A stretch of 64,000 bases of DNA from Lunularia cruciata (lineage: Eukaryota; Streptophyta; Marchantiopsida; Lunulariales; Lunulariaceae): NCBI GenBank assembly GCA_948567375.1, contig OX419759.1, positions 7,594,744 to 7,658,743 on the forward strand, read 5' to 3'. Below are positions 1 to 64,000 of this stretch, one piece after another. The position numbers were made by a program, and so were the translations under genes. The notes under the pieces were generated by a model. It saw nothing but the letters and a program-made list of their open reading frames with translations. It did no database searches and was not told the origin of the DNA. Position 1 is the stretch's first letter. Each line of letters begins with the position of its first letter.

Positions 1-349
1 TTTCTTGAACTGACAACAGCATCTGATTAGTGTAAAAAAATAGTTTTGTGTAGTAATCTTTTGTTCTATGGTCTCACACAAACCACACAACATTGTTTTG
101 TTTTGTTTTTTTTTTTTAAATGGCCCATTGGCCCAATAAAATACCCCTAAGGAAACTGATAAAAGGAATACTTTGAATCAGTGCAAAGGAGAAGAAAGAG
201 ATGAAAAATCTAGGAAAATATGCAAAATGGCTAGAGAACTAAGCCCTATGTTGTTGTTGTGCCAAGTAATTGACACAAGAAATTTGTAAAAAGAGAGCTA
301 TGGGAACTTATAATTGAACAGTTTGGTAGAGATCCTCCAAAGGTATGTC

Positions 350-3300
350 TAGCAACTGCAAGGGGGTGTTGTTGATAGAACAAGAGTGCCCACTACTTAT
401 GCCCTCAATGAAGACTCAGATCTTATGATATATAGAGCAATAGAGACCCTCTATCATAAATAAGAAGTAAGTATGGCAGGTGAGAAAGCCAATGCGCCTT
501 TCTTCTATAGTGAACCTCGTGCTACCTCTCAAAGGAGACCATCAAATTGATGATGAAGATGGTCAGAGATCTATACTACTAGGGAGATGAAGGTATTGGA
601 GGTAAGCCGTTGGGCATGGTGGTCCTCCTTCCTCCTAGTGGCAATGATTGCTATGGCTCTTGCAAGGATGCTAGCTTATTCCCAAGGACTTTGGTTGCCA
701 CCACCACATCATACAAGGTACATTGGCCATCCCTAAAGGTGCACCTTCCAATGGTGTGCCTAGTAGGACCATCCATTGCTCAATTTGAACCTATAAGTGA
801 GTAGATTGTAGGATATGGGTCATCACATCTCTAATAGCATCATGAACTCTAGTGAGCTCTCCTCCTATGACACATTGTAAGATGTGGATGCCCTCAACAT
901 CAAATGTAGAACCACATGGGAACTAGTTTGGTATACTTAAGAGTGTTGGATATGGTAGACCTAGCCAAAGTTAAAGAGCCATGGTGAACTCCTCTGAGGT
1001 GAACCAAAAGTCCTCAATTAAAGAAGACGCATAAAGCCAAGCTCCAATGCCCTTCCCACCACTAGAGAGGATCCTAACTCCATTGGGCAAAGGTGTGTCT
1101 GTGGAGATGCTAGAGAGGGTGTGAGTGCACATATGCTCATTGAGCTCAGCTTGAATCTTCTTAGAGCCCAAGGAATAAAGTCTACAAAGGATGGAAGTGT
1201 TGTATGTGTTGGTCTTGGCAATAAATCTGTGATGGGTGGAATAAAAATGAATGCACCTCATATACAAACCTATTTGGCAAAAGTGGAGCCACAAGGGCCC
1301 AAGCTCCTAAGTAAGTTGTTGTGAAATAGCCTCTTGTGATGTGAAACCACATCCTCCCATGGCTATGAGAAGAGTTATTTGCGATTGCTACCAGTCTTTT
1401 GATAACTATGGGAGCATACATGGCCCTAAGAGTATGGAGAAGATAGGCACATGTGACTATCAAAAGACTATAGATATGGTAGGAGAACCATTGTGGGAGG
1501 ATATGTATGTGCCAAATATGATGCTCTTGGGATATAACATTGCAAAACGAGAGAGTGGGCCACATGTGTGGGAAAGTAAGGTGAGCATGGGAAGTAGCCT
1601 AAATCAATGTATTTGAGATATACAAGCTACAAAATCTTCAACTCCAAGAAGGGAGCCCAATACACTCAAACCTCCTACTAGGAACTTGAATCTTGATGGG
1701 ATGTTAGAGGGGGTAAGGATAATATGTGGGCTTTGAATCTTGCATTTATGAGTCTAAACTCATATACCTAAGGTCTGAGGACTAAGTGTTAAAGCATACA
1801 CTGCCCAAACTACATCATCCACAAGGTCCAAGATTTGGGTATCATTTGATAGGGATGGAAAAAGATATGTGAGAAAGGTGATGGCCACTTCTTTCAAAGT
1901 TGTGTAGTGAGCTCTGGCAAATAAGGGCACTCCTAAAGGATCTCCTTGGCATCTACTCTCAAAAGATGCTAATTGAGTGAACTCTCATGTAGTAATATGG
2001 TGGTTGTACAACAATGGTGTCTCAATGCCATAGAAAGTACATATAAAAGGAATCAAAGAGTGGATCTGCTCTCTTATAGAACAAAGAGCTCAAAACAATG
2101 CTAGACAAGAAATAGCATTGAAGGCATTCAAGACATCCACTTGGACAACCACCTAGTCAAGATGGAGGTCTAAGGAACCCCTGATGCTTGCAATAACCCT
2201 CTTGCGACTCCCGAGCATGGCCAATGTATGCTGATAAGGAGACAAGAAAGATGAAAAGGAGTGGGAAAGTTATAGATAAATAGTGAGTGTGACATTAAAT
2301 GCAAGAAGACATCCCCTATAGCTATGGGGCATACACCAAATGTCTCCTTGGGTAGAGAAAGGAAACAAGATACACCAAACAAATGAGTTGCAGTTGGAGG
2401 CACCAAACCCAAGGCAAGATGTTAGCAAAAAGCAAAGAGAAGGAGGAAGCCTAAGTCTAGATAAGAGAGAGATAATCCCATAAATGCTCAAAAACTAGTC
2501 CTAAAGAACCACATGCCAAGAAACATGGAGAATAGAGTAGATCATGGGCAAAGAAGGACTCTATAAGCTATACTCCTCATCTAGGTGGTAATCATGGACA
2601 AAAGAAGGAAGGTCATAAGTGGCTGATTGATGGAGATCCTAAAAATTTGAGAGAGTATCAATGGGAAAGGGTGTTGGTTTAGAGGGTGAGAGTTCTTAGA
2701 CTGATTGCCAATACTTCCTACTTGTCCTAACATCAATAAATGATGTAAATAATGATGCTTTGAAGGTGGAGCATGAGCTTGACATGAGCATGAGCTTGGA
2801 GGTGGGACTTGATGATCCATCTAGCTATTGCTTGTGCTTGGATGATATATATTCCTCCTATAAAGCATGCAAATCTCCTTGTAGAAACAAATAAAATGAG
2901 AGATAGTCTTACAATGTCCAAATGCACCATCCCTCCTCTCCCATGAGTAGGAAGAAGCAAAGTCCACTAAGGAAAGAGAGCTAGTAGGATCCAAGTAGAA
3001 ACATCTCTCTTGATGATTTACCAAGATGGCATGTAGGGAAAGCATGATGCCCCACTAGATAGCAAAGGGGCATCAATTTCCTAGTGTACATGCAAGGACG
3101 GGGTACGCTTGGGAGTAGAGCTTGAAGGGGGTCTAAGGAGTGTAGCCAAGAGTAAGATTGTGGTGGTGGGTGAGAGGGCTGAGGTATGAAGAGGATCTAG
3201 GGAGGAAGGTAGTAAAGTGGCCTTTGCTCTCATCCGTAAGCATCTAGCTTGCCCTTGATTTTGTGCCAAGCCAAATCCCACTCATGTGCAATCAAGATAA
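350..3300 (-). mobile_element. Decayed reverse-transcriptase element (non-LTR type)
   Basis: Read on the minus strand, scattered frames give the landmarks of a plant reverse-transcriptase family whose RT carries a GVRPIAxGE-type motif. GVCPIAIGDVF lies near 2310-2350. LDLH and VVVQVDVLNAFNAIS follow near 2110-2175, and QGDPLGVPLFARAH near 1870-1940. A DDVVW box, the YxDD equivalent, lies near 1800-1830. A C-terminal block containing YLGAWALVAPLL lies near 1270-1320, and a thumb/tail-like region runs to about 960. Weaker similarity (HYRRKAHW and beyond) continues to about 350. No complete ORF remains; the longest matching frames are 100-130 codons. I recognise the family from memory of similar predicted proteins in bryophytes and other plants. 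Assignment to the non-LTR class is by RT type, because no ends, poly-A tail or target-site duplication could be located. Confidence 0.6.
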
Positions 3301-3479
3301 GATTGCATGGGTTGTTGATGAGGTGGGATGTAAGGGAGTGCTAAGGGTACTGAAGGATGGATGGTGGTTGATTGCAATGGAGGGTCTAGAAGGATGAGGG
3401 GATCAAAACATGTGGAGGTGATGGTGGATCTAGGAAGCAAGGAAGAGAGGTCATAAGAGGTTGAGAGTGGATAATGGGT

Positions 3480-3569
3480 GGAGGATCCTCCCTAGGAAAA
3501 TCAACCAAAGGAGGATCCTCCACAAGAGAATCTACCAAAGTAGGTTCCTCGCCAAAAGACATCAAAGGA
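3480..3569. repeat. Three 30-bp tandem units
   Basis: GGAGGATCCTCC-type units recur with a 30-bp period at about 3480, 3510 and 3540, the third being divergent. On the minus strand they read as an acidic, proline-containing peptide repeat (VEDPP, REDPP). They may belong to the degenerate N-terminal part of the neighbouring reverse-transcriptase relic. Confidence 0.55.
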
Positions 3570-3579
3570 TGTGGCAAAG

Positions 3580-6500
3580 TAAGAGAAGTGGCTCCAACAA
3601 GAGGAATCTGGCCCCTATGGGACTATGCTAGAATAGACGGCACCTAGATCTATGTCCTAAATGCACAAAAAGGGTATGGAGCACTAGATGAGGAGTGTTG
3701 CCTATGATAATCCTTCTAGCCATTGATGCCAAGGAACAAAATACAGGCATCCTACGATAGAATACTAAAGAGACTCCCAACTACTAGGAGATATAATCCA
3801 ATACATGACTAGAAAAGTACATATCCAATAAGAAATTAACAAACCAATGCTTAAGAACAAACAACACATGTGAACAAAACAAGAAGAAAACTTCAAATTG
3901 GAGAAATTGAAAAATAAAAAATGGAGGAAGAAAGCCTATTTGCTCCTGAAGGAGAATCTCCATTCCGCAAGCTCCATCTTGTCTAGTACAAGAACCTCTA
4001 ACACAAGAAAAATTTGATGAAAGAACAGTTTGGTATAAGAACTTGATCTCCCCAATTCCGTAAATTTTCTCCCATAAAAAGTTTCCATGGCCTGATTGTT
4101 GCTCTAATGGCTATCATAGTACTTCTGTTTGGATCAAGAGTACTCAACATCAATCTAGAAAACATGAGAAGGGACCCTTTTGCCGCATCTATGATAAGTG
4201 TTTTCCTTTACCCACTTAACACTTGCCACCCTCTAATCTCAATTTCCGTTGCCCATGAGAACCTGAATTTGCCAAACCTGAGGACCTAGTTGCTTCTTGA
4301 GTTTTGAGGTGTCTCCATTGCCATCTTGAACAGCATTATAAATCCTCAACTAGAAAACCTTTTAATTCTCACCAGCCCATGCTCTAACCTAATAAGTTCA
4401 ATGTCCACTATCCAAGCAAGTTTCCATGTCTTGCCTATTCCAAACACTCCATATTTCTTGCTGTTTTTTCAGCACTCTACTAGTATCTAGTGCTGACTTC
4501 TGTCTCAATTTCTCACATGCCTTCATCATTTCTCACAAGCTTGATTTTTCACTCTTTCATTTCTCTTATGCTCTATTCATTCATCAAAAAGGACTCTAAT
4601 TAACTCCCATTCTACGTTGTACGCTGCTGAGGAATATATAGCTGTAAATCATGAAATTACCTTGTCTATAGCTGTATTGATCTGCAGATTGTAGTATGAA
4701 CTAATCCATATCCGTCTCAATTTCATATGTACTAACCGTATAATTCTATGAATGATGAGATATTGCAATAGCAAGATAGATACCTTATGGACATGGAGGC
4801 ATCATTTCTGTCCACATATGCGGCATCTACAATTGCGATAAAGGAACTCTACAGCATAACCTATGTAGATTTCTTGTCCACATTATAGAATAAGTTTGTC
4901 TCCAAATCACCTTCAACTATAATGCATTCACTTTTGCTTAGGTTTTTGTCAATTTGACTTCCTTACTTAGGGTTAATTCTTGTCTTAGATTATGCATTAT
5001 CTTATAATTTTTACTCTTGTCCATGATTAAGGTGTACCACCAAAAAAAAAAAATTTGTAAATCCAATTAATGCAAAAACACATTATGTCATGACAGTTTT
5101 CATTACTATATTCAATGCTTTATTTCAGTGTATTAATAAAATTCAAAAAATAACTTAATTAATATAATTGAAATACCAACCTTTTCCTATCTAGATTGTA
5201 CCATGTCCAAATCTCTCCACCAAAAGTTCAGAAATAAACTGCAGAATGTCCATAAATACAACCCCAAGAGTCCAAATTCAGTTTTCAAAAGACTACAACA
5301 AAACGAGCTGACTTGCCCGGCCCCTGACATAGCTCAGCGTGATGACAGAAGTAGAACTCCTGGTCATTCTAGTTTAACAAATATATTTATTTTTACACCA
5401 ATAAAAATTTGTATTGAACATCAAAGTAAATAGCCCTAATATTACACTATCCAACACCTCTATAAATCTGATGAAACTCATGGAATTTGTCATGTAATCC
5501 ATGGTAATTTTTATGATCACTACCGAATCAATATTGTATATGGTTTAATTTGATACTTTTTGAAAATATCATTATTAATGTTGTATATATAGTACAAGGG
5601 AACTTTGTCAATATTATGCTCAAGTCTTTAAAGCACATAATGCTCACAAAAGCTTACTTTTGTATGAAATGCACAAAGTAGTATGATTATGCTCTTGTCA
5701 ATACAAAATGATGGTATTTAAAAATATTAATAGTAAAAGAGATTTTATAAAATCCTCCATAAGCTATACACATGATATACCCTTCTTTTGACTTAAGCAT
5801 TGTTTGTAGACATCCAAAAAGTTTATAATGGCTTGCTAGCATTTCTTAGTCCAAGTTTCCTTTAGTACAGAAATCAGCAGTTTCTTTCATGGTGAACTCA
5901 ATATCTTTTTTCTTTATAGTTACTCTTGCACATGAAGTAGAAATTTAGCAAGCTGTTGCTAACTTTTGGGTTTTGTACATGTCTTTTTATGTTCTTGTTA
6001 TTTATCACTTTTTGACAAATTGCTTATTTTTTCAGATTCACCATTTGTTTCTAAGGAGGTTAATCTTCTATGTGATTGCTTTTTTGTTGGAGTTTGACAT
6101 CTAGACATCTCTTCCGTGTCATGTAATTGATGTTCTTGAAGGTACCTACACTGTGCTTATGGTTGCTTCTTTTGACAATACTTGTCCACTTCCATTCCCT
6201 TCTATGGGAATTAAACTTTGGGAACCTTTAGGAAGCTTTTGGTTCAAAGTTTAGAAAAATTTTCTTTTATCTACTCTCAACCTCTAGACCATCCATTGAC
6301 ATGGATATTATGTCACATTCCCAAAAGCTATTTCTCTTTATATTCCTAAACTTGAGTGTGTGCATGCCTATCACGTTACCTTGAAGTGGTTCCATGTTTA
6401 TTCAAGTTTGTTCTCCCTTTATATTGATCTTCTTAATTTATACTGTTGTTCCATGTTGCCAAGTGGTTTATATTTTTGCCTATGGATGGCTCTTGTGGTA

Positions 6501-9500
6501 ATCGGTTTTTAGTTGGGAAGGAGAAAATTATTGTAAGAGTTCGGAAATGTATATATGATACTGATCTCAACATAAAGATATTCTTACCTTCATTCTGAAT
6601 TCTCCTTTGCTCCTATGTTGGCTTTTGTTGTCCATTTGTAATAATAGTAATAATTGTCTTCTATATGTTGTTTATGATGTCTGGTCTAGGAATGATACGT
6701 CTTTCAATAATGGATCTCCTTCTAATTCTGTTGGCAATGTTGTACATGTCTTGGTTTTCTATCCAAGATTACTTATTGGCTCTCAAAGTAGTTTCTGGAG
6801 TTTGGTTCTTAAAATAACATGTGTAGTTCTCAAAGTGATAAAGGCTAGAATTCATTTGAGATGTTGGAGTAAGATGTGAGTTTAGGATTGAGATCAAGAA
6901 GTTTCCTTACAAACCTTATCAGGACTTCAACAAGAGTCATTCATTTTGAAAATTCTTGATAGCTTAGAGTGATATCAAAAGTTTTATCGTGTATGTGACA
7001 TTTAATAGAAAAAATTTGATCAGAGTGCTCAATTATGGATGTAGCTTCAATACAAGAATTAAAAAATATATATCTTGTGCATTAATTCTTTGTGGTGTTT
7101 CTGTCTAGATTCTTTTGTTCATATTCTCTATGTAAGTTTCTTAACATAAGTAACTTTTTCAATTTGGAGTTACTACAATTTTTTGAAGAGATTGAAACTC
7201 ATGTTGAAGGGTACTAAGAATAAGGAGAGGAAAGCTACCAAGTATATTATAGATCCATCAATCATGTCATCATTAATCCTTATTATCCAAGTGAGTGTTG
7301 TAAGAAAGGTAGTTGTGATAACATCAAAGAAACTTACAGTTTATATTGTAGCATGGATTTCAATGGCTAGACAAGTCACATATTTTCTCTTTTTGACGCT
7401 TGTATTGATGAGTAAGGTCAAATTTTCAAATAGTATTTTCTAAAACAACTACTTGTAAGTAGTATCTCTATGCTATTTGAGTTTTCTCTTATTATTAATA
7501 TTTTGTGCACCACAATGATTACATCTTAGGTGCCAAAGTTGGTTTCTATGGTATTAGTTAGTAGAGGAAACCATAGCTGCTAGATTAATAATTTTTTAGC
7601 TACCCTTCAGCTGGAATGAGGTTATACATAATGTTACTTATTATACCATAAGGTAGCAACTCATAGTTTATTTAATGATTATATTCTCATGAAAAAAAAC
7701 TATTTCAGGAGTTCATAACTAAGATAGAATGACACTTGTGCAAGGGATATCAAGATCAGAGTACTACTCTATATGAAAAGATTCTAGAAATTATAAACTT
7801 CACAAAAGAGTGCTTTTACAAAGTATAAGATAAACATTTTACTCAAGATGAAGCCTACACATGAGAGGACTCCAGATATTCATGCATAAATTTGGAGCAT
7901 GAAGTGCACTTGAAAGGTTAAATGTCTTGGACATAACATATTCTATGCAAGCAATGAACTTGCATGTGTTGTGCCTAGAAACAGGTTTCTAGCATCCAGA
8001 TATAGATGGCTATGATCTTGGTTGCTTTGTACATTTTGCTTTTGAATAGGTTATAGGCTGGTAACCCAAAATTATGAGCTCATTGATTAAGTGCTTCTCC
8101 AAACTTAAAATTTTGGTTATGGTCATTATTATGATCTTACTTTTGTGGTAGGCTTAAGTTTCATGCCCTTTTTGATGAAGAAATTTGTGAAAATATCTAT
8201 CTAAATACTCATGATGTGAGCATTGGTTCTATTTATTGTATACTTTGGTATGCAAATAAAGATGAAGTAGAGACAATGATGAACGAGTTTAATACTCTAC
8301 CTCAACATCTACTCATTCTATTGGATTACTTAGCAAAAGATAATAAAACTGGCTTTTTATGCTTTCAGGAATGAAGTCTTTGCTAGGGGCATTTTCCTTA
8401 CTATTAAAATACTTTCTTCATGGTTTGTCATGAGATGAATGATTGTTTGTTCTTCAAATATGTAGAGGTCTTATCAATAGGTATTCTTAGCTCTTATAAA
8501 TAGGGTATTCTTACCCTCATGCAACTCCTTGTTGAGATATTTAGTTGCATAGATAAAAGTAGCTCCTTTCATGCAAGCAATTCTTGATTACGGTCTTATG
8601 TCAATGATTATCTACTTAATATAATAGGTCACTCTACACACATAGCTTTTTACTTTTCTATATATATATACCTTAACATTCCAATCTTCCAAGTAAGAGA
8701 GAGTTACAATATGCATTGGTTACCTATAAAGTGCAGATATTTATGGAAGAGGAAGTATTTTAATTCCAAGATAGATGTTTTTTGTTTTCTTTTTCCTTTT
8801 GATGAGCATTTATAAAAAGTAATGGTTAATGTACAACCAGAATTTGTAAAAATTGTTGTTTGCCTTCAAGACTATGTGTAATATTTGATAGAGGTTACAG
8901 GTGACTCTAATGGATGTAACGGGGAAAGAGTGCATAGTTTGGAGGTAAACACTCCAAGAAATACTTGATATATTAAAGTATGCCAAAAGCTAGAGGATTT
9001 CTAGAGGTTTTTGGCCTAGAACAAAAGCATGAGATTGAGTAAAGAACATAGTAAGAATACAAGAGAACCTCCATGGTCTTAAGGGTCATAAAATAATTTT
9101 GCATATTTTGCACAAACTTGTTGAAGAACTGGAAAAACTCCATAAATTTTTTTGGTATATCAAAGGAACAATTATACCTTCATTTTGTGTTTTAAAGAAC
9201 ATTTTGTGTATGTTGTGGTATTAGAGGACAATGTACAAGGAATAATGCTCATAGTTTGGCCAAAAAACAGTTTCCCATGAAAATTGGTTTATGAGTCTGA
9301 AGAGCACATAGTTTAATCAATCATTTACAACAAATTCCTAGTGGAATGGTTGCATCCAATGCGCCATTCAACTAATGCTTCCTATATGAAGATATACACT
9401 TATTATATATAGAAAGAAGGTCAATTTCTAAGTAGACTAAAGGGAGATTCTTGTATATTCTTTCGGAAATATAGACCCAAACGTTTGTAGTAAGCATGTC

Positions 9501-9990
9501 TAAATACCCCAAGTGTCCTAACAAATAGCTCTAGATATCCTTGTCCAAGCCCAAGTAGAAGACACAAACATGCTCATCAACTTATAGTTTTTGTTAGATA
9601 TTTGAGTTGTATGAGACTTTTTGAATTGTTTAGGAATCTTCTTCTTTTTTTGCACTTATTTTGATATTTGAGAATTTTACGTTTTCATTTGGTAAGATAG
9701 AAATATTCATCTTCCCAATAAGATTTCCAATTTTTATTTTTTTACATTTATTTTGATATTTCTTATCTAGTGAAAACTATTTATTGAAATATGTATCTCA
9801 ATAAATTTAACACTAGAATGAATATAATAACATTTTAGTTTAAAAGTACCGGTAGTTATTGTAAAGTACAGTAACTACGTTAGCATGCAGTAGGACATCT
9901 TATTACAGCAACTATGTTATATGTAAAGGTGACCACCATAGCCCGTCTAATTAATTTTGGTTGATTGAGCGGTCATATTCATGTTCCACC
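3580..9990. other. AT-rich intergenic stretch, no gene recognised
   Basis: About 6.4 kb with only short ORFs (under 95 codons) on both strands and many poly-A/T runs. An ATG at 3921 opens a short frame (MEEESLFAPEGESPFRK) that closes soon after. A hydrophobic frame follows at 4107-4289. Neither resembles a family I know. The composition suggests heavily decayed transposon sequence, but I could not name any element. Confidence 0.5.
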
Positions 9991-10029
9991 ATTAAACTCG
10001 TGCGTCTGCCGTCACACGAACAACACTAG

Positions 10030-10305
10030 GTTCGTCTTCAATTTGAAGCGTCCTTGAAGCTCATCTTTCGAATTCGGCCATCCCACCAACAACTGTAGGT
10101 TCGTCCTCAGTTCGAAGCTCCCTTGAAGTTCATCTTTCGAATTCGGCTATCCCACCAATCAGTCTAAGTTAGTCTTCAGTTCGAAACTCCCTTAAAGTTC
10201 ATCTTTCGAATTGGGCCATCCCGCCAACAACTTTGGGGTCGTCTTCACTTCGAAGCTCCCTTGAAGTTCATCTTTCGAATTCCGTCATCGCACATTCGAA
10301 CCCTT
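10030..10305. repeat. Tandem array, four 69-bp units
   Basis: Units begin at 10030, 10099, 10168 and 10237 with an exact 69-bp period. Each reads roughly as GTTCGTC, a TTCAGTTCGAAGC-like block, CCTTGAAGTTCATC, TTTCGAATTC, then a CCATCCCACCAAC-like block. Every unit carries TTCGAA or a one-base variant. The array has more CpG than the AT-rich DNA to its left. It runs straight into the longer-period array on its right. Confidence 0.9.
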
Positions 10306-10975
10306 AGCAGGGCTTCGAACCTGGGTTCGTCTATCCACTTAAATATCACGTTAGTGATGGGCTCATCTCACCTTCGAGTTTTGTTTCGAATCTAACTCTC
10401 ATGCTTCCGTCTTCTGAGACTCGACATCCCACTTTCGAACCTATAGCTGGGCTTCGAAACTAAGTTTATCATTGCGACCCTGAAATGACGTTCGTGATGG
10501 GCCCATCTCATCTTCGAGTTTAGTTTCGAATCAAGCTTCATGCTTCCATCTTCGACATTCGGCGTACCAACTTCGAACCTAACGCTAGGCTTCGAAACTG
10601 GGTTCGTCATCCGACTTTGCAATTCGTTTAGTGACGGGGCCATCTCACCTTCGTGTTAGTTTCGAATCTAGCTTCATGCTTCCGTGTTTGACATTCGTCA
10701 TCCCACCTTCGAACGTATAGCTAGGATTCGGAAGCGGGTTTGTCAATCCGACTTTGCAATTACATTCGCGCGCCCATTTCACCTTTGTGCTAGTTTCGAA
10801 TCTAGCTTCATGCTTCCGTCTTTCACATTCGCCATCTCAACTTCGAACCTACAGCTAGGATTCGAAACTAGATTCGTCTATCCGAGGTGAAATTGCGATC
10901 GTGATCTCACCTTCGAGTTTACTTTCGAATCTAGCTTCACGCTTTCGTCTTTAACATTCTATTTCTTCGTCATTT
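10306..10975. repeat. Tandem array, five units of about 135 bp rich in TTCGAA
   Basis: The landmark CATCTCACC and its variants lie near 10364, 10504, 10641, 10774 and 10902, spacings of about 140, 137, 133 and 128 bp. Each unit includes GTTTCGAATCTAGC, CATGCTTCCGTCTT, ACATTCG, CACCTTCGAACCTA and GGCTTCGAAAC blocks. The period is close to twice 69 bp and both tiers share TTCGAA-centred words, so the long unit may be a dimer of the short one. Period drift and indels argue that the array is not protein coding. It ends about 350 bp before the ATG of the next ORF. Confidence 0.88.
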
Positions 10976-11326
10976 CGCATTTTGGTGATAATATGATAAC
11001 ATTACATGCAGCTCCCGTCACAGTAGTACTCAATGTTTTACGTCCTTGAGTCGAACGTGTACATGTCGAATTGAGTTGCTGTATGAAGATCTGTATCTTA
11101 GATGCAGACTATCAAGAATGGTCTTCTTAACTGAATCGGCCTTCCGAATGTGAAGACCAAAAGGAGGTGGATCGGCTGTACAAGGTACCATCAAGCAGGA
11201 AATCTCCCCACAAAGATAACTTCCATTTTGGGACGCAGGAGCAAGAGAGAAGATCGGTACCTGTAAGTGAATTCCCTGGAAGAAGGATTGAGTCACAAGG
11301 TTCGAACTTCTCGACAACAAAAGAAG

Positions 11327-12040
11327 ATGAGCTCGAGTGGAGTCCCTGAAACTGCTGGAATAAGGCCTCCAACGAGAAAGCCCAGATCGAAATCCAGACG
11401 CAAAATCAAAAGCAAAACCGAATGGCCTCCAGGACCTGAACCTCTCCTACACTCTGAGGAAGATCTCCAGCTCGGCCAAACATCAGAGGTTATGAATCTT
11501 GAATTTGGATGCACTTCAGACGTTGTTAGCAGATTTCCTCTTCCCGTTACCGTTGCTAATCTCATGCTCGGTGATGCTTCCGAAGTTGTCCAGCTACAAG
11601 AAGTCTCACGAGAGGAGCAGAGAGTTGTCCAGCTGCAAGAAGTCTCAAGAGATATGCAGCGCAGAGTTGTCCAGCTGCAAGAAATCTCAAGGGAGAAGGA
11701 GCGCAAAGTTATCCAGCTGCAAGAAGCTGCAAGAGAGAAGGAGCGCAGAGTTATCCAGCTGCAAGCCTCAAGAGAAGACGAACACAGACAAAAACGTAGG
11801 TTCAGATTGGCATGGCCTAAGCGCTCATATTCTTTTCCATTCTCCGATAAAGAGCTCAAGCTTTCCAAGACAGAAGAGGTTGAGGCACTCTACGAGTCCA
11901 TATGGAAGAGGGAGGCAGCACCAGCAGCAGATTCGGCTCTAGGGGAGCGAATCAAACAAGATGACCATGCTCAAGTTTTCATGGAAGAGGCACTTGCTAA
12001 ACTTGACATATCAAAGTGGAAGGGCAAAGGCAAGGTTTAA
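11327..12040 (+). CDS. Unrecognised 237-residue protein with a 13-14-residue coiled-coil repeat
   Basis: This is a single open frame from the ATG at 11327 (MSSSGVPETAGIRPP) to the stop at 12040. I chose this ATG because upstream in-frame codons offer only non-ATG starts. The N-terminus is basic and proline/arginine rich (TRKPRSKSRRKIKSK). The middle has five copies of VVQLQEVSRExxRR, predicted to form one amphipathic helix or coiled coil. The C-terminus (RFRLAWPKRSYSF, then ELKLSKTEEVEALYESIW, then MEEALAKLDISKWKGKGKV) is lysine rich and looks folded and non-random. I know no family with this layout, so function is not assigned. A GTAAGT donor at about 11253, in another frame ending in ERRSVP, allows an upstream exon, which I cannot prove. 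The 950-bp TTCGAA array sits immediately upstream and may act as promoter or heterochromatin. Confidence 0.55.
   Translation: MSSSGVPETAGIRPPTRKPRSKSRRKIKSKTEWPPGPEPLLHSEEDLQLGQTSEVMNLEFGCTSDVVSRFPLPVTVANLMLGDASEVVQLQEVSREEQRVVQLQEVSRDMQRRVVQLQEISREKERKVIQLQEAAREKERRVIQLQASREDEHRQKRRFRLAWPKRSYSFPFSDKELKLSKTEEVEALYESIWKREAAPAADSALGERIKQDDHAQVFMEEALAKLDISKWKGKGKV
11584..11790 (+). repeat. Five in-frame units of 39-42 bp inside the coiled-coil ORF
   Basis: Units start at 11584, 11623, 11665, 11707 and 11749. The first spacing is 39 bp and the others 42 bp. Each opens AGTTGTCCAGCTGCAAGAA or a close variant. Keeping multiples of three across all units supports selection for the reading frame. The encoded unit is VVQLQEVSRE plus a charged QRR or KER tail. 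Confidence 0.9.
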
Positions 12041-12298
12041 GCTTAAGGAGGGGTCTATTGTAATACACCTCATCCCCAGTAATCGTGCTATCAAAGGGAA
12101 CTTCCAAGAGTCCAGAAACTTACCTGCCCATATGCATATATTCGCAATCGAGGCAAGAATGCATGATTTAGCTTGCGGGTGAATTGTGGCTCGGTACAAC
12201 TACCAGAGAAGGAAACGGTACTTCCGGATCGATGAAAGCAACTGAGGCTTTTATATAATGGGTATATAGAGAGATAGCTTACTCAAAGGAAGCTTATT
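12041..12298. other. Presumed 3' flank of the coiled-coil ORF
   Basis: No recognisable gene. The sequence just past the stop is GC-moderate and then falls into AT-rich DNA with TATATA runs. It probably holds the 3' UTR of the ORF that ends at 12040, but no clear AATAAA signal decides an end. Confidence 0.35.
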
Positions 12299-12500
12299 GG
12301 CACGACATTTTGTTCTTGGACATTCCAATCATTTCTAAACGCAGGATGTTCCATACAGAGGTAATATAGACATAGCTTGGTTCACTTCGAGTCTCCATTG
12401 GCACACATTTTGTTTTTTGGCATTCCGATCATTTCCACACGCTGGATATTCCATACAAAGATAATATAGACATAGCCGGGTTAACTTAGATTCTCCATTC
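12299..12500. repeat. Two tandem units of about 101 bp
   Basis: GGCACGACATTTTGTT at 12299 recurs as GGCACACATTTTGTTT near 12400. The following sequence (CATTCC-ATCATTTC, ACGC-GGAT-TTCCATACA, TAATATAGACATAGC, CTCCATT) is repeated in the same order. The two copies differ at perhaps one base in six. Confidence 0.8.
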
Positions 12501-12540
12501 CTGGTTGTGAAACACTTTTGTTGCTACCACAACAGCATTT

Positions 12541-13696
12541 TGTGGCAGGAGGACAGTTCCAGATGTCCCATATGCAGTAGTATTCTATATTTGTGCTAAA
12601 GAAACTCCCTTCCTCCCGGACATTTGATTTCTGAGATTTTGTCACAAAGATTCTAAGTCATAACTAATACGAATTGAAAAATGAAAGATGAAGTTACTAA
12701 GGCTCACCAAAGAATGGTCTGAGGAACACAAGTCGTGCTATATATATAGGAAGAGAAAAGTATACAACTATGTGTAGTCTCTCTTCACCATAGATTTCAA
12801 ATGGTGATTAAAGATCAAAATTTCCTGCGCTCACTAGACGCTAGGAATATTAGCTTGTGATATTTATCAACACTCTCCCTCGCGCTAACGTCAATATCTT
12901 TGATGTCTATATGAGATCTAAAGTATTGAAAGTTATCTCTAACTAAAAGTTTGGTGAAAATATCAGAATTGCTGATCTAAAAGAATGTACTATATATCTA
13001 TTTCTCCAAACAATACCTTCTCTCTAATAAAATTATAATGAATATGTTTGGTTCTAGATGAAATACTGGATTGCTAGCATCACGACAAGTTTAATAATGT
13101 TGATGTTAAACAGCGTATTGTGGTATGATGACAGTTCTGATGTCCCAAATGCAGTAATTTTATGTATTTGTGACTAAAGAAACTCCCTTCCTCCTGGACA
13201 TTTGACTTCTAAACTTTGGTTATAAAAACTAGTAGCCGTAATTATTACGAATTGAAAAATGAGAAATGGAGATACCAAAGTTCACCAAAGAATGGTCTGT
13301 GGTACACAAGTCCTGCTCCAATATATATAGTAAGAGAAAAGAATGCAAAGTATATATTGACTCTCTCTGAACCATTGATTTGAAATGGTGACTAAAGATT
13401 AAAATTTAGTGCTTACAATAGCTGCTAGGAATATTAGCTTGTGATATTTTTTTCAAGTTAACGACAATATCTTTGATGCATAGATTAAATCTACAATATT
13501 GAAATTCATCTCTAGCTAAAGCTTTGGTGAAAATATCCAAATCTTGCTGATCTGTAGGAATATACTGCACATCGATTTCTCCGTACAATACTTCTCTCTA
13601 ATAAAATGACAATGAACTTGAATACGTTTGTGTGCGTCTGGATGAAATATTGGATTCCTAACAAGTTAAATACTATTGATATTATCTGAATATAAG
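12541..13696. repeat. 578-bp tandem duplication spanning flank and LTR
   Basis: GAAACTCCCTTCCTCC occurs at 12601 and 13179, and TACGAATTGAAAAATGA at 12668 and 13246. Both pairs give a spacing of exactly 578 bp. The similarity runs from about 12541 to 13118 against 13119 to 13696. Each copy holds flanking DNA, one Copia LTR and the adjoining end of the element's RNase H region. The left copy is therefore a duplicate of the element's end and not a separate insertion. Confidence 0.8.
13243..13450 (-). repeat. 3' LTR of the 13.2-18.4 kb Copia fossil
   Basis: Matches the segment at 18165-18367 and, through the tandem duplication, 12665-12872. Shared landmarks in plus orientation are CACCAAAGAATGGT, a TATATATA run, a TCTCT-rich block, AAATGGTGACTAAAGAT and GGAATATTAGCTTG. 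Confidence 0.8.
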
Positions 13697-16600
13697 ATTA
13701 AAGGATTATGAAATGCATATCACATGTCTAGTAATAAGGTATGAAGCCAAATTGATTCACAAGAAGCATTAGTGGCATACTTATATTCTGCTTGGGTTGA
13801 TGATAAAGCATAACCTGATCTCTATCTTTGAGTCTGCTAGTGGATCATTTTGTAGAACAGATAACCCACTAGCTGAATAGTGACGATCAAATTGAATGGT
13901 GAACTTTGTATAACATACTATCCTTCAAATTGTATCAAGACTTGGTTTCCATGGTACTTTTCAAATTGACTCACTAGTCCAAGAGCATAGCTTAGGTCTG
14001 GTCTAGTAACAATCAAATAAATTGAACTTCCAACAATCTGTCTGAATATGTTTGATAAGCTCACCATCTTTGGCACTTTACTTGACAGAAGTTGGGAGAG
14101 GAGTAGAAATAGGTTCTCTAAACATACTAAACTTCTCCAACATATTGAGAGAACATTGACATTGTAATAATCAAAGGTCATTGCCATCTTGAAAAAACTC
14201 AATACACGAGAAGTATTTGAGTTCTCCTAAGTCTTCATATTGAACTGATTTTGTACTTGTTGAATGAGATCTGGATAGCTATTGGTGATCATCAAGCCAT
14301 CAATATAGATATTAATAAAACCATGTTATCACTAGCTTGTAGTCTATACAGCAAAAAAAAACTGAATTGCATACTCAAAATCCAATGGGTAAAAGATAAG
14401 AATTGAACTTGGCATTCCAAGCTCATGGAGCTTGCTTAAGTCCATATAGTGACTTTTGCAATAAAAAAATTTCTTTATATATCTTGGATTTTCATATCAA
14501 GGTGGTTGGATCATCCAGATCTACTTCTCCAAATCTTCATTAAGGAAATAGTTAAAGTCCATTTGATAGAGCTTGCACTTATTTAAAGTGGCCAATGTTG
14601 AGAGAGTATAAATCAATGGCATCTTGGAAACAAGGCTAAACAAGCTCTTATTTAAAGTGGCCAATGTTGAGAGAGTATAAATCAATGGCATCTTGGAAAC
14701 AAGGCTAAATGTGTTATCAAAATCAATTCCATATTGCTGTGAATAGCTCTTTGCTATAAGTCTTGCCTTGTATCTACTCATAGAATTATCAAAATTTCTC
14801 TTGATCTGAAAAATACACATGCAAAGAATTATCTTCTTGTTGAGAGGTAAATCCACCAAGTCTTATGTAGTGTAATTTGATCCATCAACACTTATGTAGT
14901 TTGATGTATTGTTGCAACTTCAAAATCCATGCTTTATCTTAATCTGCATCATGGATTGCTTCCTCAAGAGAATTTGGTTGTTGTTCTTGGATAACCTTTA
15001 TCATATATGCATGTTGTTGGGCTAAAAACCCTTCAACTTTAAAACATCAAACTGGATATTTGACCTAGGGATTGGTTGTGGCATAGTTTCAGGTTGACAA
15101 GTACTACTTTCAACCTCATTTAAAAGGAGTGGAATTTCTGAATTACATGGTTAATAATAACCATTTTTTCTAACAAAGAATTAGAAATATTAGTGGATAA
15201 ATTGCAGAGTACATCTTACATGGGCTAAGAGACTTGGAATGAAGCTTCTCAACAGCCTCCCTTGACCAAATATTTTTAAATAGATGAGAAAAAAGTGCTC
15301 ACTAGAAACACTGGTGGCAATTGAAGTACTAGCCTGTGGAACAAAAATACTACTTGGACCAATCAAATGGATAGAGGGTGCCATAAGTGGTAAATCAGAT
15401 GTGCAAATTGTACGAGCCTGATACCAAGAAATTTTAACTCCTCAAAAAGATACTTACCAACCATTAATAGTATGGGTGCTGCTGTGCCACAAAGCACAAC
15501 CAAAAATATAAGGAAACATACAAAGTTATGTAGTTGGACCATCTGCTCTATCCCTTTTGCTTATTTTGCTTCTCCAGATCAAAGAGTGTATTCTCTCATG
15601 TTTGTTCCTCCTTTTAAAGAATGTGTATAAAAAACGCATATGTTTGAGGTCCAAAGGTCTAGACCAATGGGAGAGGAATGTATTACTTGAAATGAAGTTA
15701 GCTCCTTTTCTATCTGGCCTGATCCAATGCAAAGGGGCTTGATCTGGATAAAGAAAGTTGCAAAAGGTAGCTTTCTTTATTTAGGCTTTCTTCTTGCTAC
15801 TTAATCCCCACACAACACATTTACATCTTGCTTTAACACATACTTACATATAGATACTATTCCAACCCTTGTGAAACCAATATAACATTGTTGGACTTCA
15901 AATCAAGGAACTTACTTCTTATTGCTTTTGTTGTTGTTTTATGACTTGCACCTTCATTCTTCACCTCTTTACTGATAATAAAATATTAAAAACACCAATA
16001 TTATTTTGGATTAGAGGCATATCCAAGAAAACATACTTTTGTGCTTTAGGATCTAACTCTTTTTTTCTTATCATCATGAAAATGAACAAAGCAAATGCAA
16101 CCAAAAACCTTCTAATTTCATAAATCAGGTTTCTTACATGTCTTACATGTAAGAGGTTAAAAAGGTGTAAATTTATGTAGGAGATTGGTCCATCAAGTTA
16201 ATGGCACAATTAGCCACTTGTGTCCAATAGCACTTGGGTATTGCCTTCTCATTGAGCATAGCTTTTGCAAATTTTGCAATATGTCAATTATTTTGCTCAA
16301 CAAATCCATTTTATTGAGGTTTGTGGCTGCAAATGAATTCATGCTTGATACATTGCTTGCATAGAAAATCATCAAAATGATTTGAAAGAAACTCTCATCC
16401 TCCATCAAATCATAGTCATAAGATATTATGACCATATTGCTTCTACACAAGTAGCTTGATATTTGGAAAGCAAAAAGGACATTTGATTACACTTTAAAAA
16501 TGTAGAACCACATATATCTTGAAACATCATCAATAAATGAGACAAAATATTTAGAATTTGTCAAAATCTTTTCTGAAACTGTCTCCACATTTGTGTGGAT

Positions 16601-18164
16601 CAATTCAAGCTCCTTGGAATCCCTTGTACTATGATGTTTAATAAGTATCTAGATTGCTTACTAAATTGGAAAGCCTCACCAACCCTACAAGCAAAGGATC
16701 AAAAAATATTGGAAGACCCATAGCTAAATCTGAAGTAGGTAACACTTTCAATATTTGTAGGTTCATGTGACCCACTCTTTTAAACTATATTTTCAAGATC
16801 TAAAATTATATTTGAGTCATGAATAAACACATCATTTTGATATGGAGTAGTGGGGATCTTGATATCTTTGACATGGATAGCACATTTCTCATACTTTTCA
16901 ACAAACACACCATCTTAGTTAAATATAACTTGAAAACCCTAAACTAAGTTCTTGGTGATTGTAGGCACAAAGGACTTCTTTTAAAACCACTAGAATTCCC
17001 TGATGGAGATTAAAATGAGATAGTACACATACGAGTAATAGCATGTTTAATGTCATCACTTGTATTTACAAAAAAAATCCAAATCATGGTTCTTTAAAAC
17101 TAAATATACTACTTTGATGAGTCATGTGGTTTGAGCACCCAAAAGTTGATGAACCAATCTACTTCACTCTTGGTCATCAATGCAAACATAGGAATCATAA
17201 TTAGTAGATGATTTTTAAGGTAACAATCCTTCTCCATATAGTGCTGTTAAGGGAGTTTACACATTCAAATATCAGCTTGCTTAACTAAAAGAAATGTTCT
17301 CATGATGAGTTTTTGATTTAAGATAAGTGCAAAACCTTTGCATAGTGGAATTTTTTATGTCATGTAATAGCTTTGTGAGGATTGACCTCTACTAATGCCA
17401 ACTCCATGAAGTGAACTTCCACTTCTCTGCCTCTTGCTCAACCTCTCCCAGCAAACAACACCCAATCTTGAGCAAAAATACCGTTGCCACCACCTTGCAA
17501 CCGCATTTCTTCATAGACTAATATTCGGATTAGCTTGTCAAATAGAGGATAAGTATTTTTGAGTGCTACAGATATCTCAAAAAATTTACACTCCTTTGTT
17601 AGACCTTTAACTATATTAAGAATTAGATCATCATCTTCAATGTTAACTCCGATGCTATTGCTTTTCAGCCAAACCACAAACGTGATAGATATAATTGGTG
17701 ATGCTTAAATTTTTTTGCTTAACCTCCATTAATTGCTGTATCACTTGAAGTTTTCTTTCCTTTATCAACATTTGAAATAAAATTCCAATACATCCAAAAC
17801 CACCTTGAAATTATCAACGCCTTGTATATCACCAAACAGTGATGATGAAACACACAAAGAAAGATAGTGCAAGGCTTAGTTAGCACATTTCTTCCAAGCG
17901 CAAATATCAAAATCTGAAGGAGCAACTGCCAGACAAGTTTCAACTCCTGTGACGAGATCTTGGACTTTAGAGAAGGCAGACATTATATATTTCCATAGTG
18001 AATAACTATTCATTGTCAAGACCTCAGCCTTGATGCCACCACAAGTATAAGTGTTGAGATTAGTACCATAGTATGAAGCGATAAAATCAGATCACTAGAC
18101 CATCTCACTGATTTGAACTCAAAGGTTTTCACAGTTTTCACAATCTCTCTTCTGCTCTGATACT

Positions 18165-18367
18165 ATATTACGAAGTGGAAAAATGAAAAGTGTAGATCTC
18201 AAAATACACCAAAGAATGGTATGCGGAGTATATATATATATGAGAAAAAAGTATACAAGTGCGTCGAGTCTCTCTTCACCGTTGATCTGAAATGGTGACT
18301 AAAGATTAAACTTCTGCGCAAACACTAGCCGCAAGGAATATTATTAGCTTGGAATACTCTATCAACA
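18165..18367 (-). repeat. 5' LTR of the 13.2-18.4 kb Copia fossil
   Basis: About 203 bp. On the minus strand it opens TGTTGATAGAGT and closes just before the sequence AGTATCAGAGC, which matches the primer site typical of plant Copia elements. Confidence 0.8.
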
Positions 18368-20349
18368 CTCTCCCTCAATATGAACTAAATAGTCATGAAA
18401 ATTCAGTCAGACCGACTCATGAATTCCAAAGTAGTCATAGAAGCATTCAGTCTAAATTCCAAAGTATACAGTCATATGCACATAGTCGTGGGAAACCTAT
18501 CTCGTCCGATAGGATAGTATTAGTCACTGGGAACTTGTCATGCGCTTATCACGGATGACGAATGATTTTATACGGATTAGATAATCCATATTTAAAACAT
18601 CGCACATAAGAAAGACAACGCGTGTTCTTATCATGTTTCCTGTATTTGAGTAGCTTGTAGTTTGTATACACAGGTACGATGATTTGAAGTCACTTCGAAT
18701 CAACACAGCAACACGGCGTTTATGATAGTGACAGATGGAATGCACTTTGGTAGTTAAAAACAGGCCATCTTGAATGCGTTTATAAGGATACAAGGCAAAC
18801 ATCTTCGTGAATTGTTGTCTGCAGCCGATGGAAAGCTAAAGTAAGGATCGCCTACAGAGGAGGCGTCGCCCGGCGAGTGAAGACAGTCTGCACCTTCTCC
18901 AAGTTCGTAATCAGAAACGTAAGTTCGTAGCAGTATTGTACCTAACTTAATCTCATGATCATGATTGATATCGGAAGCAGATAACGGGAGTGTAAGTGAG
19001 CGCATAAAGATTGAGCAAGTGCAAAGCTTTAGGTGCTCGCCTGATAGCAACCCAGTGTGCAAATCTCAAAGCACACAACAGAGTATTTAAAGTAGTAATC
19101 CCACATTCGGATGTATCCTTCATCAAAACCAAGTGCTCTGATTGCACTGCATACCCACAGGCCCGTGGAGACAGATACTTACTTCCACGATTCGTATCCA
19201 GGAACCCAGCACAAATTTCCATGCGAGAGGCTACAACAAGATGCTGGAGTTACCTTCTGTGGGCTTAAAAGTTCCTTCTCCAGGCCACCACTGACCGCTG
19301 TGGTGAGGTCCGATACTATCATCCTACCCCACGCTACAGAAACGGACGATCAAGCACGTTAATGTTATCAAATTACTCATTGGCAAACAAAAGAATACTG
19401 TTATATGGGAACCAGAAGCCAAAGATCCAGAACACACGCAACATGCATATGTGCACATGGAGATTCTGATTTGCAAAACAGCTGTGCAATTACTATTTGG
19501 CCATGGAGGAAGCTCAGATTGCTTACTCCATGGCCAAGAGCTCAAGGGAAAGCAATTAGAGTGGAAAAAAATGTGTACCTCGATATGCAGTCGAGTACCA
19601 GATCCCATTAAAAGAAAGAAGTCTTGGTGGTGAAGTTCTAGAAGATCGTAATTGTGACTCCAAACATGAATCGAATAACTATAGCCTGTGAAAGAAAGTA
19701 GATGGTGAAGCCAAGCCTGTTAATCGCAACAATCCTGCTCAATTTGCATGTTACGAAAATTAACCAATAGAAAACCATACTTGTCATATCCCATACTTGC
19801 TGCATCTGTATAACTACCACCATTCTGCTTTAACCCAGTAGCCTCTAGAAAAAATAGGATTGTCATCACCCAATCCATAATTCAATCAATTATTCTACGA
19901 AGAAGCCCTTTTGAGTCACCTTACCTACAGCGTGATCAAATGCAGCAAAAGGTGTGTATAACACCATTTTCCTGACAAATCCGAGAAGATTCCATATGCT
20001 TTCATTGTAGTGTATGTTATGCATTTCAATTTTGGTGGTCAGGGATAATGCTCAAATAATGTTTCCGTCGTTTCAATTATCTTATTGGACTTTGGAAGAT
20101 ACTTTGACTGACTCTTGTATCCATTCCTCGAATAATAGCACAAATCATTCAACATTTTTAGTCTCCCATTTCAGGAGTGCATAATAATATATATGGTAAT
20201 CAGATGCACAATAACAACAAAACTACTACAATCTTATAAATGATACAAAATTTAAAGCATAGGTTGGTTAAAACATACCTCATCCAAGGTTGCAAGCATT
20301 GCATGTTCATCTACACATAATTGAGAGCTAAGTTGCGGATCAACGGTGT
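18368..20349. other. Intergenic stretch, no gene recognised
   Basis: GC rises over about 18.5-19.6 kb, and several overlapping ORFs of 80-100 codons exist on both strands. The minus frame at 18754-19062 (with SDYELGEGADCLHS and DPYFSFPSAADNN) looks more protein-like than its neighbours and could be an exon. I could not match it to a family or chain it to other exons. Confidence 0.35.
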
Positions 20350-21150
20350 TAATATTTCAGATTTGCTTGCGCCTTTTAAAAGTTTGCCAGCAAGACCTCC
20401 ATCTTCCCCAGCATCTCATATTTGAGATTTGACTGGTTGAAAAGTAGCCATATACTTCGTACCAAAACCCACTGCTTCCTCTTGAATGAAACTTTGGGGC
20501 CACGCACCCCTTTTGTCTAGATCTATTACGGACACACCGCTTTGACATAGAGAAGTATCGCTCTATTGGGTACATCCCTCGAGCATGTAAAGCCCCACAT
20601 ATATCTAATTCTTGTACTAAATGTACAACAAGATGTGTCATGTTGTTTTCAAAGAATGTAAAGGGAAGTGCATTTTTAAGAAAGCCAATTTTATAGCTGT
20701 TTCTTGTTTCTATAGTTGCATTTCACCTGGACCAATCACTTTGGCACAAGGTTTAAGGAATAACTTGCATAATGGGAGCACAACAACAGAGCACATCTGT
20801 TTTCATCATGTCTCTAATGCACTTTGGTAAGATCTGGTGCAAAATGCATGAAAGCCTTTTGGATTCCATGTGTCCTATGTTGTCCTCCATCAAATGTTTT
20901 TGTAGACTGCTGTAATATCCTATAGGGATGTTAAAATCTGCAATCCTAGACTTTAACCTTTTCTGTTGTGCATGAGTAGAGATCTGCGGTGTTGTTCATT
21001 TCATCATGAATGTTTGTTTGATGAGGCATTAGATATAACTCCTTGATGCCCAGCCATTCCAAATCTCTTCTCACTTGCATAAAGTCATGGTGGCCAAACA
21101 AAATCTTCAAAAGATTGTCACATGCATTTCCTCCGTATGCATGCTAATCC
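20350..21150 (-). mobile_element. CACTA (En/Spm) transposase relic, TNP2 end plus DUF4218
   Basis: Minus-strand frames match plant CACTA transposases in the right order. A TNP2-end segment near 21030-21140 reads NACDNLLKILFGHHDFMQVR followed by DLEWLGIKELYLMPHQTN. Next comes IPIGYYSSLQKHL with CILHQILPKCIRDMM (about 20800-20950). The DUF4218 block lies at 20357-20641: MTHLVVHLVQELDICGALHA, then MYPIERYFSM and RCVRNRSRQKGCVA. The well-known family pattern is HLVEELDICGPVxxRWMYPIER. Here the usual tryptophan before MYPIER is glycine, and the pieces lie in different frames, so this is a dead copy. CACTA termini were not found. Confidence 0.75.
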
Positions 21151-24100
21151 AATCAAGTGACTAATCAATAGATCCTATAGAAAATATTAACATTGCATTA
21201 TGAAAGATCATGTCTAAATTAATGATATGTTTAGAGAGATAGGAGAAAGACATTTAACACTCTAAAAGACACATTCGTTAATTAAACATTTTGGTGGTTT
21301 TATGATAGTTAGAACAAGATAAATGTAGAAGTAACTAAGATAGAGGTATTTCCAGCTAAACCAATATGACTAAAGAAGTGAAAAGATCCAATTATTTATT
21401 GGATACCCTTATTGAATTTTAAGTTAAAGTGTATTAGAATGAATTTCTTCAAAGAATTTTAGATAAGAATAGGATTCTTATTGAAAAAAAAACTTAGATC
21501 AAACACAAGTGTGACTTTCATCTTGGATTTCTTATGGTCAAATTCACTGGTCATATATGAGGTGTTAAACTCCTAGTGTCTTGACCAAATTAGGTGAACT
21601 TTGGTAGTAAAGGGAGGTCAAGTTTGGTATATTTGGCTTGACCTTGGAATATGTTGTAAGTTTTAATTAAAATAATATCCTAGATTCCTAGAGATATACT
21701 AGGAAGCTTCGAAAGGGATGCATGTAAGACCTAAAACATATATGATAACCCATTGATCAAAGATTCCTTACCTAAGATAATTTAAGAAAAGTAATATTTT
21801 ATCAAGTTACCCAACCACCTATGGTAATTCTGGTTAGTATATAAGGAAAGCCTTAGGAGGTGAAAGAGATGTATCCCTTAGTGAACTTGGACCAAAGAGT
21901 AAGTGCAAGGAAATATGCTTTGTGTATAGTACCTTAATTTGCTAAGTAAAGAGTGATATTTTCTATTTGAGAGTACTATTACTATTATGTTGATCTTGGA
22001 GGAACCTCTAACTCTAGAATATGCTTTTATGAGTTTTGTAAGTAAAGAGTGATATTTTTATTTGAGAGTACTATTACTATGGTGTTGATTCTGGAGGAAC
22101 ATCTAATTCTAGAGGATCCTTTTGAGAGGAGGAGAGAATAACTAGGTTGATATTGGTGAAGTATTCCTTTGAGGCCATTTTGGAGGACCTTTGACATAAG
22201 AGAGAATGAGAGATTTGGATAAAAGATTGAATTCTCTTCTTAAACTTTATATTTCTTTGTTCTTCCTTCTATTATATTGTGCATATAAAAAACATCACTA
22301 ATGAAGTATCTCCTTGATTAGAGACAAGCCTGGCATAAATTTTTTTTCAACTACTCAGACAAAGGGAGATCTAGATCACACTTAGTACATAATAGGAAAT
22401 ATACATCCGATGTAACAAAAAGTAGCTACATACAAATACAAAAAAGATGAAAAATAACAGAATTGATCTCATCAAATAAAGTAGAGACTGGAATATAAAT
22501 GAGCTTCATAAAACTAAATATATTCCACAAACAACATCCATGTAAGGAAAGGAATAAATCATTTTGAGAAAAAGACAAAGGACAATTCTAAAAGTGAAAT
22601 TAGAATAGAATACAAATAGAGTATAAAAAGGCATAAAAATCCAAAAGAAAATAAAAAATGTTTAATACACTAGTAAGAAAGCATATATATAATGTGAATG
22701 GAAAATGGTTGGGTTTTAGTAGAATGTGACAATAATTGATAATTTTTATGACGACATGCTCTAAAGCAAATGAGTCTTTAAATGGTAACATTAAAGGAAA
22801 AGACATTCTCTTAATAAGCCTGAATGAAAGCACATATTGCTTGGTCAATCTCCATAAGCTCCCAAAGTAACTAGGCAAGGAAAGGGAGAGGATTGAGGAG
22901 TAAGTAGCAAAAGAGTGATTATTGTGTGGTCCAATCCAAAGATGTCAAAAAAGTATAATACAAAGTTCAGTAAGAGTAGGACAAAAGGCTAAAGGACTAA
23001 CACTTGGTGTGACTTTGAGGACTAGGGTATATAATAACTATTGGTATGCTTGGATAGAAGTTCACAAAGGCTAGTTAAGAGAAATGAGTTCTCAATGAGC
23101 CTATATAGATCTACATAATGAGACCCGAATAGCCATGATTGAATCCATAAGAATCAAAGGTATGTCATATTTCTAATGTGTAATTATTGCAATAAAGAAG
23201 TGAAAATACACCCAAACCTTAAGTCTAAGAGGGTAAATTAATGGAAATATATTATAAGGAGAAGATTCTAACTAAAAAGTAAAATATTATGTAAATTTTT
23301 AGAAATTATACCTTCCAATATGTCTTCTTTACTCTAGGTAGACTATATAAGATTCTTTGGTATTTCACTCCATATATTGTATAGAGATCCATAGTTGCAT
23401 CTACCTTGCCATATGTGAAACTTGTATCATTTGTCTTTATAATATCTCTTGATTCATAAGAATGGAGTGCTCTAAGGTTTAGTTGACCACTTAACAAATC
23501 ATAATGTTACCATTGACATAAATAGTGATTGGATAACCATTTAAGACCCCATACAAATATTCACTATTGCTTATGTAATGGCATTGTATAATCACTACAT
23601 ACTCTTGATACATAGACAATACAACTATGTTGCCCCATGCAACTTTTACCAAAAATGAAACTCAAAGTAGAATAATCACTCATTGTTCATAATAGCAATC
23701 CTACTAGCACAACACCCCATTCTTAGCAAGGTTATCATATGCGTGTATTCCCTTTATTAATTGTATAAGTTCTTCTATTATAGAGCTTAAGAATATATTT
23801 ATATTTTTCTCCATAAAATTTTATTTCCTTGGAATAAGGAGAGAGTATATATGAAAAAATATTTTATTAAATAATTAAAGAGTTAGATTATAGTCTGCGT
23901 GTTGACCAAGTTGTGCTCTTATCTAATTCACATAAAAAAATAACTTTATCAAAAGCCATTCCAAATTGTACATTTCTAGCATCTGAAGAAAAATTTGGAT
24001 ACAAGTTCTCAACATATGTGCATGCTAGAATCTCCCATACGGGAACACTACCATCTTTTTCACCTTAAGAGTAAATATCTTTTATAAAGATACCGACAAA

Positions 24101-27100
24101 AACAAATAAAATACATTAAAAAGCTCCTTCAAAGCTAAAGATAACTCAATTAGTTAAAAATACACAACCTTCCTAGCCTAAAGTAAAAGTTACAAAACGA
24201 AACTATGCTCAATCTGTTTCCAAGAAGCAAAGGTTGGAATCTTTAAATACAAAGGTCAAGCCTAAATATATGAAGGTTCTTTTGGAAGAGAAAGATTATC
24301 TTAGCTAGGATATCAAAGGTACATTTTTCACTTTTGTGCCCCACTAAGTGCCAATCAAAGTACTCTTTAAAATTGGTTCCAAAGCATCACTTTACCAATA
24401 TAAATTTGGCTTTGCTTAAACTTGAAGAAGCCTTGTTTTTAAGGTCACTTTTTTTAGCTTTTTTTATTTATCCCAGCATTTTTGAGCTTGTGCATCATAT
24501 ATGTATCCTTCATAAATCATTCTCTCCAAATTTATCTCTTTGATATCCATTGCTCATCCAAAACTTGCATATGAATTGGAGTACCTTCTTCTCTACTGAT
24601 TTGGGTATTTAGGATAGAGAATTGTAAGCAATTTACTTCCAATCATAATTCTTTGAAGATATAGTTATAATATCTTTGGAGTTTCTCAACGTTCCTTATG
24701 AGATACTTATGCAAAGACAATGAAGAGATTTTGTATAAAGCATAGAGGAAAGATTGTCAAATTAACTCAAGATGGGGTGATATATAATCTAGTTCAAGTT
24801 TTTTTACCATTATGTATAAAGGACATTATGGAGCTAAAGAGACAAATCATGGTATGCATATGAAAAAATTTATATATAAATTTCTTCTGCAAGCAGAAGA
24901 TTACTTTTAGAATTTTAAGGAGAGCACTCAAGTTTAAGATTTAAAACTTAGTTCTATTAGAGACTTTATCAATTAGTGTGACTCTAGGTTCAAAGTGATA
25001 TATAGCTCTAGGACTTAACAGTTGAGTAGTGTTCAGATAATAGATGAGAAATTTGATTAAAGACATTTATACCTCATCATGTTTAATAGATTTTTACTTT
25101 AAACCAATAAATTATAATTACATACTACCAAAGGATAGTACAGGTTTGAAATTGTTGTTTGTTGAATTGTTATTGTGCTATAGAGATGTATTAGTTCTTG
25201 AATGCATATAATTATTTTCAGAAGAAAGCCATATAGCAAGATAAGATGTTTATGTGATTTCAAGTATTCACAATAGTACCTTTTTCCATATTGTATCCTA
25301 AGTTATTTCCCACTAGGTGGAAGAAGATTCCAATAATTTATGGAAAGGAAATTACAAAGTCTTGTTCTTAGGGTGCACTTTTGAAACATCAAAAGAAAAG
25401 TACTAAATGAATGTTCTGATCAAGAATGAAAAAAATTATCTTGCACTTGTCTCATGAAATAGTTATCTATATCTATCAAAAGCTTTCATTTATTAATTTG
25501 CTATCTTAGCATTGTTTGGGCCAAAATATCCAAACATTTATAGCTCTAGCACCAATAATCATTAACCCTACATGGTTGTGCCAAGTTGCACTTCAAACTA
25601 AATAGCTCTTACACTTGATATTAGACAAAGTTTAATATTTACCCCTAATATGAGCATATCATTTAAGATTTAGCACAAAATTTCTTTGTAGTTAAGATTC
25701 CTTGTTTGATGGCTTACCCATCTAGTAGCTCAATTATGATAGACCCTAATAATCTAGCACATGTTTTGCTTTGGCTCATAGGTTCTCTTGCCCATGGATG
25801 AAAAAAATTTCAAAATGGTGTTGTAGCTTAGCTCTTGATCTATAGATAAAATCAAGGTTCAGTTATTGCTCTTATAAATTTTATTATATCTTATATTAGT
25901 GGATAGAGACTAATGCCAACCTTATATTCCACCTTAATCCTTTATATCTACTCTTGGAGCTACTAAGATAAAGCTTGAGTTCAAAGACAACAATAGAAAC
26001 CCTCTCTATTCTATATACTTTTGCCCTATCGAGATCCTCCTCCTTCCTCTTTTAGTCGTCTAAAAATATATGCCAACCAAAATAGTAAAACCTAAGTTTT
26101 AGAGCTTTTCCTCATGTGTTTAGTTCAAACTTTATCTTGTTGGAAATTTCTTGTCAAGTGCTTTCAATAATACCAAAAACTCTAATTACTGTCCTAAACA
26201 TGTAAGTATCTCATTTTGGAGTTATAGGAACTCAAATCCTAATTTAAAGACATCAAGAGTTTTGTTAGGTACCAAAATCCATTACCGATAATTACTTCTA
26301 TTCATATTCCCTTGGAGTAATCTTGGTTATTTGGTCTTGTGTTGATAAGTAATTTCCAATAATTTAAAAGAAAAACCCAAGTACACAATTATTCTAGGAT
26401 ATATATCTTTATAGCTAAACTCAACTCCATAACTTGAGGAGTTTTCCTTTAGGCCAATTAGCACCCAATTGCTAAAACTCTTTGTTTGATGGAGGGTTGG
26501 TTACACTTATGCTCTTGTTGAAACCACCTCAATTAGTGCTTTCTAATAATATAAAGATCATAAAAAGACACTTCTGCTCTATAATAGATATGTTCCTAAA
26601 CATATAGAAACTCATGGGTTCCAAATGAGATATGTGAGCAAATTTGAGTCCTTAGATTTCAATCTTCAAGCTTCCATCTCAGATTGAGGAGTCTAGAACT
26701 CCAAGGGCATGATACTCTCGTTATACTTACGTATTTATTTCAAGTCTTTCTAATAAGTCAACCACTTGATAAATAATTATGTCCTAGTAGCTAACTTGCA
26801 ATTTTTTTGGGGTTAAGTCTTAGCTTGTTACTCTTAACACTTTCTAGCGCTAAGTACATATTAGTATGTATTTGATTTGACTTGATCCATTCTTCCTTGC
26901 TTAGCTAATCTAATTAGGAGACAAACTAATTGAGCATTTCTAATCAACGAAAGTTTACTTTTCTCAAATATACAAATATTTCTCTTTGTTTATTAGGTGC
27001 AAAAAGCTTATTGTAATTGATCCGCGATCATATTTGACTTCGGTGTATGATTAAGTTTACTGAAAGTCAGCTAAGTAAGATCAACTCCAAGCCCTATAAC
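21151..27100. other. AT-rich stretch, no gene recognised
   Basis: About 6 kb of AT-rich DNA with only short ORFs (the longest about 90 codons) and no frame that I can tie to a family. The setting between two dead transposons suggests more decayed repeats. Apart from the 96-bp duplication at 21943-22134, I see no defined structure. Confidence 0.45.
21943..22134. repeat. Two tandem units of 96 bp
   Basis: TAAGTAAAGAGTGATATTTT starts at 21943 and again at 22039. Both copies continue through ATTTGAGAGTACTATTACTAT, GTTGAT, TGGAGGAAC and CTCTAGA-type words. The copies are about 90% alike by eye, which suggests a fairly recent duplication compared with its surroundings. Confidence 0.85.
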
Positions 27101-30037
27101 AAAGGCAAATTATGCCTTCACTTCACTTTACTGGAGTGAACCTACGTATTGAATTATACCTTCAATAAGATTATTTTGTCAAACAATCTTCCATGCAGAT
27201 CATTAAACACTTATTCTGGTGGGTTATCTAAATCCATCTCTTCTCAAATTCGCTTTGCTTCTTGTTTTGCGGGCTACCTTCTTGTGACTCCTCAAAGCCA
27301 ATTCTCGAGATCCCTTCTTACAACCCGTCCCAAGTTTGCATATGGGAAAGACGTCTTAGCTTCTTCATGTCTGACCTTCTAGTGTTACAGCATAACGGAA
27401 GAGCTGTAGCCGAATATTGGCTCTAATTCAACACAGATTCATTAGATTAGACAGTTGAAATAAATATTATTGAGTATCTTCCTAGACTTATTTTTTGTAG
27501 GATAGGAATTAGTGGGTGGGAAATTACACTTCGTATTTTACCTAAAAATCAATTATAATATAGTAACATATCAGTTATAAATGATGCTGGGGTTCCCGAG
27601 TATTGGGTATATATTTGGCGCTTCTTTCCTCTCTGAAGAGGCTCACACAAGATTCAAGAGAAACTAAACAGTCAAAGCATTTAACGAGCAGTTTACGAAC
27701 TCTTTTCTATCTAAGAAAGGATTATAGAGTTAACATAAGGAAGAGAATAATTACAACTTCTCTCACTCATGTAGGATTAAAATGGCTAATCCTTATTCAT
27801 AGGTTGACTTGCTCCCCGCCATATTGTAAAGTTTCGCTGTCATCTTACACTGTTTTAGCACATCATGGTGAAATTACTTTGGTGTGGCTCAAGCTGACTT
27901 CAACGGGAAGATAGGGTGCAAGCGATCAGCTTGCAGCCAAACAGCTTCTGCACATAATCGAGTGTTCGTCTTTTGTCATTGAAAGTACTAGCTTCTTGGA
28001 TTGATCAGTGATAAGCCAATCTCTCTGTCAGAAGGGAAGTATTTTGCCACCTTCGTCTGAATGATTTTGTATGTTGTCATTTCACAGTTCTAGTTTATTC
28101 AAGTAACTTCGGAATGCTGATTTTATAATTTCTAACTTCTGCAAGGATGGTCTAGAATAACTAGAGTAAGGACGATTCTCGAGAAATCTAACAGATCCAC
28201 CACAGGCTACATAAATGGTTGCAAATGACATTATCTCTCAGCCCTGGCCTTTCTTTCCATGTACGATAGTGATGCTTGTCACATACAATTGTGATGGATA
28301 TTTGAGACCTTTTGACACAGTAAAGGATGTAAGTTGAACTAAAGAGAACATGATGATATGGTCCCATCTACCTCAACATGGTAATACCATGTTCTGGTGG
28401 ATGCAGTTACAGGGCAGAAATCGTCGTTACTCATGGAACACCCTGCAAATGTACGGAGAAATTCCGACGAAGTGTGGACGCCACGGTCCTACAGGAGATG
28501 AGAGTAGGATGAAAACTGACCTATCTGCTCGAAATAGTTTCTGGTGCCAAACACTGGTGACAGTTTGAGGTCCCAGGGGATGTTTAGTTCGGTCACTAAA
28601 CAAGGCAGTTCTGGGGACTCCACTTGATACCTTTACTAGATAACAATCATCGAAAATTGAATAGACTTGGGTAGAACAGGAGTAAAATTGGTTTAGCCTT
28701 TTCTCCGCCCAACCCATTCTATGGTCCTTTTCATAATTTCAGATTCGCCTTGTCCCGGACTTCTTCCTCAGTCCAAAGAGGCTGACTGATAATCGCATTC
28801 CAAAATGTAGTGTTCAATGCAAGAGTAAATGAGGAAACAAGTTGGCTAGAGAGGAACATTTTAGCGCCACAAGTCCGAAGATACATTGGTATCGTAAACG
28901 CGGCGTATTCGACCACCTCTCGGTACGGTGGGCTGAGTGGATATTGATACCATGCAGGTCAACCACAGTCACTTGATCAGTGCAAAACATCCTTACCTTC
29001 TGTCCTGGACATCAGCAATACGAGTGTCCTCGATTCAGGATAAGAGCACTTTTCACATCCGACCTCGGGTGTCCTCAGTGTTTTGAGATACCTCTGCTTT
29101 CAACCCGGGAAGAGAAACTCTTCAGCGTACAAAAGCTTGCGGACATCATATGATGTTGGTACGACAGCTGCAAGCTTCACCAATGTAGTCAATAAGACGT
29201 GTCTACAAGTAAGACGAATTCACCGGACTCTTGAATGAACAAGCAAGAACGATAGAACGCTACTACAGTCGTTTTAGGATACCCCGACAGTTTATTTCCC
29301 AGAAACTCTCAATTGAAGCTCATTGCCGGGTAAGATCTTGAACCTGCTATCACATTCCATCCAAAGTAGATGCATGGTACCCACTCCAGTAATAATTGCT
29401 TGGAAAGAGCAGGTGATAATTGCCAAAAATCCTGCAGGAGGAATATTGCAGTTGAAATTTCGACAAGTTCTGAAGTAAATATTTCCATGTGATGTGCATG
29501 AATGCAATTCTACCTCACCTTGCAGTCTAACCCAGTCTAGGGAAGAGAACAACAGACGGCACAAAAGGAATGTTGTGAACTCGTGTCAGAATATCAATAC
29601 ATCATACGACTAGGTAGACTAAGCTTGCTCACACAAGTTAGCAGTACAAACTTTGATGATGGGTCGTAAATTAACCCACTTTGCTTCCTAAGATCATTTT
29701 GGCTTTGTTTACTACAACGATAGCACCACTCGACCTAACAAAATACATCCCGTGAAATTCAGGTCTGGGGACAATCCACACATCTCGGCATCAGAAAATC
29801 ATCTCTCGAAGTGCTTCAAGATGCCTTCCAAGCATGAGTACTCTCTCGGAGTGCACCTAGTGAGGATCGCACCTAAGGACATAGATCTACTTCACGTAAA
29901 CAACTCTGAGAAGTCCTAACCCAAATCGTGCAAGAGAGCAAAGACATGGTGGGGCTATTTGAATGCGCTTTATACAGAAAGGGAAAAATCTACACGCACA
30001 TTTTACCATTTACAAACCCTCTTTATTGCCTCTACTG
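27101..30037. other. Intergenic stretch, no gene recognised
   Basis: GC rises from about 27.1 kb. Short ORFs occur on both strands: 27149-27382 plus, 27603-27914 plus, 28427-28717 minus and 29292-29564 minus. None matches a family that I know, and no chain of phase-compatible exons could be built. Confidence 0.35.
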
Positions 30038-30352
30038 CTACAGCATTCGCTCCTTCGAGCGAATGATCGTATTTTTCACCATGATTCGCCACCATCTTGC
30101 ACAAATGTTGGCAATAAGGTCACAAAATATCGGAGGCATACCATGTATATCCACGTTAGCTGCGACCGATCTCCAGTTCTGCATTTTCTTTCCTCCAGAC
30201 CAAAATGTGCTACTATCTTTAGAACCATCTGCATCTGATAGCATTTTGCCACGAAGCCATGCATCCAAAGACAAGAGAAAACCATCCCTGCGCTCAAAAC
30301 CCAGGTGAAGACAAGAATTTAGACACGATTCACACCTTTTGAGTAATCTCAA
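30038..30352 (-). CDS. Possible unrecognised exon or ORF
   Basis: A minus-strand frame of 104 codons includes RRDGFLLSLDAWLRGKML and WRSVAANVDIHGMPPIFC. Its composition (spread of W, G, D and K) is more like a folded protein than the overlapping plus-strand frame at 29928-30308. I found neither a flanking exon nor a homologous family, so it may be chance. It lies about 2.4 kb downstream of the SIZ1 stop on the same strand. Confidence 0.2.
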   Translation of the reverse strand: MRLLKRCESCLNSCLHLGFERRDGFLLSLDAWLRGKMLSDADGSKDSSTFWSGGKKMQNWRSVAANVDIHGMPPIFCDLIANICARWWRIMVKNTIIRSKERML

Positions 30353-31289
30353 TATAGCGTGCCCTATAATCAGAAAGGTTCAGGGGATGGGAGGGAACTG
30401 AACAGTGATCAAAACGATGTCATCCGAATCATCGAAGACCACTATCAATGACTTCCGAGTTTCATACTTATTCCACACGGATATTACTAAGGCCTCGTAA
30501 TTACACTTAATCAAGGGGAAGTGTCGAATATAACTGTGTAGCGTGTTTCCTCTTGTTCTCTGAGGTCTTTAACGGAAGTTATTAACCACTTGTACTCCTA
30601 TGTATCCCAACAGGGATGCAGATAGCCGAAGCTCAATGGTAAGCAGATGGAACGTAGCCAGCCAGAAGTTTGAAAGGGAAATGAAGCCATGTTTGCAAAA
30701 AATGAAATAGATTTCCAATAGCCTGAATGATTCTCGACATTTTGCACTCAAACTATAAAGTGAAAGTTACGAAGAATAAGAGAGAGGGTCCATTGCTCCT
30801 TCAATCTAAACTAAGCAGGATACCCGACATCAGCTTTAGCATATAAGCTCAAATTTGTCCAAGGAAAAAGTAAAAACTGATTTCTATTGAAATAATTGTA
30901 TCCAAATTCAATGGATCAGTTCGGATAGGTTCTATGCTAGCACTTGTCCAATAAAGTTCACCCCAAGTAGAGACACAGTGCCGTCAAAATCCAAGGACAA
31001 AATAAAGAACAGCTTAACAATACTAGATTTTGCTGAACTCTCGAGATTCAGATTCAAATACATTTTCTTTTTTGGCATACATTTAAAATTATCTATGGAA
31101 GTAATATTAAGTAAAATTCCCTTTGTAGGTAACCCTAAAATACCTTGTTTGTCTGGTGAGTATCTCCTTATGCTGTCTTGAAGGGATCTCTTACTAAAGG
31201 ATTCATGACAATGTGAGAAAGATGTATGCTCTATTTTCAGTGATAGACAAAACTCCTCCAGAATTTGATAGTGCAATTCTTTCCAATAC

Positions 31290-31420
31290 TCTGGATATAA
31301 AGAAACGAGGACAGAAGCCGTTCGAGGAACGGGGGATCCAGAACTCATTAAATGCAAATGAGACGCAAGATATGTAAAATATACAAGATAAATAAAGTAA
31401 GCAATATGGCAGACCTCTGA
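31290..31420 (-). repeat. Dispersed hairpin-core repeat, copy D
   Basis: On the minus strand this reads CTCATTTGCATTTAATGAG, TTCTGGATCCCCCGTTCC, TCGAACGGCTTCTGTCCTCG. The same block occurs in plus orientation near 59565-59640, 61045-61120 and 62665-62735. In all copies a CCGTTC or CCGTCC arm faces a GAACGG-like or GAGGGG-like arm a few bases away. The family is unknown to me. Confidence 0.75.
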
Positions 31421-31612
31421 TCGAACGATAGCAGAAATAAACCTAACCTGGAAAAACATGTGAAGAGCAAAACCTACATACCAATAACCTGCATTTGCAC
31501 AGCGGAAAGAGAGCAAATCGTGCAAGTAGAAATAAAATCGACTTGATGAGCCAGAAGAGAAAGATGCATATAGACCCAAGTAGAAAAACCATGTAGAAGC
31601 TAGGAAAACGCA

Positions 31613-31775
31613 AGTCGAGGAAGAACCTAGAGTCAGCCGAAACGAATGAAAACTTGAAAATGTGAGATCGCACAGAGGACGACGGAAGGAAACTGGAGGA
31701 AGATCCGTCAGTCAGCCTGAACGTATGGAAACTTGAAAGAATGATATCGCTCAGAGAACGAGGGAAGTAGAGCGA
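31613..31775. repeat. Two tandem units of about 79 bp
   Basis: GTCAGCC occurs at 31632 and 31711, followed in both copies by GAACG-ATG, GAAAACTTGAAA, ATC-C-CAGAG-ACGA and GGAAG. On the minus strand the units are CT-rich, like a 5' leader. Confidence 0.75.
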
Positions 31776-32739
31776 AGCGTTAGAGGACTGTATTATTCAC
31801 AGTCTAGACTTCACTATACATGGATGCGACATTTTGGTCACTATATTTAGATGAATAGCCAGATGGATTTTCTACAGAAAGGTAAGGTGAAATCAAATGT
31901 GATAAAATCTCAAGCAGATTGATATTTAAGCCTCTTATGACAACTTCTGCGTGGTAAGTATAATTAGATTTCCAACGATTCTGAAATTCTTTGATCTTTC
32001 TACATCGAAACTTATCTCTCACTAGAAAAGTTTCGATGCAGATAGATGCTACATCAGAGAAGGGTCCAAACGAACTGATATCTATTTTTCCTCTTAAGTG
32101 AGTTTTTCAAGAAGAAATTCGTTAATGTAGTAAGAGCAAAGTCACAAAATGAAAGACATAATGCTTAGCAGAATTGGAGAATGTTCTTCCGGTGTATACA
32201 CCGTCCAAAGCATTGCTCACAGTTCCCGGGACAGTATTAGGTTCTCGTCGAGGAAATCAAACGATTCCGACAACCACACGATTGAGAATGCAACAAATGC
32301 AAAGTCGGTGACTATCTTCTTGAAGGAAAACCGAAATATACCTCATGATAACTTGGAGATCATGCGAAATGTTTCTGGGAAGGGTAATACATGCTTGCCA
32401 GTCCTGTCAGGCGTTGAGGACGATACCAGAGAGATTAGAACCGATTTGCTTTGAGACTTGCTGTAGGCTGCCAACAATCCACCGGTAACATGCAGTTAAG
32501 AAGCAGATGAATTCCAACGTTCCAACGGAACTACAGCGAGAAGAGACAAGGCTGCCATCGGATAGTAAATTAAACACATCTGCCGACAAAGTAGTAAGAC
32601 TCACAAAGTCGAACTAGGAGCGTCTGTTGCCTGGAGTTCTCGAGGTTCTGTTGTCATCAGCTTCCAAAAATTTTGAAGCCGCAATGAGGTGGATAAAATC
32701 CACTAAGAGGAAGAGTGCTGTATAGATGAAGCTAAAAAT
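31776..32739. other. Region 3' of SIZ1
   Basis: The SIZ1 3' UTR should lie here on the minus strand, just below 32740. A plus-strand ORF at 32149-32454 has no recognisable features and is probably chance. No clear polyadenylation signal stands out. Confidence 0.4.
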
Positions 32740-35700
32740 CTAATCGGAATCGGAATCAACTCGACGATAATTATGACGAGGATGTCTATTTGCCAGTGCC
32801 GGACCACGATGTGAGAGAGAACGTGGTGGACTGGCTGCAATGGCAGGAATTCTCCCATATGGAGGACTTGTGGGTACAGGAGACAGCGAATCCACTGGAG
32901 AACCATATGGAGGACTGCTCTGGGTCTTTGATCTACTCTCAGCCTGGGTTGAACGAGAGTTCATGCCTAGAAGAACCTCCGACGCTGCACAGCAAGATAC
33001 ACAATGCACCAAGTAGTTAGGAGCAACATATTTAGGACGACAACAATGGACCCCACCTTAGAGTACCAAGTCCATGCTGTGCACAAATTATGTTTCTCAA
33101 AACAAATTGCTCAAGCATATTTCTGAATAAATATTACGTGACCGTTAAGATAAACAACTGATAAAGAAATATCTTACCAGTGTCAGCTAAAGAGTCCAAA
33201 CATCCTCTTCCTTGTGAAGCAGGCCGTTGCTTATCTCGCCTTGCAGGAACGGGACTTGTGTTGCTATCGTGGCCAGGAATACTGAGCGAAAACCATGAGT
33301 TGTCTACTTCCTCGTGGGGTTCTCGCAGACTAGGCTGGGTTTGTGCTCGAGCAGGCTGATGTGGTAGAAAAAGACGTAAGGGGGAATCTCTGGGTGAAAC
33401 CACATGGCCCCCATCATTGCTGATGCCATTACACTCCGAATTTGAGTAACTGCGAGTAGGTGACCTTCCAAATCGCCCAAACCCGGTGCCCCTAGAGGTA
33501 TTATCCCTAGGTTGCTGAGATGAAGACAATCCAAATCCTGAACCTGCCACAGCTTGCACAGCCGTCGGTCGTATGGGAGGATTATGTTGAGCAGAAGCAG
33601 ATGTGAGATGATCTGATGTAGGAGAGAAGTAATTATAAGGCATCGGGGGAGGTCGTATTGAGGGAGTCCACATCGATTCCAATGGCAGGCCAAGTGCGCT
33701 TCCACTACTGGCCTTGTTTTCCAAAGATGTAATACCCCGGGTCGAACCTATTGCATTTACAAGGGGGTAAGGAGGTTGTGGAAGGCTGACAAAACCTTGA
33801 TCTTCTGGATTTTCTTGAGTATCCATCTCAGGGGACGCTGGCCTTCCTGATGCAGGCCTCCCCATTGTGTCAGAACCGGCATAGGCTGAAGCACCCGAAG
33901 AACCAACAATCATGTTGTCGGCATCCTCATCATCTGTATCACTAAGAACGATCACATCTGCAGCCGGTTGTTTTTCACTAGGTCCAGCTTTGCTGCCAGG
34001 CCAGGCGTTGCCTTGGTTTGTTCCTCTTGATGGAAACGTGGACACTTCATTTTCGTCTAAGAAGGTCCCGTTGTCATCTTTGTCGCTGGGCTCCTGATTG
34101 ACGCTTCTTTCGCCGTCTTCCCCATTTTCTTCCTCGTTACTATCAGTGGCGCTGCTACTCCGAGATATGATCGTAGGCTTTGGCCTTTCACTGGGTCCAG
34201 CAGCGTTTGCCGAACCCCAACCATTGGCCCGTTTAGCACCATTAACTGCCCACTGACCATCATGTGTTCTCTTTATTCCTATCAACAGAGAACGAGAAGC
34301 CCTTTCCTGCGAAACTCCTTCCTCCACTTTCACTGGAACTAATGGAACTGCTGGTCGTTGTTCTTTTACAGCGCCATTACCAACAAGTATGAGTATACCA
34401 TCAGGTGTACGCCAAGGATCTCGGGACTTCTCTCCTTCCACTTTTGGCCGCCAGAGACCATCCGGTTTTAACTCCACCTCAGTTACATCCTCTGGATGAC
34501 CTTTCAGCTATACACATTGGAACAATCACCACACATCAGATGATCCGTTTGAAGAGAAGGACAAAGATCTCCTCAAAGCGTCGACAATTCAGAATGTCAG
34601 GAGATTCTTGTCACAAACTTGATGCTAGTAAAGCTCTTCAAGAGAAACTTGCTCGATAACTTCAAGCAACAGGACATGCCTGCGTGACACTCTTTGCTCC
34701 AATTAGACATCACCTAATTTCACAAAGTAGTCTGCTGTAGACCAGACTCCAGATTCAGAAGAATTTTAAGCTTCAAGAATTATAATCCATTCCTAAAAAC
34801 TATCTAAAATATATCTCGTATGGGTCACTTCCTTTGACTAAAGCTCATGAATCTTACCGCATTTGTGACTCGATTGAAATATGGATCAATCACGAGGTTC
34901 TCTAGCGAATAGTTCTTTAAACAAATAGGACACTGCCACTGCAACCAAACGACCAAGTATTAGCAGCCACAAGTTAATTCATCACTAAGCTGAAAGGCAA
35001 CTCTTCTCCGAACATGGTAGTGACTTTAACCAGAAATCAATGCTGTCCTAAACAACAGACGACTTCGCCCTTGCGTAGATAGATGAGAGCCTAGCTATAT
35101 TAGCTCCTAACCGTCACCTCCTAAGAATCCCAGCGCGAGAAACATATAATAAGTTGGCACCATCACCAGTCATCAAAGTCTCTCTCTCCCCAAGTTTATG
35201 AAACAAGCCCGGAATCTGCTTGATATTCTTCGTTCACTCCCACTTCCTGGTTGTCAGAGTAAGGTAACAAAAAATGAGAGAATCTATTTGTGCCACACCT
35301 TTCGAGCACGTTGGTTCATTTCGACGAAAGTATTTAGGTCGAAACAACCCATATGAGTGCAGGGTTTGAAGCGTCCAGCTACTTTTATGCGTCCTCCACT
35401 CATCTGCATGGAGACCAACACAGGTTCACAACTCATTAAGTAGCATCCTGAGTTGCCCCTCAACACATGATAAGGGTAGCTCACTTACTTTTAATTTATC
35501 AGCTGGAAATCCAATGGTATTATAGTCAGTTCAGTGTTCCTTATACAACGGAGTTGCAGAATCCTGGTGAAAAATCGGACTGGAGTTCTTTAGAATCATA
35601 CTGAGACTAAACGTCTATTGAAGACTGTGTTCGCATTCTCCATCCTCTATACTTTGTCCATGTCCTCAGTGACTCGTGAAAGTTGACCATCATCTCGGAA

Positions 35701-38700
35701 ACAGTAGCAGAGAAGGTAAGAGATTGACAGGAAAGACAAGGAAGGCACGTGTCTAAATATCTCAGTAAACTGCACTCCAGTTTACCTTCTCATGTTTACA
35801 CCATTTTCCCACTCTCTCGGGTCGAATATTTACCGTCTATTTTAGTCCCACTGCGAAGTGTCCCGGGCACGGATCAGTATGGGACGCCATGAGAACTATG
35901 GCACGCCCTGGATCCTCTGCTTACATCCAGGCTCGTAGAATATTGGCCACCCCTAGAAGATATACCTACTGTGGGCATTGCTGCCAGATGAAACTTCCTG
36001 GGATGCGGAGAGGTAAAAGGGTGTCTCCACTGTTTGCAAGTGATGCATGGTGTCTACAACGAGTGCTGCCTGCGTTGAGAATAACGAGAACTCACTGGGC
36101 TCTGTATTGATGGCAGTTGAAGATGGATCCCCAAGGAACCGGGGGAGGATATCTACGTCCGTTCTGAAGAGGAGGTGACGGGAAGGTTTTCAGCTGACAT
36201 TGTTCGGGCCATTTGGTTTCGACATCCAGCTCACAAATATTCAGAAGACAGTTATCCATGACACAAATCCCATGGTGACACACAGGCTCCTGGGACAGTA
36301 TCCATACCTTGCCGAGATATCCTGTCGTTGATGCTACTGACCATTAAGAGCAACATGAGTCAAAGTCAACCCAGATCATTACATACTCTACACGAGGGAG
36401 TACATGATCCAATTTCCACTAAAAAATCAAAAAAGTATAAATAGATGTATCTCTCTGTCATTGTGCACTATGGAGAATAAGAAGTTGGTACATCAAGGTC
36501 ATGAGACACCGCATTCCCCGATCGAGCCAAAAGTTACAGCATGTACTTACATTCCCAATAGTCGAGAAAAGCAAATTTGCACACTACGGTATAAATACGG
36601 ATTCTCAACTTCTCACCAAGGACCACCCTAATGAAGATGGCAGATTATGTATTCTAGTCCAGGACTTTGCTTTAGGCATATGAATTCACTTTGAATGATA
36701 CATGAATCGCCGATTCATGCCCGTGTTGATCACATCCATCAGGGAGACAGGTGATGAGTTTGCTAGGAACGATGTTGTGAGATTCTAGACAAGAACCCTC
36801 TATCATCGGCCATTATCCCGCCGCTTCCTAAGAAGTAAGAGGTCATGGATAAAATCACATGTGCATCCATCCCGGAAAAGGTGATTAAATACTCGTCAGA
36901 CAATGTTTCAATGAATTTCAGTGCAAGTAATAACGACTATAAGTTGAGAATGAGTGCACGATGTCTATTATTAAGTCAATATGTGCACAAAGTCTGTTAC
37001 TGATCAGTACCGGGGTGCAAGGATAACTACGGGTATTTTGTAATGTGATGCTCAACGTGTACTTCGAAACTCGGTTTCACACCCACAGGACAGGACAGGA
37101 CTTGACATGCTGATCTGGAAATGAACTCTGCACCCCATGTAGTCGTCAATCACACAGAGTGGTAATGGGGTCAGTAAAGTCGGGTACAGTATGAGGATCC
37201 TGTAAACGACATCTGCGAGGATACGTTACTCCGGAGAACAACTAAGTAATGGTGTTGAAAACCGGTTCCGAGAACTAGGCTTTACACATTGGCAATTTTC
37301 GCACGGAATACAGAGGTATAGGTGACAAGTATTCGACTTACCGGGCACCGCAAAGTCACAGTTACGGATTCAGCCACGACCTCCAAGTCACTGTCATCGC
37401 CATCATCGGCAGTCCCTTGACCACCGCCATTGAAAGCCCGACGTACCCGTGCAATGGCCTCCTCAAAATCCTCTCCTTTGGAGACATCAGGTATCATGGA
37501 AAGTACCTAAAGATTGATAGTCACAAGGTAAGATATCATAATTCCTTCAGACTAACAAGTTCAAATTCGATTTCATCAACAATTTAAACTGGACGTTACT
37601 GCAATCTGTAATGCATAGGAAACTCGTTACTTAAACATGGTTATACAAGTGGAAGTACTAAATGTGCAGGTCCACGTTTCATATGGGAAAGTCATGCACT
37701 TGGGCTGACAATTGGACCAGGTATAAAGACCTGGCTCAAAGGAGAAACGTGGGACGCAAAATGCTTGTCATAGGATGTGAGCTTCGGTATTCGACCAAGA
37801 TTTCATGAAAGAAGCGCGTAAATTGGTGAGTGGGAACAATCCTACCGACGAATGAGTAAGAGGATTTAGCATCAAAATGTAGAATTTGATATGTCAATAT
37901 CTACATACTTGGGCTGCCTATCAACTGAGGAATGTCGATATCAAGAATAGTAATAAAATAGTCAGTGGATAGAGGGAAAAGTGAGGCAATCTGATGCACT
38001 TTTGCATCTGCAAGTTACAGATACGCTTAAATATGAGATGAAGTTTTTGCACTAGAGATTTCTCGTCACTTCCTGTAAAATATGATGATGATAACATCTC
38101 TGTTCTCTTTAGGGCTAACAGGATGTCGTCTGCTTTTCTTAGCAAAAATCCTTTCACTCAAAGCAAGGCAATGCGGGCAGATTCTCAGATGATCAAAGGT
38201 TGTACCTGGGCAGGAGAGTTTCGCCTTATGATGCGCACTCCAAGACAGAAGGGCCTGGCGTCATAGGCTGCGAAGGTAATTTTGTTGGGTCCTTCCCTTG
38301 TGTAACTGGTTATCTGTAAGGAACGGGACATGCGTGAATATACTATATCAAATGAAGGGAAAGGGAAATTCAGGTTTGGCATTGACATCAATAGTGCGTT
38401 TCGAGATGGTTGTGAGGTATATACCCCTGGTCCTTCATCACGGCCATTGGCTCCGAGCAACTGCTGACCGGGCCTGTTAGTTACACGCACTGAAACGCCT
38501 GCAATGCGAAATTGGAAGGCCAAAACATCAAACCTAATCGATGGATTTAAGTCCAATCAATGCGATCATATTACACAATATATCTAACAATATTGTCTAA
38601 CATTGAGTAATATAACACAAAACCCGTTGTTATATCCTAGTCCGAGGAGTAAGTTGTATATACCTGCAGGCGAGGATTAGCGCGAGCAAGAGCAACCTCG

Positions 38701-41700
38701 ATAGGTAGCGAAGCAAACACTCTAGCTAACTTGTACCTGCAGACGTGCATAATCTGTACCAACGTCTCGCAGATGCATACAGTATAATTATCTTTTCAGG
38801 ACTCAAGCTCAGGGTATACCGTTGATCCTAAGCTCGGCGAATGCTGGCCAGTGCATTCGAAATGGGACTTTGTCATTGAGCAGAACACACCACACCTGAA
38901 CCAAGAGGATATGTTGTCAGTTGATACGTCCATTAACAACAAAATTCTCTTGAAAGAGATAACAAGCAAAATACCAGCCGTTCTTCATACGGTGAGCTGC
39001 ACAGAAGCTTTGACTTGACAAATTACAGAATATGTAGCCCGTTGCAGCGTTGACTTGACAATCCTTACTATCTCTGACCCACGTTTTGCGACGGGGCTTC
39101 ATGCATTGACCAACACTCTTCCCACGCGAAAGTTCTCTCAGAAGAAGTCATGAGCAGAAACCATCTTTTACACGGGTAAGATGCATAAGCGTTGACTTGG
39201 CCTTTTTACTATCTTTGCCCCTGCGAAGGGGCTTCGTGCATTGATCAAGCGACTTCCCATGTGCTTCTGTAGCGTAGAAGCACATTGAGTGATGCTATAT
39301 GACTTGTAGACCGGGTGTTGGTGTTTGAGCACACGATTTTGTCACGCACACTAGACACTAAATCTACACTAAGGTCCAAAAGATCCAATCTAGAAACAAC
39401 TAACCTGCAGGTCGTGATTGGGTCTGCTATAAATATCACGCTCAAGCGCAGACACCTGAAACGTCTTCTCCACATTTTGCATCGGGTTTTGTCTGAGAGT
39501 AACAAGACAAAAGGTGCAGTAAGTATGGATCAGTTGCAATGACATGAGTCGCTCAATTCCAAAACAACCCCTACAGAGGTATGATATCTTAGACTAGCCA
39601 TAAATTACACCTGACTGCCTACTTTAACTTAGCATAACATTCCGTTACACAATATATTTAACATGGATGCCAGTCACTCGCCACTCTCTTGACAAGATAT
39701 TCTGATGGTATTCCGACTCTAAAATCATGGTGTAATACAGAGGATATCGGATATCGGATATCTATGTACTAAGCTTGAATGTGGGCAAAGTTTTACAATG
39801 AGCTCTACAAAGAGTAATCCATGGATACCAACCTATCTAGGAAATACATGTCAATCTTACTATGAGCTCTACAACGAATGATCCATGGATGCCAGCCAAT
39901 CTTGGAAATACAGGCCAATCATACTATGAGCTCTACCACGAGTAACCCATGGATACCAACCAATCTAGAAAACACAAGTTTTATCGTAATGTCACAAAAG
40001 GAGCGTTAACAGTCCATCTCCATAGTCAAATAGTCAAATCAAACAGGTGATAGTTCACAAGTATGCAGTCAGACCAGGATATGCGTCTCCAAATGAGTAT
40101 GCAGTCAGAACCAGGATAGATTTCCAGATGCGCGTCCGTCTCTAAATTGCCCGTCTCTAAATTGACCCACTACCCTAAATAACATCCAATATTTAAGTGA
40201 CACTTGCCTTTGACACAAGCCTAGACAATTAATGGATGCCGGTCCAATTCCAGTTAATTGAAAAAGTTCCATCCTCAACAAGGACCCAAATGCCTTGCTT
40301 CTTTGGATGCTAGTCTGTCTCTGTAGTTTAGCTTCAGCTACATTTTGTGGTACGTCTCTAGAAAACGTAATCTCAGTATTGGTTAACAATTCGATACCAC
40401 TATCCAGTTATTATGCAATGGCCAACTGAATAATAACTGCATGATTACGATCTTAAGATAACAATCCCAACAAATTTTCTCGTCGTAAGATAACGATCTC
40501 TATCAAGACCATGCATGCAGTTAAAGACTAGACCATGAATATCCAGATGCCCGTCTATCTCTAAATGGCACCACTGCACTAAGTATACTGCAAAACGTAG
40601 TATACTTTCAGCCCATACTCGCGGAAGCTGGTCAAACTCAGAATACTTGATACCAGTAACTATCCACTCTCTCTCTTTCAGCACATGTTCCAAATAGTGA
40701 TCTGTCCCAACAAATCCAGTAACTCTCTGAGCACATGGTGCTAATATTGGTCCATCTCAACAAATCGTCATGTGTATACCCTACATCTATTGAAGCCAGT
40801 CATTCCCCACTATCTTTCTGATGATGGTCCATCTCCACTCTCTTTGAGATATCCAGATACCCGTCTGTCTCTAGATGACACCACTGCACTAAGTATACTG
40901 CAAAACTTAGTAGAGTTTGTTATGAACCCATACATGCGAATGCCGGTCAAACTCAAACTACTTGATACCAGTAACTCTCCACTCTCAGCACATGTTCCTA
41001 AAAATGATCCGTCCCAACAAATCCAGTAACTCTCCACTCTCTCTGAGAACAGGCTCCCAATAGTGATCCGTCCCATCAAATCCAGTACCTCTCCATTCTC
41101 TCTGACCACAGGTTCCTCATAGTGGTCCGTCCCAACAGATCCAGTAATTCTCCACTCACTTTGAGGTAAAACTCCTTTGAGGACAAACTGAAATTACTTG
41201 ATAACAATAACTCTCCACTCTCTGAACACATGTTCCTAATAGTGGTCCGTCCTAACAAATCGTCATGTCAATACACTAAATCCATTGAAGCCAGTGATTC
41301 CCTACTATCTTTCTGATAATGATCGGTCCCAAGAAATTGTAGTAAAGTACATTGGTTACCGATACCGGTCCAGTCTACTAAATACCAGAAAATGTCTATA
41401 TTAAATGTACATATAGATCCGTATCCAGTCATTCACTACATTCCCTATGAAGAGATGATTATCTAGAGGTATCAACACCAAACTGCCAAAATAAAATCGT
41501 ATGACGGGTAATGTAGTGAGTGCGTACCCTTCGTTTCTGGTACCAGTGGTACTCAGTTTTGTTGCAATCAAAGGATTTGATATGGTCGAACAAAATCTGC
41601 AAAAGCGATCAAGTCTTTTCAGGATCTTGAGAATACATATTGGTGATGAATGTTGGACCGTAAATTAGGACACGGTTCCATACCTCTATTAAAACTAGTG

Positions 41701-44700
41701 AAGAAGACATGACATAGTGATCTAGATATGAGCGGTAAATTCCTCATCTTCATAAATATCTGAGTATGAAACAATACAAACTGCGCGATAATTATTCCAT
41801 TCTTTAGGCGAGCAGACGACCCCACCAAACCACAACCTAAACAAAACACGTTAAAACCAGTGTACTTACGGATCACTGCGGTTGACGCGGCATAATTCGC
41901 AGTAAAAAGAATTTGGAACTTCGGGCTCAGCCTTTTCGTCCGCTTTTTCAGGTATTACCACACAATTGATATGTTGCCAAACTCCACACTTGCTGTCGTC
42001 ACACTGCTTGCATGACGTAACAAGCCATCGCACCATAATTAGCGCAAAGTCCATATTAACTATATATCCCTTCCGCAAAACATGTTCAAGATCAAGATCA
42101 CTTCTCCAGATTAAGGACGGTGAAAAGGCAATTCACAACATGATCAAATAGTTGCGAAGTGCCGGCTAGTCAGTCAAACCTGAATCATTGTACCCTGGTC
42201 TCTAGAATTGCCACATGGACATCGTGTTTTAGCTTCTCCCCAGACGGCAGCTTCATCCGGCTCTTCTGATCGTGCAATACTACTTGATCCTCCTGCACCT
42301 AGGTCCTTCTTTGCGTTGGATGCCAAGTCAGGGGCGCCTGGGCCCCTGAGCTTTCTGTAGACAAACAAGGTGAATATTTCAGAAACAAAAGTACAAAGTT
42401 ATTCAACCAACTCGCAACGTCAAAAGAAACAACAAAGAAAACAATCGTCGAGGGCGTTTCGTATTTGAAATACAAAGCCCGTTCAAGAGTTGTACGTTAG
42501 CACAAAAGTATAAAAGTATATGCTTCTTTAAAATGTCATGAAAGAGTAGGTACGGATCCCCACAGGGAGCGTTCAAGTAATACCAAATAGCAGAACCGAA
42601 ACTGTGCATTTGCATAAAACCGGTGTTATATAGCCCAACTGCGAGCCAAAACCTTATTACTGACCAACATTGAGATGAAAATTTGATTTCAGCCAGAAAT
42701 GTCTCGACATCTTTTCATGGCAGATGTTCCAGAACCATAAATGGGCATGTTGATCAAACAACACAACTGGCAAGCAAGACCTAACTAAACATAACAGGAC
42801 ATCTTTCCACACATTACAATGAAAATAAGGGGTCCAAAGGGTTAATGCAGGACTTCCGGAGCAGGCATAAGATGTTTTAATACCTTTGTTTCCAGATTTG
42901 GAGGAACAGTAATCTAGAGATACAGAGATAGAAAAGTTGTTGATCGAAACTCACCAGGCAAAAGGGGGAAGAGTCATTCAGGAGGTAATAAAAGGCAAAG
43001 AGGCATTACAAGTTGTACTTTTAAGTTCCAGCAATCAGACAGCATTCTATTCCTAGTGGATCAAAAGCAAAAGCAATCTGCAGAAACAAGCTGACTTCTT
43101 TGCAGGAACGAAAGAATTCAAGATCTGACAACTACGCGTGTAGTGAATACAGAGAGAAAAGATTGACTATCATACTCATCTTCTATAATCACCAGAATGC
43201 ATGACCGCTAAATAACAAAGGCAGGTCCTGAATTTTTTTAAGGTATACAATCAACAGGTGAGATACCTGCTACAAACAGAAGGAAACTGCGTGAACCTAG
43301 TGACCATGTATTACCAGTGAAGACACTGTGGAGGCTCATGTACTAATCCCAAATCATGTTTGGGCTACTTGCTGAACGTAACGTAAGGCCTGAGTAAACA
43401 ATGAGTACATAATACGTTCAAGGTTGAGAGCTTTATAAGACGGTGGCAAATCTCATGAACCGAAGTGATTAGACAAACCTGTAGATGTCGTCAATAACAT
43501 TGATGCACTCCTCTCTACTCAACCCATTCTTGTTGGCTCCTCGACCTAGACCTGAAAGTCAACCGTTAAGCCAGGGTAAGACTGGGAACACCTGATTTCG
43601 ACAGTAGGTAGGACCTCAGTACATGCATGCAATATTTTTGTCTTAGCATTCATATGTTATCCCCAATAAAGGGTACGTACCCTCAATATGAGTTAACTAC
43701 CCTGACCGCTAATCACTGCAGTATGCACTGATATTTCTTAACTTCTTATCCCGTCAGCTCGGGGTTCCAGACAGGATAAGACTAGAGTACATTTACCCTT
43801 AAATTTTCTAGTACCAAAGCCCAAGAGTTCCATCTGTTTCCCTACTACACGGATCAGGTCCGGTCGCTGTAGTGTCTTTAGAAACTGCCCAGCTAATGAA
43901 TGTGATAGACGAGAATGCATGTTTGTCGTAAGAAAAAGACGAGAAGTTCCAATCTCTTCTGAGTTGCGTGCCCGGACGACGGTCAGTGATGCATCTACAG
44001 TAATGGATGATTGACGTTCTCAAATCTGCATTCACCCTCAATCCCATTTCTGACGACTCCCAACCATCTAGTGATGGAGGCTATTACAAGCTCCCCAGTA
44101 AGGATTCTGCCTCAGCAATGTTGGGTCATAATACGTGAACCGTCTTTACTGGTCATGAGGAGGGAGGAGATGTAGAGAATTATTGACTCTTGTAAGTGAT
44201 ATCCAAACTGAAAGGATCCCAACAAGAGGCATCAGCACGGCTGCCTTACATGACAAAGTACTTACTTTTGAGAGCTACAGCTGGTCTCTCTGCAGGTACA
44301 AGAACTCCCATTATCTTGTCCATAAGAACCTGTACGGACAGCGCCAGCAATTTAAGTGAGTTCTCCTACACTTCAAAACATAGACGACTGTGTTTACACC
44401 CAACAGAAATTATCAACCAGGAAAGTACACGTTTTATATACCATGATCGGAACAGGTGAGTTATAATCCTGACTACACCTCCATAAAATACAAGTGTAGA
44501 TCGAAGGTGTGAACACTTAAGGAGAAGCGGCGTAACCTGTTTCTTGCCCTGCTTCGGAAGGCCAAGGCGTGTAAGTACATCTTTCAGTTCCCTGATTCGG
44601 AAGGAAGCCAATTGTTGCTGCAAAACATATCAAATCCTCAAAGTGTCAAAGTGGAAATTATCTGAAAAGCACACAATTTGTTGAAAGATACTCGTGAAAG

Positions 44701-46184
44701 ATACTCTTGTCTAGAAAAACTCGAGGCTAGGATAGGTGGTTGTACAAAGAACACAACCTGACAACGTGAAAATATGCACTGAAAGTCGGACTGAAACATG
44801 CCGGGAATCTCGACGTGGATTAAGAGCCATTCACCTTCATACTCTAGTTACGAAGTCAGTCATTCATATTTTAAACACGTTTGAGAGTCGGCTATGGAAT
44901 TGTTCAGAGAATGAATATCAGAACTAACGGATCCAACTAAACAACAATTACCATGATACAAGATAGTGCCAGTAAATTTCAATTAACGAGATGGTCAGAA
45001 ACATTCCGAATGAAAACCAGACTGAGAAAGAGAATGTAGTCCAGATGGAAAAGACAACAGACCGCATGAGCATAACCGAAACAAGAAGTATAAAACTGAT
45101 GAAGGCTAAGCTAGGGTAAGTTATAAGAATGTCAATTCATCTCTGCCAAGGCGGAACAACGAGCTTAGTATTGTTTAAGGTTTGCAAAAAAAGTTCCAAT
45201 ATTGCGTGACTGTATTCTCGCATGACGTAGTCGGACACTAGCGCGGCCTTTGACTCTTACAAAGGTTACTGATTCACCTGCCCAGGAAGTTCCTCGACAC
45301 TTACTATCGCCGACTTACAGAAGGAGTGCGTTCCCACAGAGAGACAGTTTACTTCTGGTCCTCTTTCATGTAACGATACCCTTGCTTACTTTGTCTACCC
45401 ATCAAAAAAATTAGCATGAAGTTTCTAAAGTTTCCTGGAAGTTCATCGTCAGACTGTATATTGTCTCGTATTAAGACAAGACATCCATATCAAGCTGATT
45501 CTCCAGCTGTGAAAGCCACAAGTTCCTGTCAATCGCACTCCTTTCATCCATCCTTCTCTCATGACCAATATGAAAGCTCAATCTACTGTAATAACTCGTT
45601 ATCTCTGTTGAACTTGCGCAATCAAATGGACTACGTTGAGTTGCGTCTGTGGACAGAATCTGGACTTCGTTTCAAGAAATATCGGCAACTACTGTTCAGA
45701 ACAAAAATCCTCCCTCTTCTGTGATGGTATGCAGAAGCTTACTAGCTTCCTGAAAGCCACAACACATGAATTCCTTCAACAACTTTGTTCTATCCATTTT
45801 CTTACAGCCAGATACACTGCAAGCCAGGGATCCAATTGTCTGGTTTGATTACAATGGTCGAGGAACAATTTACTACATGCCACGAATATCCAAATGCGTT
45901 ATCAGGTAATGGTTACTCGATACAATGTCATCCTCTGCAATCTACCCACATACCCTACTTCAGAGCATTCTTTTACCTCTTATTCATTGCTATTCACTTC
46001 GACTGAGTCATATGATACCCAAGTGGTTCTCGTCGGCAACTTACTCGTTCCGTCAATTTCCCCTAACTCGACGAAAATCATGACGCAACCAAAATCGTAC
46101 TTTACGTTTAGGTCTCCTCGAAACATTCCATACAGTGAAGATGAGATGTAAGATCCATACCCGACAACGTGAAACTTCATCCAT
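32740..46184 (-). CDS. SIZ1: E3 SUMO-protein ligase SIZ1 (SAP-PHD-PINIT-SP-RING)
   Basis: SIZ1/PIAS ligases pass SUMO from its E2 to nuclear targets such as transcription factors. I traced sixteen exons, all GT-AG and phase-consistent: 46184-46161, 44617-44537, 44329-44266, 43551-43479, 42354-42180, 42003-41870, 41596-41528, 39492-39405, 38895-38820, 38498-38425, 38313-38206, 37506-37342, 35403-35299, 34938-34858, 34507-33178 and 32984-32740. They total 2892 nt, or 963 residues; Arabidopsis SIZ1 is near 880. The SAP domain covers about residues 9-45 ([20 protein letters not shown]). The PHD finger shows C126, C128, C140, C145, H150, C153, C174 and C177. The PINIT domain covers about 210-322 ([16 protein letters not shown]). 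The SP-RING covers about 376-418 ([15 protein letters not shown]). The SUMO-interaction motif [11 protein letters not shown] lies near 624. The tail is Ser/Pro rich and ends VDSDSD. The start is the only in-frame ATG upstream of SAP, and [11 protein letters not shown] aligns with Arabidopsis MDLEANCKEKL. All key residues are present and no breaks are seen. Confidence 0.95.
39795..41350. repeat. Degenerate minisatellite filling a SIZ1 intron
   Basis: The intron between the exons at 41528 and 39492 holds three units of about 62 bp at 39795-39990 (CTATGAGCTCTAC, ATCCATGGATACCA). It also holds several units of about 60 bp at 40640-41260 (AACTCTCCACTCTCT, CACATGTTCCTAATAGTG, TCCGTCCCAACAAATCCAGT). 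A higher-order repeat of about 310 bp is visible at 40530-40700 and 40840-41000 (ATATCCAGAT-CCCGTCT, CACCACTGCACTAAGTATAC). Units are imperfect and mixed. Confidence 0.8.
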
Positions 46185-47560
46185 TGCGTAACCGTGATTG
46201 CACAGGTAGAAGCATTTACGGCTTGACTTCTGAGAGTCCCATTTCAGCAAAGCCCCATCTCAGGCTGTAATTTCCTTTCTTCGCAAGACTGATTCTCCAG
46301 CTGCCTGTTTCGAGTTTTCCCATCGTTCACCACATGCGGACCATGCCCTCTGCCAAGTACATGATTTATTTGGTGCATATAATATCCCAAAGCTAATCAG
46401 AGGTGCCACAAAATATAGGCGTGAAATGCATCTATAAATTGAACAGAGACACAATGAAGACTAGCTGCACAGACAGGAGTGAGTCTTCATGATAACTTCG
46501 ACGGCGTGAAGGGGGACAGTTTGGTTTAAAGCGGCTTAACGTCGGCGTATCATGAAAGAGCTAAGTAGCAAGGTTCTGAAAGATGTAGCCAAACACATGC
46601 AGACTCGGGATATCTTCGCAAACGGGAGACCTGATCATAAGAGAAGGTCGCATTTGAACTGGTCTGAAGTTGTGGTGTTTCGAAGCGGCAACTACAAGGG
46701 AAGGTCGCATTGACAAGCGAGAGCGGTATATACTCGGCCAGAGTGAAACACTCTTTTCGTCGGGTGACAACGACGACAGAGATTGAACTTCACAACCCTA
46801 AGCAAAAGAGAGCACGGAAAACGCCTCCGAAAGTATACGACTGTGTACAGAACAGAAAAGTGGACTCCAGAAAAAAAAACCACTGAAATCCAAAATCATG
46901 CCCTCATCTGGGAGCCGTAACGAGACCTTGATATGGGCTATACAGAACGCCGATAGGCCGGCGAGAGAACGAACGAAATTGTGCAGATACAAACCCAGGG
47001 CGGAACACAACTTCACAGAATAAAGAAAACAGCTCTGTGGCAGTGAGTAAAATGATAAACAAATTAAGCCGTTCACCCCAACTGCATTCCTCAGTTCTCC
47101 GTCCTCCCTAATACAGTATGATGATCATCATCTACCTCTCTCTTTCTTCCTTCCCCTCCTTTGTTATCTACGAAAGCCTTCAACTCTGTCAATAATGCCG
47201 GCGTTTCTTCCCCTCTGACCAAGAAAAATTGTGGACCACTTCCGAGCACTGGGCAGTGTGATTAAGCCGCCACCCTTCACGCGCTCAGAGCTGGCAAAAA
47301 CTCCAGCGGGCGATTAGGTTCTCTCCTTCCCCTCTCTCCACTCTGCTCCAAAGCCGATGCCTTTCCTGGCGATGTCAAAGCTCGAAATCGAGTAAAAGTA
47401 TCCCGCGAGCCCAGTGAACGAGTTCACCGAGCACATTTCTTTCTCTTCCGTCCGTCCTCTTCACGGACACTGACTAACCACACCTCCAGTTACTAAACCA
47501 CCGGTTACCGCACTAGTTTTCTTTAAACTCCCGCAGGTCCCATCACATCATCCGGAGGTC
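46185..47560 (-). promoter_or_regulatory. Probable SIZ1 promoter and 5' leader
   Basis: Upstream of the SIZ1 ATG the minus strand has no in-frame ATG, and about 47.1-47.5 kb is GC-rich. Pyrimidine runs there (CTCTCTTTCTTCC, CCTTCCCCTCTCTCC) are on the plus strand. This is the usual look of a plant promoter or leader and lies between SIZ1 and the divergent ORF at 47570. No TATA box could be chosen with confidence. Confidence 0.4.
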
Positions 47561-47569
47561 CGCGCTCTC

Positions 47570-47933
47570 ATGAACCTAGCCCGCGAACGGCCGGTCCAGA
47601 CTGGTAGACCGGGGAGGTCTTTTTCAGTCTCGCTCCGGTCCTGCTGGAGATCGGAAAGGATCTCTGTAAGTATAGCATTAGCAAGCCTGATCAGTGATCA
47701 CCGCCTACTGCCCTCTTCCAAGGAAGAGGTCCTTGTCAGACGGACACACTCCCATCCACTCCACCGTTCCCTCGTGTTACTTGAATCTCCACTGCAGCGA
47801 AAAGCGACACCGAAGAATCATTCCTTCTGCGGGAGAAGAGGAGTCACTCTTCGACAAAATCGTCAATCGACGTTCCCAATACAATACAGTTTGCAGTACA
47901 GTCAGGACATTCCCAATACAATACAGTTTGCAG
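47570..47933 (+). CDS. Possible first exon of an unrecognised divergent gene
   Basis: The ATG at 47570 (MNLARERPVQTGRPGRSFSV) opens a GC-rich, arginine- and serine-rich frame. It reaches a strong donor, TTTGCAG then GTAAGG, at 47933. Without splicing the frame stops at 48013. It lies head-to-head with SIZ1 across a GC-rich gap. No domain is visible and I could not find the next exon, so it may equally be leader sequence of a non-coding RNA. Confidence 0.22.
47873..47933. repeat. Direct duplication, 24-bp word with 37-bp period
   Basis: TTCCCAATACAATACAGTTT plus GCAG occurs at 47873-47896 and 47910-47933, identical in both copies. Only the second copy is followed by GTAAGG. Confidence 0.9.
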
Positions 47934-48013
47934 GTAAGGTAGGGCATACGGTAACCGGAGTTCTAACCACGGTTAGTCTCGCACAAGGCTGCGCTGGAGA
48001 CCATTGCACATGA

Positions 48014-51000
48014 TGCCTGGAAGAGGACAGGGACTCGCCCGAGCTCCGGTGGACCAAAAGTCCTTCTCTTGCCTGCGTGACACACAAATAAACCGCCAAC
48101 CCCCCAAAGGGAATAATTACTTTCAGTCTGGGACTGTGCACCTCAACGTCTCAACTCAATTTCATTGCTAAAACTCCGGAGAGAACCAAGAGGGCATGGA
48201 CAGTTTCAGGAGGAGTGATAGGTCTCCCATCTGCAGTGGGTACGCAAACGAGGTGCTCAGCGCTTTCTAGTTCAGCCGATTGTAAAGGTGACTACCGGTT
48301 TCAGACGCTTAAGGATCAAAAGAGATCACTTGTCGAAAACTTTTCTGGAGGGAACGAATTGTAGTATTGTACTAACGGAATTGTGAAAACATGCAGTTAA
48401 GACTCCAAGCGGCTGTGAGGGAACAGTCGATTGGCCCAAAATGAGAGGATTCTGCCGAACGTAAAATCACCAATCGGAAGAATCTTCAGTTGCTTACGCT
48501 GCCATGAAGAGCTTGCAAATCAGATCGATGAAAAAGACGCTGGTTATCTAGAAAGCACGAATATTCACGGCTATGACATCGTGTATATGGCCTCAGTGGA
48601 AAGGAGGAAGAGGACTAAAGGTCCGGTCAAGGAGTCAATACTGAGAGTAAACAGCGTATAGGTTATCAAAGGTCACTAAAGTCCGCCCACCTCATGATGC
48701 AGCTTCCTACTAGACTAGGCAACCGGGAAACCTCGCAGGTGCTCCAGTTGCTCACGGACGAGACAACCAGGACTCTCAAGCTTTACAAAGCATAACATGC
48801 ACAAATCAATAAAGAGAGAGTTTTGTAAGATGTCCACTGTGGAGATGAGAAGGATTCCGGAGAGGGACCGACGTGAACATTTGCGACTATTCTCATATCA
48901 ATAAATATTCTCATATCAATTGGGGGCTAGCCCCATTTTGCCTCTTTTGTCTCACCCTCGTACAGCTTGATGGGTCTCCCCATCCTTCATGTGTTCTACG
49001 TGGTCGCCATTCTCCTTCATTAAATAACATTAATGTCTACCCAGTGACCAATGAAACTATCAATCGTGCTTGATGGGGTCCAATCGACCAACCCTTTTCA
49101 TAGATCCATGCCAACGTCCCTATATGTTACACCATTGGTGATCTTATACATGAAACTCGCTCGAGTTTGCAGGAGTGTTTTGCACAAAGTCAAGCTGACA
49201 TTACCACCAGTAACCGTCACCCTGTCACCGAGCTTCATGCATGGGCAATACTTTCCCCACCTCAATGTGCTTTTTTGTGACTGAAAGCACACACGGAGCT
49301 ACTTCTGTGATCGTTATCTGTGAACCTGCCGGGCACCAAAAAGTAATGGCGGAGCCTCCATGTCCCATGAATCAACTTCATCTCAACAGCATCTCGCGAT
49401 CCACTCTAATTTACACCGCAGTAATATCATGCAGGACGCATCTACAGGATGCGCGAGCCTATGAAATGGTTCGTATTTCTTGGTCACTGACATTGTCGTC
49501 CCCATTCTCCTTATACTCTTTCTGACAGTGTTCATCTGCGGCAACTAGCAATTACATTTTACCAACTTTCAATCTGAACAACAGTGCCCGATCCTGTGGT
49601 GGATTGAAGGCTTCCCCATCCAACAGATCCCAATCTGAAGGTAATGTTGCTATTTTGAGTTTTGATGTCTATTGACAATCGATAGCTACAAGAATGTGCT
49701 CACCAATCCCCATAAATTCGAGAATCATTAAGATCTCTCACTGCCAATGACAAGTAGACATATGGACGTTGAAATTTTTTCACATCTAATTTCCCTCATC
49801 AGTTTATCAGAGCTTGTAGCCAAACTGGAATTTAACGTAAGAACAAGTGATTGACCAGAACAAAAGTTGTTTTACTGCTGTATAAGAAGGGACACAATCT
49901 TGTAACAATCTGCTACCAAGAAGGATGAAACTTGGTCGTAGTCTACGATGCTCGAACTTCGGAGGACTGCGTAAACTGCCACAGTTGCAAGTTAAAAGTA
50001 AAAAAGCGGTAATGTAACTTACTACCGACCTAACTCTACGGTGAAGATTATCGTCTTAAGTAAACTCATCCTGAATACGAGCACAAGATATAATGAAAAT
50101 GCATAAAGAAATTACAAGGTCAAAACATGATAAAAGTTAGCATTTCAGTGATTCTCTAGAACGGCATGCCCTGCATAAATATATTTTTGCTCGTAAAGGA
50201 AGGAAAGATGTCTCTTGGCGTGTCAAGAAGCTCCAAAAGCAACTTTCCTCATGCAAATGTGTTCCCATTGTAAAGCGTTCCATTCGATTTGTGCATATAA
50301 CGACCAAACTGAACTAAACATGAGATTTACCATACATAATTTTACTAGGTTAAATGCTGGCGACTTAACAGGCTAGAATCCAAACGATGTTTGGCAGTGC
50401 TAATATTACTTGCTACTTCCCCACAATATACGGTGGCTAAGGCTCAATTTAACCATGGTCAGGTCTGACTCTACCACAGTCAGAACTCCGTGGACGACGT
50501 AATTCTTGATCGCACGAGAGTTACAGTATGGTCAATGGGCAACTTTTTCGTTCGCTCCGCTGGCATCTGTCCACCTGTCCTTATGCTATCGTTTCCTTCG
50601 GAACCTGCTCGGAAGCCTGCTAACCAGTATCTCGAGAGGTTCGTAGAGGTTCACGCGTCTTGATCGATATCTCCATCCGTACTAAACATGGTTATTTAGG
50701 GTTAAATAAAGCTAGAAATCCACGCACAGGTGAAACTCTCTCACGTCGCATCTATTCTAAAATACAGTAAAATATCGGTTCCTCTCTAGTGATGGGATAA
50801 CACGATATTACCCCCATTTTTGTAGTTAGAATTTACGGTACTTTCATTTTACAATACCGTTACAGTCTGTTTTCTGTGTCATTAATAATCTTGGGCTGAA
50901 TACTAACTGTGTTAAATTCCCCACGCTATTCAATAAGGATCCTCAAAGCTTAATCTATTGTGAAGTAAGAGTACATATAGGTAGTGTCGGCACAATATAC

Positions 51001-52180
51001 ACATACCGGTTCGTATATGATTTAGTAAACTATATAGATTGATTGAGTTATCAACATCAAAAATAAAGGAATGAACAAAAAATGAACTGGGAAACTCCCA
51101 CTTTTTGTTTAATTTGTGCAATGAAGTTTCTCTCTAAGAAAAACCGTCTATTTAGTGGTCATCATCGGAGCACAGTCCCGCTTGATCAAAGTTTTAACAA
51201 CGAGTTAGATCTAACTTCTAAACAGTTTCTTGGAAGAAAGTAACCTGAACTAAAATAGAAGTATCTTACTGAAAGATGGAAGGACCAAAAGTCGAGTTCA
51301 CATCGGTATTTCACAGCCATGTTGCCCTATCAACTTCTAAACTATCTCCAACCAGCTAGCTTGTGCCGTGTACTCTTTTCACTTTTCTTCGAGGTACTAC
51401 TTTTATCTATCTCATACCGGAGCTAGCTTGAGATCCAACTTCCAACCATGGATCGTGAATCTCTACTATTTAGGGAATTTCCTCAACCTATCTGCCATCG
51501 CTGATTCGTTTATAAATTAAATGGCATTCCGCAGTTGAACTTCCTTAGGCCTATCAGTCAATACGGATTAACTCACAAATCGAGTATCTTCTATTGGATT
51601 ATATGTTACACCGAGTTGACATGTAGTATATAGAGTGTTTGTTATCACGGGTGAGAAGGCCAGTATATAACCCTAACCTTGTTCTGAACCACGTCCACTC
51701 CAGGTGAAAGCAAATATTGTCATATTCATAAATGGCAGATCCACATGTGGTGGTTGCAAATCCCATGCGAATACGAATTTTAGCAAGAGCTAGCAGTCTT
51801 GTAAAAGCAACCGTAACCATAACAACACGAGGAAGAAAGATCATTATGCACTACGGCTTGCCTCCAGTTCTTTCATTCCGCTAGCTATGGAGATTTTAGT
51901 GCATCTTCATCACTATTTTGATACAGTACGTGGTTCCTCAGAAAAGAGAAGTGCAAGGGTTATCTCCCAAGCCATGCTCACCTACTACTTCTTACCAAGA
52001 GTCTTAGTTAGACTACGTTACTCTCAAGCATCATGGGATCTTCATAAGCCTGCAACAAGACATAAGAGTGCACTTCAAGTCTAGAGCCTTCACTTACCAA
52101 ATATACTATTAGAGAACCACTATCTAGCAATAGTGTTCTAGTTTATTTTCAACCGGTTGTTGTGCAGTCTACACTTGGTT
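48014..52180. other. Intergenic stretch, no gene recognised
   Basis: Moderate GC and short overlapping ORFs on both strands. The 48431-48661 frame and the 49051-49284 frame (with a minus shadow) show no family features. A lone copy of a transposon end sits near 48978. I see no exon chain. Confidence 0.4.
48978..49013 (+). repeat. Solo copy of the terminal repeat of the 55.1-55.7 kb element
   Basis: CCCCATCCTTCATGTGTTCT followed by ACGTGGTCGCC matches the left end of the inverted-repeat element at 55131, in the same orientation. No partner inverted copy was seen within a few hundred bases. Confidence 0.6.
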
Positions 52181-52190
52181 GGGCTTAGGT

Positions 52191-52199
52191 TTAGGGTTT
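52191..52199 (+). promoter_or_regulatory. Telobox (TTAGGGTTT)
   Basis: TTAGGGTTT, the reverse of the plant telobox AAACCCTAA, lies inside CTTAGGTTTAGGGTTTCTAG. Teloboxes are known plant promoter and Polycomb-recruitment elements. A single copy can occur by chance. Confidence 0.45.
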
Positions 52200-52214
52200 C
52201 TAGGTTCGTTGCTA

Positions 52215-52242
52215 CGGTTTGTGACTTGAGGGTCACAAACCG
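52215..52242. repeat. Perfect 11-bp hairpin
   Basis: CGGTTTGTGAC (52215-52225) and GTCACAAACCG (52232-52242) are perfect inverted copies around the 6-base loop TTGAGG. It lies 16 bp to the right of the telobox and just before the AT island. Confidence 0.9.
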
Positions 52243-52249
52243 ATTTTCC

Positions 52250-55100
52250 TTTATGATATGAAAAAACTCTTTGTTAGCCTATTTTCTCCGTTAAATTTTC
52301 TCCATGTTTTCTATCTCTAGAGTACACTTTGATTCTCAATAAAATGATTCGCAATAGCATCATTATGTTAAACAAAGTAACAAACATACATTACATATTA
52401 ACATACGTTGAAAAAACATAACATATGTATCGGTACAATTGAATGAAAAACTATATCTTTGTATTAGAATGAAAAAAATATAGATAGTTCTTTTATACTT
52501 AAAATTTTATTAAATAATTCTCCTTACAATTCTAAGTAGGAAAGAAAGAAAGATCAAAAACTAAATATGGTGTATTTTAGACATAAAAGTAAGTTTAAAA
52601 ATTAAAAATTAAACTTTTGTACATTGAATTTCCTATGCTTTGATTCTTATATTTACGTACAAGAATGAAATATTAACTAGTTTATACGTCATCCTTATAA
52701 AAAGGGTCTTTGTGTATATATCGATGAATTTTATAGTTTAGCTTTCCTCGTCTTGTTGAGTTCATTCTTTCTTTTCACTAGAAGTAGTAATGGTAATTAT
52801 TTTGTTGTTTAAGTTGGAGATAGTCATAGTAAGCTACATGTTGTAGTTTTAGATCTAACTAGATGGTTAACTATGTTATTTGAGGTATGAAAACTCAATT
52901 TCTAAACTTAAATTTACTTATTAATCAAATTATATTTATAGTCCTTGCAGTTCAATGTTGATGCTAAGCTCAAGTACTCATTATTTTATACTAATTGACA
53001 TACAATAAATTGCAATACATGATGATTAGTACATCATGCATTTGGAGTAAGAAAGGTGTTCAAATTTGTGCTTAAAAGTAATTATGTATAACTTTATTAT
53101 TTTTGGGTTGATTATTTGATTAAATTGCTATTTATTTTATTTCATGATTCTATCAAATCTTAAACCTTCTCTTGGTATATTTATTTTTTATTTAGATCTA
53201 TATATACCTACATTAAAAACATATATATGGTATTTTTATATTAGATGGAATGAATAATAATTTAAAATATTCACTTAGAGATAATAATATAAAGGAATTA
53301 AACATATTTTATCAATATAATAAGAAATTTTAGTATAATCATAAACCTTATAATAACTGTAAGTTAAGTATATAAATGGAAAAAATTATATTGATAATAG
53401 TATTAATATTTTATCATTATAAATATGTAAAATTCTTTATTTTTAGTTTCTTTTAATCTTGGTAAATGTATCTTTGGAAATTGTTCTTATCATACATGTT
53501 TTTATATCATTTTTTTTACATATTTACTATTCTGTATAAGATTTTGTTATGAGATAAGGTTGGACAACTTTGATTTTATGAATCAAAATTCAAGAAATTG
53601 ATTCCGTTACTATTAGTCAAGTTATACAAATAATCATTATTAGGGATTTCACTTTTTACATTTATACTTGAGTTAAAAAGTACTGCTATATATAAGTATA
53701 TGCTCAACTTCTTATATTTAAAGAATATAGTTGGATTAGAATTTTATTTCTATAATATTCATAAATAATTTTTCTATAATTAATCATATAAGATTTGTTA
53801 CCTATTATTTATATTTAGTAGGAAATAAAAGGAATTTTGATGCATATGTAATCATAATTTATTAAGTTGTAACTTGACCTTACAATTATTTATTATTCTG
53901 ATATTACTTTTGATTGATTCATTGATTTAATTATGGATATGTACTACTTATACAATACCAATTAAAATAAAGTTTTAGTGGTAAATATATATACTAATAT
54001 TTATAATATAGATTAAATATGAGATAATTAAAATAAGTGAAAAGAGTTAGGAAAACAGAAGGGATAGACAAATAATTAATATCAATGAACTCCTAAAAGG
54101 AATGTAAAAGATTGCACAAGGTGTTGTTTTTCATATTTGAAGTGCTACAAATTTACTACCCTGAAAATATAGCTATAAACTTCTTAGCCAAGTCACTTAA
54201 ACTCTAGACAGATGACGATTTTATATATTAATTAATATTAATTTATCAATGCATCAATTTTATATATTAATTAATTATATATATTCTTGTTATTAAGTAC
54301 CTTACCAGCCTACCCCGGTACTAACAAGATCCTTCGATACTTTTTCGATATTTCTTTCTGTAAGTGTTTAAGTATTCCCTGGAATATCTTTTAGAAGTTT
54401 ATAGTAATTTATATGCAAAAGTTGAATAAATTCTGGTAAATTCCAAGTTTATGGAAAATTATATGGGTGATGATTATATTTTATAGTCTACGTTTAATTT
54501 AATGCACCACGTTATAAATTTAACGTTGACATTCATAAATCATATATTTAATATTAAATACAAAATCTATATTTAATTTTAAATTGATCACATGATATAA
54601 AAATCAAATTGAAAATAAAAATTACATCTAATGTATATCTCTAGCATAATATATTTAATAAGAATGTTAAACTAGATCTGTGTTTATCAGACTACAGTTA
54701 AAACTCGTATATAAATGCAGTTAATTAAACCATTAGTCAAATTGTTAATGCTTAGTAAGATAATAATTGTTCTTTCTAATTCAATATTCCATAAAGTAAT
54801 TAAAAAAATTAAAAGAATGGTCTTTTATATCAAAAGCTCTAATGAAGATTTGATGTAAGAAAATTTAGAGAATAAAAATATATTGAATTGTATAAAATCA
54901 TATGGATGATTTAATTAGAAATGTTTTATTATTGGTAAAGCCAAATTATATTAGTTTTCAAAATTTACCTCAACTTTCAAAATGGTTGGTTTCATATTTA
55001 TAGACAAAGGTATTTCTTGCTCATCCTAAGAAATTTTTCAATCATCTTTACTTTGCCAAAAGTAAAGTTTGAGTTCTTCTTAGGTAGAAAGAATTGACTT
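52250..55100. other. AT island without ORFs
   Basis: About 2.85 kb of strongly AT-rich DNA, by eye well above 75% A+T, with no ORF above 60 codons on either strand. TATATTAATTAAT words repeat around 54219-54290. The left edge near 52250 is sharp and the right edge lies near the transposon at 55131. It could be a matrix-attachment-like region, decayed repeats or organelle-derived DNA; I recognise no organelle gene in it. Confidence 0.6.
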
Positions 55101-55130
55101 GAAATATAACATGACTATTTGTATGTAAAG

Positions 55131-55656
55131 TCCCATCCTTCATTTTTCCTACGCGGTCGCCTTTTTTCTTTGTATGTAAAATTAAACGTAAAGTCTTTGT
55201 TGGGGAGGACGTACAAATACAAACTGAAGTAGCTCACAACAACTTATGAGTGAAATACGAAAAATCAGTTAAAACTTGCCGATGGAATCAGTAACTATAT
55301 ATGATTTCTATGCATCATTCATTAAGTCCAATAATAATTAGGCTTTATAGTAACACTTGAGCATATAGAGAAGACTCTTCACATTCTAGAGAAATTTTCG
55401 TCTAAATGTTATCCAAGTGATGTATGGAGCTTTAATGTCATTACAGGCAAGTATGGAAGTCTTAGTGGTCAAGTAAGTTTCCGCGTGTGCCGGGAAATAA
55501 ACTATAAAATTTGATGGGTCGGTCCATTGTCATAGAGTTTTTCATTCTCGTTAATAAATCATGTCCAAATTTACCGAAAACTATTTTGATAAATTTTATG
55601 GACTTGATTATTTTAAGAGAAAAAGGGCGACCGCGTAAAAAAAACGAAGGATGGGA
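55131..55656. mobile_element. Short non-autonomous DNA transposon with 37-bp terminal inverted repeats
   Basis: The left end (55131-55167) begins TCCCATCCTTCATTTTTCCT and contains ACGCGGTCGCC. The right end (about 55620-55656) is its inverted copy (GGGCGACCGCGT, ACGAAGGATGGGA) with only a few mismatches. The roughly 526-bp body has no transposase ORF. Just right of it, ACGAAGGATGGGAAG is duplicated at a spacing of about 25 bp (55644 and 55669). Another single end lies at 48978. The superfamily is unassigned; the long inverted repeat would fit a Mutator-like MITE, but I could not define a target-site duplication. Confidence 0.65.
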
Positions 55657-55899
55657 AGACCCCATCAACGAAGGATGGGAAGCAGATTATGACTTTGTAT
55701 GGATGGTCACCCACTCCCGTGCCTATGGCTTAAGTTAGCGAATTGAAACCGCCTGCTGTATCTTTCCATATTTCTACAAAGCAAATGCAGTACGAACTCT
55801 TAAAACGCTAATCCAAATTAACGCGGATCCCACTACCGGTAAGTAAGTAGCCAAGTAAGTTCCTCCATAAAGCAAGTGCGAAGTGGTCTACTTATGTTC

Positions 55900-57484
55900 C
55901 TTCTCTGTGTAGTTAACTTAACGCGCGCTAGTTGGTCTAGTCTACCCCACTCTCCAAACTCGCTCCTTCGAGAACCACCCTTTCCATCGGAATTTCCGCT
56001 CACCAATTCCTCCCCGACTGTGGCAGATATGGAAATTGGATCCGAAGAAGATTGACAATGGCAGTGAACCTCGCACCGGCCGTGGAGGATTAGGGTGCTT
56101 AAGAACGTCTCATCGGGGATTATGATGGACTAGAAGTTTACAGCAGGATTATAAGACTAAGATCGCGAGACTTAGCCTTGTCGGCGTGTGCGATGCGGTC
56201 TTTGGCGTTTATTCATGAAATTGATGATCGTGCCCGTGCAATGAGTGGAAAGGTCTTAACAACCCTAGCGTGTGGAACGAGAGTCTTGCGAATCTCGTGG
56301 TTTGTCACTTACCGGCCCGTTTCGCTTCTTCACGAGAATGAGAAGCTTTTCTTTTCAAGCGCGGTTGAACGGACGTTGATTGTGCAAACCATTCTTTCCT
56401 CTTCGTTCGACTTGTCTGCTGGATTTCATGTTCAGGGGTACGGGAAATGCTCGTAGGCTACAGCTGGACTGGATAGAGAGAGCTCTATGGCCGTGAGTTT
56501 GGACCCTCTACTCTGGCCTGAAGAAATCTCGGCGGGTTGCATGTAGGCGCTGTTGCTTTGGAGGCGGGATTGAGTGAAGGCTTGGAGTTGGGGTCGGCTG
56601 CTGGATTGTCTGATGATTCGGAGGATCCGGATGTAGATCCTGACGATCATGTGGGTGGGAATTCATCGATTCTAGGGCCTGGATGGTCTTATTTGGCTTG
56701 AATAACGTTGAGTATCGACAGTACAACATCTGACATGATTAGATTCGCGCTGCAGTGAGGCTTCGTGTATGTGGTTGTTACTCGCTTCTCTCATTCTACT
56801 CGACCGCCAATTGACATTCCGGAGTACAAGTAAATGGGGTAATTCTAGAAAAAATATGGTAAATTGTAGTCTTCATTTGCCAATTTAATCTCAGTAGGTG
56901 AAGTTGAATGTTCTTAAAGAGTAATTGCATTTCCAGCTGTGTGACTAGACTGGAAAACCCGTTCAGAACATTTTTCACTTTTCTTGATTTATTAATCTCA
57001 CGAACAACCAAATTTGCGGAGCAATATCGTCTGTCACGATCGTGATGGCGGGCATATAACATTCTTCTCTTTCCTTATTAGTTTAGTTTTCTGTCCTATT
57101 TTTATTTTATTGGATAAGAAAATTTAATATTAATTTTCAAAATAGTCAACGGAGTTGGATATATAAATTCAGGCCATATCTAGGATGCTGAATAAACTTG
57201 CTGTTTTTCTCCTCTCAATTTCTGTTATGCTGTCTTTCACCTTGTACTCTAGATAGAGGGGCAATGTTTCCTGGTTGCCAGATTCAAGCTGTTCACCTGT
57301 GGGAGACCTCTTTGCCAAGACTAACTTTCCTAGTGGAGCTTTGCTGTGGGGTTTCTCTTCTTTGCTTACGCATCATTGGTTGGTCTGTGAGCAGAACGAC
57401 CTTGTTGTTTTCTCTCGAACGGAAATTCTGCGTTCTTCAGAGCAGAAGCAACCAAAATTCTACTCCTTTTAAGATTGGGTCACA
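55900..57484 (+). promoter_or_regulatory. Probable promoter and 5' leader of the Sfi1-like gene
   Basis: GC and CpG rise sharply at 55.9-56.6 kb after the AT-rich flank, as expected for a plant promoter. A small upstream ORF (MEIGSEED) starts near 56028. The ORF at 56178-56456 has no recognisable features. A TAA lies in frame 15 bases before the ATG at 57485, which supports that start. Confidence 0.4.
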
Positions 57485-60400
57485 ATGAGTGATGCAAATG
57501 AAGAAGGCAGTGGGTCTGCAGATTCCAGTGGAGATACCAGTGAAAGAGGGAAAAAGGGTAACACTACGGATGCGGTCGCCGAGGGAGATGCTGATGGGGA
57601 AGGTAATGCCGATGATGAAGATAATGCGGAAGAAGAAGGCCCCGAAATCGGGGACGAGAACGGAAAGGAAAACCAAAAGAGCACCCCAGAGGAAAGCAAT
57701 CGATCGCCAGAAGGAGACGACGACCCTGGAAAGGAATCGTCTCGTAGACAATCAAGAAGTAGTGGGGGTATGGACAAGGAAGAGGTCAAGACGTTGTTGA
57801 GGAGACTTAGTAAGTCAGAAGCTTCTGAAGGAAGCGGAAGTGGGAGCCGTTCGTCCAGCAGTTTCGACGATTCCATTGGCAACAGAAGAAGCATCAAAGT
57901 ACTGGCTTGCTTTCTTACTGTTATATCCTGAGAAACATTGGTGTCCCTGTACAAAATTGAAGTCCTCTGTCATTTTTACTTTTGATGTATCAGATATCCT
58001 AGCACTCAGCTCTTCCAGTCTCACCAGCGTAGACACTTTACAGCCAGAGTAGACACTCTACAGCACTACTCAACTCATTGTCACTCACTATCATTCAGAT
58101 AGGACACATAGCACGCAACATAGAACACCCGTGAAGCTAGGCAGCATAGAATACATACAATCCAGAGAGCTCAGGTATATATACAGGGGCAAAAGCAAGG
58201 GGGTGCTTGACAGAATTATGGCTGCACCCCACTTTGCTCTAAACTCAAAATTCGGTATTCTAACTCTCTCAATTAATGAGTTGAGAACAATTGAAATATC
58301 TGCTACCCATTTCTTATGCTTTTTTTTAGGCAGTACTTTCGTAAGCACATCTGTTGTCATTTCTTATGTAGGGAAGTAGACCAACTCCACAGCACCTTCT
58401 TTCTCTCTGTTACACATTTTTTATGCTTTTCTTTAGGCAGTACTTTTCGCAAGCACATCTGTTGTCATTTCTTGTGTAGGGGAGTAGACTAACTCCACAA
58501 CATCTTATTTTTCTTTTTCTTTTTCTTTTATAAACCCTCTTCTAATCTCTACATGTTTAGTCTTTGGGTGATGTATAGGATTTTTACTAAGTGTTATGCT
58601 TCATGCACAATATAACATCATACATTTTGTCTACATAAATCTCAAATCTTTATGAAGTCTCCTGTTCCATGACTTCCTGTGTAGCATTTGAGGCTGCCAT
58701 GAATTCTGCCTCAGTAGTAGACAGTGCAACGGATGCTTGGTGTTTACAAAGCCAACTGAATGCTCCTCCACTAAGGATGATTACTTATCCACTAGTTGAT
58801 TTGCTATTATGAGGATATCTTCCAAACTCGCTTCTGTATATGCTTGTAGAATAGGAACAGGTGTGTTCCTTTGCTTTCTGTACTCTAAAAGTACGTCTTG
58901 AGTGCCTCTCAAATAACTGAACACTCTCCTCTCTCCTCACATCTTTTCAATGTGTTTGTGTAGGCCTGCTAGTACACCTAGCAAGTGTTCCCACTATATA
59001 ATATATATAGATCAGGTCACTCATGAGCTTTCGAACAGAAACTCGGTTCGAGGAGTACTGACATTTGCTCGGCTATTTTGGCACTATGTTTGGCACTGAT
59101 GAAGTCGTATGGCCTTTTGGGAGGCTTTCTATGGCTGCCTTCTGCTTCCTCTGGCTGTTTCAGCGTTTCAGGACTCATGCGTCCATAGTGCATGCAGTGA
59201 TAATACTCTATCCAGTCCCCTAACGCCATACTCTAATTTACTTCCCGAGACGGGGAAGCAAAGCAGAGTGAAAATCGTTCCAAGAAGGATTTCCACTCTA
59301 CTTTTTCATACCTGAAATCCCGGGTTTCAATCAATTTAGTTCTCCATTCATTCAGTTTGGTTTTCAATTGTTTCACATTCGCTTATTTCGAGATTTCTTG
59401 ATATGAGATGATTCTTCGTTTCCTCATTACACATTGGTGCACGGTTTCTCTACATGTAGTTATAAATTACCGTAACTTGAAAACACGTGCTTTTTATGAT
59501 CTAAATTTCATCTACTTTTCGCACATTTCTCAGTCAGTTCCACTTTCATTTTATTGCCATTTCATCTACATTTCATTTGCATTTAATGAGTTCTGGATCC
59601 CCCGTTCTTCGAGGGGCTTCTGTCCTCATAACTCCAATATCAGGTCTTGTGCAGAGAGCCAAAAGCACTCTGATATAGAATATGAACGATTTTTGTCATT
59701 ATCTTTTACCTCTCCTTCTACTCTTCTGTTGTGCTTCCATCCCGGATTAAGAGGTGTAGAGACAGGGTTTACCTCCACGATCTCGTAGTTTCTTGAAGCC
59801 TTTCTGAACTTGTGATAGGTGTTTGGTGAACTTATTTACCCCCTTGCATCTTCATGGCAGCATTTCTATCCAATTCTAACCAGAACTCTCCAATCTCTCA
59901 ACAAAAGATATACTCTTGAGTTTCTCCCAACACCACAAGTAACTATCTACTATGTCTCGAACCGGTTCTTGCAGAGCTTGCAATAGAAATCTTCTAGTTG
60001 TAGAATGCTTCACTCTATCCATTCTATTTGATTAGTATCATGGATCTCTAATACCAAGTCCAAACAATCATAGCTGTCTAGAACAGAGTGCACATCTGCA
60101 GACCAGGACACATATTTATCGTCACCCAATTTTTCCAGCTCTTTTAGCTCTCCGTCAACGATAGTGCCAATTGTGGGCCGATAACCTGAGAAATATTGTT
60201 ATCCCTGTATAGAATTGAATTGAAGTTTTCTCCTCTGTTATTCTGACTTCTGATGTATCAGACATTTTAACGCTCAACTCTTCCAGTCTCATCAGAGTAG
60301 ATACCCTACAGCAGGACTGAACTCACTGTCATTCAGATCATCCAGGGATAGGACATAGCAGGACACTCACGCAGTATAAAACACCCTTGAAGCGTGGCAG

Positions 60401-63400
60401 TATAGAACACACCTGAAGTGAAGCTAAACATTATAGAACACACCTGAAGTAAAGTTCTAGGTGCAGAGGATGACTTTTATAGAAGAAAATAGCTATACAA
60501 CACTTAGAGAGCTCAGTTATATATACAAGAGCATAAGCAAAGGGGGAGGCTTGTCAGAACCCTAAAGGTGGCCACGCCCCACTTTGCCATAACTAGAAAT
60601 TAGGCATTCTAACATATCCAAATTGCTTGTATGTAGATATATTGTGGCCGCCTTCTGCTTCCCTTAGCTGTTTAGCGTCTCAGGACTCCAGCGTCCATAG
60701 CGCTGGTTGTGATATACTCTATATCATGTCCTCCTACGCTGCGCTCCCGTTACCCTTTCATACTTCGACGCGTTTCTGCAGCCACATCATCCGAGAACTC
60801 TTGTTTTGTTCCACTCCTCCATTCCCCAGCTAATTCCCTCCCTAGTATTTTCCCCTTCGCTCTTTGACTGCTTCCTGCCTCGCCCTCTTGTGCCTACAGT
60901 GTTCCTACACGACTCCAGCCGTCTGCCATTGGTTATTCTCAATTTGTTTCAATTATGCTTTTGCTGCAGGTTACAATCAATGCATTCTACCTTAGGGATT
61001 TCACACTACTCTAGCATTGTGAGTCATGTACATATTGCTTATCGATCATTTGCATTTCATGAGTTCTGGAGAACCCGTCCCCAGAACGGCTTCTGTTCTC
61101 GTATACCAATATATTGGATGTGGCAGTCACTTGTGCGATATGCATGGTCTGGGATTAGTCCACTCAAAGACCACAGTGTTCTACTGGTACAAACTGGGAT
61201 TGAAGTTGTCAGAACAGGTCCTTATCTCTAGGCTGCACAAATGAGAATAAGAAAGAGAATGTTTGGCTTTTTTTATGACTTCAATGCTTGTGCAGACACT
61301 ACAATCGTCAGTTATAAGAGATCATGAGCTGCCTATGAAGATTGCTTACGAGCAGCTAGAGGAGCTGGCAGCCAATGCAGAGAAAGTGAAGTATGCTATC
61401 GAGAGGAACCGAAATCTACTAAACGTTCAGGTGCATTGGAACGTTCGAATATTTGTATCAAAGAAAGGCAGCCCAAGGTTAAAAATCTATTTACAGGGTT
61501 GTCTGTCTGCAGGAGTGGACAAGGAGATCCAAGGCTGCAATTATTAATCCCGTCTTGACAGTGAGTTCCAGAAAGAGATCTTTAGAAATGCAGCAGCTTA
61601 GAGATAACATGTGGGTCCCTGTTGAAGGTACATTTGAAAGTGAGTAGTAAGGAAGCTCCACTTGTCTCGTTGTGAGAGCAGGTGAAGAAGAGTAACTCCA
61701 GATACTTGCGCGCTGCGTTTACAGCTTGGAAGCTCGAGCTTGACTGGAGAAAGGCTAAGAAGAGGGATCTGGAATGGGCAAAAGGAACATGGAAAAGAGC
61801 TTTAATGGCTCGAGCGCTTAGAGTCTGGGTGAGAGAACACCTCGTTACTAGCAAAGTGAAACGGCTTGAAATATCTGTTGCGAACATCATGGGGCGTTAC
61901 AATCTAAGGCGTATTTGGTACTTTGAACTGCCTCAAACCTTCTTCCGAAAGTCCTGGTTAGTGTCCCCATTGGTGTCTGGAAGAGAAGCGCCTTACGACA
62001 GAGCGGCTCCACTATACTGAACTGGGTGCAGCCTTGATGATGTGATGTGTCCTGATAATGAGGTAGGCGTACTGTTACCTGTCCGTATGGGGGTGGTTAG
62101 TCGACCCGTCAGCAGCTCGTCACCTGAGAACCTGAGACTGAGATGTTTACTCGTGCTTTCAACTTGGAATAATCTTTGAGGTAAGGTTATGTAAGTTGAG
62201 GACTCAAGTGAACATTTGAGTGTGAGAAAGAAACAACTTGGACGGGGAAGGTTATTAACTTTGTTCAAAGGTTGCGGCGTCACGCGGAGAGTGCAAAGTC
62301 TGTCGTATCCATAGGACATGAAATGTCCATCATATTTTGAAACTTGATGACCTCTGAAATATGTACAGTACAAAAGCAGCGTGTTGCCTCTAACCTTATT
62401 TGATTCTGACCTTACTCATCTACTGAAGCAAATTGTGGCCCGAAGAAATACCGGGTCTCATAATTATATACGAGTCCGGGCGTTTCTATGGAGAAAAGAA
62501 CAGAATTTGGTGAGGAGTATAGAACAGATATTTTGCCCACAGCAGTCCATGAAATTTGACCAACCCTTCTCCAACGGGAGATCCGTTTGCATAAGAGGCT
62601 GTAATTGTTTACCTACATTGATTAGTCTTCTGGAAACCTTAACGTACATCTTGGTTACCGATCATCTGCATTTCATGAGTTCTAGATCACCCGTTCCCAG
62701 AACGGGTTCTGCTCTCATATACCTATATATCTTCTGGAAAGCAGTACAGCGGACTATTAATAGAGTTTGTTCATCTTAAACTGGTCAAAGTTTAATACTC
62801 TTCGGTCAAAGAATAGTGGAAAGTATACTGGCAGTGGTACACCAGTCCTACCTGTTCTGTAATGACACTCAAGTCTGCTTAACGCATCACTGCGTAAAGT
62901 TATGCTATAGAATTGACGGCCAGATCCAGTCAAAGTTCTCTCTCCTGTGAAGAACGTTCGACCGGCCCTGCATAAACGACCCATTTTCTGTTCTTAAGAG
63001 AGACAGTTTTGAATCAGGTAAGACTGAGGTAACACCTTTGATGACAGCGTTTAGGTATTTACAGCGTTTGCTATGTACTCGCAGGAAAGGTTGGCTTATC
63101 TATACAAGGGAAAAACTGCGTGAGGAGTACGATCGCAGGTATTTCGGATCACTTCTGCCAATAATATACTAGTCAGATCCGAACGATGTACCTTGCTTTT
63201 GGAGTGGACTATTGCGGTGGACATACACGAACGTTCTCAACCTTATTAACCTTTGATTGCTACTACGTTTTATACGCATGGCAGGAGGGACAGACGACTA
63301 ATTAAAGATCTTGATGCCAAGCATCAGGAGAAAATATGTCGTAGAGCCTGTAACTTTATGTATAGGTGGCGCTTGCGAAGGAGTTACATTGCCTTCAGGG

Positions 63401-63965
63401 TAAGAGTCTGGCATGTAAAGAAACCAGAGTCCTCTGTAACTCATTGATTTCTTGAGGAAGAAAACATTAAGCGTAGTAAGTGCCCCCGTAGTTTCTGCCA
63501 GCACCTCCTCATTCTTCAATTCGTTTCGTCAAGTGGCTGCTCGCAGAAGAGTTAACCTGGTCTTTTGAATTTGTACTTGAGCATGCTAATTAATAAAGCT
63601 CCAGTTAAAGCTCGCAACTTTTGAATACAATGAGAAGGTCTTGATGGAAGGGTATCACCTGGAGTCCATGAATGCACAACTAGCGTTACAGTGTAGTGTG
63701 CCATGACTGGATGCCAAGTCTCGAGGAATTCGTTTTTATTGCAGACCACGGTCAGCTTTGTGGATTTCTTCTGTCTTGTCTAACCTGTAGAGAAGTGAAT
63801 TGGTGGTGAGTTTCTCTTCAGGATGGGTGCGACATCAGTCGCCTGCTATATCTAAGGCAATTAGGGATTGGCAAGCTTTTACGAAAAAGGAAATTGACAC
63901 GAATGTTAGAGGGTTGGAGAGATGCAGCTGCCCAGTCTGTGCGGCTTCGAACATTTCTCCAGTAA
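57485..63965 (+). CDS. Putative Sfi1-like centrin-binding-repeat protein
   Basis: Seven exons with consistent phases: 57485-57898, 61296-61430, 61513-61560, 61682-61956, 63085-63138, 63285-63399 and 63822-63965. They encode 394 residues. All introns are GT-AG, and an in-frame TAA precedes the ATG. Residues 1-138 are acidic and Ser/Gly rich (GNADDEDNAEEEGPEIG). The rest is basic and helical with tryptophan repeats that fit the Sfi1 consensus L-x3-F/L-x2-W-K/R: LRAAFTAWK, MARALRVW, RYNLRRIW, NFMYRWR and LTRMLEGWR. Sfi1-type proteins bind centrins at centrosomes or basal bodies, which would suit a plant with flagellated sperm; that role is inference. An earlier strong donor at 61829 allows a shorter exon 4, but only the 61957 donor keeps phase with the next exon. 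The final stop may be bypassed by splicing beyond the window. The gene structure is well supported; the family name is moderately so. Confidence 0.68.
57923..58264 (-). repeat. 3' LTR of the intronic Copia fossil
   Basis: Shares with 60181-60614, in order, CCTGAGAAA, GATGTATCAGA, CTCTTCCAGTCTCA, TATATATACA and CACCCCACTTTGC-like blocks. The right copy has about 90 bp more. Confidence 0.8.
59115..59640 (+). repeat. Dispersed hairpin-core repeat, copy A
   Basis: The first part (about 59125-59225: GCCTTCTGCTTCCTCTGG, TTTCAGGACTCATGCGTCC) matches copy B at 60650-60750. The last part (about 59570-59640: TTTGCATTTAATGAGTTCTG, CCCCCGTTCTTCGAGGGG) matches copies B, C and D. It lies between the LTRs of the intronic Copia fossil, so it probably inserted into or replaced part of it. 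Confidence 0.65.
60181..60614 (-). repeat. 5' LTR of the intronic Copia fossil
   Basis: On the minus strand it opens TGTTAGAATGCCTAATTTC and closes before CGGCCCACAATTGGCACTAT, where the gag region begins. It contains an extra internal repeat (GAACACACCTGAAGT twice, 60407 to 60451) that the other LTR lacks. Confidence 0.8.
60645..61125 (+). repeat. Dispersed hairpin-core repeat, copy B
   Basis: Begins GCCGCCTTCTGCTTCCC with GTCTCAGGACTCCAGCGTCC, as in copy A. Ends CATTTGCATTTCATGAGTTC, CCCAGAACGGCTTCTG. It lies just outside the Copia LTR and before exon 2 of the Sfi1-like gene. The middle part differs from copy A. Confidence 0.65.
62620..62740 (+). repeat. Dispersed hairpin-core repeat, copy C
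   Basis: Reads CATCTGCATTTCATGAGTTC and then a perfect hairpin, CCCGTTC (62690-62696), CCA, GAACGGG (62700-62706). It lies in the intron between exons 4 and 5 of the Sfi1-like gene. Confidence 0.75.
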
Positions 63966-64000
63966 TACATTCCTTCATTCAGAGTGTGCATCCGATGTTG

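Follow-up and report, generated by a model that had tools for sequence, protein, structure and literature searches.

An old single-locus TTCGAA minisatellite in the 5′ flank of an orphan open reading frame of Lunularia cruciata, a candidate cluster of palindromic binding sites

An old minisatellite, found at a single locus, occupies the 5′ flank of an orphan, single-copy open reading frame (ORF) of Lunularia cruciata. The array lies in the window that we analysed (the whole 64,000-nucleotide stretch of DNA, located on contig 8 of the assembly), and although its copies have drifted, they retain conserved blocks of the palindromic word TTCGAA, which is a new observation here. Our preferred reading, to which we assign a probability of roughly 0.45, is that this old minisatellite is a candidate homotypic cluster of a palindromic binding site in an unmethylated 5′ flank. 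A neutral minisatellite follows close behind and is nearly as likely. The array is unusual, but it is not a new kind of thing, and our literature search returned precedents only.

Two tiers of repeats built on TTCGAA

The array starts with a short tier of four 69-bp monomers (type S; 10008-10290, forward strand), located by Tandem Repeats Finder (TRF), monomer alignment, and motif positions. These run directly into a long tier of five units (10291-10970, forward strand), each a probable dimer of halves A and B, located by MAFFT alignment, dimer tests, and motif positions. Together they span ~960 bp at one locus, next to a small ORF. TRF reported periods of 69 bp (4.1 copies, 10008-10293, 81% matches), 134 bp (4.5 copies, 10359-10959, 77% matches), and 270 bp (2.1 copies, 10314-10885). 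The long units, which were delimited at the conserved TTCGAACC and aligned with MAFFT, measure 139, 138, 136, 134, and 133 bp. Both TRF and the cutting of units (133-139 bp) therefore bear out the first-pass annotation, which had described four 69-bp units followed by five of about 135 bp. That annotation placed the start of the array at 10030; the array is real, but the position is ~22 bp late relative to the TRF start of 10008. Similarly, the ORF that it put "immediately" downstream is present at 11327, yet begins ~360 bp beyond the end of the array.

Each type S unit has two TTCGAA positions, seven of the eight in the short tier being intact, and each long unit has three, with 14 of 15 intact, giving 21 intact sites out of 23 in the array as a whole. 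The 21 copies in 10008-10975 far exceed what 1,000 dinucleotide shuffles produced (0.98 on average, never more than 6), which agrees with the earlier claim that both tiers are built on this word. The rest of the 64-kb window contains nine copies (30 in the window overall).

In half A, two TTCGAA words surround a 4-base centre and form a near-palindrome. The first of the five (10294-10320, unstranded) reads TTCGAACC..., the 4-base centre, and ...GGcTTCGAA, and the others lie near 10433, 10571, 10707, and 10841. When each copy was folded with RNAfold, four of the five formed the palindrome, with 10 or 11 base pairs in the arms and a single bulge, and the fourth copy carried a mismatch; in the first copy, the arm bases differ yet still pair. 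An RNA gene was ruled out, since the array has neither a tRNA nor an Rfam match.

A single copy between transposon remnants

We searched a genome of 566 Mb in 74 contigs. In this search, which skips very common words, the only match to the whole array was its own locus. The last 268 bp of the array likewise matched only there (E up to 10), as did a 34-bp word from the short unit and a 28-bp word from the long unit with three mismatches allowed. The palindrome pattern, also with 3 mismatches, picked up all but one of the five array copies and, elsewhere, three weak matches, all on contig 7. No other copies of the ORF or of the block 10971-12530 were found in the genome, nor were other copies of the array with terminal repeats. 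The array thus shows neither the long arrays nor the many loci of a satellite, and we rejected a dispersed satellite because the array and its unit words match their own locus only and the contig 7 palindrome matches are weak. Apart from those three places, the earlier description of a single array, as opposed to a pericentromeric satellite, holds.

The rarity of the array was judged from the window, from pattern searches of the genome, and from ten sampled stretches. Three closely spaced TTCGAA on one strand occur at 112 places in the genome; among the 50 of these that were listed, we read 40 as a 46-bp unit of no relation to ours, which leaves nine besides the array itself. Seven other TTCGAA cluster loci, whose clusters mostly lie in windows with an observed/expected (o/e) CpG ratio near or above 1, include none of comparable array size and motif density. 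The 46-bp TTCGAA unit is found on contigs 1, 2, 6, 7, and 8 (among the places listed) and is a dispersed family. In stretch L032 (G000:C1:1058500-1068400), it forms one of three adjoining arrays (3981-5590) with units of 90, 46, and 81 bp, which also show longer periods (183 for the 46-bp array; 161 and 242 for the 81-bp array). The 46-bp array measured there is CpG-poor (o/e 0.26-0.32), and the family, with higher-order periods of its own, is apparently unrelated to our array. Contig 74 carries full-length PsaA and PsaB frames and looks like plastid DNA; the nearest PDB chain to its PsaB is 9lut, which suggests a bryophyte, most probably a liverwort. Within the window, TRF returned 20 rows, some of them overlapping, and tandem duplications of many periods are common.

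The array belongs to a single-copy block of ~2.5 kb (10008-12530) that lies between CpG-depleted transposon remnants. On the left (8501-9651, unstranded) are pieces of old, CpG-depleted dispersed repeats with 68-76% identity to 16 other places. On the right is a decayed Ty1-copia element (12531-18376, reverse strand), recognized by an RVT_2 match within 14524-14862 (E 2.5e-11) and by self-matches (12531-13108 / 13109-13684 / 18166-18376), from which we infer its outer limits of 12531 and 18376. One end of the element shows a 577-bp tandem duplication (12531-13108 and 13109-13684, 77%), possibly two LTRs in tandem, and a third related piece is located at 18166-18376.

Given remnants on both sides, the array and the ORF could be the repeat region and extra ORF of a transposable element that has been reduced to one copy. 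Arrays inside LTR-retrotransposons are described as a source of plant satellites (PMC7004042), and a dispersed 46-bp TTCGAA array exists elsewhere in the genome. Nonetheless, we consider this explanation improbable: no further copy of the array, the ORF, or 10971-12530 was found; the CpG o/e of the block is 0.5-1.5, compared with 0.14-0.42 in the flanking repeats; the ORF is without a Pfam match; and the 46-bp unit, CpG-poor in L032, shows no evident sequence relationship to ours. Our array resembles the satellites treated in that source in being a short array in a transposon-rich setting, but it differs from them in that no second copy was found, no element was recognized around it, and CpG is not depleted.

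The long unit as a probable, and old, dimer

We regard each long unit as a probable dimer of two diverged monomers of the ~69-bp type. We compared consensus sequences by local alignment, with shuffles in which TTCG words stay intact as the reference. Between the short consensus and half B, the alignment extended along nearly the full monomer (score 23, shuffle mean 11.6, maximum 22.5; p<0.0002 with 5,000 shuffles), and half A aligned with half B (p=0.0008); the alignment of the short unit with half A was weak (p=0.038). An earlier version of the test produced the same ordering, with short versus half A not significant (p 0.33 and 0.42, word-keeping shuffles). Reversed and reverse-complement controls were not significant, as expected. 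Several results weigh against the dimer. Taken singly, three of the five B halves passed p<0.01, and the other two gave 0.076 and 0.195. Under stricter scoring, the whole long tier reached 28 compared with a shuffle maximum of 29 and a mean of 19 (500 shuffles), and no individual long unit rose above its shuffle maximum. Profile searches with nhmmer found no A or B match to the S model at E≤10, and the A model picked up three B halves at E values no better than 1.6-9.1. The top A match of the B model was on the opposite strand (E 0.044), barely ahead of an unrelated place at 26659 (E 0.075). The first-pass annotation had staked its dimer on both halves aligning with the 69-bp unit. The part concerning half B stands, and the halves also align with each other, but half A aligns with the short unit only weakly (p=0.04), and the profile HMMs do not bring out the links convincingly.

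Mean identity within types is 0.83 for S-S (6 pairs), 0.82 for B-B (10 pairs), and 0.73 for A-A (10 pairs), and between types it is 0.48 for A-B (25 pairs), 0.47 for A-S (20 pairs), and 0.46 for B-S (20 pairs). In a FastTree tree, the three types form separate groups; local support is 0.94 for the S group, 0.92 for the B group, and 0.73 for the split between S+B and A. As in a higher-order repeat, like halves in successive units (A-A, B-B) are far more similar than A is to B; the homology of the constituent monomers is accepted with reserve, given the S-A value and the nhmmer results.

The long units are 66-81% alike, the short units 80-86%, and the monomer types 46-48%, and therefore dimerization and amplification are old. 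These same values led us to reject a recent higher-order repeat "caught in the making", as the array had first been described. If the dimer holds, the monomers would have diverged first, and the A+B pair would have been amplified later, long ago. In the history that we propose, a ~69-bp monomer probably gave rise to three diverged types, of which S multiplied on its own as a monomer and A and B together as a dimer, making a small higher-order repeat. Dimeric higher-order repeats of the alpha-satellite type likewise consist of two diverged monomers that were amplified together, but they occur in thousands of near-identical copies at centromeres; the array here amounts to ~14 monomers at one place by a gene, with long units that are only 66-81% alike.

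CpG content points to long protection from methylation

The CpG o/e ratio is 1.41 for the whole array (1.24 in the short tier, 1.49 in the long tier), compared with 0.25 in 8000-10000, so that the high CpG content noted on first inspection is confirmed. Along the left flank, the ratio is 0.14 at 5-9 kb, with 0.42 over the final kilobase, and in the copia element on the right it is 0.23. Within the single-copy block, the excess is restricted to the array, the values being 0.80 for the leader, 0.53 for the ORF, and 0.66 for the 3′ part. TpG o/e is 0.66 in the long tier and 0.47 in the short tier, and CpA o/e is 1.04 and 1.22, respectively. Transitions at CpG cells are not in excess (6/100 versus 15/208 at other C/G cells in the long units; 1/32 versus 9/96 in the short units); consensus columns favour conserved CpGs, so that these counts lean towards "no decay", whereas the low TpG is independent of the consensus.

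Either recent origin or protection from methylation had been offered as the reason for the high CpG content. We favour long protection over recent origin because CpG shows no decay even though the long units are 19-34% apart, and we infer that the array was unmethylated throughout its history.

That pattern bears on a quite different role, in which the array would silence by supplying siRNAs to RNA-directed DNA methylation, in the manner of maize b1 or pl1. Tandem repeats beside plant genes are capable of this: the b1 hepta-repeat (853-bp units) and the pl1 penta-repeat (2092-bp units, with identical copies) are described as tied to paramutation, with siRNAs at pl1 (PMC11166354). Like those described repeats, ours is a single-locus tandem array near a plant gene and not a satellite, and a transcript of it would fold better than shuffled sequence (z -4.2 for the forward strand and -2.7 for the reverse strand, 20 shuffles each). 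Its units, however, are 69 and ~136 bp, diverged, and without CpG decay. Lasting CG methylation should leave a CpG deficit and a TpG excess, and we saw the opposite (CpG o/e 1.24-1.49, TpG o/e 0.47-0.66), which, as indirect evidence, makes a silencing array very unlikely.

The TTCGAA word is kept while the copies drift

In the long unit, TTCGAA columns diverge by 0.011 compared with 0.156 elsewhere (p=0.0002), and in the short unit by 0.021 compared with 0.108 (p=0.05). TTCGAA was picked post hoc for its recurrence among five and four units, which is partly corrected by circularly shifting the divergence vector and choosing the best word again; this test gave p=0.0003 for 6-mers, 0.002 for 5-mers, and 0.010 for 4-mers. 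With that partial correction, the array has the recurrent word, better conserved than its surroundings, that characterizes a homotypic cluster. In the long unit, variation at CpGs is 0.186 outside TTCGAA and 0.0 inside it; in the short unit, the two values are 0.188 and 0.062. Protection of CpG alone is therefore no explanation, and it is the word itself that is kept.

Outside the array, TTCGAA occurs at expectation (22 versus 22.5 expected) in ~135 kb comprising the window without the array and nine of the ten sampled stretches (L032 was left out, 2.5 kb around the TTCGAA cluster was removed from seven stretches, and ~5.9 kb was counted twice because L033 and L034 overlap the window). The idea that TTCGAA is a general promoter word of this genome is thus unsupported.

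We propose that unequal exchange would supply the copies and that selection would hold the palindromic TTCGAA sites, two per short unit and three per long unit (21/23 intact), in an array that has presumably remained unmethylated over its history. The sites would be putative targets of a sequence-specific protein that may regulate the ORF or keep its 5′ flank open. The closest competitor is a neutral minisatellite, in which both tiers arose by slippage and unequal crossing-over within a gene flank free of methylation, and the conservation of TTCGAA is due to chance, alignment anchoring, or an accident of homogenization. We regard this as quite possible, as the many TRF rows of the window show how common such duplications are, and the ORF seems unconstrained within its own repeats. 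What speaks against it is that divergence within the long unit is ~14-fold lower in TTCGAA than outside it, an excess of conservation that persists in the ascertainment-corrected shift test, and that the word is also present at S and A positions where B has a different word.

Candidate binding proteins

If the array is a cluster of binding sites, the four binding codes that we checked do not fit it well. LIN54, which binds the CHR element, is described as recognizing TTYRAA and as binding it best when Y is T or R is A, giving an A-T pair at the centre (PMC4974476). The array contains 21 TTCGAA, 1 TTTGAA, 0 TTTAAA, and 0 TTCAAA. We therefore rejected CHR/LIN54/TCX, since TTCGAA fits TTYRAA but as a non-optimal combination. 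NIGT1/GARP proteins are described as binding GAATATTC or GATTC-N38-GAATC (PMC7660924). In the array we found no GAATATTC and no GATTC-N-GAATC at spacings of 30-46, and the site was rejected, although its half sites are denser here than elsewhere in the window (GAATC, 5 versus 0.74 per 968 bp, all five in half B; GATTC, 3 versus 1.03 per 968 bp). The heat-shock element, TTCNNGAA or GAANNTTC, was ruled out, as the array has no copy of either form.

The fourth code is the Pol III B box, GGTTCGANNCC, which has TTCGAA at its core. The array could accordingly be a TFIIIC-type boundary that insulates the gene from methylated transposons, and it does lie between CpG-depleted repeats and a CpG-richer block. 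Matches to at least 7 of the 9 fixed bases occur at 26 places, compared with a mean of 13.4 in word-keeping shuffles, none of 300 reaching 26, although tandem copies inflate this count. At least 8 of 9 bases match at 4 places (mean 2.0; reached by 16% of shuffles), and all 9 at 1 place (mean 0.11; reached by 10%), neither being significant. With no tRNA or Rfam match in addition, we consider such a boundary highly improbable.

A bolder form of the binding-site reading is that a bryophyte-lineage protein specific for palindromic TTCGAA uses the amplified array as a strong, methylation-proof promoter or boundary, which we think unlikely. At this same locus, unequal exchange would then build a small non-centromeric higher-order repeat, which selection on a 6-bp word containing CpG would preserve.

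Precedent for repeat units that carry one transcription-factor motif many times comes from human IFNB1-MRE, described as a tandem-repeat enhancer with 45 PU.1 sites (PMC13373173). In that description, both the factor and the enhancer activity were shown, whereas for our array both would be putative. If the binding-site reading is true, tandem amplification, higher-order structure, and selection on one word would be separable at one satellite-free locus. If it is false, the array is an ordinary old minisatellite whose CpG content would record a long unmethylated history beside CpG-depleted transposons.

The downstream ORF and other features of the window

Between the array and the ORF is a single-copy region (10971-11326, forward strand; CpG o/e 0.80) with 8 upstream ATGs, the presumed promoter or leader. 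The ORF itself (11327-12040, forward strand) is single-copy and has 237 codons from the first ATG, a length that no ORF attained when the region was shuffled 500 times (maximum 169). It encodes a coiled coil of 13-14-residue (~42-bp) repeats, the 42-bp repeats being located at 11584-11765. Pairs of the five repeats differ at 17 synonymous and 44 non-synonymous codons (8 and 26 among the first four repeats), and differences by codon position number 30, 17, and 27, with no third-position bias. There is no sign of purifying selection within these repeats, and the target of regulation is therefore itself uncertain. The protein has no Pfam or NCBIfam match. A search of PDB sequences yielded 9 matches with E≤1 (the best being 0.046), and we regard them as coiled-coil or chance matches. 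A single-sequence AlphaFold2 model is dominated by a long helix at residues 84-162, accompanied by three shorter helices (mean pLDDT 67). The ORF may be a young or lineage-specific gene, or no gene. Behind it, within the single-copy block, is a 100-bp unit repeated twice (12296-12499, forward strand).

Further from the array, tandem units of 64 bp (CpG o/e 0.29) and 59 bp (0.34) cluster at 39793-41324, together with larger duplications. At 41869-42132 (reverse strand) is a frame with a sub-threshold PHD-finger match (E 0.00032), which may resemble the PHD of plant SIZ1 SUMO ligases. The region 53000-55000 is very AT-rich (19-23% GC) and has short AT-rich tandem repeats at 53747 and 54218.
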